In this document: positions 1 to 64,000 of the stretch, one piece after another | Layout: each line of letters starts with the position of its first letter | Numbering within the stretch: the first letter of the stretch is position 1 | DNA from: Streptomyces physcomitrii | GTDB taxonomy: Bacteria > Actinomycetota > Actinomycetes > Streptomycetales > Streptomycetaceae | Direction: 5' to 3' | NCBI RefSeq assembly: GCF_012273655.1 | Contig: NZ_JAAWWP010000013.1 | Location: 1-64,000, forward strand | Length of the DNA: 64,000 nucleotides | Notes under the pieces: generated by a model | The model's database searches: none | What the model saw: the letters and a program-made list of their open reading frames with translations, nothing else | What the model was told of the DNA's origin: nothing | Translations under genes and position numbers: made by a program

Positions 1-420
1 GATACGCGACCGGACTTCCACCTCAGCCGCCCGCACGGAGACCATCGCGCCACCCTCAGGCAACGCCTCCATCAACCGACCACGAGCAGCCACCAACGCG
101 CAGGCATCCTCCAGGGACAGCACACCCGCGACATGAGCCGCCGCCAACTCACCGATGGAATGACCCGCCAGGAAGTCCGCACGTACACCGAAGGACTCCA
201 CCAGACGGAACAACGCCACCTCGACGGCGAACAGCGCGGGCTGCGTCAGACCCGTACGGTCCAACTCCCCACCCTCAGCAGCGAACACACGCTCCCGGAA
301 ATCCGCACCGAAACCGGCGCACACCTCATCCAAAGCAGCCGCAAAGACCGGCTGCGCCGCGTACAACTCCCGCCCCATACCCAGGCGTTGCGCACCCTGA
401 CCCGAGAACAGGAAGGCGAG
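1..420 (-). other. Codon-usage island in the AT of module 4
   Basis: From about 420 to the window edge the coding strand contains frequent GGT, GCT, GTT, TTG and CGT, while the sequence just to the right is almost purely G/C-ending. The change falls at the first conserved AT motif, as in module 1. The left limit is outside the window. Confidence 0.55.
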
Positions 421-2015
421 CTTGCCGCCGCGGGGGGAGGACTGGGTGAGGCCGGGGGCGCGGGTGCCCTCGGCGAGGGCGGCGAGGGCGGTGAGCAGGC
501 CCTCGCGGTCGGCGGCGGTGACGGCGGCCCGGTGTTCGAGGGCGGGGCGGCCGGTCGTGAGGGAGAGCGCCACATCGGCCGGGCGGAGTGCGGGCCGGGC
601 GCTGACGTGGGCGTGCAGTCGTGCCGCCTGGGCGCGCAGGGCGGACTCGCCCCGGCCGGAGAGCGGCCAGAGGTAGGGGCCCGCGGCGGAGTCCTCGGCC
701 GTTTCCGCAGTCTCGGCGGGCTCCGGGGCGGCCTCCAGGACGACATGGGCGTTGGTGCCGCTGGCGCCGAAGGAGGAGACGCCGACGCGGCGCGGGCGGC
801 CGGTCTCGGGCCAGGGGGTGGCCTCGGTGAGGAGGGCGACCGCGCCCTCGGACCAGTCGATGTGCGGGGAGGGCTCCTCGGCGTGCAGCGTCTTCGGCAG
901 GATGCCGTGCCGCATGGCCTGCACCATCTTGATGACGCCCGCCACGCCCGCGGCGGCCTGGGCGTGGCCCATGTTCGACTTGATGGAGCCGAGCCACAGC
1001 GGCCGGTCGCCCTCGCGCTGCTGCCCGTAGGTGGCGAGCAGCGCCTGCGCCTCGATGGGGTCGCCCAGGGTGGTGCCGGTGCCGTGCGCCTCGACCGCGT
1101 CCACCTCGGCGGGGGTGAGCCGTGCGCCGGCCAGCGCCTGCTCGATGACGCGCTGCTGGGAGGGGCCGTTGGGGGCGGTGAGGCCGTTGGAGGCGCCGTC
1201 CTGGTTGACGGCGGAGCCGCGCATCACCGCGAGCACCCGGTGGCCGTTGCGCTCGGCGTCGGAGAGGCGCTCCAGGAGGAGGACGCCCGCGCCCTCGGCC
1301 CAGCCGGTGCCGTCCGCGGTGGCGGAGAAGGACTTGCAGCGCCCGTCGGAGGAGAGTCCGCGCTGGCGGCTGAACTCCACGAAGACATTCGGGGTGGCCA
1401 TCACGGTGACGCCCCCGGCGAGGGCGAGGCTGCACTCCCCCGCGCGCAGCGCCTGCGCGGCGAGGTGCATGGCGACCAGCGAGGACGAGCAGGCGGTGTC
1501 GACGCTGACCGAGGGGCCTTCGAGTCCGAAGGCGTAGGAGAGGCGGCCGGAGATGACGCTGCCGGAGGTGCCGGTGAGCAGATAGCCCTCGGCGCTGTCG
1601 GCGGCCTGTTCCACGTGCGAGGCGTAGTCGTGGTACATCACGCCCGCGAAGACACCGGTCCTGCTGCCCTGGAGGCCGAGCGGGTCGAGACCGGCGCGCT
1701 CGAAGGCCTCCCAGGTGGTCTCCAGGAGGAGGCGCTGCTGCGGGTCCATGGTGACGGCCTCGCGCGGCGAGATCCCGAACAGCTCGGGGTCGAAGTCGGC
1801 GGCGTCGTAGAGGAATCCGCCGCTGCGGGTGTAGGAGCTGCCGGGGCGGTTGCCCTCCGGGTCGTAGAGGCCCTCCAGGTCCCAGCCGCGGTCCTCGGGG
1901 AAGCCGGAGACGGCGTCCCGGCCCTCGGCGACCAGCTGCCAGAGCTCCTCGGGGGTGCTGACCCCGCCGGGGTAGCGGCAGGCCATGGAGACGATCGCGA
2001 TCGGTTCGTCGCTGC
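1..2015 (-). other. PKS module 4 (partial): KS-AT(malonyl-type)
   Basis: KS has DTACSSS (Cys1948). The KS-AT linker is followed by an AT with [13 protein letters not shown] and GHSIGE (Ser2392). The window ends before the HAFH/YASH position, so malonyl specificity rests on GHSIGE alone. The reductive domains are not visible. Confidence 0.85.
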
Positions 2016-5000
2016 CGGTGGCGGTGGCCGCCGGGGCGGAGGCGGCGGGGCCCCCGGTGGCGAGGAGCGCGGTGAGCAGGTGGCGGGCGAGGGCGCCGGG
2101 GCTCGGGTGGTCGAAGACCAGGGTGGCCGGGAGCTTCAGGCCGGTCGCGGCGGCGAGGCGGTTGCGCAGCTCGACGGCGGTCAGCGAGTCGAAGCCGAGT
2201 TCCTTGAAGGCCTTGTCCGGCTCGATCGCCTCCGGCTCGTCGTGGCCGAGCACGGCGGCGACCAATCCCCGTACGAGGCCGAGGAGTTCGGCTTGCCGGG
2301 CCTCGGGTTCGAGGGTGGCGAGGCGGTCGGCGAGGGCGGATCCGGTGCCCTGGGCGCCGTTCTCCACGGCGCGGCGGGACGGCACCCGTACCAGGGAGCG
2401 GAAGAGGTGCGGCAGCACCCCGGAGGCGGCGCGGGCGCGCAGTACGGCCCTGTCGAGCGGGACCGTGACGAGCAGGGGCTCGCCGCGGTGGGAGTCGGCC
2501 GCGTCCAGGGCGGCGAGGCCCTGCTCGGGGCGGAGCGGGAGGTATCCGGCCCGTGCCGACCAGCCGAGTTCGGCGCTGTCGAGGTGTCCGGGCATGCCCT
2601 CGCTCTGCCACAGCCCGTAGGCGAGGGAGACGGCGGGCAGGCCCTCGGCGCGGCGGTGGTCGGCGAGCGCGTCGAGGAAGGAGTTGGCGGCGGCGTAGTT
2701 GCCCTGGCCGGGGTTGCCGAAGGCGCCCGCGGCGGAGGAGAACAACACGAAGGCGGTCAGGTCGAGGTCGCGGGTCAGCTCGTGCAGATGCCAGGCGGCG
2801 TCGGCCTTGGGCCGCAGCACCCGTGTCAGCTGCTCCTCGGTGAGGGTGGCCGTGGTGGCGTCGTCGAGGACCCCGGCGGCGTGCACGACGGCGCGCAGCG
2901 GGCGGTCGGCGGGCACGGTCGCGAGGAGCGAGGCGAGCTGTTCCCGGTCGGCGGCGTCGCAGGCGGCCACAGCGGCCCGGGCACCCGACTCGGCCAGTTC
3001 CGCGACGAGTTCGGCGGCGCCGGGGGTGTCGAGTCCGCGGCGCCCGGTGAGCAGCAGGTGCCGCACGCCGTGCCGGGTGACCAGGTGGCGGGCGAGGAGG
3101 GCGCCGAGCGCTCCCGTGCCGCCGGTGATCAGGACGGTGCCCTCGGGGTCCCACGCGGAGCCCTCGCCTCCCGGCGCGGTGCGCACCAGCCGGGGGGCGC
3201 GGAACTCCCCTTCGCGCAGGGCGAGTTCGGGTTCCTCGCTGAGCAGGGCCCGGTGGAGTACGGCGGCGGAGGCCTCGGTGCCGTCGGTGTCGAGGAGCTG
3301 GACGCGGTCCGGGTTCTCGGTCTGCGCCGAGTGGACGAGGCCGCGTACGGCCGCGAGCGCCAGGTCGGCGGGGCCCTCGCCGGGGGCGGTACGGACGGCG
3401 CCCCGGGTGAGCAGCACCAGGCGGGAGGCGGCGAGGCGCTCCTCGGCGAACCAGTCGCGCAGCAGGGCGAGCGTCCGGCGGGTGGCCGTGTGGGCAGCGA
3501 GGGCCGGGGAGTTGGCGCCGTCCTCGGGGGTGAGCTCCACCAGGACGTGCGCCGGGGCCGCTTCACCGGCGTCCAACGCGGCCCGCAGCGCGCCCAGTTC
3601 GCGCCGGTCGGGGTCCGGGGCGGCCTCGGTGCCGGGGGCTTGGGTGGTCCACTCGACGCGGTGCAGGCTCTCGGCGCCGGTGGTGCCGCGCAGTTGCTCC
3701 GCGGAGACCGGCAGCAGGCCGAGGGCGGCGACCTCGGCGAGGGGTGCGCCGGTGGAGTCGTAGAGGCTGACGGAGAGTTGGCCGTCGGCGGTGGGGGCGA
3801 GGCGTACCCGCAGGGAGGCGGCGCCGACCGCGCGCAGACCGACCCCGCTCCAGGCGAAGGGCAGCCGGACGCCGTCCGCCGCCGCCTCGTCGGCGCCGAG
3901 CAGGGCGGCGTGCAGGGCGGCGTCGAGCAGGGCCGGGTGCAGGCCGAACTCCTCGGCTTCCTCGCGCTGTTGCTCGGGCAGGGCGACCTCGGCCCAGGTC
4001 TCGCCGCCGAGCTGCCAGGCGGCCTTCAGGCCCTGGAAGACGGGGCCGTAGCCGTAGCCGGACTCGGTGGCGCGGGTGTAGAAGTCGCCGAGGGCGAGCG
4101 GCTCGGCTCCCGCGGGCGGCCAGACGGTGAGCGGCGCGGGGGCGGCGGCGGGCGGCTCGGGGGTGAGGAAGCCGACGGCGTGCCGGGTCCAGGGGGTGTC
4201 CGGCTGGTCGTCCTCGGCGGGCCGGGCGTAGATGCCGAGGCTGCGCCTGCCGTCCTCCTTGGGCTCCCCGACCACGAGCTGGATCTGCACCCCGCCCTGG
4301 GCGGGCAGCAGCAGGGGTGCTTCCAGGGTCAGTTCGGACAGCTGGGCGCAGCCCGCCTCGTCTCCGGCGCGCAGGGCGAGTTCGACGAAGGCGGTGCCCG
4401 GCAGCAGGACGGTGCCGCTGACGGCGTGGTCGGCGAGCCAGGGGTGGCTCTGCAGCGAGAGCCGCCCGGTGAGCAGGAACTCGTCGCCGTCGGCGACCCG
4501 TACGGTGGCGCCGAGCAGCGGGTGGTCGACCGCGCCCAGACCGGCGGCGGCGACATCGCCCGCGGCGGCGCCCACCGGGTCGGCCCAGTAGCGCTTGCGC
4601 TGGAAGGCGTAGGTGGGCAGTTCGGGGGCGGTGACCGCGTGGCCGGAGAAGACGGCGGACCAGTCGGGGGTACGGCCGCGCACCCAGGCCTCGGCGAGGG
4701 AGGCGAGGAAGCGGCGCGGGCCGCCCTCCTCGCGGCGCAGGGTGCCGAGGGCGACCGCGGGCAGGCCGCTGGCCTCGATGGTCTCCTGGACGCCGACGGT
4801 GAGCACGGGGTGCGCGCTGGCCTCCAGGAAGAAGCCGTGGCCGCGCTCCAGGAGGGCGCGGATGCCGTCCTCGAAGCGGACGGTGCCGCGCAGGTTGGTG
4901 TACCAGTACTCGGCGTCGAGTTCGGTGCCCTCGGCGGCCTTTCCGGTCACGGTGGACAGGAAGGGCACGGTGGCCTTGCGCGGGGTGATGCCTGCGAGGG

Positions 5001-7332
5001 CGCCGAGCACGGCCGTGCGGATGGACTCGACCTGGGGCCCGTGGGAGGCGTAGTCCACGTTGACCAGGCGGGCGCGGACGCCGTCCGCCTCGCAGGCGGC
5101 GCGGAGTTCGGCCAGGGCCTCGGGCTCGCCGGAGACCACGGTGGAGGAGGGGCCGTTGACCGCGGCCAGCGAGATGCGCGCGCCGAAGGCGGTGAGCCGG
5201 GCGCGTACCGCCTCGGCCGGTTCGGCGACGGACATCATGCCGCCCTTGCCCGCGAGCGCGAGCAGGGCCTTGGCGCGCAGCGCGGAGACCTTGGCGCCGT
5301 CCTCCAGGGAGAGGGCGCCGGCGACCACGGCCGCGGCGATCTCGCCCTGGGAGTGGCCGACGACCGCGTCGGGCTCGACCCCGCAGGCGCGCCACAGGGC
5401 GGCGAGGGAGACCATCACGGCCCACAGCACGGGCTGGACGACGTCGACCCGGTCGAAGCCGGGCGCGCCCTCGGCACCGCGCAGCACCTCGAGCAGGCGC
5501 CAGTCGGCGTAGGGGGCGAGCGCCTTGTCGCACTCGGCCATCCGGGCGGCGAACGCCGGTGAGCTGTCGAGGAGTTCGACGGCCATGCCCGGCCACTGGG
5601 AGCCCTGGCCGGGGAAGACGAAGGTGGTCTTGCCCTCGATGTCGGCGAGGCCCTCGACGAGGTGGGCGGCGCTCTGCCCGTCGGCGAGGCGCCGCAGGGT
5701 GTCGAGGTGCTCGCCGCTGGCCGCGCCGAGCGAGACCGCGCGGTACGGGAGCGGGGAGCGGGTGGTGGCGAGGCCGAGCCCGAGGGCGGCCGCCGTGGTC
5801 TCGGGGTGGGCGGTGCCATGGGCGTGGACGCGGGCGGCCTGGCCGCGGACGGCCTCGGTGCTGTGCCCGGCGAGCGGCCAGGCCACCGCGGTGTCCGCGG
5901 CGAAGGGCGGCAGCGCGGGCGCCTCGGGCGCGGGCCGCCGCTCGTCGGCCTCGGCGGCCTGTTCGAGGATGAGGTGGGCATTGGTGCCGCTGATGCCGAA
6001 GGCGGAGACGGCGGCGCGCCGGGGCCGGTCGAGGGCGGGCCAGTCCTGGTTGTCGGTGAGGAGTTCCACCGCGCCCGCGGACCAGTCGACGTGCGGGGTG
6101 GGCGCGTCGATGTGCAGGGTCTTGGGCAGCACGCCCTTGCGCAGGGCCATGGTCATCTTGATGACGCCCGCGATACCGGCCGCCGCCGCGGTGTGCCCGA
6201 TGTTGGTCTTCAGGGAGCCGAGCCACAGCGGCTGCTCCGCCGGGCGCTCCTTGCCGTAGGTGGCGAGGACGGCCTGCGCCTCGATGGGGTCGCCGAGGGT
6301 GGTGCCGGTGCCGTGCGCCTCGACCACGTCGACGTCGCGGGGCCGCAGCCGCGCGTGCGCGAGGGCCTGGCGGATGACGCGCTGCTGGGAGGGGCCGTTG
6401 GGGGCGGCGAGGCCGTTGGAGGCGCCGTCCTGGTTGGTGGCCGAGCCGCGGACCACCGCGAGCACCCGGTGGCCGTTGCGGCGGGCGTCGGAGAGGCGTT
6501 CCAGGACGAGGACGCCGACGCCCTCGCCCCAGCCGGTGCCGTCCGCGCACTGGGCGAAGGCCTTGCAGCGGCCGTCCTCGGAGAGCCCGCGCTGGCGGCT
6601 GAACTCGACGAACAGTCCGGGGACGGACATCACGCTGACGCCGCCCGCGAGCGCCATCGAGCACTCGCCCGCGCGCAGCGCCTGGCAGGCCCAGTGCAGG
6701 GCGACCAGGGAGGAGGAGCAGGCCGTGTCGACGGTGACCGCCGGGCCCTCGAATCCGTAGTGGTAGGACAGCCGCCCGGAGACCACGCTGCCGGAGGTGC
6801 CGGTCAGGGAGTAGCCCTCGGCGCCCTGCTGGGTGTGGCCGCCGACGATGTAGGCCGGGGTCGCGGCGCCCACGTAGACGCCGGTCTGGCTGCCCTTGAG
6901 GGAGAGCGGGTCCAGGCCCGCGCGCTCCAGGGCCTCCCAGGAGGTCTCCATCAGGATCCGCTGCTGCGGGTCCATGGCGAGGGCCTCGCGCGGGGAGATC
7001 CCGAAGAGGCCGGGGTCGAAGTCGGTGGCGTCGTGGAGGAAGCCGCCGGAGCGGGTGTAGGCGGTGCCCGGGTTGTCCGGGTCCGGGTGGTAGAGCCGCT
7101 CCAGGTCCCAGCCGCGGTCGTCGGGGAAGCCGGAGATGGCGTCCCGGCCCTCGGAGACCAGCTCCCACAGGTCCTCGGGCGAGCGCACCCCGCCGGGGTA
7201 GCGGCAGGCCATGCCGACCAGGGCGATGGGCTCGCCGGTGCGGTTCTCGGCCTCGGTGAGGCGCTGCCGGGTGTCGTGCAGTTCGGCGGCAACCCGCTTG
7301 AGGGACTCGACAAGCTTGTCCTCGTTCGCCAT
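1..7332 (-). CDS. Modular type I polyketide synthase, modules 3 and 4 (3' end outside window)
   Basis: Second PKS of the assembly line; 2,444 codons lie in the window and the gene continues past the left edge. The ATG at 7332 follows an AAGGA ribosome site 9 bases upstream. The N-terminus (about residues 1-33) is a charged coiled coil typical of actinomycete PKS docking domains, which fits the tail of the PKS encoded 32 bp upstream. Module 3 is KS (Cys205), AT (Ser661, YASH at 761-764, methylmalonyl type), DH (His969), KR (Tyr1546) and ACP (Ser1716). Module 4 begins with KS (Cys1948) and an AT with GHSIGE (Ser2392), a malonyl-type motif, and is cut there. No thioesterase is visible, so chain release is encoded further left. 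The last ~420 bases have different codon usage from the rest. Confidence 0.96.
2016..7332 (-). other. PKS module 3: KS-AT(methylmalonyl)-DH-KR-ACP
   Basis: AT has GHSQGE (Ser661) and YASH (761-764), the methylmalonyl signature. DH has His969 in HxxxGxxxxP. No ER lies between DH and KR. KR has LDD and Tyr1546; ACP Ser1716 is in LGFDSL. Expected product: a 2-methyl-2-enoyl intermediate. Confidence 0.93.
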
Positions 7333-7364
7333 GCGGCGCGTCCTTCCGTTTTCGGCTTGCCGGG

Positions 7365-10300
7365 TCAGGAGAGCCCGAGTTCGTTCTGGATGAAGTCGAG
7401 TACCTCGTCCGCGGAGGCGGATTCGAGCCGCTCGGCGGCGCCTGCCTCGCTCCCCGGTACGGGCTCCTCGGCGGGTGCGGCGGCCTTCCACCGCTGGAGC
7501 AGCTCCTCCAGGCGGGCGGTGACCTCCTGGTGCTCCCCGTCGGCGGGGTCGGCGCCGAGGACGGCGTTCTCGAACCGCTGGAGTTCGCCGAGGAGGTCGG
7601 CCGGGGTGTCCGGGGCGGCCGCCGGCACCAGTTCGCCGAGCAGATGACCGGCGAGGGTGACGGTGGTCGGATAGTCGAAGATGAGCGTCGGAGGCAGCCG
7701 CAGGCCGGTGGCCGCGCCGAGCCGGTTGCGGAACTCGACGGCGGTCAGCGAGTCGAAGCCCAGCTCCTTGAAGGTGCGGTCGGCGCCGATCGCGGCGGGC
7801 GCGCCGTGCCCGAGGACAGCGGCGACATCGGCGCGCACCAACTCCAGGAGCAGGTGCTCGCGTTCGCCCTCCGGCAGCGCCGCGAGCCGCTCGGCGAGCG
7901 GGATCTCGGTCGCGCCCGCGGCGGCGGCCGAGACCGTCCGCCGTACCGTCGTACGCACCAACCCCCGGAAGACACCGGGGAGTTCGCCGGTACGTCCGCG
8001 GGCCCTGAGGGCGGCGAGGTCGAGCGGTACGGGCGCGAGCAGCGCCTCGTCCCCGGCCACCGCGGCGTCGAAGAGCCGCAGGCCCTCCGCGTCGGACATC
8101 GGCAGGAAGCCGGAGCGGCCGAGCCGAGCGAGGTCGGCGGAGCCGAGCCCCGCGGTCATCTCGCTGGACTGGGCCCAGTGGCCCCAGGCGAGCGAGACGC
8201 CCGGCAGCCCCTGGGCGCGGCGGTGCGCGGCGAGGGCGTCCAGGAAGGTGTTGCCCGCCGCGTAGTTGGACTGCCCGGCGTTGCCGAGGACTCCGGCGGC
8301 CGAGGAGTAGAGGACGAAGGCGGTCAGGTCCAGGTCGCGGGTCAGCTCGTGCAGATGCCAGGCGGCGTCGGCCTTCGGGCGCAGGACGCGGGAGAGGCGT
8401 TCGGGGCTCTGGGCGGCGAGGATTCCGTCGTCGAGGACTCCTGCGGTGTGGACGACCGCACGCAGCGGGCGCGCCGCGTCGATCCCGTCGAGCAGCTTCG
8501 CCAACTGCCCGCGGTCGCCCGCGTCGCAGGCCACCACTTCGGCCTGCGCACCCAACTCGCACAGTTCCGCCACGAGTTCGGCCGCACCCGGCGCCTCAGG
8601 ACCACGACGCGCCGCCAGCACCAGATGCCGCACACCGTGCTCGGCCACCAGGTGCCGGGCCACCAGCGCACCCAACGTGCCCGTACCACCGGTCACAAGC
8701 ACCGTCCCCGACGGATCCCAGACCTGCGGAACCGTCAGCACGATCTTGCCCACATGCCGCGCCTGCGACATGAACCGGAACGCCTCACCCGCACGACGGA
8801 TGTCCCACGACCGCACCGGCAGCGGCTTCAGCACCCCCGCCTCGAACAACCGCGCAAGCTCCGCCAGCATCTCCCCGATACGGTCCGGACCGGCCTCCAT
8901 CAAATCGAAGGCCTGGTAGCGGACGCCCGGGTAGTCGCGGGCGACCTGCTCGGGCTCGCGGATGTCGGTCTTGCCCATCTCGACGAAGCGTCCGCCGCGC
9001 GGCAGCAACCGCATGGAGGCGTCCACCAGTTCACCGGCCAGGCAGTCCAGGACCACGTCCATGCCCGCGCCGCCGGTGGCGGTGCGGAAGCGCTCCTCGA
9101 AGGTGCTGGAGCGGGAGGATCCGTAGTGCGCGCCGCCGAAGCCCATCAGGTCGCGCAGGGTGTCCCACTTGCCCTCGCTGGCGGTGCCGAAGACCTCTGC
9201 GCCCAGGTGGCGGGCCAGCTGTACCGCGGCCATGCCGACGCCGCCCGCCGCCGCGTGGATCAACACGCGTTCCTCCGCGCCGAGTTCGGCGAGGTCGACC
9301 AGTGCGTAGTAGGCGGTGAGGAAGACCGCGGGTACCGAGGCGGCCTGCTCGAAGGACCAGCCGCCCGGCATCGGGGCGAGCATCCGGGCGTCGGCGACGG
9401 CGAGTTGGCCGAAGGAGTGCGGGATCATGCCCATCACCCGGTCGCCCACGGCGAGTCGGCTCACCCCGGGGCCGGTCTCGGTGACCACACCGGCGGCCTC
9501 GCTGCCGAGCACGATCTTGTCCGGGTACATGCCGAGCGCCATCAGGACATCGCGGAAGTTGAGTCCGGTGGCCCGTACCGAGACGCGGACCTCGCCCGCG
9601 GCGAGCGGCCGCAGGGCCTCCTCGTGCGGCACCAGGGACAGGCTCTCCAGGGTGCCGCCGCCGGTGGTGTCCAGGCGCCAACTCGGGGCGTCCGCGGGCG
9701 GGGTGAGGAGTTCGCCGCTGCCGCCGCGGGCCAGCCTCGGGGTGAGGAAGCGGCCCTCGCGGACCGCGATCTGGTCCTCCCCGGTGGCGACCGCCGCGAG
9801 CACGGACAGGTCCTCGGCGGTGTTCTCGGTGCTTTCGGCGGCGCCCGCCACGCTCAGGTCGGTGTCGACCAGGACGAAGCGGCCCGGGTTCTCGGTCTGC
9901 GCGCTGCGCACCAGACCCCAGAGCGCGGCGTGCGTCAAGTCGCCGACGTCCTCGCCGTGTCGGGCGGCGACGGCACCGTGGGTCAGGACGACGAGCTTGG
10001 TGCCTTCGAGGAGTTCCTCGGCGAGCCAGGCCTGGAGGACGGCGAGCAGGCGCGCGCTCTCGGAGTGGACCGCCTCGGCGGTGACGCCGTTCTGCGCGCG
10101 GGGCACCGGCAGCAGTACGGCCGCGGGGGCGCCGGCCTCGCCGCGGGCCGCCGCGAGGAGTTCCGCCACATCGGCGTAGACGGGCGAGCCGTCGGTGCGG
10201 TGCGCGGCGGGCAGCCGCTCGCCGAGTACCGCCCAGTCGCGCTCGGGCTCGTGGTCGGCCGTGACCTGCGTCCAGTCGAGGCGGAAGAGGCCCTCCTGCG

Positions 10301-13300
10301 CGGGAGCGGCCCCCAACTGCCCGGCGGGCACCGGCAGCAGGGTCAGCGAGTCGATCTCGGCGACCGGCAGTCCGGCGGTGTCGGTGAGCGTGACCGAGAC
10401 ACTGCCCTCGGCGGCGCCGCTCATCCGCACCCGCAGGGCGCTCGCGCCCTCGGCGTACAGGCTGACCCCGCTCCAGGCGAAGGGCAGCTTCACCTCCCCC
10501 GCGCCGGACTCGGCGAGGCCGAGCAGCACGGGGTGCAGGGCGGCGTCGAGCAGCGCGGGGTGCAGCCCGAACTCGGCCGCCTCCTCCTGCTGTTCGGGGG
10601 CGAGGGCCACCTCCGCGCAGAGCTCTTCGCCGTCCCGCCAGGCCGCCTTCAGGCCCTGGAAGGCGGGGCCGTAGCCGTAGCCGGAGTCGGCGAGCCGCTC
10701 GTAGAAGCCGTCCAGCGGGACCGCCTCGGCGCCCGCGGGCGGCCAGGCGGCGGGCTCGGCGGCCGGGGCCGGGGCCGGGGCCTGCGGGGCGAGGGTGCCG
10801 CTGGCGTGCCGGGTCCAGGTGCCCTGCCCGTTCTCGGGGCGGGCGTGGATCTCGACACTGCGGGTGTCGGCCTCCTCCCCCTCGGGCCCTGTGCCGACCA
10901 CGACCTGGAGCTGTACGGCGCCCTGCGCGGGCAGCACCAGCGGTGCCTCCAGGGTGAGTTCGGCCAGGCGGCCGAGGCCGGCCTCCTCCCCCGCGCGCAG
11001 CGCGAGGCCGACGAAGGCGGTGCCCGGCAGGAGCACGCTGCCGCCGACCGCGTGGTCGACGAGCCAGGGCCGGGTCCCCGCCGAGACGCGGCCGGTGAGC
11101 ACCAGGCCCTGGCCGTCCGCGAGGTGCACGGCGGCGCCGAGCAGCGGGTGCCCGGCGGCGGCCAGCCCCAGTCCGGCGGCGTCCGAGGCCCCGGCGACCG
11201 GCGCCAGCCAGTACCGCTCGTGCTGGAAGGCGTACGTCGGCAGGCTGACCCCGATGCTCTGCTCCGGCCCGTAGCGGGCGGACCAGTCGATGTCCACGCC
11301 GCGGGTCCAGGCCTGGGCGAGGGCGTCGAGGAAGGCCTCCGGCTCCGGGCGGTCCTTGCGCAGGACGGGCAGCAGCAGGGTCTCGGGGTCCGTCAGGGTC
11401 TCCTGCGCCATCGCGGTGAGCACACCGTCGGGGCCCAGCTCGACGAAGCGGGTCACGCCGCGGGAGGCGAGGAAGCCGATGCCATCGGCGAAGCGGACCG
11501 CGCGGCGCACATGCTCCACCCAGTACGCCGCGTCGAAGGCGGTGACCTGTTCACCCGTCAGATTCGAGACCACGGGCACCGAGGGCTCCTGGTACGTCAA
11601 CTCCTCGGCCACCCGCCGGAACGCGTCCAGCATGGGTTCCATCAGCGGGGAGTGGAAGGCGTGCGAGACGCGCAGCCGCCGGGTCTTGCGGCCCGCCTCG
11701 GCGAGGCGTCCGGCGATCTCCTCGACCGCCGCCTCCTCACCGGAGAGGACCACGGACTCGGGGCCGTTGACCGCGGCCACGTCCACCCGGCCGGTGAACT
11801 CCGCGAGATGCACGCGTACTTCGTCCTCGGTGGCGCGCACCGAGACCATCGCGCCGCCCTCGGGCAGCGCCTCCATCAGCTGCCCGCGCGCGGCGACCAG
11901 ACGGCAGGCGTCCGGCAGCGGGAGCACGCCCGCGACATGGGCGGCGGCCAGCTCACCGATGGAGTGCCCGGCCACGAAGTCGGGCCGTACGCCCAGGGAT
12001 TCGACCAGGCGGAAGAGCGCGACCTCGATGGCGAAGAGGGCGGGCTGGGTGGTGCCGGTGCGGTCGAGTTCCTCCTGCCGGGCGGTGAAGATCCGCTCCC
12101 GCAGGTCCTCGCCGAAGGCGGCGCAGACCTCGTCGAAGGCGGCGGCGAACACCGGCTCGGCGGCGTACAGTTCGCGGCCCATCCCGGCACGCTGGGCGCC
12201 CTGGCCGGAGAAGAGGAAGGCCAGCCGCCCCTGGGTCGCGGGGAGTTGGCCCTGCCGCAGGCCCGGCGCCTCCTCACCGGCGGCGAGCGCGCGCAGCGCG
12301 GCGAGCTGGCCCGCCGGCGAGTCGGCGGTGACCACGGCGCGGTGCTCCAGGGCGGAGCGCCGGTGCACCAGCGCCGAGGCGGTGGCGGACAGACCGGGGC
12401 CCGTGTCCGCCCAGTCGGCGAGCCGCCCGGCCTGGCCGCGCAGGGCGCGCTCGCCGCGGGCGGAGAGCGGCCAGGCGACGAGCCCGGCCTCGGTTCCGGA
12501 CCCGGTTCCGGCGGCGGGGGTCTCGGCGGCGGGGGCCGCCGGGGCCTCTTCGAGGACCACATGGGCGTTGGTGCCGCTGATGCCGAAGGAGGAGACGGCG
12601 GAGCGGCGCGGGCGGCCGGTCTCGGGCCAGTCGACGCCCTCGTCCAGGAGCCGCACGGCGCCGGACTCCCAGTCGACCTCGGGGGTGGGCACCTCGGCGT
12701 GCAGGGTGCGCGGGAGCTTCCCGTGCCGCATGGCCTGCACCATCTTGATGACCCCGGCGACACCGGCGGCGGCCTGGGCGTGGCCGATGTTCGACTTCAG
12801 CGAGCCGAGCCACAGCGGGGACTTCCCCGCGCGCTCCTTGCCGTAGGTGGCGAGCAGGGCCCCCGCCTCGATGGGGTCGCCGAGGGTGGTGCCGGTGCCG
12901 TGCGCCTCCACCGCGTCGACCTCGTCCGCGCCGAGGCGGGCGTTGGCGAGGGCCTGCCGGATGACGCGCTGCTGGGCCGGGCCGTTGGGCGCGGTGAGGC
13001 CGTTGGAGGCGCCGTCCTGGTTGGTGGCCGAGCCGCGCAGCACGGCGAGGACCTGGTGGCCGTTGCGGCGGGCGTCGGAGAGGCGTTCGAGCAGGACCAG
13101 GCCGACGCCCTCCGCCCAGCCGGTGCCGTCCGCGTCGGCGGCGAAGGACTTGCAGCGCCCGTCGGCGGCCATGCCCCGCTGGCGGCTGAACTCGACGAAC
13201 ACCCCGGGGGTCGCCATCACGGCGACGCCCCCGGCGAGCGCCATCTGGCACTCGCCCTGCCGCAGCGACTGCGCGGCCAGGTGCATGGCGACCAGCGAGG

Positions 13301-16300
13301 AGGAGCAGGCGGTGTCCACGGTGACCGCGGGGCCCTGGAGTCCGAAGGCGTAGGAGACGCGGCCGGAGACCACGCTGCCCTGGGTGCCGGTGAGGCCGTA
13401 GCCCTCCACCCGCTGGGCGTTCTCCTCCACCCGGAAGGCGTAGTCGTGGTGCATGGCGCCCGCGAAGACACCGGTGCGGCTGCCGCGTACGGCGTCCAGA
13501 CCGAGCCCGGCGCGCTCGAAGAGCTCCCAGGAGGTCTCCAGGAGGAGCCGCTGCTGCGGGTCCATCGCCAGCGCCTCGCGCGGGGAGATCCCGAACAGCT
13601 CGGGGTCGAAGTCCCCGGCTTGGTACAGGAATCCGCCCTCGCGGGCATAGCTGGTGCCGAGCTTCTCGGGGTCCTGGTCGAAGAGGGTGTCCAGGTCCCA
13701 GCCGCGGTCGGTGGGGAAGCCGGAGACGGCGTCCCGGCCCTCGGCGACCAGCTCCCACAGGTCCTCGGGCGAGGCGACGCCGCCCGGGTAGCGGCAGGCC
13801 ATGGCGACGATCGCGATCGGCTCGCCGGTGCCGCCCTGCACCGGGGTGTCCGGCAGCTCGGCGGGCGCCGCGGCCTCGGCGCCGAGGAGTTCGCCGCGCA
13901 GGAAGCGGGCGGCCGCGGTCAGCGTGGGGTGGTCGAAGATCAGGGTGGCGGGCAGCCGGATGCCGGTGGCGGCGCCGAGCTGGTTGCGCAGCTCGACCGC
14001 GGTGAGCGAGTCGAAGCCGAGCGCCTTGAAGGCCCGGTCCGCGCTGATCGCCGCGGGGTCGCCGTGGCCGAGCACGGCGGCCACCGACTCCCGTACCAGA
14101 TCGGTGAGTTCGCGCTCCTGCTCGGCCTCGCCGAGGGCGGCGAGGCGCCGGACCAGGGCGGAGGACCCGTCCTCGGCGGCGCCCGTCTCGACGGTGCGCC
14201 GGGCCGGAACCCGCACCAGCCGGCGGAAGAGTCCGGGCAGCAGTCCGGAGGCGGCGCGCCCGCGCAGGGTCGCCATGTTCAGGCTGACCGGTACGAGGAG
14301 GGCCTCGCCGGGGGTGCGCAGGGCGGCGTCGAGGAGGGCGAGCCCGTGGTCGGAGGCGAGCGGCTGGATGCCGGCCCGGCTCATCCAGCCGAGGTCGCCG
14401 TCCTCCAGGTGGGCGAGGAGACCGCTGGCCTCCTGCCACAGGCCCCAGGCCAGCGAGGAGGCGGGCAGCCCCTCGGCGTGGCGGCGGTGGGCGAGCGCGT
14501 CCATGAAGGCGTTGGCGGCGGCGTAGTTGGACTGGCCGGGGTTGCCGAAGACGCCCGCGATGGAGGAGAAGAGCACGAAGGCGGTCAGGTCGAGGTCGCG
14601 GGTCAGCTCGTGCAGATGCCAGGCGGCGTCGGTCTTGGGCCGCAGCACCGCGTCGAGGCGCTGCGCGCTCAGCGCGCCGACCATGCCGTCGTCGAGCACG
14701 CCGGCCGCGTGGAAGACACCGGTGAGCGGGTGGGCCTCGGGGATCCGGTCGAGCAGCGCGGCCAGTTCCGCGCGGTCAGCGGCGTCGCAGGCGACCACCT
14801 CGGCCTCGGCGCCCAGGGCGGCGAGCGAGTCGGCCAGGGCGGCGGCGCCGGGCGCCCCGGGTCCGCGGCGGCCCGTCAACAGGAGCCTGCGGACGCCGTG
14901 TTCGGTGACCAGGTGGTGGGCGAGGAGGGCGCCGAGGGTGCCGGTGCCGCCGGTGATCAGGACGGTGCCCTCGGGGTTCCAGCGCGGGCGGGCGGCGGGC
15001 TGCCCGGCGCTGCGGGACAGCCGCGGCACCAGCAGCGCCTTGTCGCGCACCGCGAGCTGGGACTCGCCGGTGGCCAGCGCGGCGGGCAGATCGCCGCCGC
15101 TGCTGTCCCAGGGGTCGCGGTCGAGGAGGAGGAAGCGGTCCGGGTTCTCGGACTGGGCGGAGCGCAGCAGTCCCCACAGCGGCGCGTGCACCAGGTCGGT
15201 GACGTCCTCCCCGGCGCGTACGGCCATGGCCCCGCGGGTGACGACCGCCAGCCGGGACCCGGCGAACCGGTCCTCGGCCAGCCACTCCTGTACGAGGGCC
15301 AGCATCCCGGCGGTGGCCGCGCGGGCGCGCTCGGCGAGCAGGCCCGGGTCCGCGACCTCCTCGGGCTCGCGGGCGACCACCACGACGGGCGGCACGGCCA
15401 TGCCCTCGTCCAGGGCGGCGGTGAGCGCGGCCAGGTCGGGGAAGGCGCTGCCGCCGATCTCGGCCCAGTCGGCGGGCGCGGTACCGCCCGCGGGCACCGG
15501 CGACCACTCGACGCGGTACAGGCCCTCGCGGGCGGCCCCGCCGGTGAACTGCTCGGCGGCGACCGGCCGCAGCACGAGCGAGTCGGCGGAGGCCACCGGG
15601 CGGCCCTCGGTGTCGGTCACCAGGAGGGAGACCGTGTCGGTGCCGAGCGAGGTCATCCGCAGCCGCAGCGCGGCGGCCCCGACGGCGTGCAGGGTCAGCC
15701 CGCTCCATACGAAGGGCAGCCGGACCCCGGCGTCCTCACCGCGTGCGGCGCGCAGCAGCTGCTCGGCGTGCAGCGCGGCGTCCAGAAGCGCGGGGTGCAG
15801 CCCGAACTCCCCTGCCTGCTCCCGCTGTTCGGGGGCGAGCGCCACCTCGGCGAAGATCTCCTCGCCGCTCCCCCAGGCCTTGTGCAGGCCCTGGAAGGCG
15901 GGCCCGTAGCCGTAACCGGCCTCGGCGGTACGGGCGTAGAAGTCGCCGAGGTCCAAGGCCTCGGCCCCGGCGGGCGGCCAGGCCTCCAGTGTCCGGGGAC
16001 CGCTGGTACCGGCGGGCGCGAGGAAGCCCAGGGCGTGTCGCACCCAGCTCTCCTGCGCCTCCTCGTCCTCGGCCCGGGAGTGCACCGAGACCTGGCGGCG
16101 ACCGGAGGCGTCGGCGGGACCGACACCGACCTGGAGCTGCACCCCGGAGTGCTCCGGCAGCAACAGCGGTGCCTCCAGGGTGAGTTCCTCCAGGTGCTCG
16201 CAGCCCGCCTCGTCCCCGGCGCGGACCACCAGCTCCACGAAGGCGGTGCCCGGCAGCAGCACGCTCCCCATGGCGCCGTGGTCGGCGAGCCAGGGGTGCG

Positions 16301-19300
16301 TCTTCAGGGAGACCCGGCCGGTCAGCAGGTACTGGTCGCCCTCGGCGAGGCGTACGGCGGCGCCGAGCAGCGGGTGCCCCGGCGCGCGGAGACCGGCGGA
16401 TCCGACATCGGCCGCGGAGGTCTCGGCCATGTCCAGCCAGTAGCGCTCGCGCTGGAAGGGGTAGGTGGGCAGCACGGGCCCCAGATCACGCACCGGCTCC
16501 GGCAGCACCGCGGTCCAGTCGAGGGCCACACCACGGGTCCAGGCCTCCGCGAAGGAGGTCAACACCCGCCGCAGACCGCCCTCTTGACGCCGCAATGTCC
16601 CCTGCGCGAGCACCTCCACACCCACATCGTCAGAGGTCTCACTGATGCCGTACGTCAGCACCGGATGCGCACTCGACTCCACGAACACATCGAAACCGTC
16701 GGCGATCAGGGCACGTACGACCGGCTCGAAGCTCACCGGGCGACGGCAGTTCTCGAACCAGTACGAAGCATCCAACTCGGCACCCGACAGCACCTCGCCG
16801 TTGACCGTCGAGTAGAGCGGGACGGAGCCCTCGCGCGGCTGCACGAACGACAGCAGGTCCAGGATCCGCTCGCGCAGCGGGTCCACCTGGGCGCAGTGCG
16901 AGGCGACCGTCGAACCGATCACCTTCGCCCGGACACCCTCCGCCTCCAACTCCGCCACCAGCTCCTCCAGAGCGGCGACTTGACCCGCGACCGTCACCGA
17001 ACGCGGACCATTGTTCCCCGCGATCGACAGCAACTCAGCCTCACCGTTGAAGCGAGCGATACGAGCCTCGACCTCAGCGGCAGGCAAGGAAACCGACGCC
17101 ACCGCACCCTTGCCCACCAGCTCATCGGCGAACAACTGCGAACGCAGCACGACCACTTGAGCCGCATCCTCAAGGGACAGAGCACCGGAGACGGCAGCAG
17201 CGGCGATCTCACCCTGGGAGTGGCCGACAACGGCATCCGGGACGACCCCGACCGACTGCCACAGCGCGGCCAGCGACACCATCACCGTGAACAGCACCGG
17301 CTGAAGGATCTCGATGCGGTCGAGCGACGGGGCCTCGTCCGCACCCCGGACGACCGACTCCACCGACCAGTCCACGTACTCCTCGACAGCGCCCGCCACT
17401 TCGGCGAACCGGGCCGCGAACACCGGCGAGGAGTCCAGGAGTTCGACCGCCATCCCCGCCCACTGCGAACCCTGACCCGGGAAGACGAACACCGTCTTGT
17501 TGCGGGGGGCGGCGAGTCCGCGTACCGCCGGGCGGTCCAGGGCGGTGAGGAGTTCGGCGTGGGAGTCGCCGATCGCGGCGGCGCGGTACTCGAAGGCGGT
17601 GCGGGAGGTGGCGAGGGCGGAGGCCAGGGCGAGGGTGTCGGGCTGATCGGCGGCGAAGGCGGCGAGGCGGGCGGACTGCACGCGCAGGCCCTCCTCGCTG
17701 CGGGCGGAGAGCAGCCAGGCCAGCGGCCGGTCCTGCTCCGGAGCCGGGGCGGGGGCCGACTCGGCCTCCGCCGGGGCCTCTTCGAGGATCAGGTGGGCGT
17801 TGGTGCCGCTGATGCCGAAGGAGGAGACACCGGCCCGGCGGGGGCGCTCGCCGCGCGGCCAGGGCGCGGGCGCGTTCAGGAGCTCCACGGCGCCCGCGGA
17901 CCAGTCGATGTGCGGGGAGGGTTCGGCGGCGTGCAGGGTCTGGGGCAGGGTCTCGTTCTGGAGGGCGAGGACCATCTTGATGACGCCGGCGACCCCGGCG
18001 GCCTGCTGGGTGTGGCCGATGTTCGACTTCAGCGAGCCGAGGCGCAGCGGAAGGCTCTCGCCGCGCAGGGTGCCGTAGGTGGCGAGCAGGGCGTGCGCCT
18101 CGATGGGGTCGCCCAGCTTCGTACCGGTGCCGTGCGCCTCGACCGCGTCGACGGAGTCGGCGGTGACGCCCGCGTTGGCCAGGGCCTGGCGGATGACGCG
18201 CTGCTGGGAGGGGCCGTTGGGGGCGGTGAGGCCGTTGGAGGCGCCGTCCTGGTTGGTGGCCGAGCCGCGGATCACGGCGAGGACCTGGTGGCCGTGGCGG
18301 CGGGCGTCGGAGAGCTTCTCCAGGAGCAGGACGCCCGCGCCCTCGGACCAGCCGGTGCCGTCGGCGGAGGCGGCGAAGGACTTGCAGCGGCCGTCGGCGG
18401 ACAGGGCGCGCTGGCGGGTGAGTTCGACGAAGATGCCGGGGGTGGGCATGACGGTGACGCCGCCCGCGAGGGCGAGGGAGCACTCGCCCTGCCGCAGGGA
18501 CTGGGCGGCCAGGTGCAGGGCCACCAGGGAGGCCGAGCAGGCGGTGTCGACGGTGACGGCGGGCCCGGTCAGGCCGAGGGTGTAGGCGATGCGGCCGGAG
18601 GCGACGCTCGGCGTGCTGCCGGTCATCAGATAGCCCTCGGTGGTCTCCGTGCCCTCGTGCAGGCGGGGCCCGTAGTCCTGGAAGGTGGCGCCGACGAAGA
18701 CGCCGGTCTGGGTGCCGCGCAGGGCGGCCGGGTCGATCCCGGCGCGTTCGACGGCCTCCCAGGAGGTCTCCAGGAGGAGCCGCTGCTGCGGGTCCATGGA
18801 GGTGGCCTCGCGCGGGGAGATGCCGAAGAAGGCGGGGTCGAAGCGGGTGGCGCCGCCGAGGAAGCCGCCCTCGCGGACGTAGTGCTTGCCGGGCTGGGTG
18901 CCCTCGGGGTCGTAGAGGCCCTCCAGGTCCCAGCCGCGGTCGGTGGGGAAGGCGCCGATGACGTCGCGGCCCTCGGCGAGCACGCTCCACAGCTGCTCGG
19001 GAGTGTCCACGTCGCCGGGGAAGCGGCAGCTCATGGCGACGATGGCGATGGGCTCGTCGCCGGCCGACACGGTGGGCGCGAGGGCGGTCTCCTCGCCGCC
19101 GCCGAGGGCGAGTTCGCGCAGATACCCGGCGAGCGCCAGCGGGGTCGGGTAGTCGAAGAGCAGGCTGCTCGGCAGGGCGAGGCCGGTGGCGGCGGAGAGC
19201 CCGTCGCGCAGTTCGACGGCGGTCCAGGAGTCGAAGCTCAGCTCGTGGAAGGTGCTGCGCAGGTCGATCTCGTCGGTGGGGTCGAGCCGCAGCACGGTGG

Positions 19301-22148
19301 CGATGTGCTCGCGCAGCAGGCGGTGCAGGCTGCGGTCCTGCTCGGCGGCGGAGAGGGCCCCGAGCCGCTCGCGCAGGGCGGAGCCGGGCCGGTCCTCCTC
19401 GCTCGCCTCCGGGGCGGGGGCGGCGGCCCGGGGCGCGGCCGGGGCGGGACGGGCCGTGCCGGTGGTGTCGATCCAGTGGCCGCGGCGCTGGAAGGCGTAG
19501 GTGGGCAGGGCGATGTGGCCCGGCTCGGCGGGACCGTAGAGCGCGTCCGGGTCCAGGTCGACGCCGACGGTGTGCAGCCGGGCGAGCGCGGTGGTCAGGG
19601 CCTCGGTCTCGGGGGTGCGGGTGCCGCGCTGCACGGGAACGAAGGCCGATTCGGGGTCGGCGCACTCGCGGCCCATCGAGGACAGGGCGCCGTCGGGGCC
19701 GATCTCGACGTAGCGGGTGACCCCGGCGGCCTCCAGGGCGGCGATGCCCTCGGCGAAGCGGACGGCGCCCCTGACGTGGCGCACCCAGTAGTCGGCGGTG
19801 CCGATCTCCTCGTCCGCGACGGGCCGTCCCGTGAGGTTGGAGACGACCGGGAGGGTGGCGGGCCGGTAGGTCAGCTCCTCGGCGACGCTGCGGAACGCGT
19901 CGAGCATTCCGTCCATGTGCGCGGAGTGGAAGGCGTGGCTGACGCGCAGCCGCTTGGTCTTGCGGCCCTGGGCCGCGAAGTGGGCGGCGGCCTCGTCCAC
20001 CGCGGCGGCGTCGCCGGAGACGACGACCGCGCGCGGCCCGTTGACCGCGGCGAGGTCCAGGCGTCCGCCGTGCTGGTCGAGGAGCGGGGCGAGTTCCTCC
20101 TCGGTGGCCTCCAGGGCGGCCATGGCGCCGCCCTCGGGGAGCGCGTCCATGAGCCTGCCGCGGGCCGCGACCAGGCGGGCGGCGTCGGCGAGGCTCAGCA
20201 CCCCGGCGACATGGGCGGCGGCGAGTTCGCCGATGGAGTGCCCGACGAGGAAGTCGGGGCGGGCGCCGAGGTGTTCGAGGAGCCGGTACAGGGCGACCTC
20301 GAAGGCGAACAGGGCGGGCTGGGTGTACGCGGTGCGGTCGAGCAGCGCGGCCTCGGGGCTGTCCGCCGCGGCGAAGGCGATCTCGCGCAGCGGGCGGTCG
20401 AGCAGCGGGTCGAGTGCGGCGCAGACCTCGTCGAAGGCGCGGGCGAACTCCGGTTCCGCGGCGTGCAGTTCGCGGCCCATGCCGGGGCGCTGGCTGCCCT
20501 GGCCGGTGAAGAGGAAGGCGGTGGCCCCGGGCAGGGCGCGGCCCTGGACGAGCTGGGCGCTGCTGTTGCCGTCCGCGAGGGAGCCGAGCCCGGCGAGCAG
20601 CTCGGGCAGCTGGTGGCCGAGGACGACGGCGCGGTCCTTGTGCGCGGTACGGGTGGTGGCGAGCGCGCGGGCGAGGGCGGCCGGCGGGTGGCCGGGCTCG
20701 GCGGCGAGGTGCGCGGCGAGCCGGGCGGCCTGGGCGCGCAGGGCCTTGTCGCCGCGGCCGGAGACGGGGAAGAGGAGGGGGCGGGCCGGGACGGTGGCGG
20801 CCTTCGGCTCGGGGGCGGCGGCCGGGGCGGGGGCCTCGCCGAGGACGACATGGGCGTTGGCGCCGCCGAGGCCGAAGGAGCTGACCCCGGCGATCAGCGG
20901 CTGCTCGGGGGCGGGCCAGGGGCTCCTGCGGTCCTGGACGCGCAGGCCGAGGGCGGGCAGGTCGATGGCCGGGTTGGCGGCGCGGAAGTGCAGGCTCGGG
21001 GGCAGTTCGCGGTGGCGGATCGCGAGGGCGGCCTTGACCAGCCCGGCGATCCCGGCCGCGGCCTCCAGATGGCCGATATTGGTCTTCGCGGAGCCCACGG
21101 CGACCGGGGCCGGCGCGTCGCGTCCCTCGAAGGCGGCGCCGAGGGCGGCGGCCTCGACGGGGTCGCCGACCGGGGTGCCGGTGCCGTGCAGTTCGACGTA
21201 CTGCACCTGGTCGGGGCTCTGGCCCGCGGCGGCCAGGGCGTGCCGTACGACCTCGGTCTGGGCCTCGGCGCTGGGGACGGTCAGTCCGTCGGTGGCGCCG
21301 TCGTGGTTGACGGCGCTGCCGAGGATCACGCAGTGCACGCGGTCGCCGTCGGCGAGGGCGGCGTCCAGCGGCTTGAGGACGACGACGCCGCCGCCCTCGC
21401 CGCGCACGAAGCCGTCGGCCCGCTCGTCGAAGGTGTGGCAGCGGCCGCTCGGGGAGAGCCCGCCGAAGCGGGCGGTGATCTCCGAACTCGCCGGGTCGAT
21501 ACGGAGGTTGACGCCTCCGGCGAGGGCGAGGTCGGCCTCGCCGGAGAGCAGGGCCTGGCAGGCGAGGTGGACGGCGACCAGGGAGGAGGACTGCGCGGTG
21601 TCCACGGTGAGGCTGGGGCCGCGCAGGCCGAGGGTGTAGGAAACGCGGTTGGCGATGACGCCGCGGTTGAGGCCGGTGAAGGTGTGCTGGGTGACGGCGG
21701 GGTCGCCGTGGCGCTTGACGAGGGCCGCGTAGTCGTCCCAGATGGCGCCGACGTAGACGCCGGTGGCGGAGTTCTTCAGGGCGCCGGGGAGGGTGCCCGC
21801 GTCCTCCAGGGCCTCCCAGACGAGTTCGAGGACGAGCCGCTGCTGGGGGTCCATGGCGGCGGCCTCGCGCGGGGAGATCCCGAAGAAGGCGGCGTCGAAG
21901 GCGTCGACGCGGTCCAGGAAGCCGCCGCGCGCGCCCGCGCCTCCGGCGCCCTCGGGCAGGGCCGCGCGGCGCGCCTCGGGCACCTCGGTGACGGCGTCGG
22001 TGCCCTCGCTGAGCAGCCGCCAGTAGGCGCCGGGGCCGTCCGCCTGGGGGAAGCGGCAGGCCATGCCGACGACGGCGACCGGTCCGGTGCTCCGGTCAGG
22101 TGTCCGCGCAGCCCGAGGCGCCTGCCGTGAATTCACCGGGTCAGCCAC
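7365..22148 (-). CDS. Modular type I polyketide synthase: loading module plus modules 1 and 2
   Basis: First PKS of the assembly line, 4,927 residues. The GTG at 22148 has a GAAGGGG ribosome site close upstream. Order: KSQ (Gln186)-AT (Ser638, HAFH at 738)-ACP (Ser974); then KS (Cys1204)-AT (Ser1644, VASH at 1748-1751)-DH (His1957)-KR (Tyr2542)-ACP (Ser2714); then KS (Cys2948)-AT (Ser3396, HAFH at 3496)-DH (His3699)-ER (about 4130-4445)-KR (Tyr4629)-ACP (Ser4800). The Gln in place of the KS cysteine is the hallmark of decarboxylating loading modules, so the expected starter is acetyl from malonyl. The C-terminus ends in a short acidic docking-type helix ([13 protein letters not shown]). All KRs carry the LDD motif (B type). 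Three stretches of distinct codon usage occur across the two PKS genes, two of them in this gene. Confidence 0.97.
7368..13829 (-). other. PKS module 2: KS-AT(malonyl)-DH-ER-KR-ACP
   Basis: Fully reducing module. AT has GHSIGE and HAFH (malonyl). DH has an intact His3699 motif. ER shows [14 protein letters not shown] and the nucleotide-binding [14 protein letters not shown] has Tyr4629 and LDD. ACP Ser4800 sits in LGFDSL. It should add a saturated CH2-CH2 unit. Confidence 0.93.
8525..8905 (-). other. Codon-usage island at the ER-KR junction of module 2
   Basis: From the end of ER into the first third of KR the coding strand turns to GGT, CGT, CTT, TTG and GTG-rich usage, unlike both flanks. 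The nucleotide-binding start of KR lies inside it. This looks like a short gene-conversion tract. Confidence 0.5.
13830..19061 (-). other. PKS module 1: KS-AT(VASH)-DH-KR-ACP
   Basis: KS has DTACSAS. The AT has GHSQGE, as in branched-extender ATs, but VASH where methylmalonyl ATs have YASH and malonyl ATs HAFH. The substrate loop reads [18 protein letters not shown] keeps HxxxGxxxxP (His1957) and [12 protein letters not shown] keeps Ser, Tyr2542 and Asn and has LDD. The product should be a 2-substituted 2-enoyl thioester. The branch could be methyl, ethyl or a larger alkyl group. Confidence 0.9.
16470..17500 (-). other. Codon-usage island covering the AT of module 1
   Basis: On the coding strand this stretch uses many T-ending codons (GCT, GGT, CGT, GTT, CTT, GAT) and TTG, which are nearly absent on either side where GCC, GCG and GGC dominate. 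The island matches the AT catalytic domain from just before its first conserved motif to its C-terminal end. I infer a recombination-borne AT domain. The limits are by eye, good to a few tens of bases. Confidence 0.65.
19062..22148 (-). other. PKS loading module KSQ-AT-ACP
   Basis: The KS active-site motif reads DTAQSSS, with Gln186 where elongating KSs have Cys; the HGTGT and GH motifs are kept. The AT has GHSIGE and HAFH, the malonyl signature. Established for KSQ modules: malonyl-ACP is decarboxylated to acetyl-ACP. The ACP reads LSFDSW around Ser974 rather than the LGFDSL of the other ACPs, a deviation at both flanks of the phosphopantetheine site. Confidence 0.93.
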
Positions 22149-22450
22149 GATGTCCCCTTCGCCGTTACTCCTGAATTCGCCCTCGGGGAATCCGCCGCTG
22201 CGGCGGGCCGAGAACCGGGGGAATTCACCGCGACTGCCACCGCGACGCGCGTCCCCGGCACTAAAGACTGTCCAAAGGAGACCGGATCGTCATCCACCGG
22301 ACCAGGAGGCAGGGGTCGGTAGGGGTCCAAGCAAGGGTTACCGGTACGGGTGGACCCGAGAACCATGGCCGAATATCCCATGCGAGCAGTGCGCGGTGAA
22401 TTACTTTCCGGCTATTCGCGTTCGACCGCAACCATCAGGAGCCCCGCAGC
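22149..22450. promoter_or_regulatory. Divergent control region between the PKS and KAS III operons
   Basis: This 302 bp gap must hold the promoters of both operons. Both ribosome sites are visible: GAAGGGG before the PKS GTG and CAGGA 9 bases before the KAS III ATG. A weak rightward promoter candidate is TGGACC (22351-22356) with TATCCC (22374-22379) at 17 bp spacing. I see no convincing leftward promoter and no operator-like long dyad. Confidence 0.45.
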
Positions 22451-23479
22451 ATGACAGGAATAGGAATACTGGGCACCGGGTCGTATCTTCCTGCTGACAG
22501 AGTTTCCAATGCCGTCGTCGCCGAACGGGCCGGGGTCACCGAGGAGTGGATCGCGCGCAAGACCGGTATCCGGGAACGCCGTTACGCCGCCGATTCGGAG
22601 GCGACATCCGACCTCGCGGTGGAGGCGGCCCGGGCCGCGCTCGACTCGGCGGGACTGGACGCCGCCCAGCTGTCCTGGATCCTCCTGGCGACCTCCACCC
22701 CGGACAGCCCGCAGCCGGCCACCGCCTGCCTCGTACAGGACCGCATCGGCGCGGTGAACGCGGCGGCCTTCGACCTCAACTCGGTGTGCAGCGGCTTCGT
22801 CTTCGGCCTCGTCACCGCCGCCCGGCTGCTCGCCGCGCCGGGACCGGACGGCCCGGGATACGGACTGGTCATCGGCGCCGACACCTACTCCCGGATCATC
22901 GACCGCGAGGACCGGCGCACCGCGATCCTCTTCGGCGACGGGGCGGGCGCCGCGGTCCTCGGACCGGTCAGATCCGGCCACGGCCTGATCGGCTCGCAGC
23001 TCTCCACGGTGGGCGGCACCGAGGACCTCATCCGGGTCGAGGCGGGCGGCAGCCGGCTGCCCGCCTCCGAGAAGACCGTCGCCGAGGGCCTGCACCACTT
23101 CCGTATGAACGGCCGCGGGGTGAGCGAATTCGTCGCCGCCGAACTGCCGCCCGCCGTACGGGAGGTCATCGCCTCCGGCGGTCTGCGGAACTCCGACATC
23201 GACCACTTCATTCCGCATCAGGCCAACGGCGTGATGCTCGCGAAGCTCCTGCCCGAACTCGGTCTCGACCGGGCGCGCACCCATCTGACCGTGGAGCGGC
23301 ACGGCAACACCAGCGCCGCTTCCATCGCGATCACCCTCGACGAGGCGCACCGCTCGGGCGCCTTCGGCGACGGGGACGTGCTGCTGCTCACCGGGTTCGG
23401 CGGCGGTATGTCGCTCGGCTCGGCGCTCGTGCGCTGGGACGGTCCGGCCGCCCGCGCCCATCGAAAGGAAACCGTATGA
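22451..23479 (+). CDS. KAS III (FabH-like) ketosynthase, candidate extender-unit enzyme
   Basis: 342 residues, the usual length for 3-oxoacyl-ACP synthase III. The catalytic triad is present: Cys113 in NSVCSGF, His256 in IPHQAN and Asn286 in HGNTSAA. The GFGGG loop near the C-terminus is intact. It should condense an acyl-CoA with malonyl-ACP or malonyl-CoA to a 3-ketoacyl product. Its stop overlaps the next ATG (ATGA at 23476-23479), so the two are translationally coupled, and it faces away from the loading PKS. In known clusters such a KAS III with a 3-hydroxyacyl-CoA dehydrogenase and a carboxylase/reductase makes alkylmalonyl-CoA; that role here is inference. Alternative: an unrelated fatty acid or starter function. 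Confidence 0.9.
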   Translation: MTGIGILGTGSYLPADRVSNAVVAERAGVTEEWIARKTGIRERRYAADSEATSDLAVEAARAALDSAGLDAAQLSWILLATSTPDSPQPATACLVQDRIGAVNAAAFDLNSVCSGFVFGLVTAARLLAAPGPDGPGYGLVIGADTYSRIIDREDRRTAILFGDGAGAAVLGPVRSGHGLIGSQLSTVGGTEDLIRVEAGGSRLPASEKTVAEGLHHFRMNGRGVSEFVAAELPPAVREVIASGGLRNSDIDHFIPHQANGVMLAKLLPELGLDRARTHLTVERHGNTSAASIAITLDEAHRSGAFGDGDVLLLTGFGGGMSLGSALVRWDGPAARAHRKETV

Positions 23480-25194
23480 CGTCCGCACCGCCCGCCTTCG
23501 ACTCCGTCGCGGTCTTCGGACTCGGCACCATCGGCTCCGCCCTGACCGCCTCCCTGCTGCGCACCGGCGCGCGGGTGACCGCCGTGGAGGCCGACGAGGC
23601 CTCGCTCGCCCGGGGCCGGGAGGCGGTGCGGCAGGCCGCCGGTGAGGCGGCGGAGCAGGTCACGTACACCCTGGACCCGGACGCCGTCGCGGGCAGCGGG
23701 CTGGTCATCGAGGCGGTGACCGAGGACCTCGCCCTGAAGGCCGCGGTGCTGCGCCGGGCGGGCGAGGTCTGCGGGCCCGCGACGATCCTCGCGACCACCA
23801 CCGCGCTCTCCGTCACCCAGGTCGCCGCCGAGACCGGGCGCCTGCCGCGGACCATCGGCCTGCACCCGGTGGGGCACGCCCCGGACGGCGGCGTGGTCGA
23901 GGTGGTCGCCACCCCGGTCACCGACCCGGAGGTGCGGGAGCGGACCACGGAGCTGGTCGCCCAACTCGGCCGTACCGCCGTGGACTCCACCGACCTGCCG
24001 GGCTTCACCGGCGGCGGGCTGCTCATGGCCTACCTCGCGGGCGCCGTCGCGATGCTGGAGCGGCGCTACGCCTCCCGCGACGACATCGACGCGGCGATGA
24101 CGCTGGGCTGCGGACTGCCCCTCGGGCCGCTCGCCCACCTCGACCTGATAGGCCTGGACACAGCGCTCGACACCCTGCGCGGGCTGCACCGCCTCACCGG
24201 CGAGCGGCGCTTCCTGCCGCCGCCGCTGCTCACCCACATGGTCACCGCGGGCCTGCTCGGCGTGAAGTCCGGCCGCGGCTTCTACAGTTACCCCGCCGAC
24301 GCGCCTGGCCGGCCGGTGGCCGCGAGCCCCGGGCTCGGCGAACCGCGTCCGGTGCGGCAGGTCGGCATCGTCGGCTCCGGCACCATGGCGCGCGGCATCG
24401 CGGAGGTCTTCGCCCGCAGCGGCTACGCGACGGTGCTCACCGCCCGCTCCGAGGTCAAGGCGAAGGAGGCGGTCGCCGGGGTCGGCCGCTCCCTGGACCG
24501 CGGGGTGAGCCGCGGCAAGCTCTCGGCGGAGGTCGCCGCGACGGCCCTGGACCGGCTGCTGCCCGCCGACGACTTCGGCGCGCTCGGCGACTGCGATCTG
24601 CTGATCGAGGCGGTCGCCGAGGAACTCCCGGTCAAGCGGCAGATCTTCGGCGCCCTGGACAGGGCCAGCCGCCCGGACGCGGTGCTCTCCACCACCACCT
24701 CCAGCCTGCCGGTGGTCGAGTGCGCGATGGCCACCCGGCGGCCCGGCTCGGTGGTCGGCATGCACTTCTTCAACCCGGCGCCGGTGATGAAGCTGGTCGA
24801 GGTGGTCGGCACCGTGCTGACCGCGCCGGACGCGCTGGCCACCGCGCACCGGGTCTGCGCGGACCTCGGCAAGCACCCGGTGGCCTGCGCGGACCGCGCC
24901 GGGTTCATCGTCAACGCCCTCCTCTTCCCGTACCTCAACGACGCGGTGCGGCTCCTGGAGGAGCACCGGGCACCGGCCGAGGACATCGACACGGTGATGG
25001 CGCAGGGCTGCGGCTATCCGCTCGGCCCGCTGGCCCTGCACGACGTCATCGGGCTCGATGTCTCGCTGCAGATCCAGCGCAGCCTGCACGCGGCCTTCCA
25101 CGAGGAGTCGCTCGCCCCGGCGGCGCATCTGGAGCACCTGGTCGGCGCGGGCTACCTGGGCCGCAAGACGGGCCGCGGCTTCCGCAGCCACTGA
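23476..25194 (+). CDS. Tandem 3-hydroxyacyl-CoA dehydrogenase (two fused units)
   Basis: 572 residues made of two copies of the NAD-binding plus C-terminal dehydrogenase unit (about 8-282 and 291-572). A single-unit 3-hydroxybutyryl-CoA dehydrogenase is about 285 residues. The second unit is canonical: GSGTMARG, the catalytic His in GMHFFNPAPVMKLVEVVG, Glu in IEAVAEE and Asn in FIVNALL. The first keeps GLGTIGS, IEAVTED and the His in GLHPVGH, but the FFNP block and the Asn (FTGGGLL) are lost, so it is probably impaired or has a different substrate. It should reduce the 3-ketoacyl product of the coupled KAS III. Dehydratase and carboxylase steps would have to come from elsewhere. Confidence 0.9.
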   Translation: MTSAPPAFDSVAVFGLGTIGSALTASLLRTGARVTAVEADEASLARGREAVRQAAGEAAEQVTYTLDPDAVAGSGLVIEAVTEDLALKAAVLRRAGEVCGPATILATTTALSVTQVAAETGRLPRTIGLHPVGHAPDGGVVEVVATPVTDPEVRERTTELVAQLGRTAVDSTDLPGFTGGGLLMAYLAGAVAMLERRYASRDDIDAAMTLGCGLPLGPLAHLDLIGLDTALDTLRGLHRLTGERRFLPPPLLTHMVTAGLLGVKSGRGFYSYPADAPGRPVAASPGLGEPRPVRQVGIVGSGTMARGIAEVFARSGYATVLTARSEVKAKEAVAGVGRSLDRGVSRGKLSAEVAATALDRLLPADDFGALGDCDLLIEAVAEELPVKRQIFGALDRASRPDAVLSTTTSSLPVVECAMATRRPGSVVGMHFFNPAPVMKLVEVVGTVLTAPDALATAHRVCADLGKHPVACADRAGFIVNALLFPYLNDAVRLLEEHRAPAEDIDTVMAQGCGYPLGPLALHDVIGLDVSLQIQRSLHAAFHEESLAPAAHLEHLVGAGYLGRKTGRGFRSH

Positions 25195-25200
25195 GACCGG

Positions 25201-25245
25201 CGCGCCCGGCGCCCCGCCACCCCCCAGGGCGGGGCGCCGGGCGCG
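25201..25245. terminator. Bidirectional terminator between dehydrogenase and MarR-like gene
   Basis: Perfect 18-bp stem (25201-25218 with 25228-25245) around a 9-base loop, 6 bp after the dehydrogenase stop and between convergent genes. No T-run follows, as is usual in Streptomyces. Confidence 0.85.
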
Positions 25246-25300
25246 CTCTCGCGGGCCGGCGCGGTGCCGGGCGCCGAAGCGGTGCGTCCCGGCGCCGTGC

Positions 25301-25783
25301 TCAACTCCCGGCGCGGCGGGCCCGCCAGCGGTCCATCAGGGTGGCCAGTTCACTCTGCATGAACTCGAAGAAGTCGGCGGTTTCGGCCAGTCTCCGTCCG
25401 GCCTCGGTCTCCGGCCCGAGGACGTCCACGCCCGACTTCAGGGTCGACTCCCAGCGGGAGAGCTCCTTGTCGCGGCCGGTGAAGGCCTCGTACCAGATGT
25501 CGGCGCGGACCCGGTAGCGCTCGCGCCGGGAGCCGGGTTCGCGCTCCCGGCCGACCATGTGGATCTGCGAGAGGTAGCGGACGGCGCCGGAGATCGCGGC
25601 GGGGCTGGCCCGGAGCCGTTCGGCGAGTTCGGCGGAGCTGAGCTGGCCGCTGTCCTCCGCGAGCAGGCAGGCGAAGACGCGGGCGGACATCCTGGGCATG
25701 CCTGCCTCGGTGAGATCGGCGGCGAAGCGCTCGACGAAGTCCGGCACCTCTCCCTCGTAGCGCCGCGGTCGGGTCTCGTCCAC
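25301..25783 (-). CDS. GbsR/MarR-family transcriptional regulator
   Basis: 160 residues. The GTG at 25783 is chosen for its GGGGAG ribosome site 6 bases upstream; the open frame runs much further but has no coding character there. Residues about 10-95 form a winged helix of the GbsR/MarR type: MPRMSARVFACLL, then SSAELAERLRASPAAISGAV as recognition helices and REREPGSRRERYRV as the wing. The C-terminal helices would dimerise. It is convergent with the KAS III operon and sits at the probable right border of the PKS cluster. Two GTTTCnGAAA dyads lie 57-85 bp upstream of its start, suggesting autoregulation. Whether it controls the PKS is unknown. Confidence 0.88.
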   Translation of the reverse strand: MDETRPRRYEGEVPDFVERFAADLTEAGMPRMSARVFACLLAEDSGQLSSAELAERLRASPAAISGAVRYLSQIHMVGREREPGSRRERYRVRADIWYEAFTGRDKELSRWESTLKSGVDVLGPETEAGRRLAETADFFEFMQSELATLMDRWRARRAGS

Positions 25784-25839
25784 GCCAACTCCCCTGCCTG
25801 GTGCGGTTTTCGGACTCTGACGAACATTAGCCTTCACAA

Positions 25840-25868
25840 GTTTCTGAAAGTCGAGTAGTTTCGGAAAC
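25840..25868. promoter_or_regulatory. Paired GTTTCnGAAA dyads upstream of the MarR-like gene
   Basis: GTTTCTGAAA (25840-25849) and GTTTCGGAAAC (25858-25868) are near-identical small palindromes whose centres are about 18 bp apart, close to two helical turns. The second is a perfect 11-bp dyad. Position upstream of a MarR-type gene fits an operator pair. The surrounding bases are unusually A/T-rich for this genome. Confidence 0.5.
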
Positions 25869-25956
25869 ATCAGGAAGGCGGCCAACCGGCGGGACCGCGC
25901 CTCCTCAGCCGTACCACGGCTGAACCGCCCCCACAGACGGCCGTCCGCGCGGCCGA

Positions 25957-26001
25957 GGAGCCGTGACCCTGGGACTTCCCCCGCCGCAGGGTCACGGCTC
26001 C
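25957..26001. terminator. Strong hairpin between two divergent regulator genes
   Basis: Perfect 15-bp inverted repeat (25957-25971 with 25987-26001) with a 15-base loop. It lies in the upstream regions of both flanking genes, where a terminator is not expected. It could end a short unannotated transcript or act in the leader RNA of one of the regulators. Confidence 0.5.
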
Positions 26002-26356
26002 CTCTGTGCACGGACACCCGCGTACGGGAACAACTCCCCCGCCGGGTGAGGAAATCGCGGTCACCCGGGGCCCGCCGACCGCCCCGCGCCCCCATCGGCG
26101 CACCGGCCGCCCTCGGCAGGACCACCCTCACCTCGGCCCCTAAAGCGCTGCTAGTGCGCGCACACCCCGCCTGACCTCCCCGGGCCCGCCCCGCCCCCGC
26201 ACCGCATCGGCCGGCCCGGCACCCGCGTACCGCCGCTACGCTGGCCGGAAGTCGCCCGATGCCTGTCCCATGCCGGTCAGGCGCCGGGCGGACACCGCGG
26301 GCGCGCGGGCGAGCCGGGAAGGCGACGGCAGGGCAACGGCCGGAGGAGGAAGGCGG

Positions 26357-27340
26357 ATGCACGGCTATACGCACTTGCGTCTCGGACCGCTGGACCAGCT
26401 GCGCGTCTCGGTGACCGCGCACCAGGGCGCCACCCTGCTCTCGCTGCTCGCGGACGCCCTCGGCGGCAGGTCCCAGGGGGTGCCCGAGCGGTGGCGGGCC
26501 CTGGTCAGGCAGGCGGCGCCAGAGGGCTCCGGGGCCGTGCTCGCCCCGCTCTTCGCCCCCGCGTACTCGGTGATCCCGGACAGCATCACCCCCACCGCCT
26601 GCATGCCCGACGGCGATGTGGCCAGCCAGTGCGCCCTGCTCGCCGACCTCTCGCCGGACACCCTGCTCACCGAACTGGAGACGGAGTTCCCGGAGTTCGT
26701 CCCGCCCCAGTGGCAGCCGGTGGTCGAGCGCCCCCGGGAGTGGCTGCGGGCCTACGCGCGGCTGCTCGGCTCGGTCTGGGACCAGTTCCGGCCGGTGTGG
26801 CGGGGTGCCGGCGCCCTGCTGCACCGGGAGACCGAGCGGGTGGGCACCGCCGCGGTGAGCGGCAACCTGGACGTGCTCCTCGGCTCGGTCAGCAGCCGCT
26901 TCCGCTACGGGGAGGGCAGCCTGCGCCTGCCGGACCAGCAGGCCGGCGACTTCAGCCTCGACGGCAGGCGTCTTGTGCTGGTGCCGATCGTCTCGGGCAG
27001 CGGCGCCTCGATGTTCGCCCTGGACCGGCCCGACCTGGTGTGGATCGGCTACCCGATGCCGGGAGTCGGGCGGCTCTGGGAGAACTGCACCGAACCGCAC
27101 GGCGGCACCGACGCGCTCGCGCTCCTGCTCGGCCCCCGCCGCGCGGCCCTGCTGCGCGCCTGCGAGGAGCCGCTGACCATGGGCGAGATCGCCGTCCGGA
27201 TCGGCTGCAGCCCCGCCACCCTCACCTACCACTGCGCCCAGCTGGAACAGGCGGGCCTGCTCCAGCGCGAGCGCCGCGGCCAGCAGGTGCGGCTGTGGCG
27301 CACCGAACGCGGCCACTCGGTACTCGACCTGCTCTCCTGA
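26357..27340 (+). CDS. ArsR-family winged-helix regulator with large N-terminal domain
   Basis: 327 residues. The ATG at 26357 follows a GGAGGAGGA ribosome site; an upstream in-frame ATG lacks one. The C-terminal 75 residues are an ArsR/SmtB winged helix (LTMGEIAVRIGCSPATLTYH, then QLEQAGLLQRERRGQQVRLW). The N-terminal 250 residues match the unknown-function domain seen in many Streptomyces ArsR-like proteins of this length. I see no clustered Cys/His metal site, so metal sensing is doubtful. Target unknown; the gene is convergent with the FUSC-type gene and divergent from the MarR-like gene. Confidence 0.85.
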   Translation: MHGYTHLRLGPLDQLRVSVTAHQGATLLSLLADALGGRSQGVPERWRALVRQAAPEGSGAVLAPLFAPAYSVIPDSITPTACMPDGDVASQCALLADLSPDTLLTELETEFPEFVPPQWQPVVERPREWLRAYARLLGSVWDQFRPVWRGAGALLHRETERVGTAAVSGNLDVLLGSVSSRFRYGEGSLRLPDQQAGDFSLDGRRLVLVPIVSGSGASMFALDRPDLVWIGYPMPGVGRLWENCTEPHGGTDALALLLGPRRAALLRACEEPLTMGEIAVRIGCSPATLTYHCAQLEQAGLLQRERRGQQVRLWRTERGHSVLDLLS

Positions 27341-27676
27341 CCCGGTCCACCGGGGCGCGCGGCCACGGCTTTTGCGCCCGCGCACCGCTTTTCCAGGAAC
27401 CTCGAAAAGCTTGCACGGCCAGGGACGGAAGGCGAAGCTCGGGCACGTCACCGCCCGGGAGTCCGGGACGGCCGGGATCCCCAGCGCGCGGACCGGCCGT
27501 GAGGGGGGCCACCGCCGTGACGGGCGGGCCGGATCCGGCGGTGACCGAGGGGACCGCACTCCACGGGGGAGACGGCGGTCCCTTCTCGTGCCCGCGCGAC
27601 CGCGCCTGCCCGACCGCTCCCGGTACGGGTACGTACGTGCCCGCATCCCGCGGCGCACGGGCGTGCGCGCCGGGCC
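27341..27676. other. Convergent intergenic region, 336 bp
   Basis: Lies between the 3' ends of the ArsR-type and FUSC-type genes. It contains the 27386-27409 inverted repeat, a 12-bp palindrome GCCGGATCCGGC (27528-27539) and a CGGTGACCG copy. No gene or classic terminator stands out. Confidence 0.6.
27386..27409. repeat. Inverted repeat 3' of the ArsR-type gene
   Basis: Arms GCTTTTCCAGG and CCTCGAAAAGC with one mismatch and only two bases (AA) between. The tight spacing suits a protein-bound dyad better than an RNA hairpin, although a weak terminator is possible. Confidence 0.4.
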
Positions 27677-28876
27677 TCAGGGCGTGTACTTGTCCAGCGG
27701 GGTGCTCTTGATCATCGGCTTCAGGGGGCTCACCGAGGGCGCGGGGAAGCCGAGTTGCTCGGCGCCCTCGTGGGCGGCGGCGTAGGCCTCGTCCTCGTCG
27801 ACGCCCGCGAACATCATCACGTCGGCCGCGATCAGGCGCACCACCGGCCAGGAGTCGGCGGCGGGGGCCCCGGGGGCGTCCGCGAACTCGGCCATGTGCC
27901 GGGAGAGGTCGAGCATCCGGTTGGCCGCCCGCTGGCGGGTGCCCACATCGCCGGGGTCCTTGGCGAGGCGGCCGAGGATGCTGGCGAGATCGCTCACCAC
28001 CGGGGCGAGCCGGCTCCGGCCCTCCTCCCCCTCGCTGACGGCGACCCGGGTGAGCATCAGGCAGCTGCCGCCGAGCACCTCCAGGCGGCCCATGTGCTCG
28101 CTCTCGTGCACGATGCGGTCCTTCCTGCGCCACCAGACCGGTGAGCGGCGCGCGGTGTCCACACTGCTGATCCGGACCACGCCGAGTTCCACCAGGCGGT
28201 TGTGGACCGCGCGCTGCTGCTCCAGGGACTTCTCGGAGAGGCTGTTGTCCGCGCGGTCGAGGTCGCGGGCGGTGACGTACAGCGAGTCGGACAGCTCCTT
28301 GAGGAAGGCCTTCTGCGCGCTGTGCAGCAGGACCACCGGGTCGGCCGGGAGCAGGAACTGGGTGACGACGATGGCGACTCCGGTGCCGATCAGCGCGTCG
28401 GTCAGCCGCTGGGGGCCCGCCTCCTCGGTGCCGGTGGCGATGGCGATGATGGCGCTGACGCTGGCCTGGGCGATGACGATGCGCTCCCCGCCGAGGACGA
28501 GCGCGGCCAGCATGGAGGCGAACACCGCGGCCCCGAGGGTGAGATAGCCGTGGCCGCCGATGACGGCCATGGACGCCTCGCCGAGCAGGATGCCCACCGA
28601 GACGCCGAGCATCAGCCGTACCGCGTTGACGCCGCGCTCCCCGCGGGGGGCGTTGAGGGCCACGATGGTGGCGATCGGGGCGAAGAGCGGCAGATGGTGG
28701 TCGACCACATGGCGGGCCAGATACCAGGCGGCCCCCGCGGCGAGCGCCTGCTGGAGCACCGGCCAGAAGTTGGTGGTGAGCCGCTGCCAGGCGTCGAGAC
28801 CGGCGGTCTCCATTGGCCCGCGCAGCCCCGCGAGGTCGGCCCGGGCCGCGCCGCGCAGCCGCTTGAGCGGGTTCAC
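27677..28876 (-). CDS. FUSC-family (aromatic acid exporter-like) membrane protein
   Basis: 399 residues. The GTG at 28876 overlaps the stop of the upstream sugar transporter (GTGA), so the pair is one operon. The N-terminal ~180 residues hold about five or six membrane segments (for example LFAPIATIVALNA, GILLGEASMAVIGG, TLGAAVFASMLAALVLGG, AIVVTQFLLPADPVVLL). The C-terminal half is a soluble, helical domain. This matches the FUSC/YccC/ArAE group, some of which export aromatic acids. Substrate here is unknown. Confidence 0.82.
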   Translation of the reverse strand: MNPLKRLRGAARADLAGLRGPMETAGLDAWQRLTTNFWPVLQQALAAGAAWYLARHVVDHHLPLFAPIATIVALNAPRGERGVNAVRLMLGVSVGILLGEASMAVIGGHGYLTLGAAVFASMLAALVLGGERIVIAQASVSAIIAIATGTEEAGPQRLTDALIGTGVAIVVTQFLLPADPVVLLHSAQKAFLKELSDSLYVTARDLDRADNSLSEKSLEQQRAVHNRLVELGVVRISSVDTARRSPVWWRRKDRIVHESEHMGRLEVLGGSCLMLTRVAVSEGEEGRSRLAPVVSDLASILGRLAKDPGDVGTRQRAANRMLDLSRHMAEFADAPGAPAADSWPVVRLIAADVMMFAGVDEDEAYAAAHEGAEQLGFPAPSVSPLKPMIKSTPLDKYTP

Positions 28877-30321
28877 GCACCACGTCCCGCGCTCGTCCCG
28901 CCCTCGCGGTGGAACCGTTTCGCCAGCCCCTCCTGGATCTCCTCGGGGCTCGCGCCGCGCGTCTCGGGTACGTACCTCGCGACGAACCAGAGCCCGAAGG
29001 CGCAGACCCCGGCGAAGATCCAGAAGGTCTCGCCCTGGCCGATGGCGTCGGCGAGCGGCAGGAAGACCAGGCCGACGGTGAAGTTGGCGAGCCAGTTGAC
29101 GGAAGTCGCCGCGCTGGAGCCGACCGCCCGGACCGAGGGCGGGAAGACCTCGCCCACCAGGACCCAGAACACCGGACCGAGCCCCGCGGCGAAGGAGGCG
29201 ATGTACAGGACCATGAAGACCAGGGCGATGACGGAGCTGAAGTCCGCCACGAAGGCGAGGCCCATCAGGATCAGCGTGAGCAGCATCCCGGTCAGCGAGA
29301 AGAGCATCAGCGGGCGCCGCCCCTTGCGGTCCACGAAGCGCACCGCGACCAGGGTCATGGCCAGGTTGATCAGGCCGATGAAGACCGAGTAGAAGATCGA
29401 GTTGGAGGCGGTCAGGCCGGTGTTCTCGATGATGGTGGGCGCGTAGTAGATGATCGTGTTGATGCCGCCGAGCTGCTGGACGGCGGCCACCGTGAGCCCC
29501 ACCACCAGGGCGGGCCGGAAGGGCGCCGCGAGCAGCACCCGCCAGCCCTTGCCGTGCACATGCGCGGACTCGGCGGCCCGGGCCTCCCGCTCGTCCCGGC
29601 GCCGGAAGCGCTCCACGAGCGCGGCGGCGCCCGCCTCGTCCTCGGTGACCAGCCGCATGGCCCTCTGGGCCTCGTCCGCGCGGCCCCGCGCGATCAGCCA
29701 GGAGGGCGACTCGGGCAGCCGGGTGCAGCAGAGCACCAGGGCGAACGCCGGGACGAGACCGGCGCCGAACATCCAGCGCCACTCCCCGCTGCTCGCCAGG
29801 GCGAGGTCGACCAGGTACGAGACCAGGATGCCGGTGGTGATCATCAGCTGGTTGAGGGTGAGGTTGCGGCCCCGGATCTGCGGCGGCGAGACCTCGGAGA
29901 GGTAGAGCGGCACGGTCGCCGAGGCCCCGCCGATCGCGAGGCCGAGCACGATCCGCCCGGCGAGCAGCATCGGATAGCCGGTGGCGGTCACCACGATCAC
30001 GGTGCCCAGGGCGAAGACCACTCCCTCCAGGGCGAGGGTCCGCCGCCGCCCGAGCCGGTCGGCGACCCGGCCCGCGCCGAGCGCGCCCACCATGGCGCCG
30101 AGCAGCAGGATGCTGACCACGCTGCCCTGCTCGAAGGAGTTCAGGTCGAACTCCCGGCGTACGAAGAGCAGAGCGCCGGAGACGACGCCGGTGTCGTAGC
30201 CGAAGAGGAAGCCGCCGAGCGCGATCATCCAGGCCCAGCGGCGGGCCCTGGCCATGCCCCGCTCGGAGAGGTGGACGGGGTCCTCGTCCTCGCCGGTCTG
30301 CGTGTTCGTCTGGCTCGTCAT
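28873..30321 (-). CDS. Sugar porter of the major facilitator superfamily
   Basis: 482 residues, twelve predicted membrane helices. Sugar-porter signatures are clear: GYDTGVVSGALLFVRREF in helix 1, GRVADRLGRRRTL after helix 2, LPESPSWLIARGR before the central loop, QQLGGINTIIYYAP in helix 7 and VPETRGASPEEIQ at the C-terminus. The central loop (about 200-255) is hydrophilic. It probably imports a hexose, myo-inositol or similar polyol by proton symport. It is divergent from a glucose dehydrogenase gene and coupled to the FUSC-type gene, suggesting a small sugar-use locus. Confidence 0.92.
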   Translation of the reverse strand: MTSQTNTQTGEDEDPVHLSERGMARARRWAWMIALGGFLFGYDTGVVSGALLFVRREFDLNSFEQGSVVSILLLGAMVGALGAGRVADRLGRRRTLALEGVVFALGTVIVVTATGYPMLLAGRIVLGLAIGGASATVPLYLSEVSPPQIRGRNLTLNQLMITTGILVSYLVDLALASSGEWRWMFGAGLVPAFALVLCCTRLPESPSWLIARGRADEAQRAMRLVTEDEAGAAALVERFRRRDEREARAAESAHVHGKGWRVLLAAPFRPALVVGLTVAAVQQLGGINTIIYYAPTIIENTGLTASNSIFYSVFIGLINLAMTLVAVRFVDRKGRRPLMLFSLTGMLLTLILMGLAFVADFSSVIALVFMVLYIASFAAGLGPVFWVLVGEVFPPSVRAVGSSAATSVNWLANFTVGLVFLPLADAIGQGETFWIFAGVCAFGLWFVARYVPETRGASPEEIQEGLAKRFHREGGTSAGRGA

Positions 30322-30486
30322 CGAGGGCGGCCCTTCCGGAGCGTCGTACGGCGGATCGGGAGCGGCGCGCGGAAGTGCGGCGGCGGGGATCCGCGCGCGG
30401 TCTGGCGCATGGGTTCCACCGGGGCGCCCGCCGCAAGCGGCACCGACGCGGATTCCACCGACCGGCCGTGCCCCGCGGCGCTGGAG

Positions 30487-30515
30487 GGGACACCGGGCCC
30501 CGGCGCGTCTAGCGT
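30487..30515 (+). promoter_or_regulatory. Candidate promoter of the glucose dehydrogenase gene
   Basis: GGGACA (30487-30492) and TAGCGT (30510-30515) are separated by 17 bp and precede the ATG by about 100 bp. The -10 fits the Streptomyces housekeeping pattern; the -35 matches four of six positions. Confidence 0.35.
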
Positions 30516-30613
30516 GAGCGGGGAGTGAGCGGGCGGTCACGTCTCGTCGTAGCCCTGTCCGGGCGGCACCCCGCCGCCGGGCACCGACATCCCGCGAGGG
30601 GAGCGCAGTCATC

Positions 30614-31663
30614 ATGAAGGCGATCACGGTCGTCCCCGGAGATCCCGGCCAGGTGCGGGTCGAGGAGGTCCAGGACGCGAAGCCGGCCCAGGGCGAACTG
30701 CTCGTCGAGGGGCTGCTGCTCGGCCTCTGCGGCACCGACGCCGACATCGTCGAGGAGGGCTACGGCTGGGTGCCGCCCGGTCAGCAGCGCCTGCTCCTCG
30801 GCCACGAGTCGCTGGGCTCGGTGCGGGACGCCCCGCCGGGCAGCGGCTTCGCCCCGGGCGACCTGGTGGCGGGCATCGTACGGCGGCCCGACCCGGTGCC
30901 CTGCGAGCCCTGCGCGCACGGCTCCTGGGACTTCTGCAGCAACGGCCGCTACACCGAGCGCGGCATCAAGGAGCTGGACGGCTACGGCTCCCAGCTCTGG
31001 CGCATCGAGCCGGAGTACGCCATCAAGCTCGATCCGCGGCTCGGCGACTGCGGGGTCCTGCTCGAACCGGCCTCGGTGCTCGCCAAGGCCTGGGAGCAGA
31101 TCGACCGCTTCGTCACCCGGGCCCCGCTGCGCCCGAAGACGGTCCTGGTCACCGGAGCCGGGCCGATCGGCCTGCTGGCGGCGCTGATGGGCGCCCAGCG
31201 CGCCCTGGACGTGCACGTCCTGGACGTCAACGGGGACGAGCCCAAGGCGCAGCTGGTGAAGGACCTCGGCGCCACCTTCCACGTGGGCTCCCTGGACGAC
31301 GCCGAGGTGACCCCGGAGCTGATCGTCGACACCACCGGGCACGGTCCGCTGGTCTTCGACCTCACCGGCAAGGTGGCCCCCTCCGGGGTGATCTGCCTGA
31401 CCGGCATCGCCTCGGACTCCCGGCGCACCCCGGTGCCGCTGGACGAGAGCAACAAGGAGATGGTCCTGGAGAACACGGTGATGTTCGGCTCGGTCAACGC
31501 CAACCGGCGCAACTTCGAGCAGGCCGCCGAGGCGCTCGCGGACGCGGATCTGCGCTGGCTGCGGCGGCTGATCACCCGCAAGGTCCCGCTGAGCGGCTTC
31601 ACCCCGGAGTTCCTGCACAAGCGGCCCGAGGACGTGAAGGTCGTCGTCGACCTGCAGGCCTGA
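30614..31663 (+). CDS. Glucose 1-dehydrogenase-like medium-chain dehydrogenase
   Basis: 349 residues; the ATG at 30614 follows a GAGGGGAG ribosome site. It is a zinc-type alcohol dehydrogenase fold: catalytic-zinc residues in GLCGTDADI and LLLGHESLG, a structural-zinc Cys cluster in PCEPCAHGSWDFC, and a Rossmann motif VLVTGAGPIGLLAA near residue 180. The C-terminal region is of the glucose dehydrogenase type (SVNANRRNFEQAAEAL). It would oxidise glucose or a related aldose to the lactone with NAD(P). Its divergent neighbour is a sugar porter, consistent with uptake and direct oxidation of a sugar. Confidence 0.9.
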   Translation: MKAITVVPGDPGQVRVEEVQDAKPAQGELLVEGLLLGLCGTDADIVEEGYGWVPPGQQRLLLGHESLGSVRDAPPGSGFAPGDLVAGIVRRPDPVPCEPCAHGSWDFCSNGRYTERGIKELDGYGSQLWRIEPEYAIKLDPRLGDCGVLLEPASVLAKAWEQIDRFVTRAPLRPKTVLVTGAGPIGLLAALMGAQRALDVHVLDVNGDEPKAQLVKDLGATFHVGSLDDAEVTPELIVDTTGHGPLVFDLTGKVAPSGVICLTGIASDSRRTPVPLDESNKEMVLENTVMFGSVNANRRNFEQAAEALADADLRWLRRLITRKVPLSGFTPEFLHKRPEDVKVVVDLQA

Positions 31664-31680
31664 GCCCGGGGTCCGCCGTA

Positions 31681-31724
31681 CGCGAGTGGCGGCGCGGGCT
31701 CTCACGCCCGCGCCGCCACTCGCG
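31681..31724. terminator. Bidirectional terminator, 19-bp perfect stem
   Basis: Arms 31681-31699 and 31706-31724 pair without mismatch around a 6-base loop (TCTCAC). Located between the convergent glucose dehydrogenase and ornithine aminotransferase genes. Confidence 0.9.
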
Positions 31725-31777
31725 CTGTCCGTGCCTCCGGTCCGTACCTGCCGCTCGGCCGTACGGACCGGCCGGTC

Positions 31778-33007
31778 TCAGCCCGCGAGTACGGTCTCCA
31801 GCGCGCCGAGCCCGGAGACCAGGTCCTCCTCGCTGATCGACAGCGGCGGGGCGAACCGGATCGTCGAGCCGTGGGTGTCCTTCACCAGGACGCCCTCGGC
31901 CATCAGCCGCTCGCTGATCTCACGCCCGGTGCCGAAGGCCGGGTCGATGTCGACGCCCGCCCACAGGCCGCGCGCCCGGTAGCCGACCACCCCGTGCCCG
32001 ACCAGGGCGGAGAGCCGGTCGGCGAGCACCACACCGAGGTCCTTGGCGCGCTGCTGGAACTCGCCGGTCTCCAGGAGGCCGACGACCGCGCTGCCGACGG
32101 CCGCCGCCAGCGGGTTGCCGCCGAAGGTGGAGCCGTGCTGGCCGGGGCCGAGCACACTCATCACCTCGCGCCTGCCGACCACCGCCGAGACCGGCACGAT
32201 GCCGCCGCCGAGCGCCTTGCCGAGCAGCAGCAGATCGGGCAGGACGGCCTCGTGCGCCACGGCCAGGGTGGTGCCGGTGCGGCCGAGGCCCGACTGGATC
32301 TCGTCGGCGATGAACAGCACATTGGCGCGCCGGGTCAGCTCCCGGATCCCGGCGAGGTAGCCGTCGGTGGGGATGAGCACCCCGGCCTCGCCCTGGATGG
32401 GCTCGATCAGCACGGCGGCCGTGTTCTCGTCGACGGCGGCCTCCAGGGCGGCCAGGTCGTCGTAGGGCACCGTGCGGAAGCCCGGGGTGAAGGGGCCGAA
32501 GCCGTCGCGGGCCACCGGGTCGTCGGAGAAGCTGACGATGGTGGTGGTCCGGCCGTGGAAGTTGCCCGCGGCCACCACGATGTTCGCCTGGTCCGGGGCG
32601 ACGCCCTTGACCTCGTAGGCCCATTTGCGGGCCAGCTTGATGCCGCTCTCCACGGCCTCCGCGCCGGTGTTCATCGGCAGCGTCATGTCGAGGCCGGTGA
32701 GGTCGGCGAGCTGTTCGGCGAAGCCGGCCAGGCGGTCGTTGTGGAAGGCCCGCGAGGTCAGGGTGAGCTGGTCGAGCTGGCGGTGCGCGGCCTCGATGAG
32801 CGCCGGGTGGCGGTGGCCGAAGTTCAGCGCCGAGTACCCGGCCAGCATGTCCAGGTAGCGGCGTCCCTCGACGTCCTCGACCCAGGCGCCCTCGGCCTTC
32901 GCGACCACCACCGGCAGCGGGTGGTAGTTGTGCGCGAGCCGGGACTCCTCGGCGTGGATCAGCTCGGCCGAGGAGCGGCGGCCGGTGTTCTGGGGCTGAG
33001 CGGTCAT
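31778..33007 (-). CDS. rocD: Ornithine aminotransferase
   Basis: 409 residues, class III PLP aminotransferase. Key motifs: MNTGAEAVESGIKLARKW, the aspartate in LFIADEIQSGLGRTG, the PLP lysine in LLLLGKALGGGIVPVSA, and HGSTFGGNPLAAAV. The family transfers the delta-amino group of ornithine to 2-oxoglutarate, giving glutamate semialdehyde. The ATG at 33007 overlaps the stop of the dimethylargininase gene (ATGA), so both are translated together. With the Lrp-type regulator next upstream this is an arginine/ornithine catabolic locus. Confidence 0.94.
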   Translation of the reverse strand: MTAQPQNTGRRSSAELIHAEESRLAHNYHPLPVVVAKAEGAWVEDVEGRRYLDMLAGYSALNFGHRHPALIEAAHRQLDQLTLTSRAFHNDRLAGFAEQLADLTGLDMTLPMNTGAEAVESGIKLARKWAYEVKGVAPDQANIVVAAGNFHGRTTTIVSFSDDPVARDGFGPFTPGFRTVPYDDLAALEAAVDENTAAVLIEPIQGEAGVLIPTDGYLAGIRELTRRANVLFIADEIQSGLGRTGTTLAVAHEAVLPDLLLLGKALGGGIVPVSAVVGRREVMSVLGPGQHGSTFGGNPLAAAVGSAVVGLLETGEFQQRAKDLGVVLADRLSALVGHGVVGYRARGLWAGVDIDPAFGTGREISERLMAEGVLVKDTHGSTIRFAPPLSISEEDLVSGLGALETVLAG

Positions 33008-33819
33008 GCGGGACGTACCTCCTGGGTGCAGCACTTGGCGCTTCCGCCGGCCTTGTGCAGTTCGGACAGATCGACGGGGATCGGTTCGTAGCCGCGCTCG
33101 GCGAGCTGGGCGGTGAGCTGCCCGGCGCCCGGCGAGACGATCACATGGCGGCCGTCGGAGACGGCGTTGAGGCCGAAGGCGAAGGCGTCCTCGCGGGTGG
33201 CCAGGATCGCGTCCGGGTACAGCCGCTGCAGCGCCTCCCGGCTGCCCGGCGAGAAGGCCTCCGGGTAGTAGGCGATGTTCTCGTCGTCGAGGGCGAACAG
33301 CGCGGTGTCGAGGTGGTAGAAGTACGGGTCGGTCAGATGCAGGCTGACCACCGGGATCCCAAGGTACTCCTGCGCCTCCTGGTGCGCGGCGAGCGCGGTG
33401 CGGAAGCCGGTGCCCGCGAGCAGGTGCCGGCCGACCGTCACCAGGTCGCCCTCGCCCTCGCAGACGAACTCGGGCTCCCGTACGTCGAAGCCCGCCGCCT
33501 TGAACCAGGCCTGGTGCGCCGGGGCCTCCGCCACCCGCTCGGGGGCGTAGAAGCGGGAGCCGAGGACCCGGCCGCCGACCACGGCGGCGCCGTTGGCCGC
33601 GAAGACCATGTCGGGCAGCCCGGGCACCGGTTCGAGGAGTTCCACGGTGTGCCCGAGCGAGCGGTAGGTGTCGACCAGCTCCTGCCACTGGGCGAGGGCC
33701 AGGGCCGGGTCGACCGGCGCGCCCCCGGTCATCCAGGGGTTGATCGCGTAGGTCACGTCGAAGTAGCGCGGCTCGCACATGAGGTATCTGCGCGTTCGGG
33801 CAGCGGGCGTGGACGGCAC
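33004..33819 (-). CDS. Dimethylargininase / amidinotransferase-family hydrolase
   Basis: 271 residues from a GTG at 33819 with GAGAGG 8 bases upstream; an internal ATG at residue 14 (MCEPRYFD) is an alternative. The pentein fold is recognised from PDMVFAANGA, the His of YFYHLDTAL and the catalytic Cys in the C-terminal KCCTQEVR. The family converts methylated arginine to citrulline and an amine, and relatives act on arginine itself. Coupling to ornithine aminotransferase suggests a role in arginine breakdown, but the true substrate cannot be read from sequence. Confidence 0.88.
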   Translation of the reverse strand: MPSTPAARTRRYLMCEPRYFDVTYAINPWMTGGAPVDPALALAQWQELVDTYRSLGHTVELLEPVPGLPDMVFAANGAAVVGGRVLGSRFYAPERVAEAPAHQAWFKAAGFDVREPEFVCEGEGDLVTVGRHLLAGTGFRTALAAHQEAQEYLGIPVVSLHLTDPYFYHLDTALFALDDENIAYYPEAFSPGSREALQRLYPDAILATREDAFAFGLNAVSDGRHVIVSPGAGQLTAQLAERGYEPIPVDLSELHKAGGSAKCCTQEVRPA

Positions 33820-33861
33820 AGGGGTTTCCTCTCGCCGTAGGGCAAACGCGGGGATGTCTCC

Positions 33862-33890
33862 ACGGTAGGAACACCGGTGATCTGCGACAA
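33862..33890 (-). promoter_or_regulatory. Promoter of the dimethylargininase-rocD operon
   Basis: On the minus strand TTGTCG (33890-33885) and TACCGT (33867-33862) are spaced 17 bp, matching the Streptomyces housekeeping sigma pattern. The leader to the GTG would be about 35 bases. Confidence 0.55.
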
Positions 33891-33962
33891 CGCCTGTGGA
33901 TTGCGTGTACTCGCAGGAGTTTTGCGTCCATCGCGCGCGGTGCGGGGTTTCTTTTCACGGCG

Positions 33963-33995
33963 CCCCAATCCTCCCGCCCCGCTGGAGGGTTGGGG
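33963..33995 (-). terminator. Terminator of the Lrp-type gene
   Basis: Twelve-pair stem (33963-33974 with 33984-33995) with one G-T pair and a 9-base loop, starting one base after the Lrp gene stop codon. It separates the regulator from the downstream operon. Confidence 0.75.
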
Positions 33996-33996
33996 C

Positions 33997-34497
33997 TCAG
34001 GAGACCCCCTCGGCGCCGCGCGGCGGGGCCGAGGCCCCGGCGTCGGGCGAGCCGGGCAGCAGATGGGTCAGGACGATGACGCTGTTGGTGCGGCGCACGA
34101 AGTCCTCGGCCCGGATGCGTTCGAGCACCTCCTCGAAGTGCTCGATGTCGGCGGCGCGGATGTGCAGCAGGGCGTCGGCGCCCCCGGTGACCGTCATGGC
34201 GGCGACCACCTCCGGGTAGGTACGGGCCACCTCGGCGAGCCTGCGGGGCGGGGCGGCGCCCTCGCAGAAGACCTCGACGTAGGCCTCGGTGCGCCAGCCG
34301 AGGGCGCTCGGGCGGACCACGGTGGTGAAGCCGGTGATGACCTCGCTCTCGCGCATGCGGTCGACCCGGCGTTTGACGGCCGCCGGGGAGAGGCCGATCT
34401 CCTGGCCGATCTCCACGAAGCTGCGGCGGGCGTTCGCCACCAGGGCGGCGAGGATCTTGCGGTCGAGTGGGTCGAGGGACACCGGCTGATGTGCCAT
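33997..34497 (-). CDS. Lrp/AsnC-family transcriptional regulator
   Basis: 166 residues. The N-terminal helix-turn-helix (LDPLDRKILAALVANARRSF, then IGQEIGLSPAAVKRRVDRM) is followed by an AsnC ligand-binding domain with the family's GGADALLHIRA core. Lrp-type proteins form octamers that respond to amino acids. It lies immediately upstream of, and in the same direction as, the dimethylargininase-rocD operon, separated by a terminator and a separate promoter, so it is the obvious candidate regulator of arginine/ornithine use here. Confidence 0.92.
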   Translation of the reverse strand: MAHQPVSLDPLDRKILAALVANARRSFVEIGQEIGLSPAAVKRRVDRMRESEVITGFTTVVRPSALGWRTEAYVEVFCEGAAPPRRLAEVARTYPEVVAAMTVTGGADALLHIRAADIEHFEEVLERIRAEDFVRRTNSVIVLTHLLPGSPDAGASAPPRGAEGVS

Positions 34498-34667
34498 GTA
34501 CGGGGTGCTCCTGCCTTCCTGGTCGGTCCGCCGGGTGCGCGGTGCCGCCGCGCGTCACCTGGAGCTTCGCGCACCCGGCCCCCTTCGCGCGAGCTCCCGC
34601 CGACGTGGCTGCCCAGGACGGCGGCCCCGCACTCCCCCACGAGCCGCCCGACACCCCTCACCCCGTT

Positions 34668-34683
34668 TACTTACCGTCTAGTA
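34668..34683. promoter_or_regulatory. Possible TetR-type operator before the DoxX-like gene
   Basis: TACTTACCGTCTAGTA is an imperfect 16-bp dyad (10 of 16 positions symmetric) in an A/T-richer patch 31 bp before the ATG. It resembles operators bound by TetR-family repressors; no TetR gene is in the window. Confidence 0.3.
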
Positions 34684-34713
34684 GGCTCCCGGGAAATCCC
34701 TCAAGGAGCCCAC

Positions 34714-35091
34714 ATGCCGCAGAACATCAGCTCCCCGAAACTCCTCGCCGGACTGCTCGCCGGAGCAGGCCTCGCCCATCTCGCCGCCCCCCGGGTCTTC
34801 GACGCGATGGTGCCGCGCGTCCTGCCCGGCCCGGCCCGCACCTGGACCCAGGCCAGCGCGGCGGTGGAGTTCGCGCTCGCCGCGGGGGTCGCCTGGCCGC
34901 GGACCCGCCGGATCGCCGCGAAGTCGGCCGCCGCCTTCTTCGTCGGCGTCTTCCCCGGCAACGTCCAGATGGCCCTCGACTGGCGCACGAAGCCCGCCCC
35001 GCTGCGCAACGCCGCGCTGGCCCGGCTGCCGCTCCAGGCGCCGCTGGTCCTGTGGGCGCACCAGGTCGGCAAGAAGGCAGGGCAGCCCTGA
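34714..35091 (+). CDS. DoxX-like small membrane protein
   Basis: 125 residues; the ATG at 34714 has AAGGAG 5 bases upstream. Four hydrophobic stretches: LLAGLLAGAGLAHLAAP, AAVEFALAAGVAW, SAAAFFVGVFPGNVQMAL and LARLPLQAPLVLWAHQV. This pattern, with the PGNVQMAL motif, matches the DoxX-like/DUF4870-type proteins common in Actinobacteria. Function unknown; relatives are linked to redox stress, and the next gene in the same direction is a peroxiredoxin. Confidence 0.75.
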   Translation: MPQNISSPKLLAGLLAGAGLAHLAAPRVFDAMVPRVLPGPARTWTQASAAVEFALAAGVAWPRTRRIAAKSAAAFFVGVFPGNVQMALDWRTKPAPLRNAALARLPLQAPLVLWAHQVGKKAGQP

Positions 35092-35221
35092 GCCGGGCGG
35101 GCGGCGCGGACGGCCCGTACCCGCCGCCCGGGCACCGGCGGCTCAGCAGGCCGGCACCGCAGCACATCGGCACCGCGACCGCGGTACGTCAGCGCATCAG
35201 CAGATCGGCGGAGGAGCACAC

Positions 35222-35677
35222 ATGAAGATCGGTGACCTGGTCGAGGACTTCGAACTGCCCGACGAGAACGGCGAGGTGCGGAGCCTGACCGGCCTGCTCG
35301 CCGAGGGCCCGGTGGTGCTCTTCTTCTACCCGGCCGCGCTCACCCCGGGCTGCACCGCCGAGGCCTGCCACTTCCGGGACCTGGCCGCGGAGTTCCGGGC
35401 CGCGGGCGGCCGCCCGGTCGGCGTCAGCGGCGACAGCGTGGCGCGCCAGCAGGAGTTCTCCGGCAAGCACACCCTCGGCTACCCGCTGCTCTCCGACCCC
35501 GAGGGCGGCGTCCGGGAACGCTTCGGCGTCAAGCGGGGCCTCACGGTGCTGCCGACCAAGCGGGCCACCTTCGTGATCGGCACCGACCGGCGGGTCGTCG
35601 AGATCGTCCGCAGCGAACTGCGCATGAGCGCCCACGCGGACCGCGCCCTGGCGGCCCTGCGCGGGCTGTCCGCCTGA
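35222..35677 (+). CDS. bcp: Peroxiredoxin of the Bcp/PrxQ type
   Basis: 151 residues; the ATG at 35222 has GGAGGAG upstream. Peroxidatic Cys44 lies in LTPGCTAEACHFRD and the resolving Cys49 is five residues later, the arrangement of two-cysteine PrxQ enzymes. It reduces hydrogen and organic peroxides in the cytoplasm with thioredoxin as donor. It follows the DoxX-like gene by 130 bp in the same direction. Confidence 0.93.
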   Translation: MKIGDLVEDFELPDENGEVRSLTGLLAEGPVVLFFYPAALTPGCTAEACHFRDLAAEFRAAGGRPVGVSGDSVARQQEFSGKHTLGYPLLSDPEGGVRERFGVKRGLTVLPTKRATFVIGTDRRVVEIVRSELRMSAHADRALAALRGLSA

Positions 35678-35712
35678 GCGCCGCGGGGTCGTACGGGACC
35701 TTGCGACAAGGA

Positions 35713-35744
35713 GGGCCCGGCGCGCGGCACGTCGCGCCGGGCCC
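35713..35744. terminator. Bidirectional terminator, 12-bp perfect stem
   Basis: GGGCCCGGCGCG (35713-35724) pairs with 35733-35744 across an 8-base loop, between the convergent peroxiredoxin and lipoprotein genes. Confidence 0.85.
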
Positions 35745-35756
35745 CGCCACGGCCGC

Positions 35757-37031
35757 TCAGGAGACGGCGGCCGCGCCCTTGCCCGCCGCGGCGAGGTACT
35801 TCTTCCAGCCGCCCGCGGGCCGCTCGCCGATCTCCAGGCTCTGCAGCCGGTCGAGGACGGCCGGGTCCTGCGCGTCCAGCCAGTCCACGAACTGACGGAA
35901 CGACACCAGCCGCACCTCCTTCTCGTCCGCGACCCGCTTCAGCGTCTCCTCGACGGCGTCCATGTAGATCCCGCCGTTCCACTCCTCGAAGTGGTTGCCG
36001 ATGAACAGCGGCGCCCGGTTGGTCTCGTAGGCCCGGCGGAAGCCCGCGAGATAGGCCCCGGTCGCCTGGGTGCGCCAGGCCGGGTAGTTGTACGAGGGGG
36101 CCCGGGTGCTGTTGAGCGACTGGTTGGCGAGGATGTTGTAGTCCATCGACAGGACCTCGAAGCTGTGCCCGGGGAAGGGGATCCCCTGGAGCGGCAGGTC
36201 CCACAGCCCCTGCTTCTTGCGCGGCCAGCGCTGTACGCCGCCGGGCGAGGAGGCGTCGTAGCGCCAGCCCATCTCGCGGGCGGTGGGCAGCAGATTGCCC
36301 TGGCCGAGCAGGCAGGGGGTGCGGCCGCCGACCAGTTCCTTGTCGTAGTCGAAGGGCAGCGGGTCGTCGTCGGCCCAGCCGGTGTTCGTCCGCCAGGTCT
36401 TGATGAACTCCCTGGCCTGCTCGATCTCGCTGCGCCACTGCGCGGGCGTCCAGTGCTCCACGCTGCCGCTGCCGCCGCAGAAGTGGCCGTTGAAGTGGGT
36501 GCCGATCTCATGGCCGTTGAGCCAGGCCTGGCGCACGTACCGCAGCGTCTCCTTGAGGTGCGGGTCGGAGAGGTAGCCGATGTCCGAGGCGCCGACCGTG
36601 TTGTTCGGCGGCCGGTACAGGCGGCGCTTGGACTCCGGGAGCAGGTACACCCCGGAGAGGAAGAAGGTCATGTGCGCGCCGTGCTCCTCGGCGAGCTTCA
36701 GGAAGCGGGGGAAGAGCCCGTTGCCGACCTCGCCCGCACCGTCCCAGGAGAAGACCACGAACTGCGGTGGCGTCTCGCCCGGTTCGAGCCGTACGGGTTC
36801 CGCGGGCTGGTTCGGCTGTCTGCCGGTGTACGCGGTCGAGCCGTCCCCGATGAGCCGCGGCGCGCTCCGGCGCGCGGAGTCGGCGCCCGGCGCGGCCTTG
36901 CGTTCCGGCCCGGCGGGCCCGTGCTCCCCGGGCCGGCTCACGGTGCCGCACCCGGCAAGACCCGCGGCGGCGGCTCCCAGTCCCAGCCCCATTCCCACTG
37001 CGCCTCTACGGCTGATCTCGCTCACTGGCAT
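35757..37031 (-). CDS. Tat-exported lipoprotein with NodB-like polysaccharide deacetylase fold
   Basis: 424 residues from ATG 37031, chosen because the next residues form a twin-arginine signal (SEISRRGAVGMGLG) ending in a lipobox (LAGC). No clear ribosome site precedes it. The exported part resembles NodB-type deacetylases: FSWDGAGE at the first motif, TFFLSG after it, and NGHEIGTHFNGHF as the His pair. The first catalytic Asp of the usual FDDG is Trp here, so activity is uncertain. The rest (EEWNGGIYMDAVEETL and others) matches long actinomycete lipoproteins of this group. It may bind or modify cell-surface polysaccharide. Confidence 0.8.
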   Translation of the reverse strand: MPVSEISRRGAVGMGLGLGAAAAGLAGCGTVSRPGEHGPAGPERKAAPGADSARRSAPRLIGDGSTAYTGRQPNQPAEPVRLEPGETPPQFVVFSWDGAGEVGNGLFPRFLKLAEEHGAHMTFFLSGVYLLPESKRRLYRPPNNTVGASDIGYLSDPHLKETLRYVRQAWLNGHEIGTHFNGHFCGGSGSVEHWTPAQWRSEIEQAREFIKTWRTNTGWADDDPLPFDYDKELVGGRTPCLLGQGNLLPTAREMGWRYDASSPGGVQRWPRKKQGLWDLPLQGIPFPGHSFEVLSMDYNILANQSLNSTRAPSYNYPAWRTQATGAYLAGFRRAYETNRAPLFIGNHFEEWNGGIYMDAVEETLKRVADEKEVRLVSFRQFVDWLDAQDPAVLDRLQSLEIGERPAGGWKKYLAAAGKGAAAVS

Positions 37032-37331
37032 CCCAACCCGTGCCGCAGCACAGCACGTTGTGACTTGGCGACTGACATGCCAGACCATAAATCACATAAA
37101 TAGATAAATACGACATTCAGTCCGGCGCGCCGGGCAGTGGAGTGAGGGGCCGGGGTTCGTCGGGGTCCGGCGGCAGGCTCGGCGGCGCGGGCCAGGGGGC
37201 CGGGCCGGGGGTGCCGAGCGGCCCGGGAGGCACCGAAAGCGGCGAGGCGGGGGAAAGAGGCCGGGCACCCGCGCGAGAGAAGGCGGACCCGGCGGACAGC
37301 ACCGCGAAACCGCATGCAGGACCTGCAGTCC
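37032..37331 (-). other. Intergenic region with AT-rich promoter island
   Basis: The stretch 37078-37120 is the most A/T-rich in the window (TAAATAGATAAATACG) and lies just upstream of the lipoprotein gene, so it very likely carries its promoter; TATGGT on the minus strand (37089-37084) is a possible -10 without a good -35. A 12-bp palindrome CCGGCGCGCCGG (37122-37133) adjoins it. The rest is plain GC-rich sequence. Confidence 0.55.
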
Positions 37332-37805
37332 TCAGGCGAAGGACGTGGGCCCCTCGCCCTCGTCGACCACGTGCATCGCCGCCTCCTCCGCCGAGGCGGC
37401 CGCGCCGTCGATGCCGACGTCCGCGGCGAGCAGATCCCCCTCCACGTTCCCGTGGGCGCCCTCGTCCGGGGCGACCAGCCGGCCCGCCCGTGCGGCGCCG
37501 ACCTCGCCGTCGCCGAACTCGTCGTCGTCGAGGTCCCGGTAGGCCCGGCCGTCCGGCACCTGCACATCGGGCAGTTCCTCGGCGAGGCGCTCCGCCAGGG
37601 ACTCCCCGCGCATCTGCTCGGCGGCCGTCACGCCCACGCTCTCCACGCCGAGCGCCCGCTCGGGCGGCGAGTACCCCTCGTCGAGCGGATCGGCGACCTC
37701 GTCGAGGATGAGGGTGTCGTCGGCCTCCAGGAGACCTTCGTCGTCCTGGACCTCGGAGCCGTCCGGCTGGTAGACGTCGTCGCCGCGGGCGTTGTCGCCG
37801 TTCAC
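37332..37805 (-). CDS. DUF5709-type acidic conserved protein
   Basis: 157 residues from GTG 37805, which has a GGAGGGAGG ribosome site 5 bases upstream. The protein is very acidic and lacks membrane or signal segments. It matches the actinomycete DUF5709 family by its DVYQPDGSEVQDDEG start, the LDEGYSPPERALGVESVGVT segment and the RLAEELPDV region. Function unknown. Divergent from the slipin gene. Confidence 0.75.
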   Translation of the reverse strand: MNGDNARGDDVYQPDGSEVQDDEGLLEADDTLILDEVADPLDEGYSPPERALGVESVGVTAAEQMRGESLAERLAEELPDVQVPDGRAYRDLDDDEFGDGEVGAARAGRLVAPDEGAHGNVEGDLLAADVGIDGAAASAEEAAMHVVDEGEGPTSFA

Positions 37806-37982
37806 GAAGACCTCCCTCCGGGGCGGCGGGCGGCCGCACGCGCGACCCCCGGTACCGGTACGGCCGGTGTCCCGCCTGCTGCGGGCACCGCCCGCGTGCC
37901 TCCCATGGTCCTCCTGCGCCGCCGATCCGCAACAGCCCGGACCCGGCCCTCCTGACGCTGCGTACCGGTCCGTACGCGGCAT

Positions 37983-38011
37983 CTGACCACCGGGCGAAAG
38001 CGGCCTACCAT
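37983..38011 (+). promoter_or_regulatory. Promoter of the slipin gene
   Basis: CTGACC (37983-37988) and TACCAT (38006-38011) at 17 bp spacing, about 36 bp before the ATG. Confidence 0.5.
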
Positions 38012-38046
38012 GGCATTACGGGCGTACGAGGCGTCAGGGGGCCAAG

Positions 38047-39129
38047 ATGCTCGAAGAACTTCTGGCAGCAGGGGCAGGCCTGGTCACCGCGGGCGCCCTG
38101 TACACGGCGGCTGCCGCACGCGTGGTGAAGCAGTACGAGCGCGGCATCGTCTTCCGGCTCGGGCGGCTCAGCGGCGGGGCCCGCAGCCCCGGCTTCACGA
38201 TGGTCGTCCCCGGCTTCGACCGGCTGCGCAAGGTGAACATGCAGATCGTGACGATGCCGGTGCCCGCACAGGAGGGCATCACCCGGGACAACGTCACGGT
38301 CCGGGTCGACGCGGTCGTCTACTTCCGGGTGGTGGACGCGGCGAACGCCATCGTCCAGGTCGAGGACTACCGGTTCGCGGTCTCCCAGATGGCGCAGACC
38401 TCGCTGCGGTCCATCATCGGCAAGAGCGATCTCGACGACCTCCTCTCCGACCGCGAGAAACTGAACCAGGGCCTGGAGCTGATGATCGACAGCCCGGCCG
38501 TCGGCTGGGGGGTGCAGATCGACCGGGTGGAGATCAAGGACGTCTCGCTGCCCGACACCATGAAGCGCTCGATGGCCCGCCAGGCGGAGGCCGACCGGGA
38601 GCGCCGGGCCCGCGTCATCAACGCCGACGCCGAACTGCAGGCCTCCAAGAAGCTCGCCGAGGCGGCCTCGGTGATGTCCCAGCAGCCGGCCGCCCTCCAA
38701 CTGCGGCTGCTCCAGACCGTCGTGGCGGTCGCGGCGGAGAAGAACTCCACCCTGGTCCTCCCCTTCCCGGTGGAGCTGCTGCGCTTCCTGGAGCGCGCCC
38801 AGCAGAACAACACCCCAGGGCCCGAGGCTCCCGCCGGTGCCACCGCGAGCCCCGGCCCGGCTCCGGACGCCTCCTCACCGGACGCCCCGGACACCGTCAC
38901 GCCCACCACGACCGAGGGCCCGCCGCCGCCTTTCCCGGAGGCCGCGCTCCCGGATGTGTCGCTCCCGGACATGCCGCTGCCCGAGGCGCCCGGCGCCATC
39001 CCGGCCCCGCCCGAACCCCCGGCCGGAACCGCGGCACCGGACGCGGGCACCGGCGGCGGGACGGACCCGGCGGGCTCCGGTCGGGTCCCGCCCGGCACCG
39101 CGCCCAGGCATCCCGGCGACACCCCCTAG
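38047..39129 (+). CDS. Slipin (SPFH/stomatin-family protein)
   Basis: 360 residues. A hydrophobic N-terminus (about 1-25) anchors it, then a stomatin/SPFH domain: KQYERGIVFRLGRL, PGFTMVVPGFDRLRKV, RDNVTVRVDAVVYFRVVD, IIGKSDLDDLLSDR and GVQIDRVEIKDVSLP. A coiled-coil region (about 178-215) follows. The last ~100 residues are a Pro/Ala-rich low-complexity tail, an addition to the ~250-residue core. Slipins form membrane-associated oligomers; bacterial ones usually neighbour an NfeD gene, which is absent here. Confidence 0.9.
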   Translation: MLEELLAAGAGLVTAGALYTAAAARVVKQYERGIVFRLGRLSGGARSPGFTMVVPGFDRLRKVNMQIVTMPVPAQEGITRDNVTVRVDAVVYFRVVDAANAIVQVEDYRFAVSQMAQTSLRSIIGKSDLDDLLSDREKLNQGLELMIDSPAVGWGVQIDRVEIKDVSLPDTMKRSMARQAEADRERRARVINADAELQASKKLAEAASVMSQQPAALQLRLLQTVVAVAAEKNSTLVLPFPVELLRFLERAQQNNTPGPEAPAGATASPGPAPDASSPDAPDTVTPTTTEGPPPPFPEAALPDVSLPDMPLPEAPGAIPAPPEPPAGTAAPDAGTGGGTDPAGSGRVPPGTAPRHPGDTP

Positions 39130-39213
39130 ACCGCCCTAGCCGGGCCGGGGTCATATGCCCTGAGCACCACCGAATCGGGTGTTGCCAAAGCCCTTACGCG
39201 CCGTCGCCGACTG

Positions 39214-39242
39214 TGTCAGAGTCGTAACCGATCGTTCTGACA
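39214..39242. promoter_or_regulatory. TGTCAGA/TCTGACA inverted repeat upstream of phosphatase gene
   Basis: Perfect 7-bp arms (39214-39220 and 39236-39242) separated by 15 bp, 41 bp before the ATG of the PAS-phosphatase gene. The arrangement suits a dimeric regulator. Confidence 0.4.
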
Positions 39243-39283
39243 GAATGGGACGTACCGATTCCGTTGCCCCCACCGGAGTGTTC

Positions 39284-40705
39284 ATGCCCTCCCCCCTCTC
39301 GCCGGACCGCCCTGATGGACGGCCGCCCGGCCGCGACGCGGTCGACGCCCTCATCAGCCGGACCCGCGGTCTGCGCGGCGAGGTGGTGGCGGTGCGGCGC
39401 GGGACGCCCGAGGACGGGGATCCGCGGGGGCGCTGGCAGCGGGCCCTGTTCGACCTGGCCGTGCGCCACCTCGACGAACTGGACGAACACCTGGCGCAGC
39501 TGCGCGACGGACCCGCCCCGCCGACCGGGCCCGAGCAGGTGCCCGCACAGCGCCGCCGGGCCGATGTCCCCGCCCCCGCCTCGCTGTTCGGCCGGGTCGG
39601 CAGCGCGGAGTGGAATCTGCTCACCGGCGAGGTGAACTGGTCGGGCGAGCTGTACGAGATCCTCGGCCGCTCCCCCGCCGCCGATCCGCTGACCCTGGAC
39701 GAACTGCCCGCGCTGGCGCACGAGGACGATCGGGCGATGCTCACGGCCCTGCTCATGGACTGCCTGGTCGAGGCGAAGCCGATCGACGGCGAGTTCCGCG
39801 TGCTGCACCCGGGCGGCGCCGTACGCACGGTGCACATGATGGCCGAGCCGGTGCTCGACCAGGACGGCGGCACCGGATCGATGTGGGGGGTGCTGCGCGA
39901 TGTGAGCGAACTGCGGCGCGGCGAGCGCGCCCTGGACGACAGCCGCGGCTTCCTGGAGCGGCGCCTGCACCTCGCCCAGACCGAGCACCGGCTCGCGGTG
40001 GAGCTCCAGGAGTCGGTGCTGCCGCCCTGGCGGGGCTCGCTCGGCGGCGCCCACGGCAGCGGCTCCCTCGACCTGGCGGCCCGCTACCTCCCCTCCGCGA
40101 CCGCCTCGCTCATCGGCGGCGACTGGTACGACGCGCTGCCGCTGCCCGACGGCCGCAGCCTGCTGAGCGTCGGCGACCTGACCGGGCACGGCGTGACCGT
40201 GACCTCGGGCATGGCGATGCTCCTCGGCGCCCTGCGCGGCATGGCGGTGGCCGGCACCGAACCGGGCAGCCTGCTCGGCTGGCTCAACCAGCTCATGGAC
40301 TCCTCCGTGCAGCCCGCTCTCGGCAGCGCCGTGTGCTGCCGCTTCGACCCCGCCGCCCGGAGCATCGACTGGGCGCAGGCCGGACACCCCGCCCCGCTGC
40401 TGTTCCGCGACGGGACGGGGCGCGCCCTCCCCCCTCCGGAGGGTGTGCTGCTCGGCGCCACCTCGGGCGCCGTCTACGAGCAGCGCACCGAGCGGCTGCT
40501 GCCCGGGGACGTACTCCTGCTGCACACCGACGGGCTGGTCCCGCGGCGTGCCGGGGCGGCCGCCCAGGAGCGGCTGCTCGCGCTGGCCCCGCGACTGGCC
40601 GGGGCCCGCTCCGCGCAGGCCTGTGTGCGCACGATCGTCGAGGAGTTCGGCGAGATCGAGCGCGAGGACGACGCCTGCGTGCTCGTCGCGCGGCTTCCCC
40701 TCTGA
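39284..40705 (+). CDS. PAS-domain PP2C (SpoIIE-type) protein phosphatase
   Basis: 473 residues; the ATG at 39284 has GGAG 6 bases upstream. After a short helical N-terminus, residues about 103-205 form a PAS domain (GSAEWNLLTGEVNWSGELYEI, ending GVLRDVSELRRGER). Residues about 245-470 form a PPM/SpoIIE phosphatase domain with metal-binding Asp in GGDWYDALPLPDGR and VGDLTGHG, then AGHPAPLLF and the terminal DDACVLV. Such proteins typically dephosphorylate anti-sigma-factor antagonists in response to a PAS-sensed signal. No partner anti-sigma gene is adjacent. Confidence 0.9.
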   Translation: MPSPLSPDRPDGRPPGRDAVDALISRTRGLRGEVVAVRRGTPEDGDPRGRWQRALFDLAVRHLDELDEHLAQLRDGPAPPTGPEQVPAQRRRADVPAPASLFGRVGSAEWNLLTGEVNWSGELYEILGRSPAADPLTLDELPALAHEDDRAMLTALLMDCLVEAKPIDGEFRVLHPGGAVRTVHMMAEPVLDQDGGTGSMWGVLRDVSELRRGERALDDSRGFLERRLHLAQTEHRLAVELQESVLPPWRGSLGGAHGSGSLDLAARYLPSATASLIGGDWYDALPLPDGRSLLSVGDLTGHGVTVTSGMAMLLGALRGMAVAGTEPGSLLGWLNQLMDSSVQPALGSAVCCRFDPAARSIDWAQAGHPAPLLFRDGTGRALPPPEGVLLGATSGAVYEQRTERLLPGDVLLLHTDGLVPRRAGAAAQERLLALAPRLAGARSAQACVRTIVEEFGEIEREDDACVLVARLPL

Positions 40706-40815
40706 CCGGGCGTACGGAGTCGGCGTACGGGGTCGGTGTCCGTCGTCGGGCAGGGGTGACCGGCGTCCGGTGCCGGTGTCCGGGCGGGCGGCGATGCGTG
40801 TCGGCGAGGGGGTGT

Positions 40816-42327
40816 TCAGACCGGGCGGCCGCCCTTGCCCTTCCCCTTTCCGGTGCCCTTGCCGACCTGCTTCGGCATCGCCAGCTGGATCTCGCTGCGC
40901 AGCTCCTCGATCCGGGGGTACCCGGCGTACTGGCCGGTGAGCCGGTACATCTCGCGCAGCCGGTCCCAGGTCCGGTGCGAGGAGTTGGAGCCCATGGAGA
41001 CCAGCGCGAGCCGCGCGTAGCGGTCCGCCTGCTCCGGGTCGTCAGCGAGGAAGCACGCCGAGGCCAGCGAGAGGTAGTCGAAGATCTGCGAGCGCTGCCG
41101 CCCCTGGGCGCGCAGTTCGATCGCCTCCTTGGCGTGGCGCTGGGCCGTGTTCGCCGCCGCGGGATCGTGCTCGGCGAGGGTGCGGTACGCGAGCGCCTGC
41201 ATGCCGTGCAGGTCCGCCTCGTCGAACATCTGCATCCAACTGGGCGGCGGCACATCGCCCTTGTCCGAGACGAAGAGGTCCTCCGCCGCGCCGAGGGTGC
41301 GCCGCATGGCCTGCCCCTGGCCCATCGAGGCCTGCGCCCAGGCCTCGATGGTGAAGAGCATCGCCCGGGTGCGCGGCAGGGTCTGGTCCCCGGAGCCCGA
41401 CTTGGCGAGCTTCATCAGGTCCAGGGCGTCGTCGGGCCGGCCCAGGTGCACCATCTGCCGCGCGGCCCGCGAGAGGGCCTCACCGGCGCGGGGCCGGTCG
41501 CCGCCCTCCCGGGCCGCGTGCGCGGCGATCACGAAGTACTTCTGGGCGGTGGGTTCGAGGCCCACGTCGTGCGACATCCACCCGGCCAGTACGGCGAGGT
41601 TGGCGGCGACGCCCCACAGGCGCCGGTGGAGATGGTCGGGGTGGCGGTAACTGAGCATGCCGCCCACCTCGTTGAGCTGGCCGACCACCGCCTTGCGCTG
41701 GAGCCCGCCGCCGCGGGCGGCGTCCCAGGCGCGGAACACCTCCACCGAGCGTTCCAGTTCCTCGATCTCCTGGGAGCCGATGGGGGCGGCTTCGTATCGG
41801 TCGAACCCGGCGGGTTCTGCGTGCAGGGGGTTGTCGGTCGTGGGGGTGGCAGCCGCGAGGGCCGGATCGGTGCGCAGCCAGTCGTGCATGGCGCTGCTGA
41901 GTGCGGATCCCGCGGCGAGCGCGGCACCCGCGCCCACCAAGCCGCGTCGGTTGAGCATGAGGTCCATTCCCGTGAATTCGGTGAGGACCGCGGCAGTCCG
42001 CTCAGGCGCCCAAGGCACTCCGTCGGGATGCTGCTCGCTTCCGCCGACGAGCCGTTTCCCCGCACGCCCGTGGCGGACCAGTCCGAGATCCTCGATGGTC
42101 ACGACACGGCCGAGTCGCTCGGTGAACAGCGCCGCCAGCACCCTCGGCACCGGATCGCGCGGGATCTCTCCCCGGTCGATCCAGCGCCGCACCCGCGAGG
42201 TGTCCGTGGCCAGTTGCGGATGGCCCATGGCCGCCGCCTGCCGGTTCACGAGTCTCGCGAGCTCGCCCTTGGACCAGCCGGTCAGGCCGAACAGGTCCGA
42301 AAGGCGGGTGTTGGGTGCGCCGCTCAC
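40816..42327 (-). CDS. nsdA: NsdA-like regulator of differentiation and antibiotic production
   Basis: 503 residues from GTG 42327, preceded by a GGGGG purine stretch; the open frame extends further without coding character. The N-terminal ~70 residues (NTRLSDLFGLTGWSKGELARL, then TDTSRVRRWIDRGEIPRDPV) form a helix-turn-helix-like region. The C-terminal ~300 residues are helical repeats of the TPR type. The length and N-terminus match, from memory, NsdA, known in Streptomyces coelicolor as a negative regulator of sporulation and antibiotic synthesis. The very C-terminus is Lys/Gly-rich. It lies 19 kb from the PKS. I am fairly but not fully sure of the name. Confidence 0.7.
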   Translation of the reverse strand: MSGAPNTRLSDLFGLTGWSKGELARLVNRQAAAMGHPQLATDTSRVRRWIDRGEIPRDPVPRVLAALFTERLGRVVTIEDLGLVRHGRAGKRLVGGSEQHPDGVPWAPERTAAVLTEFTGMDLMLNRRGLVGAGAALAAGSALSSAMHDWLRTDPALAAATPTTDNPLHAEPAGFDRYEAAPIGSQEIEELERSVEVFRAWDAARGGGLQRKAVVGQLNEVGGMLSYRHPDHLHRRLWGVAANLAVLAGWMSHDVGLEPTAQKYFVIAAHAAREGGDRPRAGEALSRAARQMVHLGRPDDALDLMKLAKSGSGDQTLPRTRAMLFTIEAWAQASMGQGQAMRRTLGAAEDLFVSDKGDVPPPSWMQMFDEADLHGMQALAYRTLAEHDPAAANTAQRHAKEAIELRAQGRQRSQIFDYLSLASACFLADDPEQADRYARLALVSMGSNSSHRTWDRLREMYRLTGQYAGYPRIEELRSEIQLAMPKQVGKGTGKGKGKGGRPV

Positions 42328-42354
42328 GTCAAGCCCCCAGGTTCTCGGCTGAGT

Positions 42355-42373
42355 TGACAGTACCCAGCTGTCA
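42355..42373. promoter_or_regulatory. TGACAG-N7-CTGTCA dyad before the NsdA-like gene
   Basis: Perfect 6-bp inverted repeat (42355-42360 and 42368-42373), 28 bp upstream of the NsdA-like start, where it would overlap the promoter. Confidence 0.4.
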
Positions 42374-42390
42374 GTTGCGGAGCGACTATT

Positions 42391-42420
42391 CGCCAGGGTT
42401 CGCCAGGGTCCGCCAGATGG
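42391..42420. repeat. Three tandem 10-bp repeats in the nsdA-phosphotransferase intergenic region
   Basis: CGCCAGGGTT, CGCCAGGGTC and CGCCAGATGG follow one another without gaps. The exact 10-bp period places each copy on the same face of the helix, as in cooperative protein-binding sites. Next to the 6-bp dyad in the divergent promoter region. Confidence 0.55.
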
Positions 42421-42558
42421 TGTGCCAGTGGGCCACCGGTGTCTGGTAGAGGTGCGCCACCCCGCCCCGGTGACCGAGGGAGCTCTCCCCAGGGTGCACC
42501 GGAGGCCACCGGGCGGGTGGCGCCGTCTCACTGGCACACGAAGGGATCTGTACCGGCC

Positions 42559-43668
42559 ATGTACACAGCATCGTCCTCCGTGTCCGCCCCGCCCCGGCCC
42601 GCACGGCTCCGGCCACCGTCCGGCGGTCCCTCTCCGGATCCGGCGCGGCCCGTCGCCACCCCCTCCCCCCGCGTGGGCGGCCAGACCCGCTTAGGCGCCC
42701 GCGGTACGCCCGCGCTGAGCGGAAGACTCGACCTCTCCGGGCAGCAGGGCGCGCAGCTGCGCGCCGCCCTGGTCTCGGTGCACCGCGTCTGCCCGGAGTT
42801 CAACCCGGTGCAGCTGCTGCGGCGCAGCCAGCGCTCCGTCCTCCTGGTGGGCACCACCGGCCGCAGCACCGCGGTCGCCAAGGTCCTGATCGACACCTCC
42901 GCGCGCTCCATGGAGCGGATGCAGCACGAAATAGCTGCCTACCGCGCCTTCGTCCGGCACCGGCCGCCGGTACGCGCGCCCCGGCTCATCGCCGCCGACC
43001 CGGACAGCGGGACCCTGGTCGTCGAGCGGCTGCCCGGACGGATGGCGGCGGCCCAGCGGCACCCGGTGGAGGCGCCGCCGCGCGCCGACGTCCGTGCCGT
43101 GCTCGACGCCCTGTACCTCCTCAACCGGTGGACGCCGCCCGAGGAGTGCTTCGGCCGGCCCCTCGACTACACCGAACTGATGGCCCGCGACCACGAGCGG
43201 GGCCTGCTGACCGACCGCGACCTGGACGATCTGCAGAAGCTGCTGCACGGCTTCGCGCAGTCCGCGGGGCGCTTCGGCGGCTTCCAGTTCTGCCACGGAG
43301 ACGCCCTGCTGCCGAATGTGCTGCTCTCCCCCGGCGGGCCGGTGCTCGTCGACTGGGAGCGCGCGGGCTGGTATCTGCCGGGCTACGACCTGGCCACCCT
43401 GTGGGCGGTGCTCGGCGACGCTCCCATGGCGCGCCGCCGCATCAGCCGGCTCGCGCACCGGGAGGGCCCCGCCGCCCGGGACGCCTTCCTGGTCAATCTG
43501 ATGCTGGTCCTCACCAGGGAGATCCGTCTCTACGAGGCCGCCGCCCAGCGGGCCCTGCGCGAGTCCGGCGCCTCCGCGGGCGAGGAGCACCGGCTGCTGC
43601 TCCGCCGGCTGCACGAGGACGCCAACCTGGCGCGCAAGGCGGTACGGGCCGCGGTGGGCACCCGCTGA
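42559..43668 (+). CDS. APH-type phosphotransferase
   Basis: 369 residues from ATG 42559; GAAGGG lies about 12 bases upstream. The N-terminal ~50 residues are Pro/Ser-rich and probably disordered. The rest is an aminoglycoside-phosphotransferase/kinase-like fold: a lysine in TAVAKVLID, the catalytic [11 protein letters not shown] and the metal site [18 protein letters not shown]. Proteins of this group phosphorylate small molecules such as antibiotics or choline. Substrate unknown. Divergent from the NsdA-like gene across a repeat-rich control region. Confidence 0.82.
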
Positions 43669-43681
43669 CCACGTGTCGCGA

Positions 43682-43715
43682 AGGGCCTGCTGGGCGCCTG
43701 AACCCAGCAGGCCCT
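43682..43715 (+). terminator. Terminator of the phosphotransferase gene
   Basis: AGGGCCTGCTGGG (43682-43694) pairs perfectly with 43703-43715 over an 8-base loop, 13 bp after the stop codon. Confidence 0.88.
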
Positions 43716-44035
43716 CCGCGGCATCCGCAGCGGGAGCACCACCCCTCGGTCACCGCGCCCCGACCGGCTCCGCGGACGTAGCGCCGCCGCCTCCCCTCGG
43801 CCGTACGCCCGCGCGCCGCCCGGCCGTGCCGCCGGGTATCCGCCCGCACCCCGGCGGCCTGCCCCCGAACAGGTGGCGACGGCGAAATCCGGCCACCGCG
43901 GCAGCCCACTTCCAACTCGCCTCCCACCAGGGCACATTGGTCCAGTCCACTGAAGCGGCGCAGGCGGTGTCGCCTTTGCGGCGAAACCCGGTCTTCACAG
44001 CGCTGACATGCGCAAATTCCGGTGGCTGGGCATGA

Positions 44036-44064
44036 TTGACGGATCGTCGGCAAGCGGGTACCAC
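44036..44064 (+). promoter_or_regulatory. Candidate promoter of the amidase gene
   Basis: TTGACG (44036-44041) and TACCAC (44059-44064) at 17 bp spacing, about 55 bp before the TTG start. The -35 is near consensus, the -10 imperfect. Confidence 0.45.
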
Positions 44065-44118
44065 TGACGCACACTCGGCCCGCTCGCCCCACGCGCCGTA
44101 CCGTCCCAGGAGGCTTCC

Positions 44119-46095
44119 TTGCGAGGACCCGCCACAGATCGCGCCACCCCGAGACCGCGACGCCTGCACTCCGCCCTCGGCGCCGCCGCCGCGGCCGCAC
44201 TGCTGCTCCCGCTCTTCGGCGCCGCCCCCTCGGGTGCCGAGGAGACCGCGGCACCGGACCGCCTGCAGCGGGCGTTCAGCTCCGCCGCCGGGGCCTACCA
44301 CGTACCGCAGAGCGTGCTGCTCGGCGTCTCCTACCTCCAGTCCCGCTGGGACAGCCACAACGGCGCCCCCAGCGTCTCCGGCGGCTACGGACCCATGCAC
44401 CTCACCGACGCGCGCACCGCCCTGAAGCACGCGCCGCACCACAGCGAGGGCGGCGAGGACCCGCGCGGCGACAGCTCGCGGCGCGCCCTGCGGCCGAGCG
44501 CCCCGGCGCCGGACACGGCCGAGCTGCCCGCCCGGCTCACCACCCTGACCAGGGCGGCCGAACTGACCGGCCTGAAGCCGGCCGAGCTGCGCGGCGACCC
44601 GGCGGCGAACATCCGCGGCGGCGCGGCCCTCCTCGCCGCCGAGCAGAAGCGCCTCGGCAAGCCGCTCAGCGCACGGCCCGCCGACTGGTACGCCGCCGTC
44701 GGCCGGTTCTCCGGCGCCGAGGACAGCGCCACCGCCGCCGCCTACGCCAACGACGTCTTCGCCGTCATCCGCGACGGGCAGCAGCGCACCAACGACACCG
44801 GCCAGCGCCTGCGCCTGGTCGCCGTGCCCGGACTGGAGCCGAAGGCCTCCGAGGCACAGCGGATGGGGCTGCGGCGCGCCGCGGCCAAGGGCACCGAGTG
44901 CCCGGCGACGGTCTCCTGCGAGTGGATCCCGGCGCCCTACGAGGAGTTCGGCGACGAGGACTACGGCAACCACGACCTCGCGGACCGCCCCAAGGACCAG
45001 GGCATCGACTACATCGTCGTGCACGACACCGAGGGGTCCTGGGACACCACCCTGAAGCTGGTGCAGGACCCGACGTACGTCTCCTGGCACTACACGCTGC
45101 GCTCCACCGACGGGCACATCGCCCAGCACGTGAAGACCAAGGACGTCGGCTGGCACGCGGGCAACTGGTACATCAACTCCAAGTCGGTGGGCCTGGAGCA
45201 CGAGGGCTTCCTCGCCTCCCCGGACGCCTGGTACACGGAGGCGATGTACCGCACCTCGGCGCGCCTGGTGAAGTACCTGGCGCAGAAGTTCGACATCCCG
45301 CTGGACCGGCAGCACATCCTCGGCCACGACACCGTGCCCGGCACCACCACCTCCACGATCCCGGGCATGCACACCGACCCCGGCCCGTACTGGAACTGGC
45401 AGCACTACTTCTCGCTGCTCGGCAAGCCGCTGCCGCACCGGGGTGCCACCCGGGGCGAACTGGTCACCATCGCCCCGGAGTACGCGAAGAACAAGCCCGC
45501 GTTCACCGGCTGCGCCAAGGCCGGCGAGGCCTGCGCCCCGCACGGGTCCAGCGCGGTACGCGTCTACACCGAGCCGAGCGAGGACGCCCCGCTGATCAAG
45601 GACATCGGTCTGCGCCCCGGCGGCGAGGACTCCACGATCGACGTCAACGACCTGGGCTCGCGCCTGTCCGCCGGGCAGCAGTACGCCCTGGCCGACAAGA
45701 AGGGCGACTGGACCGCGGTCTGGTACCTCGGTCAGAAGGCCTGGTTCAAGAACCCCGCCAAGGCGCCCACCGCGGTGTCCGGCTCGGGCTCCGTGATCAC
45801 CCCCAAGGCGGGCAAGGCCGAGGTGCCGGTCTACGGCAGGGCCTACCCCGAGAAGGCGGCCTACCCCGAGGGCGTCCCGGTGCAGGAGGTCTCCCCGCTG
45901 CCGTACAAGCTCCTCGCGGGCCAGCGCTACGTCACGGGTGACCGGGTCCCCGGCGAGTACTTCTACGCGCCGACCTTCGACACCGCGCCGCACCGGATCG
46001 TCCGCGGCAAGGACGTCTACTACGAGATCCAGTTCGGCCACCGCATCGCCTACGTACGCGCCGCGGATGTCGACCTGAAGCGCTCCGGCCACTAG
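44119..46095 (+). CDS. Secreted N-acetylmuramoyl-L-alanine amidase
   Basis: 658 residues from a TTG at 44119, justified by AGGAGG 5 bases upstream and by a signal peptide beginning there (SALGAAAAAALLLPLFGAAPSGA). Residues about 50-220 resemble a lytic-transglycosylase-like region (YHVPQSVLLGVSYLQSRWD, GPMHLTDA). Residues about 285-440 are an Amidase_2 domain with zinc ligands in YIVVHDTEG and PGMHTDPGPYWNW plus VSWHYTLRSTDG. The C-terminus (about 455-658) carries SH3-like segments. It would cleave the amide between MurNAc and the stem peptide outside the cell. The two possible cell-wall activities in one chain are notable. Confidence 0.93.
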   Translation: MRGPATDRATPRPRRLHSALGAAAAAALLLPLFGAAPSGAEETAAPDRLQRAFSSAAGAYHVPQSVLLGVSYLQSRWDSHNGAPSVSGGYGPMHLTDARTALKHAPHHSEGGEDPRGDSSRRALRPSAPAPDTAELPARLTTLTRAAELTGLKPAELRGDPAANIRGGAALLAAEQKRLGKPLSARPADWYAAVGRFSGAEDSATAAAYANDVFAVIRDGQQRTNDTGQRLRLVAVPGLEPKASEAQRMGLRRAAAKGTECPATVSCEWIPAPYEEFGDEDYGNHDLADRPKDQGIDYIVVHDTEGSWDTTLKLVQDPTYVSWHYTLRSTDGHIAQHVKTKDVGWHAGNWYINSKSVGLEHEGFLASPDAWYTEAMYRTSARLVKYLAQKFDIPLDRQHILGHDTVPGTTTSTIPGMHTDPGPYWNWQHYFSLLGKPLPHRGATRGELVTIAPEYAKNKPAFTGCAKAGEACAPHGSSAVRVYTEPSEDAPLIKDIGLRPGGEDSTIDVNDLGSRLSAGQQYALADKKGDWTAVWYLGQKAWFKNPAKAPTAVSGSGSVITPKAGKAEVPVYGRAYPEKAAYPEGVPVQEVSPLPYKLLAGQRYVTGDRVPGEYFYAPTFDTAPHRIVRGKDVYYEIQFGHRIAYVRAADVDLKRSGH

Positions 46096-46166
46096 GGGCT
46101 GTCGTCACACTCCCCTCGTCGCCCGGCAGGCGTCGCGACGCAGCGGGGAGTGTGACGACAGGCCCC
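46095..46166 (+). repeat. Long imperfect palindrome after the amidase gene
   Basis: Arms 46095-46115 and 46145-46166 pair over 21 bp with a single bulged base, around a 29-base middle that can itself fold (CGTCGC with GCGACG). It starts at the last base of the stop codon. It can serve as a terminator, but the length and compound structure also resemble a dispersed palindromic repeat. Confidence 0.65.
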
Positions 46167-46272
46167 AGGGAGCAGCGCACTCGGACTCGTCGGGTCCGGA
46201 CCCGCGTGGGGGCGGGCCCGGACCCGACGTATGTCTGTCCATGGCCGGCGGCAGTGGCCTGCGGCCGCGGGC

Positions 46273-46773
46273 TCAGCCCTGCTGGAACAGCTCGGCGGGC
46301 AGCGGCTTGAGGAGGGCGTAGAGGTCGTCGGAGATCGGCCGGTCCCAGGAGGCGATGGTCACCAGGACATCGTCGCTGCGGTCGAACTGCACACAGGAGA
46401 CGCGGCTCTCGGAGAGCTTCACGCGCCGCACGATGAGCAGGTTGTCCCCCTGCATGACCGGCACGTCCTCCTGCCCGACGACGGTCACCTCCTCCTCGTG
46501 TTCGAGGGCGAGCAGCAGCTGCGCCACCTCGAACGGCACCTGCCCCTCCTCGATCTCCCGCGCGGGCGAACCGGGCGGGAGATTCCCGATGATCATCGCC
46601 GGGCCCCGGCCACCGAACAGGTCGTACCGCAGGAAGACACCCTGGCAGCTGCCGTCCGGCGCGGGCAGCAGCCCCGCACCGAGGTTGCCAGGCCAGTCCC
46701 CCGGGTCCATGGCCAGAACGTCGAAATCCGGCCCGGCGGGGTTGGCGGCGCTGCGGCGGCGGAGGAAGGACAT
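46273..46773 (-). CDS. Conserved hypothetical protein
   Basis: 166 residues from ATG 46773; the ribosome site is weak. Soluble, acidic, with alternating short beta-like segments (GPAMIIGNLPPG, EEVTVVGQEDVPVMQGDNLLIVRRVKL, DDVLVTIASWDRP). The first ten residues are basic. I do not recognise a characterised family. It lies 83 bp downstream of the P-loop kinase-like gene in the same direction and may be co-transcribed. Confidence 0.72.
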   Translation of the reverse strand: MSFLRRRSAANPAGPDFDVLAMDPGDWPGNLGAGLLPAPDGSCQGVFLRYDLFGGRGPAMIIGNLPPGSPAREIEEGQVPFEVAQLLLALEHEEEVTVVGQEDVPVMQGDNLLIVRRVKLSESRVSCVQFDRSDDVLVTIASWDRPISDDLYALLKPLPAELFQQG

Positions 46774-46856
46774 GCCGACATGGTACGTGCCCGACCGGCA
46801 CGGACGGCGCGGGGTACGGGGGCCGGGGCGGGCCGCGAACGCCTGTGGGAAGACGG

Positions 46857-47465
46857 CTACCGCGCGGCGGTCATCCGGAGCACCGCCTCGGCCAGTTCCT
46901 CCACGGAGCGGCCGCCGCCCGTGTCCAGCCGGTCGAGCCTCAACCTGGCCGCCTCTCCCAGCACCAGCTCCTGAAAGCCCACCGCCCGGGCCAGAAAGGT
47001 GTCGACGAGGCGGCGCTCCTCTCCGTCCGCCTCGGCGTATCCGGCGGAGTCGTACATCCGGGCGCGGAGCACGGTCTCCTCCGCGGTGAGCCATACGGCG
47101 GCGGTATGGGGGATCCTCAGCTCGGCGACCCGGGCGGGCCACAGCGCGGAGCCCTCGAGGACCAGGCCCGCCGCCCCCTCGTGCCCGGCCGCGGCGCGCC
47201 TGATCAACTCCTCGACGCGGGGCCACAGCCGCGCGTAGTGGTCGAGGACGGAGGAGAGCAACTCGTCCGCGGTGAGCGACCGGTAGTGCTCGGCGACATG
47301 CGGCGGCACCTCCCATCCGGGCATCCGCCAGGGCCGTCCTGGGTGCCGCGCCAGCCCGTCGGTCGACAGGCACGCGTACCCCAGCCGGTCCGCGACCACC
47401 CGCGCGAGGCTGGACTTGCCGACATGCGAGGTCCCTCCGAGCAAGACCACCCGCGCTTGGTGCAT
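46857..47465 (-). CDS. P-loop kinase-like protein
   Basis: 202 residues. A Walker A motif GGTSHVGKSSLAR lies at residues 10-22, and the fold (ACLSTDGLAR, LVLEGSALWPARV, AAVWLTAEETVLRARM) matches small P-loop kinases such as 2-phosphoglycerate kinase or AAA_33-type proteins. The predicted lid has the Arg-rich RARMYDSAGY segment. Substrate unknown. Confidence 0.78.
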   Translation of the reverse strand: MHQARVVLLGGTSHVGKSSLARVVADRLGYACLSTDGLARHPGRPWRMPGWEVPPHVAEHYRSLTADELLSSVLDHYARLWPRVEELIRRAAAGHEGAAGLVLEGSALWPARVAELRIPHTAAVWLTAEETVLRARMYDSAGYAEADGEERRLVDTFLARAVGFQELVLGEAARLRLDRLDTGGGRSVEELAEAVLRMTAAR

Positions 47466-47655
47466 GCCGGTGACTGTACTGAGGGTGGCCGGATGCTGTG
47501 CACAGGTGGTGCCGGGCGGTCGTACCGGAGCGGAATCGGGGGCGGGCGAACGGCGCTCCGCGCCCGAGGCTGTGTCGTTCTCGTGTGAGCGCGCCCGTGC
47601 ACACAGCCCACTCCGGTGAGTGGCCCCGGACGGCCTCGCACGCCCCGCGGCTCGC

Positions 47656-47898
47656 TCAGGTCAGGTCGAACTCGCCCTCGCGGGCGCCGAGTACGAAGGC
47701 TCCCCACTCGTCGGGAGTGAAGATCAGGGAGGGGCTCTCCGGGCGGGTGCTGTTGCGCATGGCGATGAAGCCCTCGACGAAGGCGATCTCGACGTCGCCC
47801 CGGCCGCTGCTGCTGGACCGCCAGCGGGCGCCGCTCAGATCGAGTTCGGGCTTGTTCCAGCCGCCGGGCGGGGCGTGCTCGGTGGTGCTCTCGGACAC
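47656..47898 (-). CDS. DUF397 small protein
   Basis: 80 residues from GTG 47898 with CAGGAG 6 bases upstream. The core WNKPELDLSGARWRSSSSG, VEIAFVEGFIAMRNS and FTPDEWGAFVLGAREGEFDL is the DUF397 signature. These proteins usually sit beside a helix-turn-helix regulator and are thought to modulate it, as in the WhiJ-type systems. No such regulator gene is adjacent here, so this is an orphan copy. Confidence 0.88.
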   Translation of the reverse strand: MSESTTEHAPPGGWNKPELDLSGARWRSSSSGRGDVEIAFVEGFIAMRNSTRPESPSLIFTPDEWGAFVLGAREGEFDLT

Positions 47899-48096
47899 GT
47901 TCTGCTCCTGACGTTCGTCGTCCGCGCGCCAGCCTAGCCACCCGGGCGGGCGCCGGTCAGGGGTTCGGACAAGGCGATCGGCACCCCCGTTCACGTCGTA
48001 CGTCTTGACGACCGGCGTACCCCCTGGATTACTGATCCACGAGGCGCGACCCAATGATCGGTGGCGGCTTCGGCGCAGGTGGCGAGGGGAATGGCG

Positions 48097-49395
48097 ATGG
48101 AGTCGGACGCGACGGAGTTGCTGGACGCCGGGGAGCGGCTCGGCCCGGAGGCGCTGCGCGCGGTGCAGCTGGAGCGGCTGCGCACCACGCTCCGGCACGC
48201 CTATACGCAGGTGCCCTTCTACCGGAAGGCCTTCGACGACGCGGGGCTGCGGCCCGAGGACTGCCGCTCGCCGGCGGATCTGGCGCGGTTCCCCTTCACC
48301 ACCAAGGCGGATCTGCGCGACAACTACCCCTTCGGGATGTTCGCCGTACCGCAGTCGCAGGTGCGGCGCCTGCACGCCTCCAGCGGGACCACGGGCCGGC
48401 CGACCGTGGTCGGCTACTCCGACCGGGACCTGTCCCTCTGGGCCGACCTGGTCGCCCGCTCGATCCGCGCCGCGGGCGGCAGGCCGGGGCACAAGGTCCA
48501 TGTGGCCTACGGATACGGGTTGTTCACCGGCGGACTCGGCGCGCACTACGGGGCCGAGCGGCTCGGCTGCACGGTGATCCCGGCCTCCGGCGGGATGACC
48601 TCGCGCCAGGTGCAGCTGATCAACGACTTCCGCCCCGAGGTCATCATGGTCACCCCCTCCTATCTGCTCACCCTCCTCGACGAGTTCGAGCGGCAGGGCA
48701 TCGACCCGCGCACCACCTCGCTGAAGGTCGGCATCTTCGGGGCGGAGCCCTGGACCGAGCAGATGCGGCACGAGATCGAGGAGCGCTTCGCCCTCGACGC
48801 GGTGGACATATACGGGCTCTCCGAGGTGCTCGGCCCCGGGGTGGCGCAGGAGTGCGTGGAGACCAAGGACGGGCTGCACATCTGGGAGGACCACTTCTAC
48901 CCGGAGGTCGTCGACCCGCTGACCGGTGAGGTGCTGCCGGACGGGGAGGAGGGCGAGCTGGTGTTCACCACGCTCACCAAGGAGGCCATGCCGGTGGTGC
49001 GGTACCGCACCCGCGATCTGACCCGTCTGCTGCCGGGCACCGCGCGGGTCTTCCGGCGCATGGAGCGGATCACCGGCCGCAGCGACGACATGGTGATCCT
49101 GCGCGGGGTCAACCTCTTCCCCACCCAGGTGGAGGAGATCGTGCTGCGCACCCCCGGGGTGGCCCCGCACTTCCAGCTGCGGCTGACCCGGGAGGGCCGG
49201 ATGGACGCCCTCACCGTACGGGCGGAGGCGCGGCCCCGGGCGACCACGGCGGAGCGGGAGGCAGCGGCGGTCTCGCTCGCCCAGTCCGTCAAGGACGGCA
49301 TCGGGGTCTCGGTGCGGGTGGAGATCGTGGACCCGGAGACCCTGGAGCGGTCGGTGGGCAAGATCCGGCGGATCGTGGATCTGCGGGAGGAGTGA
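48097..49395 (+). CDS. paaK: Phenylacetate-CoA ligase
   Basis: 432 residues. The ATG at 48097 is preferred over 48091 because the GAGGGG ribosome site would be too close to the latter. Motifs: LHASSGTTGRPTVVGYS (ATP-binding), YGLSEVLGPGVAQE, LTRLLPG and RITGRSDDMVILRGVNLFPTQVE, all typical of PaaK. The C-terminal lysine is in SVGKIRRI. It activates phenylacetate or a related aryl acid as CoA thioester. The other paa catabolic genes are not in the window, so it may serve another aryl acid. Confidence 0.92.
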   Translation: MESDATELLDAGERLGPEALRAVQLERLRTTLRHAYTQVPFYRKAFDDAGLRPEDCRSPADLARFPFTTKADLRDNYPFGMFAVPQSQVRRLHASSGTTGRPTVVGYSDRDLSLWADLVARSIRAAGGRPGHKVHVAYGYGLFTGGLGAHYGAERLGCTVIPASGGMTSRQVQLINDFRPEVIMVTPSYLLTLLDEFERQGIDPRTTSLKVGIFGAEPWTEQMRHEIEERFALDAVDIYGLSEVLGPGVAQECVETKDGLHIWEDHFYPEVVDPLTGEVLPDGEEGELVFTTLTKEAMPVVRYRTRDLTRLLPGTARVFRRMERITGRSDDMVILRGVNLFPTQVEEIVLRTPGVAPHFQLRLTREGRMDALTVRAEARPRATTAEREAAAVSLAQSVKDGIGVSVRVEIVDPETLERSVGKIRRIVDLREE

Positions 49396-49492
49396 GGGGG
49401 AAGGCCGGGGCCTGCCTCCGATGCCGCGGCTCCCCCCGCGAGAGTCGCCCCCTCGCGAGGGTCGCGGTGCCCTCGTACGGCCGCGGGCTCGC

Positions 49493-50992
49493 TCAGGGCC
49501 GGGAGAGCGTCTCGCGGAGTTCGCGTTTGAGGATCTTTCCGCTGGCGTTGCGCGGGAGTCGGTCGACGAAGACGACCGACTTGGGGGCCTTGAAGGAGGG
49601 CAGCCGCTCGCGGGCGTGGGCGATCAGCTCCGCCTCGGTGGCCTCGCCCTTGCGGACGACCACGGCGGTGACCGCCTCGATCCAGCGCGGGTCGGGCAGC
49701 CCGATCACCGCGGTCTCGGCGACCGCCGGATGCCCGTAGAGCGCGTCCTCGACCTGCCGCGAGGCGACCAGGACACCACCGGAGTTGATGACGTCCTTCA
49801 CCCGGTCCACCACCGTGAGGTAGCCCTGCTCGTCGCGGACCGCGAGGTCGCCGGAGTGGAACCAGCCGGCCCGGAAGGCCTCCGCGCTCTCCTCCGGCTT
49901 GTCCCAGTAGCCCTCGCACAACTGCGGTGAGCGGTAGACGACTTCACCGGCAGTGCCCGGCGGCACCTCCGCGCCCTCCTCGTCCACCACCCGCGCCTCC
50001 ACGAAGAGCACCGGGCGCCCGCAGGAGGCGGGGCGCTCGGCGTGCTCGGCGGGGCCGAGCACGGTGGCCAGCGGGCCGATCTCGCTCTGGCCGAAGCAGT
50101 TGTAGAAGTCCGGCGAGCCGAGCCCCTCGCGCAGCCGCTCCAGGACCGGTACGGGCATGATCGAGGCCCCGTAGTAGGCCTTGCGCAGTCCGCCGAGGTC
50201 GCGGCGGGCGAAGTCGGGGTGGTTCAGGAGGCCGATCCATACGGTCGGCGGGGCGAACAGGCTGTCCGCCTCGCCCCGTTCGACCAGGTCGAGGATCCGG
50301 CCGGGCTCCGGGGAGTCCAGGATGAGGTTGCTCGCCCCGACGGCCAGATAGGGCAGCAGGAAGACGTGCATCTGGGCCGAGTGGTAGAGCGGCAGCGAGT
50401 GGACCGGCCGGTCGTCCTCGGCGAGGTCAAGGGCGTGCAGCGCGCTCACGTACTCGTGGACGAGCGCCCGGTGGGTCATCATCGCGCCCTTGGGCAGCGC
50501 CGTGGTGCCCGAGGTGTAGAGCAGCTGCGCCAGGTCTTCGGCGCCGGGCGCGGGGCCCTCGTACGGCTCGGTCTCCGCGAGGCGGCCGAGGAGGGAGTCC
50601 GCGGTGTCGCGCAGCGCCAGGACGGGGGTGCCCTCGGGGAGGTTCCCGGCGAGGTCCGGGTCGGCGAGGACCAGCGAACTGCCGGACTGGCGCACCAGGT
50701 ACGCGAGGTCCTCGCCGGTGAGGTTCTGGTTGACGGGTACGTGGACGAGCCCGGCGCGGGCGCAGGCGAGGAAGCCGAGGAGATAGGCGTCGGAGTTGTG
50801 GCCGTAGGCGGCGACCCGGTCCCCGGCCGCCGCTCCGGTGGCGCGCAGTACGGCGGCCGCGCGGGAGACGGCCTCGTCGAGGGCGGCGTAGCTCCAGTCG
50901 CGGTCGCCGTAGCGGACGGCGGAGCGCTCCGGGTTCCGGCGTGCGCTGCGCCTCAGGAGGCCGTCGACCGTACTGCTGTGTACACCCGTCAT
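49493..50992 (-). CDS. Acyl-CoA synthetase (AMP-forming)
   Basis: 499 residues. ANL-superfamily motifs: LLYTSGTTALPKGAMMTH (P-loop), YNCFGQSEIGPLATVL, YWDKPEESAEAFRAGWFHSGDLAVRDEQGYL and the C-terminal lysine in RNASGKILKRELRE. Matches the FadD-type fatty acid or carboxylic acid CoA ligases. Same direction as the oxidoreductase gene 79 bp upstream, so the two may be co-transcribed, and convergent with paaK. Confidence 0.92.
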   Translation of the reverse strand: MTGVHSSTVDGLLRRSARRNPERSAVRYGDRDWSYAALDEAVSRAAAVLRATGAAAGDRVAAYGHNSDAYLLGFLACARAGLVHVPVNQNLTGEDLAYLVRQSGSSLVLADPDLAGNLPEGTPVLALRDTADSLLGRLAETEPYEGPAPGAEDLAQLLYTSGTTALPKGAMMTHRALVHEYVSALHALDLAEDDRPVHSLPLYHSAQMHVFLLPYLAVGASNLILDSPEPGRILDLVERGEADSLFAPPTVWIGLLNHPDFARRDLGGLRKAYYGASIMPVPVLERLREGLGSPDFYNCFGQSEIGPLATVLGPAEHAERPASCGRPVLFVEARVVDEEGAEVPPGTAGEVVYRSPQLCEGYWDKPEESAEAFRAGWFHSGDLAVRDEQGYLTVVDRVKDVINSGGVLVASRQVEDALYGHPAVAETAVIGLPDPRWIEAVTAVVVRKGEATEAELIAHARERLPSFKAPKSVVFVDRLPRNASGKILKRELRETLSRP

Positions 50993-51071
50993 GGCGTGAT
51001 CCTGGCCCCGGCCGGGCGGGGGGTCAAGGCAGCGGGACGGGCTCGCCCGCAACCTCCCGCCCCCGCCGGGC

Positions 51072-52634
51072 TCAGCCGCTGCCGAGGTCCTCCAGCACCG
51101 CCATGGCCGCGTTGTGGCCGGGGATGCCGCTGACCCCGCCGCCGCGCACCGCACCCGCCCCGCAGAGCTGGACGTTGGCCCGGGTGGTGCCGGTGCCCCA
51201 GCGGCCCGCACCCTCCTGGGCGTACGGGAAGGCGAGGTCGCGGTGGAAGATGTTGCCGCCGGGCAGGCGCAGGTCGCGTTCCAGGTCGAGCGGGGTCTTC
51301 GCCTCGATGCAGGGCCTGCCGTCCGCGTCGAGGGCCAGGCAGTCGGCGAGCGGTTCCGCGAGGTGGGCGTCGAGCTGGGCGAGGGTGGCGGTGAGCAGCC
51401 GCTCGCGCTGACCGTCGTTGTCCTCGCGGAAGAGGCGGGCCGGGGTGTGCAGTCCGAAGAGGGTGAGCGTGTGGTGGCCGCTCGCCGCCAACTCGGGCGC
51501 CAGGATACTCGGATCGGTCAGCGAGTGGCAGTAGATCTCCGAGGGCGGGGCGGTGGGCAGGTCACCCGCGGCGGCCTCGACGTGGGCGGTGGCGAGCTGG
51601 CCGTAGCCCTCGGCGATGTGGAAGGTCCCGGCGAAGGCCTCCCGCGGGTCGACCGAGGTGTCCTTCAGCCGGGGCAGCCGCCTGAGGAGCATGTTGACCT
51701 TGAGCTGGGCGCCCTCGGCCGGGGCGGGCGGCTGTTCGCCGAGGAGCCCGGCGAGTGCCTCGGGCGAGGCGTTGACCAGGACGTGCCGGGCGGCGATCCG
51801 GCCCTCGGCGGAGTCGGTGCGGTAGGCGACCTCGGCGGCGCGGCCGTCGCTGTCGACGCGCAGGACCTCGTGGCCGGTCGCGATCTCGGCGCCCGCCCCG
51901 CGCGCGGCGGCGGCGAGCGCGTCGGTGAGGGCGCCCATGCCGCCCACCGGGACGTCCCAGTCGCCGGTGCCGCCGCCGATGACGTGGTAGAGGAAGCAGC
52001 GGTTCTGCTGGAGCGAGGGGTCGTGGGCGTCGGCGAAGGTGCCGATGAGGGCGTCGGTCAGGACGACGCCGCGTACCAGGTCGTCGGCGAAGTGCTTCTC
52101 GACGGCGACCCCGAGCGGCTCCTCGAAGAGCATCCGCCAGGCCGCCTCGTCCGCGATCCGCTCGCGCAGCCCGTCCCGGCTCGGCAGCGGCTCGGTGAGG
52201 GTGGGGAAGACGCGTTCGGCGACCCGCGCGGTGGTCTCGTAGAAGCGCAGCCAGGAGGCGTACTCGGCCTGGGAGCCGGTGAGCCGGGCGAAGGACTCCC
52301 GGGTGCGCGACTCCCCTCCGCCGACGAGCAGTCCGCCCGCCCGGCCGTCGCGGGTGACGGGGGTGTAGGAGGAGATGGAGCGCTTGCGCACCGCGAACCG
52401 CAGGCCCAGCTCCTCCACGATCTTCCCCGGCAGCAGACTCACCAGGTACGAGTACCGGGAGAGCCGGGCGTCCACCCCGGCGAAGGGCCGGGTGGAGACG
52501 GCGGCGCCGCCGGTGGTGCCGAGGCGCTCCAGTACGAGGACGGAGCGTCCGGCGCGGGCCAGATAGGCGGCGGCGACCAGGCCGTTGTGGCCGCCGCCGA
52601 CGATCACGGCGTCATAGGCATCGCGTGCAGGCAT
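51072..52634 (-). CDS. Phytoene-desaturase-like FAD oxidoreductase
   Basis: 520 residues. The dinucleotide-binding motif AVIVGGGHNGLVAAAYLARAG starts at residue 9 and the C-terminal GxxPGHNAAM motif (GAVRGGGVSGIPGHNAAMAV) is characteristic of CrtI and retinol saturase-like proteins. No carotenoid genes (crtB, crtE) are adjacent, so a role in carotenoid synthesis is not supported. The substrate may be a lipid or another polyene. Follows the kinase gene by 45 bp in the same direction. Confidence 0.88.
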   Translation of the reverse strand: MPARDAYDAVIVGGGHNGLVAAAYLARAGRSVLVLERLGTTGGAAVSTRPFAGVDARLSRYSYLVSLLPGKIVEELGLRFAVRKRSISSYTPVTRDGRAGGLLVGGGESRTRESFARLTGSQAEYASWLRFYETTARVAERVFPTLTEPLPSRDGLRERIADEAAWRMLFEEPLGVAVEKHFADDLVRGVVLTDALIGTFADAHDPSLQQNRCFLYHVIGGGTGDWDVPVGGMGALTDALAAAARGAGAEIATGHEVLRVDSDGRAAEVAYRTDSAEGRIAARHVLVNASPEALAGLLGEQPPAPAEGAQLKVNMLLRRLPRLKDTSVDPREAFAGTFHIAEGYGQLATAHVEAAAGDLPTAPPSEIYCHSLTDPSILAPELAASGHHTLTLFGLHTPARLFREDNDGQRERLLTATLAQLDAHLAEPLADCLALDADGRPCIEAKTPLDLERDLRLPGGNIFHRDLAFPYAQEGAGRWGTGTTRANVQLCGAGAVRGGGVSGIPGHNAAMAVLEDLGSG

Positions 52635-52679
52635 GGTTCTTGGTAGCACGAGGCGCACCGCCGGGCCAGGGCGCGCCCC

Positions 52680-54869
52680 TCAGCCCAGCCGGGCGCGCAG
52701 GGCGGCCACCTGCCGGTGCAGGGCGGCGGCCTCCTGGACCCGGCCGAGCTGCTCCAGGCAGCGGGCCTCGTCCTCCCGGGCGGCGAGCACCTCGGTGTGC
52801 CCGGGGCCGAGCAGCCGCTCCCGGGTCTCGGCCACTTTGCGGTAGGCGTCCAGCGCCTCGGGCCAGCGGCCGAGCCAGCCGAGGCAGACGGCGGCCTCCC
52901 GGCGGGCGACGAGGGTGTCGGGGTGGTCGGGGCCGAGGACGCGCTCCCGCCCCGCGAGCACCTGCTCCGCCTCGGCCAGGGCTTCGGGCCAGCGGCCGAG
53001 GCGGCCGAGGTTGACGCCGAGCCCGTGCCGGGCCCGCAGGGTCTCCAGGTCCTCGGGGCCGCCGAGCCGGGTCCGGTCCGCGAGCAGGGCGCGGTAGAGG
53101 TGGAGCGCCTCCTCGCTGCGGCCGAGCCTGCCGAGGCTGATCCCCGTCTCGTAGCGGGCGGCCAGGGTGTCGGGATGGTCGGCGCCGAGGGACTGGGCGC
53201 GGGCCCCGGCCACCGCCCCGTAGACCTCCAGGGCCTCGGACCATCTGCCGAGGCGGCCGAGCGCGTAGCCCACCTCGTACCGCGTCACCAGGGTGTCCCG
53301 GTGCCCGGGGCCGAGGACCCGGGCGCGGGCGGCGGCGACCTCCTCGGCCGCCCGGTGGGACTCCTCCAGGCGGCCGAGGCGGCCCAGGCTGAAGGCGAGG
53401 TCGTGGCGGCAGCGCAGGGTGTCGGGGTGCTCGGGGCCGAGGGTGTGCTCGCGGCCGGCGAGGACCGCGGTGTACATCCCGTGCGCCTCGGCGTGGCGGC
53501 CGAGCCTGCCGAGGACGTAGGCGGTCTCCTGGCGGGCCGCGAGGGTGTCGGGGTGCAGGGCGCCGAGGACGCGTTCGCGCCCGGCGGCGGCCTGTTCGTA
53601 CTCCTGGAGTGCCGCCACGTCCCGGCCCGCGCGGCTCAGGGCGTAACCCAGCTCGTACCGGGCGGTGAGGGTGTCCGGGTGGTCCGGGCCGAGGACCCGG
53701 GCGCGGCCCGCGGTGACGCGGCGGTGCGCCTCGCAGGCGTCGGTCCAGCGTCCGGCCGCCGAGAGGCGCCGGGCCTCGGCGGACTGGGCCTCCAGGTCGG
53801 TGTGCTCCTGGCCCGGGGCGGCCGGGGACGGGGCGGGCGGCCAGCCGCGGGTCCAGGCGGTGGTGAGCGCCGGGTGCGGGACGTCCGGGGCGGGGGCGGG
53901 CGCGGCCTTGGGACCGGCTGTCATGCCCCGCGCCCAGGCGGGGAGCGGGAGTTCACCGCCGGGCGGGGCGAGGCCGGGGCGGGCGGAGGGGCGGCCCGGC
54001 AGCGGCGCGGAGGTGTGCGCGGCGCGGCCGGTGCCGATGAGCGCGGCGAGTTCGCGGGCCGAACGGGGCCTGTCCTCGGGCTCCTTGGCGAGCAGGGTCA
54101 GGATGACCTCGTCGAGGTAGCCGGGCAGTTCGCCGCGCTGCCCGGCGGGCGGCTCGGGGGCGGTGTCGCGGTGGCCGACGAGGATGGACCAGGTGTCCCC
54201 GAGGTCGAACGGCGGTGCCCCGGTGGCGATTTCGTACAGGACGCAGCCGAGCGAGTAGAGGTCGCTGCGCTCGTCGAGGTGGCCGCCGCCGATCTGCTCG
54301 GGGGACATGTAGTGCGGGGTGCCCATGGCGATGCCGGTGCCGGTGATCTTGGCGGTGAAGCCGATGTCGTGGCCGAGCCTGGCGATGCCGAAGTCGCAGA
54401 TCTTCACCGTGCCGTCCAGACAGCGCACGATGTTGGCGGGCTTCAGGTCCCGGTGGACCACGCTCTGTTCATGGGTGTACGCGAGGGCGGCGGCGAGCTG
54501 GGCGGCGATCTCCTCCACCTCGCCGACCGGCAGCGGCCTGCCGTCGTTGTCGTCGAGGAGCTGGCTGAGGTTGCGTCCTTCGAGCAGCTCCATGACCAGG
54601 AAGAGGACGCCGTCCGCGTCGCCGAAGTCGTGGACCACGGTGACCCCGTGGTGCTGGAGGGCGGCGGCGACCTGGGCCTCCCGGCGGAAGCGGGCGCGCA
54701 GCCCGTGCCCGAGTTCGCGGTCCGCCTTCGGGCCGGTGGGCTTCAGGCACTTGACGGCCACCTGGCGGCCGAGGGACTCGTCCCGGGCCCGCCACACCTC
54801 GCCCATGCCGCCGCGCCCGATGAGGTCGAGCAGCCGGTACCGGCCCTGGAGCAGCCTGGTGTCCGCCAT
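52680..54869 (-). CDS. Ser/Thr protein kinase with eight TPR-like repeats
   Basis: 729 residues. Kinase domain about 9-275: LIGRGGMGEVWRA, lysine in QVAVKCLK, catalytic HRDLKPANIV and DFGIA. A Pro/Ala-rich linker follows, and from about 375 come eight 42-residue TPR units with a recurring HPDTLxAR element, of the kinesin-light-chain kind also found in bacterial NB-ARC regulators. No transmembrane segment, so it is cytosolic. The repeats are very alike, as from recent duplication. The downstream oxidoreductase and ligase genes may be in one operon. Confidence 0.93.
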   Translation of the reverse strand: MADTRLLQGRYRLLDLIGRGGMGEVWRARDESLGRQVAVKCLKPTGPKADRELGHGLRARFRREAQVAAALQHHGVTVVHDFGDADGVLFLVMELLEGRNLSQLLDDNDGRPLPVGEVEEIAAQLAAALAYTHEQSVVHRDLKPANIVRCLDGTVKICDFGIARLGHDIGFTAKITGTGIAMGTPHYMSPEQIGGGHLDERSDLYSLGCVLYEIATGAPPFDLGDTWSILVGHRDTAPEPPAGQRGELPGYLDEVILTLLAKEPEDRPRSARELAALIGTGRAAHTSAPLPGRPSARPGLAPPGGELPLPAWARGMTAGPKAAPAPAPDVPHPALTTAWTRGWPPAPSPAAPGQEHTDLEAQSAEARRLSAAGRWTDACEAHRRVTAGRARVLGPDHPDTLTARYELGYALSRAGRDVAALQEYEQAAAGRERVLGALHPDTLAARQETAYVLGRLGRHAEAHGMYTAVLAGREHTLGPEHPDTLRCRHDLAFSLGRLGRLEESHRAAEEVAAARARVLGPGHRDTLVTRYEVGYALGRLGRWSEALEVYGAVAGARAQSLGADHPDTLAARYETGISLGRLGRSEEALHLYRALLADRTRLGGPEDLETLRARHGLGVNLGRLGRWPEALAEAEQVLAGRERVLGPDHPDTLVARREAAVCLGWLGRWPEALDAYRKVAETRERLLGPGHTEVLAAREDEARCLEQLGRVQEAAALHRQVAALRARLG

Positions 54870-54896
54870 GTCCCGCAGTCGCCCCCGTCGCCTCGT

Positions 54897-54951
54897 GAGT
54901 GAGTCCGCCGTGCTGTCGTCCCTGTGAGGACGGCAGCTGTCGGACTCACTC
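54897..54951. terminator. Long hairpin between the MpaB-family and kinase genes
   Basis: GAGTGAGTCCG (54897-54907) pairs perfectly with 54941-54951, and an inner stem (GCTGTCGTCC with GGACGGCAGC, one G-T pair) extends it. It should end the MpaB-family transcript, and lies 28 bp before the kinase start. Confidence 0.75.
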
Positions 54952-54990
54952 GTGAAGCCGTGCCCTCCTCGGTTCGTCCAGTATGACGAC

Positions 54991-55863
54991 CTATCCCCCC
55001 AGTTTGAACGGGGCAGGCCGGGTCCCCGGGCCGAGGCGCCCCACCGCGCGCAGGATGTGCTTCGGCGGCAACTGCCAGCGCACCTGGTCCGGTACGCCGC
55101 GCAGCAGCCTCCCGAGGGCGCGCAGCCGCCGGTCCACGGCGGCCGGGCTGGGCGCCGGGCGGCCGTACAGGGCGTGCGCGTACGGCGGCAGAGCCGCGTA
55201 GGCGAGCGCGGACACCGGCCGCCACAGCCCGAGCCGGGCGGGGACCAGGGCCGCGGGCACCGGCGGGCGGCGCAGGAAGTCGTCCACCTCGCGGGCCTCC
55301 GCCCCGGCCGCGAGCCGGGGCCGCATCCGTACGAAATAGGCGGCCAACTCCCGCTGTCCGGCCGGGACCTGCTCGGGGTCGAGGCCGACGAGGCGGGCGG
55401 CGGCACGGTTCTCGTCGATATAGCGGTCGGCCTGGGCGGCGCTGAGCGGGACGCCGGAGCGGCGGGCGACCTCCAGATAGGAGGCGATCTCCGCGCAGTG
55501 CACCCACAGCAGCAGTGCGGGCTCGTCGACGCCGTAACTCTCCCCGGTGGCCGGGTCGGTGGCGCGCAGCATGCGATGGATCCTGCGCACCCGGGCGCCC
55601 GCGCGCTCGGCCTTCTCGGTGGTGCCGTAGGTGGTGGTGCCCACGAAGTCGGCGGTACGCAGCAGCCTTCCCCAGGCGTCGCGGCGGAAGTCGGAGTTCT
55701 GGGTGACGCCGCGGACCGCGCGCGGCAGCAGGGCCTGGAGGTACAGGGCCCGTACTCCGGCGATCCACATCATCGGGTCGCTGTGCACCTGCCAGGTCAC
55801 GCTGGCCGGTCCGAAGAGCCCGGCGTCCGCTCGGTCCGTGGACACCTCTTCCGCTCGGTCCAT
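54991..55863 (-). CDS. MpaB-family oxygenase (DUF2236)
   Basis: 290 residues; ATG 55863. The motif series SVTWQVHSDPMMWIAGVRALYLQALLP, FRRDAWGRLLRTADFVGTTTYG, RIHRMLRA and LLWVHCAEIASYL is typical of DUF2236/MpaB-family proteins, which include heme oxygenases such as latex-clearing protein. Conserved His and Arg are present. Substrate unknown. No signal peptide. The upstream 267 bp to the HTH gene hold nothing recognisable. Confidence 0.85.
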   Translation of the reverse strand: MDRAEEVSTDRADAGLFGPASVTWQVHSDPMMWIAGVRALYLQALLPRAVRGVTQNSDFRRDAWGRLLRTADFVGTTTYGTTEKAERAGARVRRIHRMLRATDPATGESYGVDEPALLLWVHCAEIASYLEVARRSGVPLSAAQADRYIDENRAAARLVGLDPEQVPAGQRELAAYFVRMRPRLAAGAEAREVDDFLRRPPVPAALVPARLGLWRPVSALAYAALPPYAHALYGRPAPSPAAVDRRLRALGRLLRGVPDQVRWQLPPKHILRAVGRLGPGTRPAPFKLGG

Positions 55864-56130
55864 GGGCCCCTCTTCCGCTCGGCGCCGCGTACGGCGTGTC
55901 CTCGCGGTCCGGGTCCTGCCGCCGCACGGCGGCGTCCCGGAGCGCGGCCACCACCGTAGAACGCGTTGCAGAAGGAGGGAACGGCGCCACCCCCGCGCCC
56001 TCTCGCGCCGCTCGCGCGCCCTTCCGCGCCGCTCCCCCGCCGGGGCGCGCGCGGGCGGACGCCGTGCCGCGCCACTCCCCTCGTCCTCGTCCGCTCCCGC
56101 CGGGGCGCGCGCCGGTGGACGCTCCGGTGT

Positions 56131-56808
56131 TCAGGCGCGCGGCGGGGGCGCGGCGGCCGGGGCCGCCTTGCGACCGGTCATCCGGACCGGGGAGAGCGCG
56201 ATCCACAGCCCGCTCGCGCCGCCCGACCAGGGCAGGTGCTCGGCCTGTTCCTCGAAGCGCAGCACCGCGTCGTAGCCGACCACCGCCCGCGCGGGACCCT
56301 GCACCAGGACGCACCAGCCCTTGCCGTTCTCGTCGAAGTGGTCGGCCTCCAGGGCGATATCCGCACCGGCGGCCGCCGCGGGCACCGAGCCCGCCGAGGT
56401 ACGGAAGACCACTTCGCCCCCGGCGAGCAGGTAGTTGACGGGGACGATGTCGGGGCCCTCGGAGCCGAAGACGGCGACCCGGCCGAGCCCGTGCCCGGCA
56501 AGCAGCTCCCGGCACTCGGACTCGTCCATCTCCACCAGGGGCGGCTGCGGGCCGTCCACCAGAGCGGGGGCGCCCTCCTCGGACAGCTCGGCCACCGTGG
56601 TCCGCAGGGCCTCGGCGAGCCGGAGCAGCAGGCCCGGCCCCGGTACCGCCCGGCCCTCCTCCACGTAGGCGAGGAAGGCGGGGGCGGCGCAGCAGCGGTC
56701 CGCCGCCTCTTCCGTGCTCAGGCCGAGTTCCGCGCGCCGCCGGGCCACGCGCCGGCCGAGGGCGGGTCCCGGGGCGCCGGGGTCCGCGGTGGTGCGTGAG
56801 GTCGGCAT
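56131..56808 (-). CDS. XRE-type HTH protein fused to a flavin-binding pyridoxamine-oxidase-like domain
   Basis: 225 residues. The N-terminal HTH (about 17-75: LGRRVARRRAELGLSTEEAAD, FLAYVEEGRAVPGPGLLLRLAEAL) is followed by a pyridoxamine 5'-phosphate oxidase-like beta barrel (CRELLAGHGLGRVAVFGSEGPDIVPVNYLLAGGEVVFRTS). This fusion is common in Streptomyces and is thought to be a flavin- or redox-responsive regulator, though its ligand is not established. Upstream lies a region dense in GGTCACC/GGTGACC copies, possible operators. Confidence 0.85.
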   Translation of the reverse strand: MPTSRTTADPGAPGPALGRRVARRRAELGLSTEEAADRCCAAPAFLAYVEEGRAVPGPGLLLRLAEALRTTVAELSEEGAPALVDGPQPPLVEMDESECRELLAGHGLGRVAVFGSEGPDIVPVNYLLAGGEVVFRTSAGSVPAAAAGADIALEADHFDENGKGWCVLVQGPARAVVGYDAVLRFEEQAEHLPWSGGASGLWIALSPVRMTGRKAAPAAAPPPRA

Positions 56809-57268
56809 CTGGTCGTGTCCCCTCGTCGGGGCGGGCCTCGCTCGGCGAGTCCGCGGGCGAGCTGTGGACCCGGTCACCGGGCGGGTGACTCCCGTCCGCC
56901 GGGCCGCTTCACCGCACGGCGGCCGCACGCCTCCTCGCGGTCACGGCAGCCACCGTCACCCCTCCAGGGTCCCGCTGCCACGCCGCCGCGCAAACCGGCG
57001 ACGACGACTACTTCGCAGGGTCACCGGGCGGTCGCAGCGGGTCAGTTCACCGGTCGCGTGGTTGCGGGTCAGGCGAAAGGCCCGGTCAGGGGTGAGATCG
57101 GAGGCCCCGGTCGCGGGGGGAGGCAGGAGGCCCCGGTCACGGAGGGGACCGGAGGTCCGCGGCCGCGGGTCAGCCCGAGGGCGCGCGCCCGGGGGTCAGC
57201 CCGGCGGTCGGTGACCGCGGGTCTCCGCCGAGCGGTGACCGCGGGTCCCGCCGACCGGTGGCCGCCGA
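56809..57268. repeat. Upstream region with repeated GGTCACC/GGTGACC elements
   Basis: 460 bp between the PIG-L gene end and the HTH gene start. CGGTGACCGCGGGTC occurs twice exactly (57209-57223 and 57233-57247) and GGAGGCCCCGGTC twice (57100-57112 and 57126-57138); further GGTCACC copies lie near 56874 and 57019. Each CGGTnACCG is a small dyad. No gene is apparent. Confidence 0.55.
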
Positions 57269-59347
57269 TCAGGTCGCCGTTCCCACCGCTCCGGAGATCC
57301 CCGCGGAGTCCCAGCCGCGGCCCGGGCGCCACAGCCAGGGCCGCGCGTCGGGGCCCAGGCCCGCCGCCGCGGCGCCCTTGCCGTCCGCCACCAGGGCCGC
57401 CCCGTCGAGCGCCGCGGTGCCGGGGCCGCCGGGCACCGGCTGCCCGTCGCGGAGCATCCGCAGCGCGCCGCCGAGGTCGCGGCCGAGGACGTACGGGCCC
57501 TCGGCGGCGACCGGTCCGTAGCCGGGGAAGTGGAGGCGCTCGCCGCGGGAGGCGAAGAGCTCCTCGGAGGCGGGCGCGCGGTAGAGGAGCCGACCGTCCG
57601 CCGCGGCGATGGCGCCCGCGGGCACCGGTCCGGCCGGCGGCGGCAGGAAGCCCTCGGGCGACCATTGCAGGACCGCGGCGCGGCCCGCCCCGTAGACCCG
57701 TATCGCGCCGTCGGGGGTGAGCGTCGCGGTCAGTCCGTCCTGCACCGGGCCGCCGCCGAGTCCGCGCCAGGGCGACCACTCGCCGTCCGGTGTACGGACC
57801 CGGGTGCTGACGCCCTGGTCGGCGTCGCGGACGAAGAGGTGGACGTGCCCGTCGGGTGCGGTGACCGCCACCGGGACACCGACGCGGCGGGTGCGCTCGG
57901 GGTCGGACTCGGGGTTGCCGAGCCCGGTCCAGGCCGCGAACGGGCCGCCGGGGCGCCGCTGTTCGAGCAGGACGATCTCGCGGAGGTTGCCGCCGCCGGG
58001 GTCCAGGGCCGAGAAGCGCAGCGCGAAGAGCAGATGCCGCCCGTCGTCGAGCGCGGCGAAGCCGACCGCGGGCGCGAGCGGTCCGCCGCCGAGGTCCTGG
58101 GCGGCGCCGAACTCGCCCTCGGCGCCCTCCTGCCAGCGCACCGCGCGCATCCCGAGCACCCCGTAGGCGGTGAGCCGTCTCCCGCCGGGGGCGAGCGCGA
58201 GGCGCGGGCCCGGATGCCGGTGGTGGGTGGCGCGGACCCAGCCCTTGCGGTTGCGCAGCGGACGGTCGCCGCCCACGTTGTAGTCGCCGCAGCCGGCGGG
58301 GTTGCCGCAGGCCCAGTCGGGGGCGGCGCCGTAGGGCACCAGGCGCTCCGCCTTCTCGGCGAGGACGGGCGCGGGGAGGTTCTTCGGCCAGTGGTTGTTG
58401 TAGTAGCCGCGGAAGGCGGTCACCGCGAAGGGGGGCGGCCCGCCGACCGCGCTGTCGGCCCAGCGGGCGAGCGCGGCCCAGGTGAACAGGGCGACGGCGG
58501 TGTGGTCCCCGTGGTCGGAGTAGCCCGGCTGCTCGCTGTCGCGGATCCGGGTACGGGTGTCGCTGTGCTGGATGTCGGGGTCCGGGTCGAGGGTGTGGAC
58601 CAGGCTCGGCCGGTACCGCGCGAAGAGCCCGACGAGAACGCTGAGCAGGCCCTCGGCGTCGTAGCTCTGCGCCGAGTCGAGCGGGGAGCCCGCGGCCAGG
58701 GCGGTGCGCAGCCGCAGGCCGCGCTCCCGCCAGAGCGCGGGTACGGCCTGGTGGCCGCCGAGGGTGTGCATGGCCAGGTTCAGGAAGACGAGTTCCACGG
58801 TGCGGCCCTGGTGCTCCAGGGTGGCTGTCTCCGCCTTGCGCCCGCCGGGGAGTTCGGTGATCCGGGTGCGCCAGGCGGCGAAGACGGGCAGCCCGAGCAG
58901 GGCGGCGTAGGCCTGGCGCAGGCCCTGGTGGCGGGCGGCGGAGTAGGCCTCGTGGTCGGCGGCGGGCCGCGGCTGCCCGGGTATCCGGTTGACGCCGTCC
59001 GCCTCGCCCGCGGTGACGTAGACGCAGACCACCGGCACCTTCGCGGCCAGGGCGCGCTGGGTGTCCGGGTTCATGAAGTACAGGTCGTCGTCGGGGTGGG
59101 CGAGGACCTGGAGGAGCAGCGGGCGCGCGGACTCGGCGGCGGGGGCGCCCGAGGCCGGGGCGGGCAGGGTGGCGCGGGCCCGGGAGTCGCTGACCCCGGA
59201 GCCGGGGAAGCCGAGGGTGGCCGCCGCGAGGACACCCGCGCCGAGCAGCGCCCTGCGCCGGGGTGTGGAGGCCCGCCCCGGCCGGTGCGCCGCGGCGTCG
59301 TTCGATGATCCGGACACCGGGGTGTTCCGGAATGCTCCCAGGGGCAC
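57269..59347 (-). CDS. Secreted PIG-L-family deacetylase with C-terminal repeat domain
   Basis: 692 residues from GTG 59347 with GGAGAAG upstream. A Tat-type signal (RRRALLGAGVLAAATLG) begins at about residue 30. The PIG-L domain (about 72-310) shows the zinc motif VLAHPDDDLYFMNP and a later YSDHGDHTAVAL. From about 370 on, the chain has repeated beta-strand units with a W-x-x-W-x-x-LGG element (GEWSPWRGLGG), like a sialidase- or lectin-type propeller. PIG-L enzymes remove acetyl groups from GlcNAc-linked substrates; the repeats may bind glycans. Extracellular. Confidence 0.9.
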   Translation of the reverse strand: MPLGAFRNTPVSGSSNDAAAHRPGRASTPRRRALLGAGVLAAATLGFPGSGVSDSRARATLPAPASGAPAAESARPLLLQVLAHPDDDLYFMNPDTQRALAAKVPVVCVYVTAGEADGVNRIPGQPRPAADHEAYSAARHQGLRQAYAALLGLPVFAAWRTRITELPGGRKAETATLEHQGRTVELVFLNLAMHTLGGHQAVPALWRERGLRLRTALAAGSPLDSAQSYDAEGLLSVLVGLFARYRPSLVHTLDPDPDIQHSDTRTRIRDSEQPGYSDHGDHTAVALFTWAALARWADSAVGGPPPFAVTAFRGYYNNHWPKNLPAPVLAEKAERLVPYGAAPDWACGNPAGCGDYNVGGDRPLRNRKGWVRATHHRHPGPRLALAPGGRRLTAYGVLGMRAVRWQEGAEGEFGAAQDLGGGPLAPAVGFAALDDGRHLLFALRFSALDPGGGNLREIVLLEQRRPGGPFAAWTGLGNPESDPERTRRVGVPVAVTAPDGHVHLFVRDADQGVSTRVRTPDGEWSPWRGLGGGPVQDGLTATLTPDGAIRVYGAGRAAVLQWSPEGFLPPPAGPVPAGAIAAADGRLLYRAPASEELFASRGERLHFPGYGPVAAEGPYVLGRDLGGALRMLRDGQPVPGGPGTAALDGAALVADGKGAAAAGLGPDARPWLWRPGRGWDSAGISGAVGTAT

Positions 59348-59654
59348 GCGCCACTTCTCCGTCCGCTACCCGCAGCGGACACACGTGCGCTGCCATGAGG
59401 TTCCTGTGCGAGGACGGCACTCCTGTGACGGGTGACGTCCACCGGTAGAGAACGTGAACGGGGCGTGATGGTTGCCTGATGTGAGGAAGGCGACTTCGGG
59501 GTGCGCCGTCGGCGAGTGCGCAGCTCACCGGGGATGCGCGGGCGAGACGATCAACGGCCGCCGGGCGCCTGGGCGGTGGCGGAAAACCCGTTGCCCCGCC
59601 GCCGCGCCCGGTGCTGCACTACGGGTCCAGCCACCGACCCGAGGAGCCGTGGTC
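59348..59654. other. Divergent intergenic region, 307 bp
   Basis: Separates the PIG-L gene from the leader ORF and ribosomal protection gene and must hold both promoters. No -10/-35 pair with proper spacing convinced me. The GAGGAG ribosome site of the leader ORF begins at 59641. Confidence 0.5.
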
Positions 59655-59756
59655 ATGCGAGGACTGTCCGTGTCCATCCAGACGGAAGCCACTGTCTACA
59701 CCGAGGACATGACACCCCTTGCACACCCTGAACCTGGGCATCCTGGCGCATGTTGA
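59655..59756 (+). CDS. Candidate leader peptide overlapping the ribosomal protection gene
   Basis: A 33-residue ORF with a strong ribosome site (GAGGAG, 8 bases before the ATG). It ends 38 bases inside the downstream gene, in another frame. The protection gene itself has only a TTG start and a distant GAGGA. A stop codon in the protection-gene frame at 59710-59712 excludes any earlier start. This layout suggests that translation of the leader controls the main gene, as leader peptides do for other tetracycline and macrolide resistance genes. Expression and regulation are inference. Confidence 0.5.
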   Translation: MRGLSVSIQTEATVYTEDMTPLAHPEPGHPGAC

Positions 59757-61773
59757 CGCCGGCAAGACGAGCCTGACCGAGCGGCTGCTGCACACCGCCG
59801 GAGTCATCGACGAGATCGGCCGCGTCGACGAGGGCAGCACGCACACCGACTCCCTGCCGCTGGAGCGGCGGCGCGGGATCACCATCAAGTCCGCCGTCGC
59901 CTCCTTCACGGTGGACGGCGTCGCGGTCAACCTGATCGACACCCCCGGGCATCCGGACTTCATCGCCGAGGTGGAGCGCGCGCTGCGGGTACTGGACGGC
60001 GCCGTCCTGGTGGTCTCCGCCGTGGAGGGCGTCCAGGCGCAGACCCGGATCCTGATGCGCACCCTGCGGCGGCTGCGGGTGCCCACCCTGGTCTTCGTGA
60101 ACAAGGTCGACCGGGCCGGCGCCCGGTACGCGCCCCTGCTCCGCACCCTCACCGAACGCCTGGCCCCCACCTGTCTCGCCCTGGACTTTGTCGAGGACAT
60201 CGGCACCCCGGCGGCCCGCAGCGTTCCCCTCGGCGCCGAAGACACCGCCTTCACCGAGCGGTTGACGGAACTGCTCGCCGAGCGGGACGAGGCGCTGCTC
60301 GCCGACTGGCTCGCACTGCCGCCCGGCGAGTCGGCACTCCCGTATCCGCGACTGCTCCGCGAGCTGGCCGCGCGGTCCCGGCGCGGCCTCGTCCACCCGG
60401 TCCTCTTCGGCTCGGCCGCCACCGGTACCGGGGTGGCCGCCCTGGTCTCCCGGCTCACCGGCCTGCTGCCCACGACGGCGAGCGAGTCCGGTGGACCTGC
60501 CGCCGGTACGGTCTTCAAGATCGAGCAGGGCCCGGCGGGCGACCGGACCGCCTGGGTACGGATGTTCTCCGGCACCGTGCGGACCAGGCAGCGCCTCGGC
60601 TACGGCGAGGACCGGGAGGGCAAGGTCACCGGCATCGGCGTCTTCGCGCAGGGCGAGTGCCGCCCTTCCGGGTCACTGCGGGCCGGGCAGATCGGCACCC
60701 TGCGCGGGCTCGGTCCGGTGCGGATCGGGGACCGCGTCGGCGAGCGGGGCGAACGGACCGCCGGGGACCGCGAGTTCGCCTTGCCCCCGCCGGAGTTCGC
60801 CCCGCCCTCGCTGGAGACGGTGGTCGTCCCGGTGGCGGGAGCCGACCGCGGGGCGCTGCACACCGCGCTGCTGCGGCTCGCCGAGCAGGACCCGCTGATC
60901 GGCCTGCGCCGCGAAGCGCTCTCGGGCGAACTGGCGGTCTCCCTCTACGGCGAGGTCCAGAAGGAGGTCCTCCAGGCGACCCTCGCGGAGGAGTACGGCG
61001 TCGGGGCCGAGTTCCGGGAGAGCACCACCCTGCACATCGAACGGCCCCGGGCCACCGGCACCACGGCCGAGTTCCTGCACGCCGAGGGCAACCCCTTCCT
61101 CGCCACCGTGGGCCTGCGCCTCGAACCGGCGGCGAGCGGCAGCGGGGTGGACTTCCGGCTCGGGGTCGAACTCGGCTCGATGCCCGCGGCCTTCTTCAAG
61201 GCCGTCGAGGAGTCCGTACACGCGGCCCTGGAGCAGGGACTGCACGGCTGGCGGGTCACCGACTGCGCGATCACCCTGACGCACTGCGGCTACGCGCCCC
61301 GGCAGAGCCACGCCCACGCGGTCTTCGACAAGAGCATGTCGAGCACCGCGGGCGACTTCCGCCACCTCACCCCGCTGGTGCTGATGAGCGCCCTGGAGCA
61401 GGCCGGGACCACCGTGCTCGAACCCCTGCACCGCTTCACCCTGGAGATCCCGGCGGGCGCCCTCGGCTCCGTACTGCCGGTACTCACCCGGCTGCGGGCG
61501 GTGCCGCGCACCTCGGAGGCGCGCGGCGAGGACCTCGTCCTGGAGGGCGAGGTCCCGGCCGCCTCGGTGCACGCGCTCGAACTGCGGCTGCCCTCGCTCA
61601 CCAGCGGTGAGGGGGTGCTCTCCGCGGTCTTCGGCCACTACGCGCCGGTGCGCGGCCCGGTTCCCACGCGCCCGCGCGCGGAGCCCGACGCGCTCCGGCG
61701 CAAGGACTACCTCCTGGAGACCGTCCGCCGGACCGCGGGGGCGCGGGACCAGGACCATCCGGTACGTCCCTGA
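59719..61773 (+). CDS. otrA: Otr(A)/Tet(M)-type ribosomal protection GTPase
   Basis: 684 residues from TTG 59719, which gives the family N-terminus LNLGILAHVDAGKTSLTERLL. GTPase motifs: P-loop HVDAGKTS, DTPGHPDF, VNKVDRAG. Switch region LERRRGITIKSAVASF is typical of tetracycline ribosomal protection proteins, as are the C-terminal EVQKEVLQATLAEEYGV and DCAITLTHCGYAPRQS. Such proteins bind the ribosome like EF-G and expel tetracycline. From memory it is nearest to Otr(A) of oxytetracycline producers, but many non-producers carry such genes. It is 37 kb from the PKS, so a self-resistance role there is unlikely. Confidence 0.93.
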   Translation: MHTLNLGILAHVDAGKTSLTERLLHTAGVIDEIGRVDEGSTHTDSLPLERRRGITIKSAVASFTVDGVAVNLIDTPGHPDFIAEVERALRVLDGAVLVVSAVEGVQAQTRILMRTLRRLRVPTLVFVNKVDRAGARYAPLLRTLTERLAPTCLALDFVEDIGTPAARSVPLGAEDTAFTERLTELLAERDEALLADWLALPPGESALPYPRLLRELAARSRRGLVHPVLFGSAATGTGVAALVSRLTGLLPTTASESGGPAAGTVFKIEQGPAGDRTAWVRMFSGTVRTRQRLGYGEDREGKVTGIGVFAQGECRPSGSLRAGQIGTLRGLGPVRIGDRVGERGERTAGDREFALPPPEFAPPSLETVVVPVAGADRGALHTALLRLAEQDPLIGLRREALSGELAVSLYGEVQKEVLQATLAEEYGVGAEFRESTTLHIERPRATGTTAEFLHAEGNPFLATVGLRLEPAASGSGVDFRLGVELGSMPAAFFKAVEESVHAALEQGLHGWRVTDCAITLTHCGYAPRQSHAHAVFDKSMSSTAGDFRHLTPLVLMSALEQAGTTVLEPLHRFTLEIPAGALGSVLPVLTRLRAVPRTSEARGEDLVLEGEVPAASVHALELRLPSLTSGEGVLSAVFGHYAPVRGPVPTRPRAEPDALRRKDYLLETVRRTAGARDQDHPVRP

Positions 61774-61878
61774 CCGCCCGCACGGCGGTACGTACACCTG
61801 GTGGCCGGGCGCAGGCTCGTACCCGCGAGGGCCGGGACCCGAGGTACACACCCGGCACGCGCACCCGGTGGCCCCCAA

Positions 61879-61920
61879 CCCCGGTGGCCGGCGGCCTCAG
61901 TTCGCCGCCGGCCACCGGGG
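61879..61920. terminator. Bidirectional terminator, 17-bp perfect stem
   Basis: CCCCGGTGGCCGGCGGC (61879-61895) pairs perfectly with 61904-61920 over an 8-base loop, between the convergent protection gene and peptidase-like gene. Confidence 0.9.
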
Positions 61921-61928
61921 CGCGGTCC

Positions 61929-63200
61929 TCAACGGGCCGTGCCCACCGCCGTCTTCACCAGTGCCCGCACCTGGTCCACGATGTCCGAGCGGTTCTTCTC
62001 GAAGCCCGGGTCGGTGACGGCGCCGGTCGCCGGGTCGGTGTTGCCCGCGCCGAACTCCAGGACCGGGGTGTGCAGATGGCCGCCGGGCAGCTTCGGCAGG
62101 CCCAGGCGGTCGCGGAGCAGCGTGGCCCGGTAGGCGATCTCGTTGGACAGGTAGTCGCCACCGCCCCCGGCCCGCGCCGTGGAACCGGGAGTGGGCCCCT
62201 CGGGCCTGACCACCGGCTCGGTGCCGCCCGCCGGGATCTCGGTGACCTCGGTGTGGTCGTACACCGGGAAGCGGCCGGTGTCCGCCTCGGTGAGCTGCCG
62301 GTACGGGAGTGTGGTGGAGGTCCACTGCGGCTGCGAGGCGGGGTCGGCGACCGGGACGGTCTCGGTGCGGGAGAGGTTCTCGTTGTCCGGGAAGCCGCCG
62401 CGCCAGGCGCCGTTGGTGCGCTCCACGTCGAAGCGTCCGGCCCGGCCCTGGCTGACCGTGGTGAACAGGTCCAGCTGCGGCAGGTGCCGGGCGAGTACCC
62501 GCTCGACGGTGCCCTCGGCGAAGTCCGTCCAGCGCACCGGGAAGACGGCGGTCTCGATCCGGGCCGGTCCCTCGGCGGTCCGTACGAGGGTGCCGTCCAG
62601 GGCGAGCGCGCCGGCGCCCGAGGGGTTGCCGATCCGGGTGTCCCGGTCCAGCGTGAACGGGTCGAAGCCGGTGACCAGGACCCGCTTCACCCGGTGGCCG
62701 CCGGGGTGGCGGATGTCGTCCTGGCCGCGCGAGGAGGTCTCCAGGGCCGCGCGCAGGGCCCGCCGGCCGTCGTCCAGGGTGAACTCCGGTGTCCACGCGC
62801 GCAGTTCGCGGCTCAGGGCGAGCCGGGCCCAGTACAGCGGCCGGTCGTCGCCCCGGCTGAGGTCGCCCCCGGCGGGCCCCCGGCCCTGGGCGCGGTCCAC
62901 CGCCCGCTGCCACAGCGCCGAGGCATGGCGGGTGACCGCCCGCTCGGCCTCCGCGTACGTACGGGCCTTCTCCAGGGCGCGGGCGAAGCGCGGGGCGAGG
63001 GCGTCGAATCCGCTGCGCCGGAGGATCTCCTGCGGGGCGGCCCGGTCGAGGCGCTGCTCCTCGGCGGTGGGCTGCGCGGCGCCGCGCCCGGTGTCGGCCG
63101 GGGAGGCCGCGGCGGTGGGCAGGGCCGGTCCCGCCAGGGCGAGCAGGAGCGCCGCCGCGCCGAGGCCGAGCCGGGTGGGTATGGGGGGCTGGTGCGTCAC
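61929..63200 (-). CDS. Secreted pyroglutamyl-peptidase-like protein with Cys-to-Ser change
   Basis: 423 residues from GTG 63200 with AAGGA 7 bases upstream. A signal peptide (LGLGAAALLLALAGPALPTAAA) precedes a ~140-residue helical region, then a peptidase C15-like domain: RVLVTGFDPF, NPSGAGALALDG, VFPVRWTD, the Glu in FDVERTNGA and FPDNE. In the catalytic block, where pyroglutamyl peptidase I has Cys (AGTxVCNHxxY), the codons read GDYLSNEIAYR, a Ser. The His in GGHLHTPVL is kept. Cytoplasmic enzymes are only ~215 residues. Activity is therefore uncertain; it may act as a serine hydrolase or bind a ligand. Confidence 0.82.
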   Translation of the reverse strand: MTHQPPIPTRLGLGAAALLLALAGPALPTAAASPADTGRGAAQPTAEEQRLDRAAPQEILRRSGFDALAPRFARALEKARTYAEAERAVTRHASALWQRAVDRAQGRGPAGGDLSRGDDRPLYWARLALSRELRAWTPEFTLDDGRRALRAALETSSRGQDDIRHPGGHRVKRVLVTGFDPFTLDRDTRIGNPSGAGALALDGTLVRTAEGPARIETAVFPVRWTDFAEGTVERVLARHLPQLDLFTTVSQGRAGRFDVERTNGAWRGGFPDNENLSRTETVPVADPASQPQWTSTTLPYRQLTEADTGRFPVYDHTEVTEIPAGGTEPVVRPEGPTPGSTARAGGGGDYLSNEIAYRATLLRDRLGLPKLPGGHLHTPVLEFGAGNTDPATGAVTDPGFEKNRSDIVDQVRALVKTAVGTAR

Positions 63201-63212
63201 GTGGGTCCTTCC

Positions 63213-63222
63213 GGGGGGGGGG
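63213..63222. repeat. Run of ten G in the leader of the peptidase-like gene
   Basis: Ten consecutive G residues, 13 bp upstream of the GTG start at 63200, so within its untranslated leader next to the ribosome site. Such a tract can vary in length by slippage. Confidence 0.6.
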
Positions 63223-63302
63223 AACGGGGTGGCCGCAGTATCGCGGGACCGGCCGAGGCGGCGCCATGGGGGCGGGCCGGCGTTCGCGCGAGGGCGCCGT
63301 CC

Positions 63303-64000
63303 TCACTCGTCGATGCCGGAGCGTTCCACCCCCGCCACGATCCAGCGCTGGAGGAAGAGGAAGACCACCAGGAGCGGCAGGATCGACACCGCCGCCGCGA
63401 TGAAGAGTTCGTGCAGGCGGATCACCTGGGAGGTGGTGAAGGAGGCGAGGGCGACCTGGACCGTCCACGCCTGCCGGTCCTGGCCGATGACCAGCGGCCA
63501 CAGGAAGGAGTTCCAGGCGCCGATGAAGACGATGGTGCCCACCGCGGCGAACACCGGCCGTGTGTTGGGCACCACCACCCGCCAGTAGGTCCGCCAGTAG
63601 CCGAGCCCGTCCACCCGCGCCGCGTCCTCCAACTCCCTTGGGAAACCGAGGAAGTACTGCCGGAAGACGAAGCAGGCGAAGGCCGAGAAGAGGGTCGGCA
63701 CGATCAGCCCGCGCAGCGTCGAGACCCAGCCCAGCGAGGAGACGAGCACGAAGGTCGGTACGAAGGTGACCGCGGCCGGGATCATCAGGGTGCCGAGGAT
63801 CGCGTAGAAGACGTGCTGGGCGTAGCGGTAGGGGATGCGGGCCAGGCCGTAGCCCGCGAGGGAGGCGAGCAGGAGGGTGCCGAGCGTGGTGAGGACCGCG
63901 ATGAGCGCCGAGTTGAGCAGGGCGCGGGCCATCGGGACGGTGGAGTCCTCGAACAGCTCGGTGACGTTCGACCAGTGCAGGGTGGAGGGGAAGAAGGTCC
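63303..64000 (-). CDS. Carbohydrate ABC transporter permease (partial, 5' end outside window)
   Basis: The frame is open to the right window edge and is of the MalG type. The visible 232 codons hold five or so membrane helices (LLASLAGYGLARI, YAILGTLMIPAAVTFVPTFVLV, GLIVPTLFSAFACFVF, IVFIGAWNSFLWPLVIG, IAAAVSILPLLVVFLFLQRWIVAG) and the EAA loop ELEDAARVDGLGYWRTYWRVVVP that contacts the ATPase. The start codon and any partner permease or binding-protein genes lie outside. The sugar is unknown. Confidence 0.92.
   Translation of the reverse strand, partial: TFFPSTLHWSNVTELFEDSTVPMARALLNSALIAVLTTLGTLLLASLAGYGLARIPYRYAQHVFYAILGTLMIPAAVTFVPTFVLVSSLGWVSTLRGLIVPTLFSAFACFVFRQYFLGFPRELEDAARVDGLGYWRTYWRVVVPNTRPVFAAVGTIVFIGAWNSFLWPLVIGQDRQAWTVQVALASFTTSQVIRLHELFIAAAVSILPLLVVFLFLQRWIVAGVERSGIDE

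Follow-up and report, generated by a model that had tools for sequence, protein, structure and literature searches.

The locus and its polyketide synthase

The window, a stretch of 64,000 nucleotides from Streptomyces physcomitrii (contig NZ_JAAWWP010000013.1, positions 1 to 64,000), carries a large PKS gene on its minus strand (Table 1). The gene encodes a KSQ-AT-ACP loading module, followed by module 1 with the order KS-AT-DH-KR-ACP and module 2 with the order KS-AT-DH-ER-KR-ACP. A plus-strand open reading frame at 7530-22130 covers nearly the same DNA; since its translation matches no known protein and the minus frame opposite it is the PKS with a GC3 of 0.94, we reject it as a GC-rich antisense frame. 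Adjoining the PKS is a gene pair for a KASIII and a 3-hydroxybutyryl-CoA dehydrogenase. Elsewhere in the window, the start of an ORF at 59719-61773 resembles, by eye, an EF-G-like ribosome protection protein.

Table 1. Features of the window (coordinates in the window; T3, share of T-ending codons)
Feature	Position	Strand	Basis or remark
PKS gene	7365..22148	-	Translation and Pfam
Module 3 AT, YASH, methylmalonyl type	4675..5625	-	T3 0.00
GRINS-type element, second, in the module 2 ER/KR region	8109..9098	-	Windowed identity 0.89, partner on own contig C36; contains the T3 island 8550-8906
Module 2 AT, GHSIGE, malonyl type	11292..12218	-	T3 0.04; in-gene control without island
GRINS-type element, repeat common to modules 1, 9 and 14 of the same PKS	16479..17558	-	1080 bp, windowed identity 0.95
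Peak segment for T-ending codons	16485..17237	-	Maximal-scoring segment, T3 0.187
Module 1 AT, predicted ethylmalonyl-CoA	16527..17492	-	Pfam PF00698; GHSQGE/VASH motifs; PDB 6iyt, E 3e-193
Loading AT, GHSIGE, malonyl type	19557..20516	-	T3 0.01; control from within the gene, no island
FabH-like beta-ketoacyl-ACP synthase III, likely supplying C4 precursors	22451..23479	+	NCBIfam TIGR00747 above cut-off
3-hydroxybutyryl-CoA dehydrogenase, two domains fused, likely supplying C4 precursors	23476..25194, start approximate	+	NCBIfam NF005875, two stretches, above cut-off

Orthologues were sought in 310 of 392 genomes of the genus and then in 80 of the remaining 82; among the genomes searched, a full-length 3.2 kb orthologue was found in only two, G043 and S. 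bambusae SK60 (G314). The orthologous cluster of G043, a member of the same genus, lies within one contig and aligns with three S. physcomitrii contigs: C5 (77.3% over 19837), C6 (79.1% over 32607) and C36 (77.7% over 9357). The KASIII/dehydrogenase pair is within the aligned stretch. This colinearity places C5, C6 and C36 in one cluster and orders modules 4 and 6, whose ATs are split at contig ends and whose positions were taken from G043. The ends of C36 (at 9303) and of C6 (at 212613) have the same first 60 bases in the coding direction. As these bases lie within malonyl ATs, the assembly was probably interrupted by near-identity between the malonyl ATs of modules 4 and 6. In SK60, contig L133 contains L032 at 100%, and the orthologues of modules 1, 9 and 14 are 77.0%, 78.7% and 74.8% identical over 4053, 10795 and 9484 bp, respectively.

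The resulting order of ATs is malonyl for loading; VASH in module 1; malonyl in 2; YASH in 3; malonyl in 4, 5 and 6; YASH in 7 and 8; VASH in 9; YASH in 10, 11 and 12; malonyl in 13; and VASH in 14. Besides one starter AT, the 14 extension modules on C5, C36 and C6 thus comprise five malonyl, six methylmalonyl and three VASH ATs. Salinomycin is built from five malonyl, six methylmalonyl and three ethylmalonyl extenders, according to the excerpted text of PMC9228677, and the extender tally over 14 modules is the same. The cluster also encodes a flavin epoxidase of the Lsd18/MonCI type (C6:156652-158106, E 4.8e-162 to LasC/Lsd18), as expected of a salinomycin-type PKS, together with an LCM-like methyltransferase, a P450 and thioesterases. 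A lasalocid-like product, suggested by the epoxidase and the starter end, was considered and rejected, as the AT tally fits salinomycin. We therefore describe the cluster as a 14-module salinomycin-type polyether PKS, its product being predicted from the genes.

Substrate of the module 1 AT

The initial annotation had reported GHSQGE together with VASH in the module 1 AT, and both motifs are present on the minus strand, the combination expected of an ethylmalonyl-specific AT. The domain differs from the protein of PDB 6iyt at about 12 of 322 residues (~96% identical, counted from the alignment), and the module 14 AT at about 13. The database lists 6iyt only as a type I modular polyketide synthase; we take it to be SalAT14, the AT14 of salinomycin biosynthesis. 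SalAT14 is named in the available portion of PMC12843615, which cites the paper on a salinomycin AT structure. Thus about 310 of 322 AT residues and, as far as the part of PMC9228677 on extenders goes, the AT tally are shared with the salinomycin PKS; in contrast to that structure, the AT in the window belongs to module 1.

When 131 AT proteins were placed in a tree, the 62 VASH domains all fell into one group together with nine that have VPTH, VPSH, VSTH or MASH, with a support of 99 and zero YASH domains, so the module 1 AT does not sit among ordinary methylmalonyl ATs. VASH is given as the ethylmalonyl motif in the passages at hand of PMC10646177 and PMC6090053, and an extract of PMC6490886 also reports it for the divergolide AT that takes isobutylmalonyl. 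Very probably, the module 1 AT loads ethylmalonyl-CoA, as judged from its motif and relatives. The initial suggestion of a larger or different extender accordingly survives in a modest form, that of a predicted ethylmalonyl unit, in line with the VASH motif, the likeness to 6iyt, the salinomycin tally and the KASIII/dehydrogenase pair. Two genes for crotonyl-CoA carboxylase/reductase were found (C5:226238-227131 and C22:2-892), each ending at a contig end, perhaps owing to their mutual similarity. For salinomycin, the relevant lines of PMC8601195 locate ccr outside the biosynthetic cluster.

A codon island and a repeat element at the module 1 AT

T-ending codons make up 50 of 322 codons in the module 1 AT and 107 of 4605 in the rest of the PKS gene (Fisher p 9.7e-23); for TTG the counts are 7 of 322 and 15 of 4605 (p 3e-4). 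The enrichment in both, as originally proposed, is therefore real, TTG being the weaker half of the codon claim, and a shift in codon usage is present at the AT borders. The best segment of T-ending codons scores 56.8, compared with a maximum of 14.5 in 1000 shuffles. T-richness thus starts within the domain, some 255 nt from its border, and the element defined by skew and identity comes close to the limits given in the initial annotation (16470-17500). Over the island, GC drops from ~0.75 to 0.66-0.68, and on the plus strand GC skew falls to about -0.2 while AT skew climbs to 0.3-0.4. T3 is raised, A3 is not, and G3 is still high. The same PKS gene has a second T3 island, in module 2 and outside any AT. 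This island, the strand skew and the near-identical AT copies within the PKS described below all go beyond what the initial annotation had observed.

At the DNA level, the module 1 AT is 92% and 94% identical to two further VASH ATs of the same PKS, with edges of similarity at the AT borders. A DNA search of the S. physcomitrii genome returned two close matches to the AT, both on C6 (89% and 90%); beyond these two copies, matches above 74% appeared only as short pieces. The copies are those of modules 9 and 14, as placed by the contiguous G043 cluster and by contig C36. Upon scanning along the module 1 AT, the best partner switches between them, with patches of 99-100% identity and a windowed identity of 0.95 to either copy (windows compared without gaps).

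These properties recall GRINS. The thresholds stated in the accessible part of PMC9899208 are a length of at least 500 bp, a mean identity above 80% in 150-nt windows within the same PKS, and mean absolute skews above 0.15. With mean absolute skews of 0.17 for GC and 0.30 for TA, the element at the module 1 AT passes all of them. A description in PMC10394414 asks for GC and TA skews >25%; over the whole element, the coding-strand TA skew of +0.30 (0.295) exceeds this value and the GC skew of +0.14 (0.144) does not. GC skew is above 0.25 in 6 of 32 windows, and both skews in 1 of 32. Since its GC skew is below 25%, we file the element as GRINS under the 0.15 definition only; under the 25% wording it is GRINS-like. 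A stretch of the module 1 KS (17949-18608) has the opposite skew (coding-strand GC -0.20) yet also passes the 0.15 thresholds.

As GRINS were introduced in a 2021 paper, relayed in portions of PMC10394414, PMC9899208 and PMC11907408, the features in common are a size of ~1 kb, a position at the AT of a cis-AT actinobacterial PKS, near-identity to other parts of that PKS, a coding strand with positive skew for both GC and TA, and mosaic conversion tracts. Unlike GRINS as so described, the element has a GC skew below the 25% of one description, and its orthologous repeats in SK60 are homogenized without skew.

Conversion among the ATs of modules 1, 9 and 14

In both G043 and SK60, modules 1, 9 and 14 also contain VASH ATs, which argues that VASH is resident in these three modules. 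The three ATs of each cluster resemble one another more than they resemble their orthologues: identity within a genome is 0.92 in S. physcomitrii, 0.86 in G043 and 0.91 in SK60, compared with 0.785 for the same module between genomes. The KS, the linker and the post-AT region show the opposite order, with a KS identity of 0.77-0.79 within a genome and 0.862 between genomes. Phylogenies follow the same pattern. The KS domains of modules 1, 9 and 14 each cluster across the three genomes (100/100), while the three VASH ATs of S. physcomitrii cluster with one another (100/100), and grouping the ATs by module is rejected (p-AU 8.5e-9, 2.2e-7 and 6.6e-23).

Within the module 1 AT, sites resembling module 9 and sites resembling module 14 are arranged in tracts, giving 31 runs where 64.1 are expected, a value as low as which occurred in 0 of 10000 permutations. 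Runs tests indicate mosaics in all three genomes, and in SK60 the ATs of modules 9 and 14 share an identical tract of 339 bp. This AT/KS incongruence and the mosaic runs test are what gene conversion between GRINS copies should leave. We conclude from these comparisons that the copies overwrite one another inside each cluster, and that the three S. physcomitrii ATs are mutual closest relatives through conversion.

ATs that group by cluster while KS domains group by module position are also found in the concerted evolution of PKS domains, to judge from the consulted part of Medema et al. 2014 (PMC4256081). Here, in contrast to that account, a single substrate class is followed in one orthologous polyether family across three genomes, in one of which a change in codon usage has joined in.

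Strand-biased gain of T

The VASH ATs of S. physcomitrii have a T3 of 0.12-0.16, whereas those of G043 and SK60 are at 0.02-0.05, with a weak island or none. Among the changes leading to this lineage, we counted 34 C>T and 12 G>T over the ATs of the three modules, and few to A; the corresponding KS domains had 6 C>T and no G>T. When third-position differences among copies were polarized, C>T accounted for 12 of 37 in S. physcomitrii and 2 of 49 in SK60. The gain of T is strong in one of three mutually converting lineages, mild in the second and nearly absent in the third.

The island extends beyond the ethylmalonyl type. Among 67 AT domains of the S. physcomitrii genome (10 fragments among 77 AT hits were excluded), 15 have a T3 of at least 0.10; only three of these are VASH, and YASH and malonyl ATs from other clusters are among the rest. 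T3-rich ATs number 13 of the 37 with a same-genome partner at 85% identity or more, and 2 of the 30 that have no such partner. A codon usage peculiar to the VASH class as a whole was considered and discarded, as the GC3 of 59 VASH and 56 YASH domains is alike (p 0.41). GC skew correlates with same-genome identity within the cluster in S. physcomitrii (rho 0.84, n=13) and in G043 (rho 0.58, n=15), but there is no correlation over the ATs genome-wide (rho 0.13, p 0.29); a rule that skew follows same-genome identity everywhere thus fails.

Skews stronger than those at module 1 occur in another cluster of S. physcomitrii on contig C31, where four YASH ATs (L184, L188, L197 and L198) have a mutual identity of 88-94%, GC skews of 0.19-0.30 and TA skews of 0.37-0.39. 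In S. milbemycinicus, L046 and L104 contain VASH and YASH ATs with strong islands in both substrate classes (GC3 0.68-0.78, GC skew 0.28-0.47).

The SK60 ATs are homogenized, yet they have hardly any GC skew and have gained hardly any T. Skew and conversion are therefore separable, and homogenization does not need skew. Tentatively, skew might follow homogenization instead of causing it, in which case the skew of GRINS could be a scar that mutation leaves, in some lineages, on cassettes prone to conversion; we hold this at somewhat below even odds.

A swapped AT in module 13

The AT of module 13 is of the malonyl type in S. physcomitrii and carries YASH in G043 and SK60. At this module, colinearity is broken only inside the AT (C6:177760-176942, L026, against G043:C3:153127-153942), and the S. 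physcomitrii domain, with a GC3 of 0.96, lacks an island. Judged by the alignments, module 13 is the only place where these clusters differ by a clean AT swap. The initial view of the AT as a discrete unit of exchange is upheld. Narasin is 4-methylsalinomycin; incorporation of methylmalonyl by module 13 of G043 and SK60 would fit a narasin-like (4-methyl) product, and a malonyl unit in S. physcomitrii would fit salinomycin.

Origin of the island

Our preferred reading, to which we assign a probability of roughly 0.87, is that the module 1 AT is an ethylmalonyl AT of a salinomycin-type PKS whose three copies, in modules 1, 9 and 14, convert one another and have gained T in this lineage, producing the GRINS pattern. 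By analogy with the family, ethylmalonyl-CoA would acylate the serine of GHSQGE and the unit would then pass to the ACP of module 1. The incongruent trees and mosaic tracts show that the three copies overwrite each other, with recombination confined to the AT cassette. In this lineage, third codon positions of the cassette have acquired T on the coding strand, in most cases in place of C, which accounts for both the codon island and the skews. One conceivable driver of the gain is deamination of coding-strand DNA that lies exposed while it is transcribed or repaired.

The initial annotation had instead seen in the island the trace of a foreign AT with other codon usage, swapped into module 1 so as to change its extender. 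The composition of the AT does depart from that of its flanks, the borders falling at the domain, and its lineage is sister (99/99) to an S. coffeae AT from a module that is not orthologous, and not to the G043 and SK60 orthologues. Against such an origin, VASH already occupies the same three modules of two orthologous clusters, so that the AT type of module 1 is unchanged there; the nearest AT relatives have a GC3 of 0.93-0.96 and a T3 of only 0.02-0.05; such an island is also present in methylmalonyl- and malonyl-type ATs of this genome, and the real swap at module 13 came without one; the three copies are closest to each other through conversion; and T gain is ongoing among them. We therefore regard a foreign, extender-changing swap as very unlikely. 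The sister relationship nevertheless means that conversion within the cluster is not the whole history, and an exchange is possible. In a two-step version, the cassette was exchanged with an S. coffeae-like polyether cluster, replaced the resident VASH ATs, spread over modules 1, 9 and 14 by conversion and only later became T-rich. A single clade of the three clusters' ATs is indeed rejected (p-AU 0.0065), and the KS of S. coffeae is not part of the module groups formed by the three genomes. However, the exchange could have run in either direction; the S. coffeae locus, with a single AT of this kind, starts at a contig end; and fast-evolving converted cassettes may mislead trees. The replacement would also have been ethylmalonyl for ethylmalonyl, with the substrate unchanged. 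We consider this earlier step a plausible but doubtful addition, with chances of about one in three. The S. coffeae AT has a T3 of 0.034, so the older exchange, if real, did not bring the island.

Two further explanations fare worse. The high mutual identity of the three ATs would, taken alone, fit a recent triplication of whole modules, but the KS, linker and post-AT regions are old and orthologous across genomes, and the best partner changes along the AT. Unless the KS tree and the AT tree are both artefactual, they refute triplication, and we give it next to no credence. If slower or regulated translation of the AT were selected for, rare T-ending codons could concentrate in one domain, as observed; yet the orthologous ATs of SK60 have no island, and a raised T without a raised A, with G3 still high, amounts to strand skew, not to a broad preference for rare codons. 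This too is highly improbable, if marginally less so than triplication.

Implications

A codon-usage island at an AT is, by itself, no sign that the AT was acquired horizontally. It is no proof of acquisition because the island here arose without a swap, while the real swap, in module 13, has no island. The phenomenon is already known as the published GRINS pattern, and the cluster trio is of use as a case in which conversion and skew come apart. With three orthologous clusters in which the same three ATs are homogenized and skew is unequal, it constitutes a small natural experiment on whether the skew of GRINS is a cause or a result of conversion. The difference at module 13, in turn, would predict which of these clusters makes salinomycin and which makes a 4-methyl relative.

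Follow-up and report, generated by a model that had tools for sequence, protein, structure and literature searches.

An NphT7-like KAS III candidate and a tandem 3-hydroxyacyl-CoA dehydrogenase in a salinomycin-type cluster of Streptomyces physcomitrii: a probable SalP/SalQ pair for ethylmalonyl-CoA supply

The KAS III gene and the tandem 3-hydroxyacyl-CoA dehydrogenase (HADH) gene beside a modular polyketide synthase (PKS) in the analysed window, a stretch of 64,000 nucleotides of the S. physcomitrii genome, are almost certainly SalP/SalQ, the helper pair for the four-carbon building block of the veterinary antibiotic salinomycin. Our overall explanation, to which we assign a probability of roughly 0.87, is that this pair provides ethylmalonyl-CoA by way of an NphT7-like KAS III, the HADH, a crotonase and a crotonyl-CoA carboxylase/reductase (CCR) encoded outside the cluster. 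The part played by the pair in extender supply is already known: in salinomycin producers the butyrate extender has been assigned to SalP and SalQ, whose inactivation lowers the yield by 10% and 36% (PMC4602208). Since these knockouts cut salinomycin production only in part, the pair appears to act as a booster, with crotonyl-CoA also coming from other sources. We equate the two genes with SalP/SalQ by cluster type, by their place upstream of the PKS and by their butyrate/ethylmalonyl role, in all of which they resemble the pair of the Streptomyces albus salinomycin cluster (PMC4602208); the two letters are used here for the pair as a whole. What the present analysis adds is the likely CoA-level chemistry of the KAS III and the place of the missing CCR.

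Both genes are complete, and the ATGA overlap described in the initial annotation was confirmed, the four letters at 23476-23479 forming the stop of the KAS III gene and the start of the HADH gene (Table 1). The KAS III (P0001) matches PF08541 with an E-value of 2.5e-29, scores above the cut-off of the NCBIfam beta-ketoacyl-ACP synthase 3 model and has an intact catalytic triad (Cys113/His256/Asn286) in the alignment. The HADH (P0002) carries two 3HCDH_N and two 3HCDH domains. All catalytic motifs are kept in its C-terminal half; in the N-terminal half GLH and VEVV are retained, whereas GFTGGGLL replaces GFIVN and the catalytic Asn is gone, as it is from the same half of all tandem HADH homologues aligned. 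The N-terminal half is thus likely to be non-catalytic, which would leave P0002 with one active site. The pair diverges from the minus-strand PKS, whose frame starts at 22148, about 0.3 kb away. The same PKS/KAS III/HADH layout occurs in Streptomyces bambusae (identities of 76%, 77% and 68%), so that a chance reading frame can be dismissed.

Table 1. Features in and around the KAS III/HADH pair (window coordinates)
Feature	Position	Strand	Remarks
PKS 2 (SalAII-like): module 3, KS-AT(YASH)-DH-KR-ACP, and start of module 4	1..7332	-	
PKS 1 (SalAI-like): loading module and modules 1 and 2	7365..22148	-	
Module 1 AT with VASH ethylmalonyl motif	16527..17492	-	putative consumer, within the window, of the pair's product
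KAS III (P0001), NphT7-like acetoacetyl-CoA synthase candidate	22451..23479	+	342 aa, complete; one of SalP/SalQ
Tandem 3-hydroxyacyl-CoA dehydrogenase (P0002)	23476..25194	+	572 aa; the other of SalP/SalQ
MarR-type regulator adjoining the pair	25301..25783	-	homologous (68% identity) to a gene of the S. bambusae locus; SalO/SalN candidate
Helix-turn-helix regulator	26357..27340	+	possible cluster edge

The pair directly adjoins the gene for the loading module, and it might on that account be thought to make the PKS starter unit. The loading module, however, is composed of a KSQ (DTAQSSS), a malonyl-type AT (HAFH) and an ACP, so that malonyl would be decarboxylated to acetyl, in agreement with the initial annotation, which had argued against a starter role on the grounds of malonyl use. 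In related genomes, moreover, KAS III/HADH genes are coupled with a gene for CCR, an extender enzyme, and a starter-unit function is barely conceivable. Extender supply is the reading that we keep. In PKS 1 the loading module is followed by module 1 (KS-AT(VASH)-DH-KR-ACP) and module 2 (KS-AT(HAFH)-DH-ER-KR-ACP). VASH is the usual motif of ethylmalonyl-specific ATs (PMC10646177, PMC6090053, PMC5082578). In the AT tree the VASH ATs form one group, with three members in this genome and two in the relative G342, and the module 1 AT clusters with the others (SH-aLRT 99). The TAGH-type AT of a second PKS (L148, about 62.9 kb, on contig C22) also groups with the VASH ATs (SH-aLRT 92); the same contig holds one of the CCR genes described below (CCR2).

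Position 1 of the window is the left end of its contig (C5), where the PKS is broken inside the module 4 AT, which opens as the GHSIG malonyl type. Contig C36 and the right end of contig C6 likewise start within an AT, and their 120-bp ends are identical. These ends fit a path C5-C36-C6 through a collapsed repeat, with two breaks in the PKS, the joins being deduced from the contig ends. Along this path the ATs read malonyl (loading), ethylmalonyl, malonyl, methylmalonyl, malonyl, malonyl, malonyl-type, methylmalonyl, methylmalonyl, ethylmalonyl, methylmalonyl, methylmalonyl, methylmalonyl, malonyl and ethylmalonyl, an order that matches that of salinomycin unit by unit. Leaving the loading module aside, the inferred contig order gives extender counts of five for malonyl, six for methylmalonyl and three for ethylmalonyl, where the types of modules 4 and 6 come from partial ATs only; the same numbers are published for salinomycin (PMC9228677). 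The nine PKS subunits along the path contain 2, 2, 2, 1, 2, 1, 1, 2 and 1 modules, exactly as SalAI-AIX do (PMC4602208). Contigs C19 and C27 were rejected as continuations of the PKS: both start inside an AT, but their AT orders differ, and it is C36/C6 that gives the published layout.

At the opposite end of the PKS, the C6 flank encodes a candidate FAD-dependent epoxidase, SnoaL-type proteins, two thioesterases, a P450 with a ferredoxin, an ABC exporter, a LuxR regulator and a condensation/PCP protein; for a methyltransferase-like protein on C6 the PDB search returned no match. One SnoaL-type protein (C6:165542-165928) has 127 of 128 residues in common with PDB 5cxo, the structure entry for SalBIII. 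The SalBIII homologue on C6 has all eight of the residues reported for the SalBIII active site, Tyr14, Asp38, Arg45, Tyr54, Asn58, Ile65, Asp104 and Trp121 (PMC4648038). Judged by these sequence features, the window is part of a salinomycin-type cluster that was divided by the assembly. The S. bambusae locus (L036, L180), in which the PKS/KAS III/HADH layout occurs together with a 77% identical SalBIII homologue, is probably a salinomycin-like cluster in another species.

The identity of the cluster qualifies the proposal of the initial annotation, which is partly supported as a whole. It had proposed a candidate pathway to an unusual extender unit. Extender supply with a CCR encoded elsewhere holds up; the unusual character does not, as the VASH motif and the salinomycin-type cluster point to ethylmalonyl-CoA, the commonest CCR product and hence not an exotic alkylmalonyl-CoA. 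Nor is the pathway a new candidate, since the cluster is already known, and because the rest of the salinomycin cluster is present in the genome, the finding is real but ordinary.

The likely chemistry of the KAS III emerges from its phylogeny and motifs. The initial annotation had named a grouping with housekeeping FabH as one observation that would refute its proposal; in the KAS III tree, P0001 falls in an 11-member clade (support 100/100) apart from the genome's fabD-linked FabH (L002, adjoined by a gene for a fabD-like acyltransferase). The clade contains KAS IIIs of PKS clusters and of mevalonate loci, the latter with genes for HMG-CoA reductase, HMG-CoA synthase and mevalonate diphosphate decarboxylase; P0001 shares about 53-59% identity with the mevalonate-linked homologues. 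The Arg two residues after HQAN, which corresponds to the ACP-docking Arg249 of E. coli FabH, is kept in 55 of the 61 scored homologues and missing from P0001. All six homologues without it fall in the P0001 clade, of which one member (L039) has the Arg. Its loss in P0001 fits the use of malonyl-CoA. P0001 also carries AGGSR, a motif that is not specific by itself, as five FabH-like loci have AGGSR plus the Arg. In NphT7, a mevalonate-cluster enzyme that irreversibly condenses acetyl-CoA and malonyl-CoA to acetoacetyl-CoA, AGGSR was proposed to recognise CoA (PMC5432608). P0001 thus resembles NphT7 of Streptomyces sp. CL190 in belonging to the KAS III family, in having AGGSR and in having clade-mates that adjoin mevalonate operons; unlike NphT7, it lies in a PKS cluster together with an HADH and with no mevalonate operon. 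We conclude that the KAS III is likely an NphT7-like, CoA-dependent acetoacetyl-CoA synthase. Such an enzyme would be of interest for engineering the precursor supply of polyethers and other polyketides that use ethylmalonyl-CoA.

A more mundane account would make the KAS III a FabH duplicate that serves fatty-acid synthesis, with the HADH acting in beta-oxidation and both near the PKS by chance, and the NCBIfam label of the KAS III, beta-ketoacyl-ACP synthase III, agrees with this. Yet P0001 does not fall in the FabH branch and has lost the Arg that follows HQAN, two features on which a housekeeping FabH is rejected, and the PKS/KAS III/HADH neighbourhood is kept in S. bambusae. A search for P0002-like genes at a chosen threshold in 395 genomes of the family gave six positive genomes, this one included, and each of the other five genes belongs to a PKS cluster or adjoins a CCR gene. 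Chance proximity of fatty-acid enzymes is therefore highly improbable, and the extender-supply reading is retained.

The five other genomes show CCR-KAS III-HADH (G155), KAS III-HADH-CCR (G104), CCR-HADH (G134), CCR and HADH (G138), and HADH and KAS III with the CCR across the PKS on its far side (G342). We counted the retention of CCR with KAS III and/or HADH in G155, G134, G104 and G138 in favour of extender supply. The CCRs of these four clusters are 71-78% identical to the housekeeping type. Like G155, G104 and OssC/OssD of ossamycin (PMC6490886), the pair belongs to a setting in which KAS III and CCR are tied to PKS extender supply; unlike the salinomycin-type cluster, which has no CCR, PKS clusters with CCR-KAS III-HADH hold their own. 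The G342 cluster (L125-L126, L134-L135; C4:304683-305876) is polyether-like: two of its ATs carry VASH, and it also encodes a SnoaL-type protein and its own CCR, in a genome with four CCRs. G134 and G155 (L121-L124 with L130-L133) have CCR, HADH and, in G155, KAS III genes adjacent, with an FPSH AT in the PKS. Compared with this window, they are the better candidates for an uncommon extender. The KAS III-HADH-CCR PKS cluster of G104 (L127-L128, L136-L139) has IAGH and IAAH ATs, motifs unusual for malonyl or methylmalonyl.

These relatives, whose genes of the same kind adjoin PKSs with FPSH, IAGH and IAAH motifs, could be taken to mean that the product of the pair is a branched or longer-chain alkylmalonyl-CoA (e.g. 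isobutyl- or butylmalonyl-CoA), as in the divergolide, ansalactam and ossamycin clusters; AT4 of divergolide even carries VASH, yet takes isobutylmalonyl (PMC6490886). We regard this as very unlikely and reject an exotic extender in view of the salinomycin-type cluster and the VASH motif of the module 1 AT. The published extenders of salinomycin are malonyl, methylmalonyl and ethylmalonyl only (PMC9228677), and the KAS III groups with mevalonate-linked candidates for acetoacetyl-CoA synthase. Ethylmalonyl-CoA is accordingly kept as the proposed product.

The final enzyme of such a route was sought throughout the genome. In the window, as the initial annotation had stated, there is no CCR, the sole match of a profile search being a PKS ER domain at 9171-9416; none was found along the C5-C36-C6 path either, in line with the report that ccr sits outside the sal cluster (PMC8601195). 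The annotation had placed the gene left of position 1, elsewhere or among the housekeeping enzymes. A position just to the left can be discarded, as the contig ends there and the PKS runs on in C36/C6, whereas a location elsewhere is borne out: the genome holds two CCRs, 94% identical over 327 aa, both outside the cluster. CCR1 (L027, C5:226148-227131) lies at the right end of C5, after a TetR gene and a gene for a 601-aa HADH (C5:222816-224621) that is 59% identical to P0002 and shares its tandem architecture; unlike P0002, this HADH belongs to a housekeeping locus with TetR and CCR, and its N-terminal half is less degenerate. CCR2 (L028, C22:2-982) lies where C22 begins. The assembly breaks both genes in a stretch that they share, and the two C-terminal pieces occur at the end of C8 (L030) and the start of C21 (L029). 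The C8 piece is followed by genes for a B12 mutase, an HpcH/HpaI-type lyase, a mesaconyl-CoA-hydratase-like MaoC protein and an acyl-CoA dehydrogenase, and belongs to what looks like a housekeeping ethylmalonyl-CoA operon. The order regulator, CCR, mutase in five relatives suggests, without proving, that CCR1 is joined to C8. The whereabouts of the CCR can now be regarded as settled.

The sequence itself shows the genes and their conservation, which cluster they belong to, the motifs of the ATs and where the CCRs lie. In the route that we infer, as regards enzyme activities, direction of flux and choice of CCR, (i) the KAS III would condense acetyl-CoA and malonyl-CoA to acetoacetyl-CoA at the CoA level, as NphT7 does; (ii) the tandem HADH would reduce acetoacetyl-CoA to 3-hydroxybutyryl-CoA; (iii) a housekeeping crotonase, for which the genome offers seventeen crotonase-family matches that could supply the dehydration step, would form crotonyl-CoA; (iv) one or both of the extra-cluster CCRs would carboxylate and reduce crotonyl-CoA to ethylmalonyl-CoA; and (v) the VASH-type ATs of modules 1, 9 and 14 would load ethylmalonyl-CoA and so introduce the polyether's three ethyl branches.

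As a tentative extension, somewhat short of even odds in our judgement, we hypothesise that the KAS IIIs of salinomycin-type and related clusters were recruited from the acetoacetyl-CoA synthases of the mevalonate pathway and use CoA thioesters only. They would thereby provide an irreversible, thiolase-free entry to ethylmalonyl-CoA, the last step of which would be carried out by an extra-cluster CCR present in two 94% identical copies.
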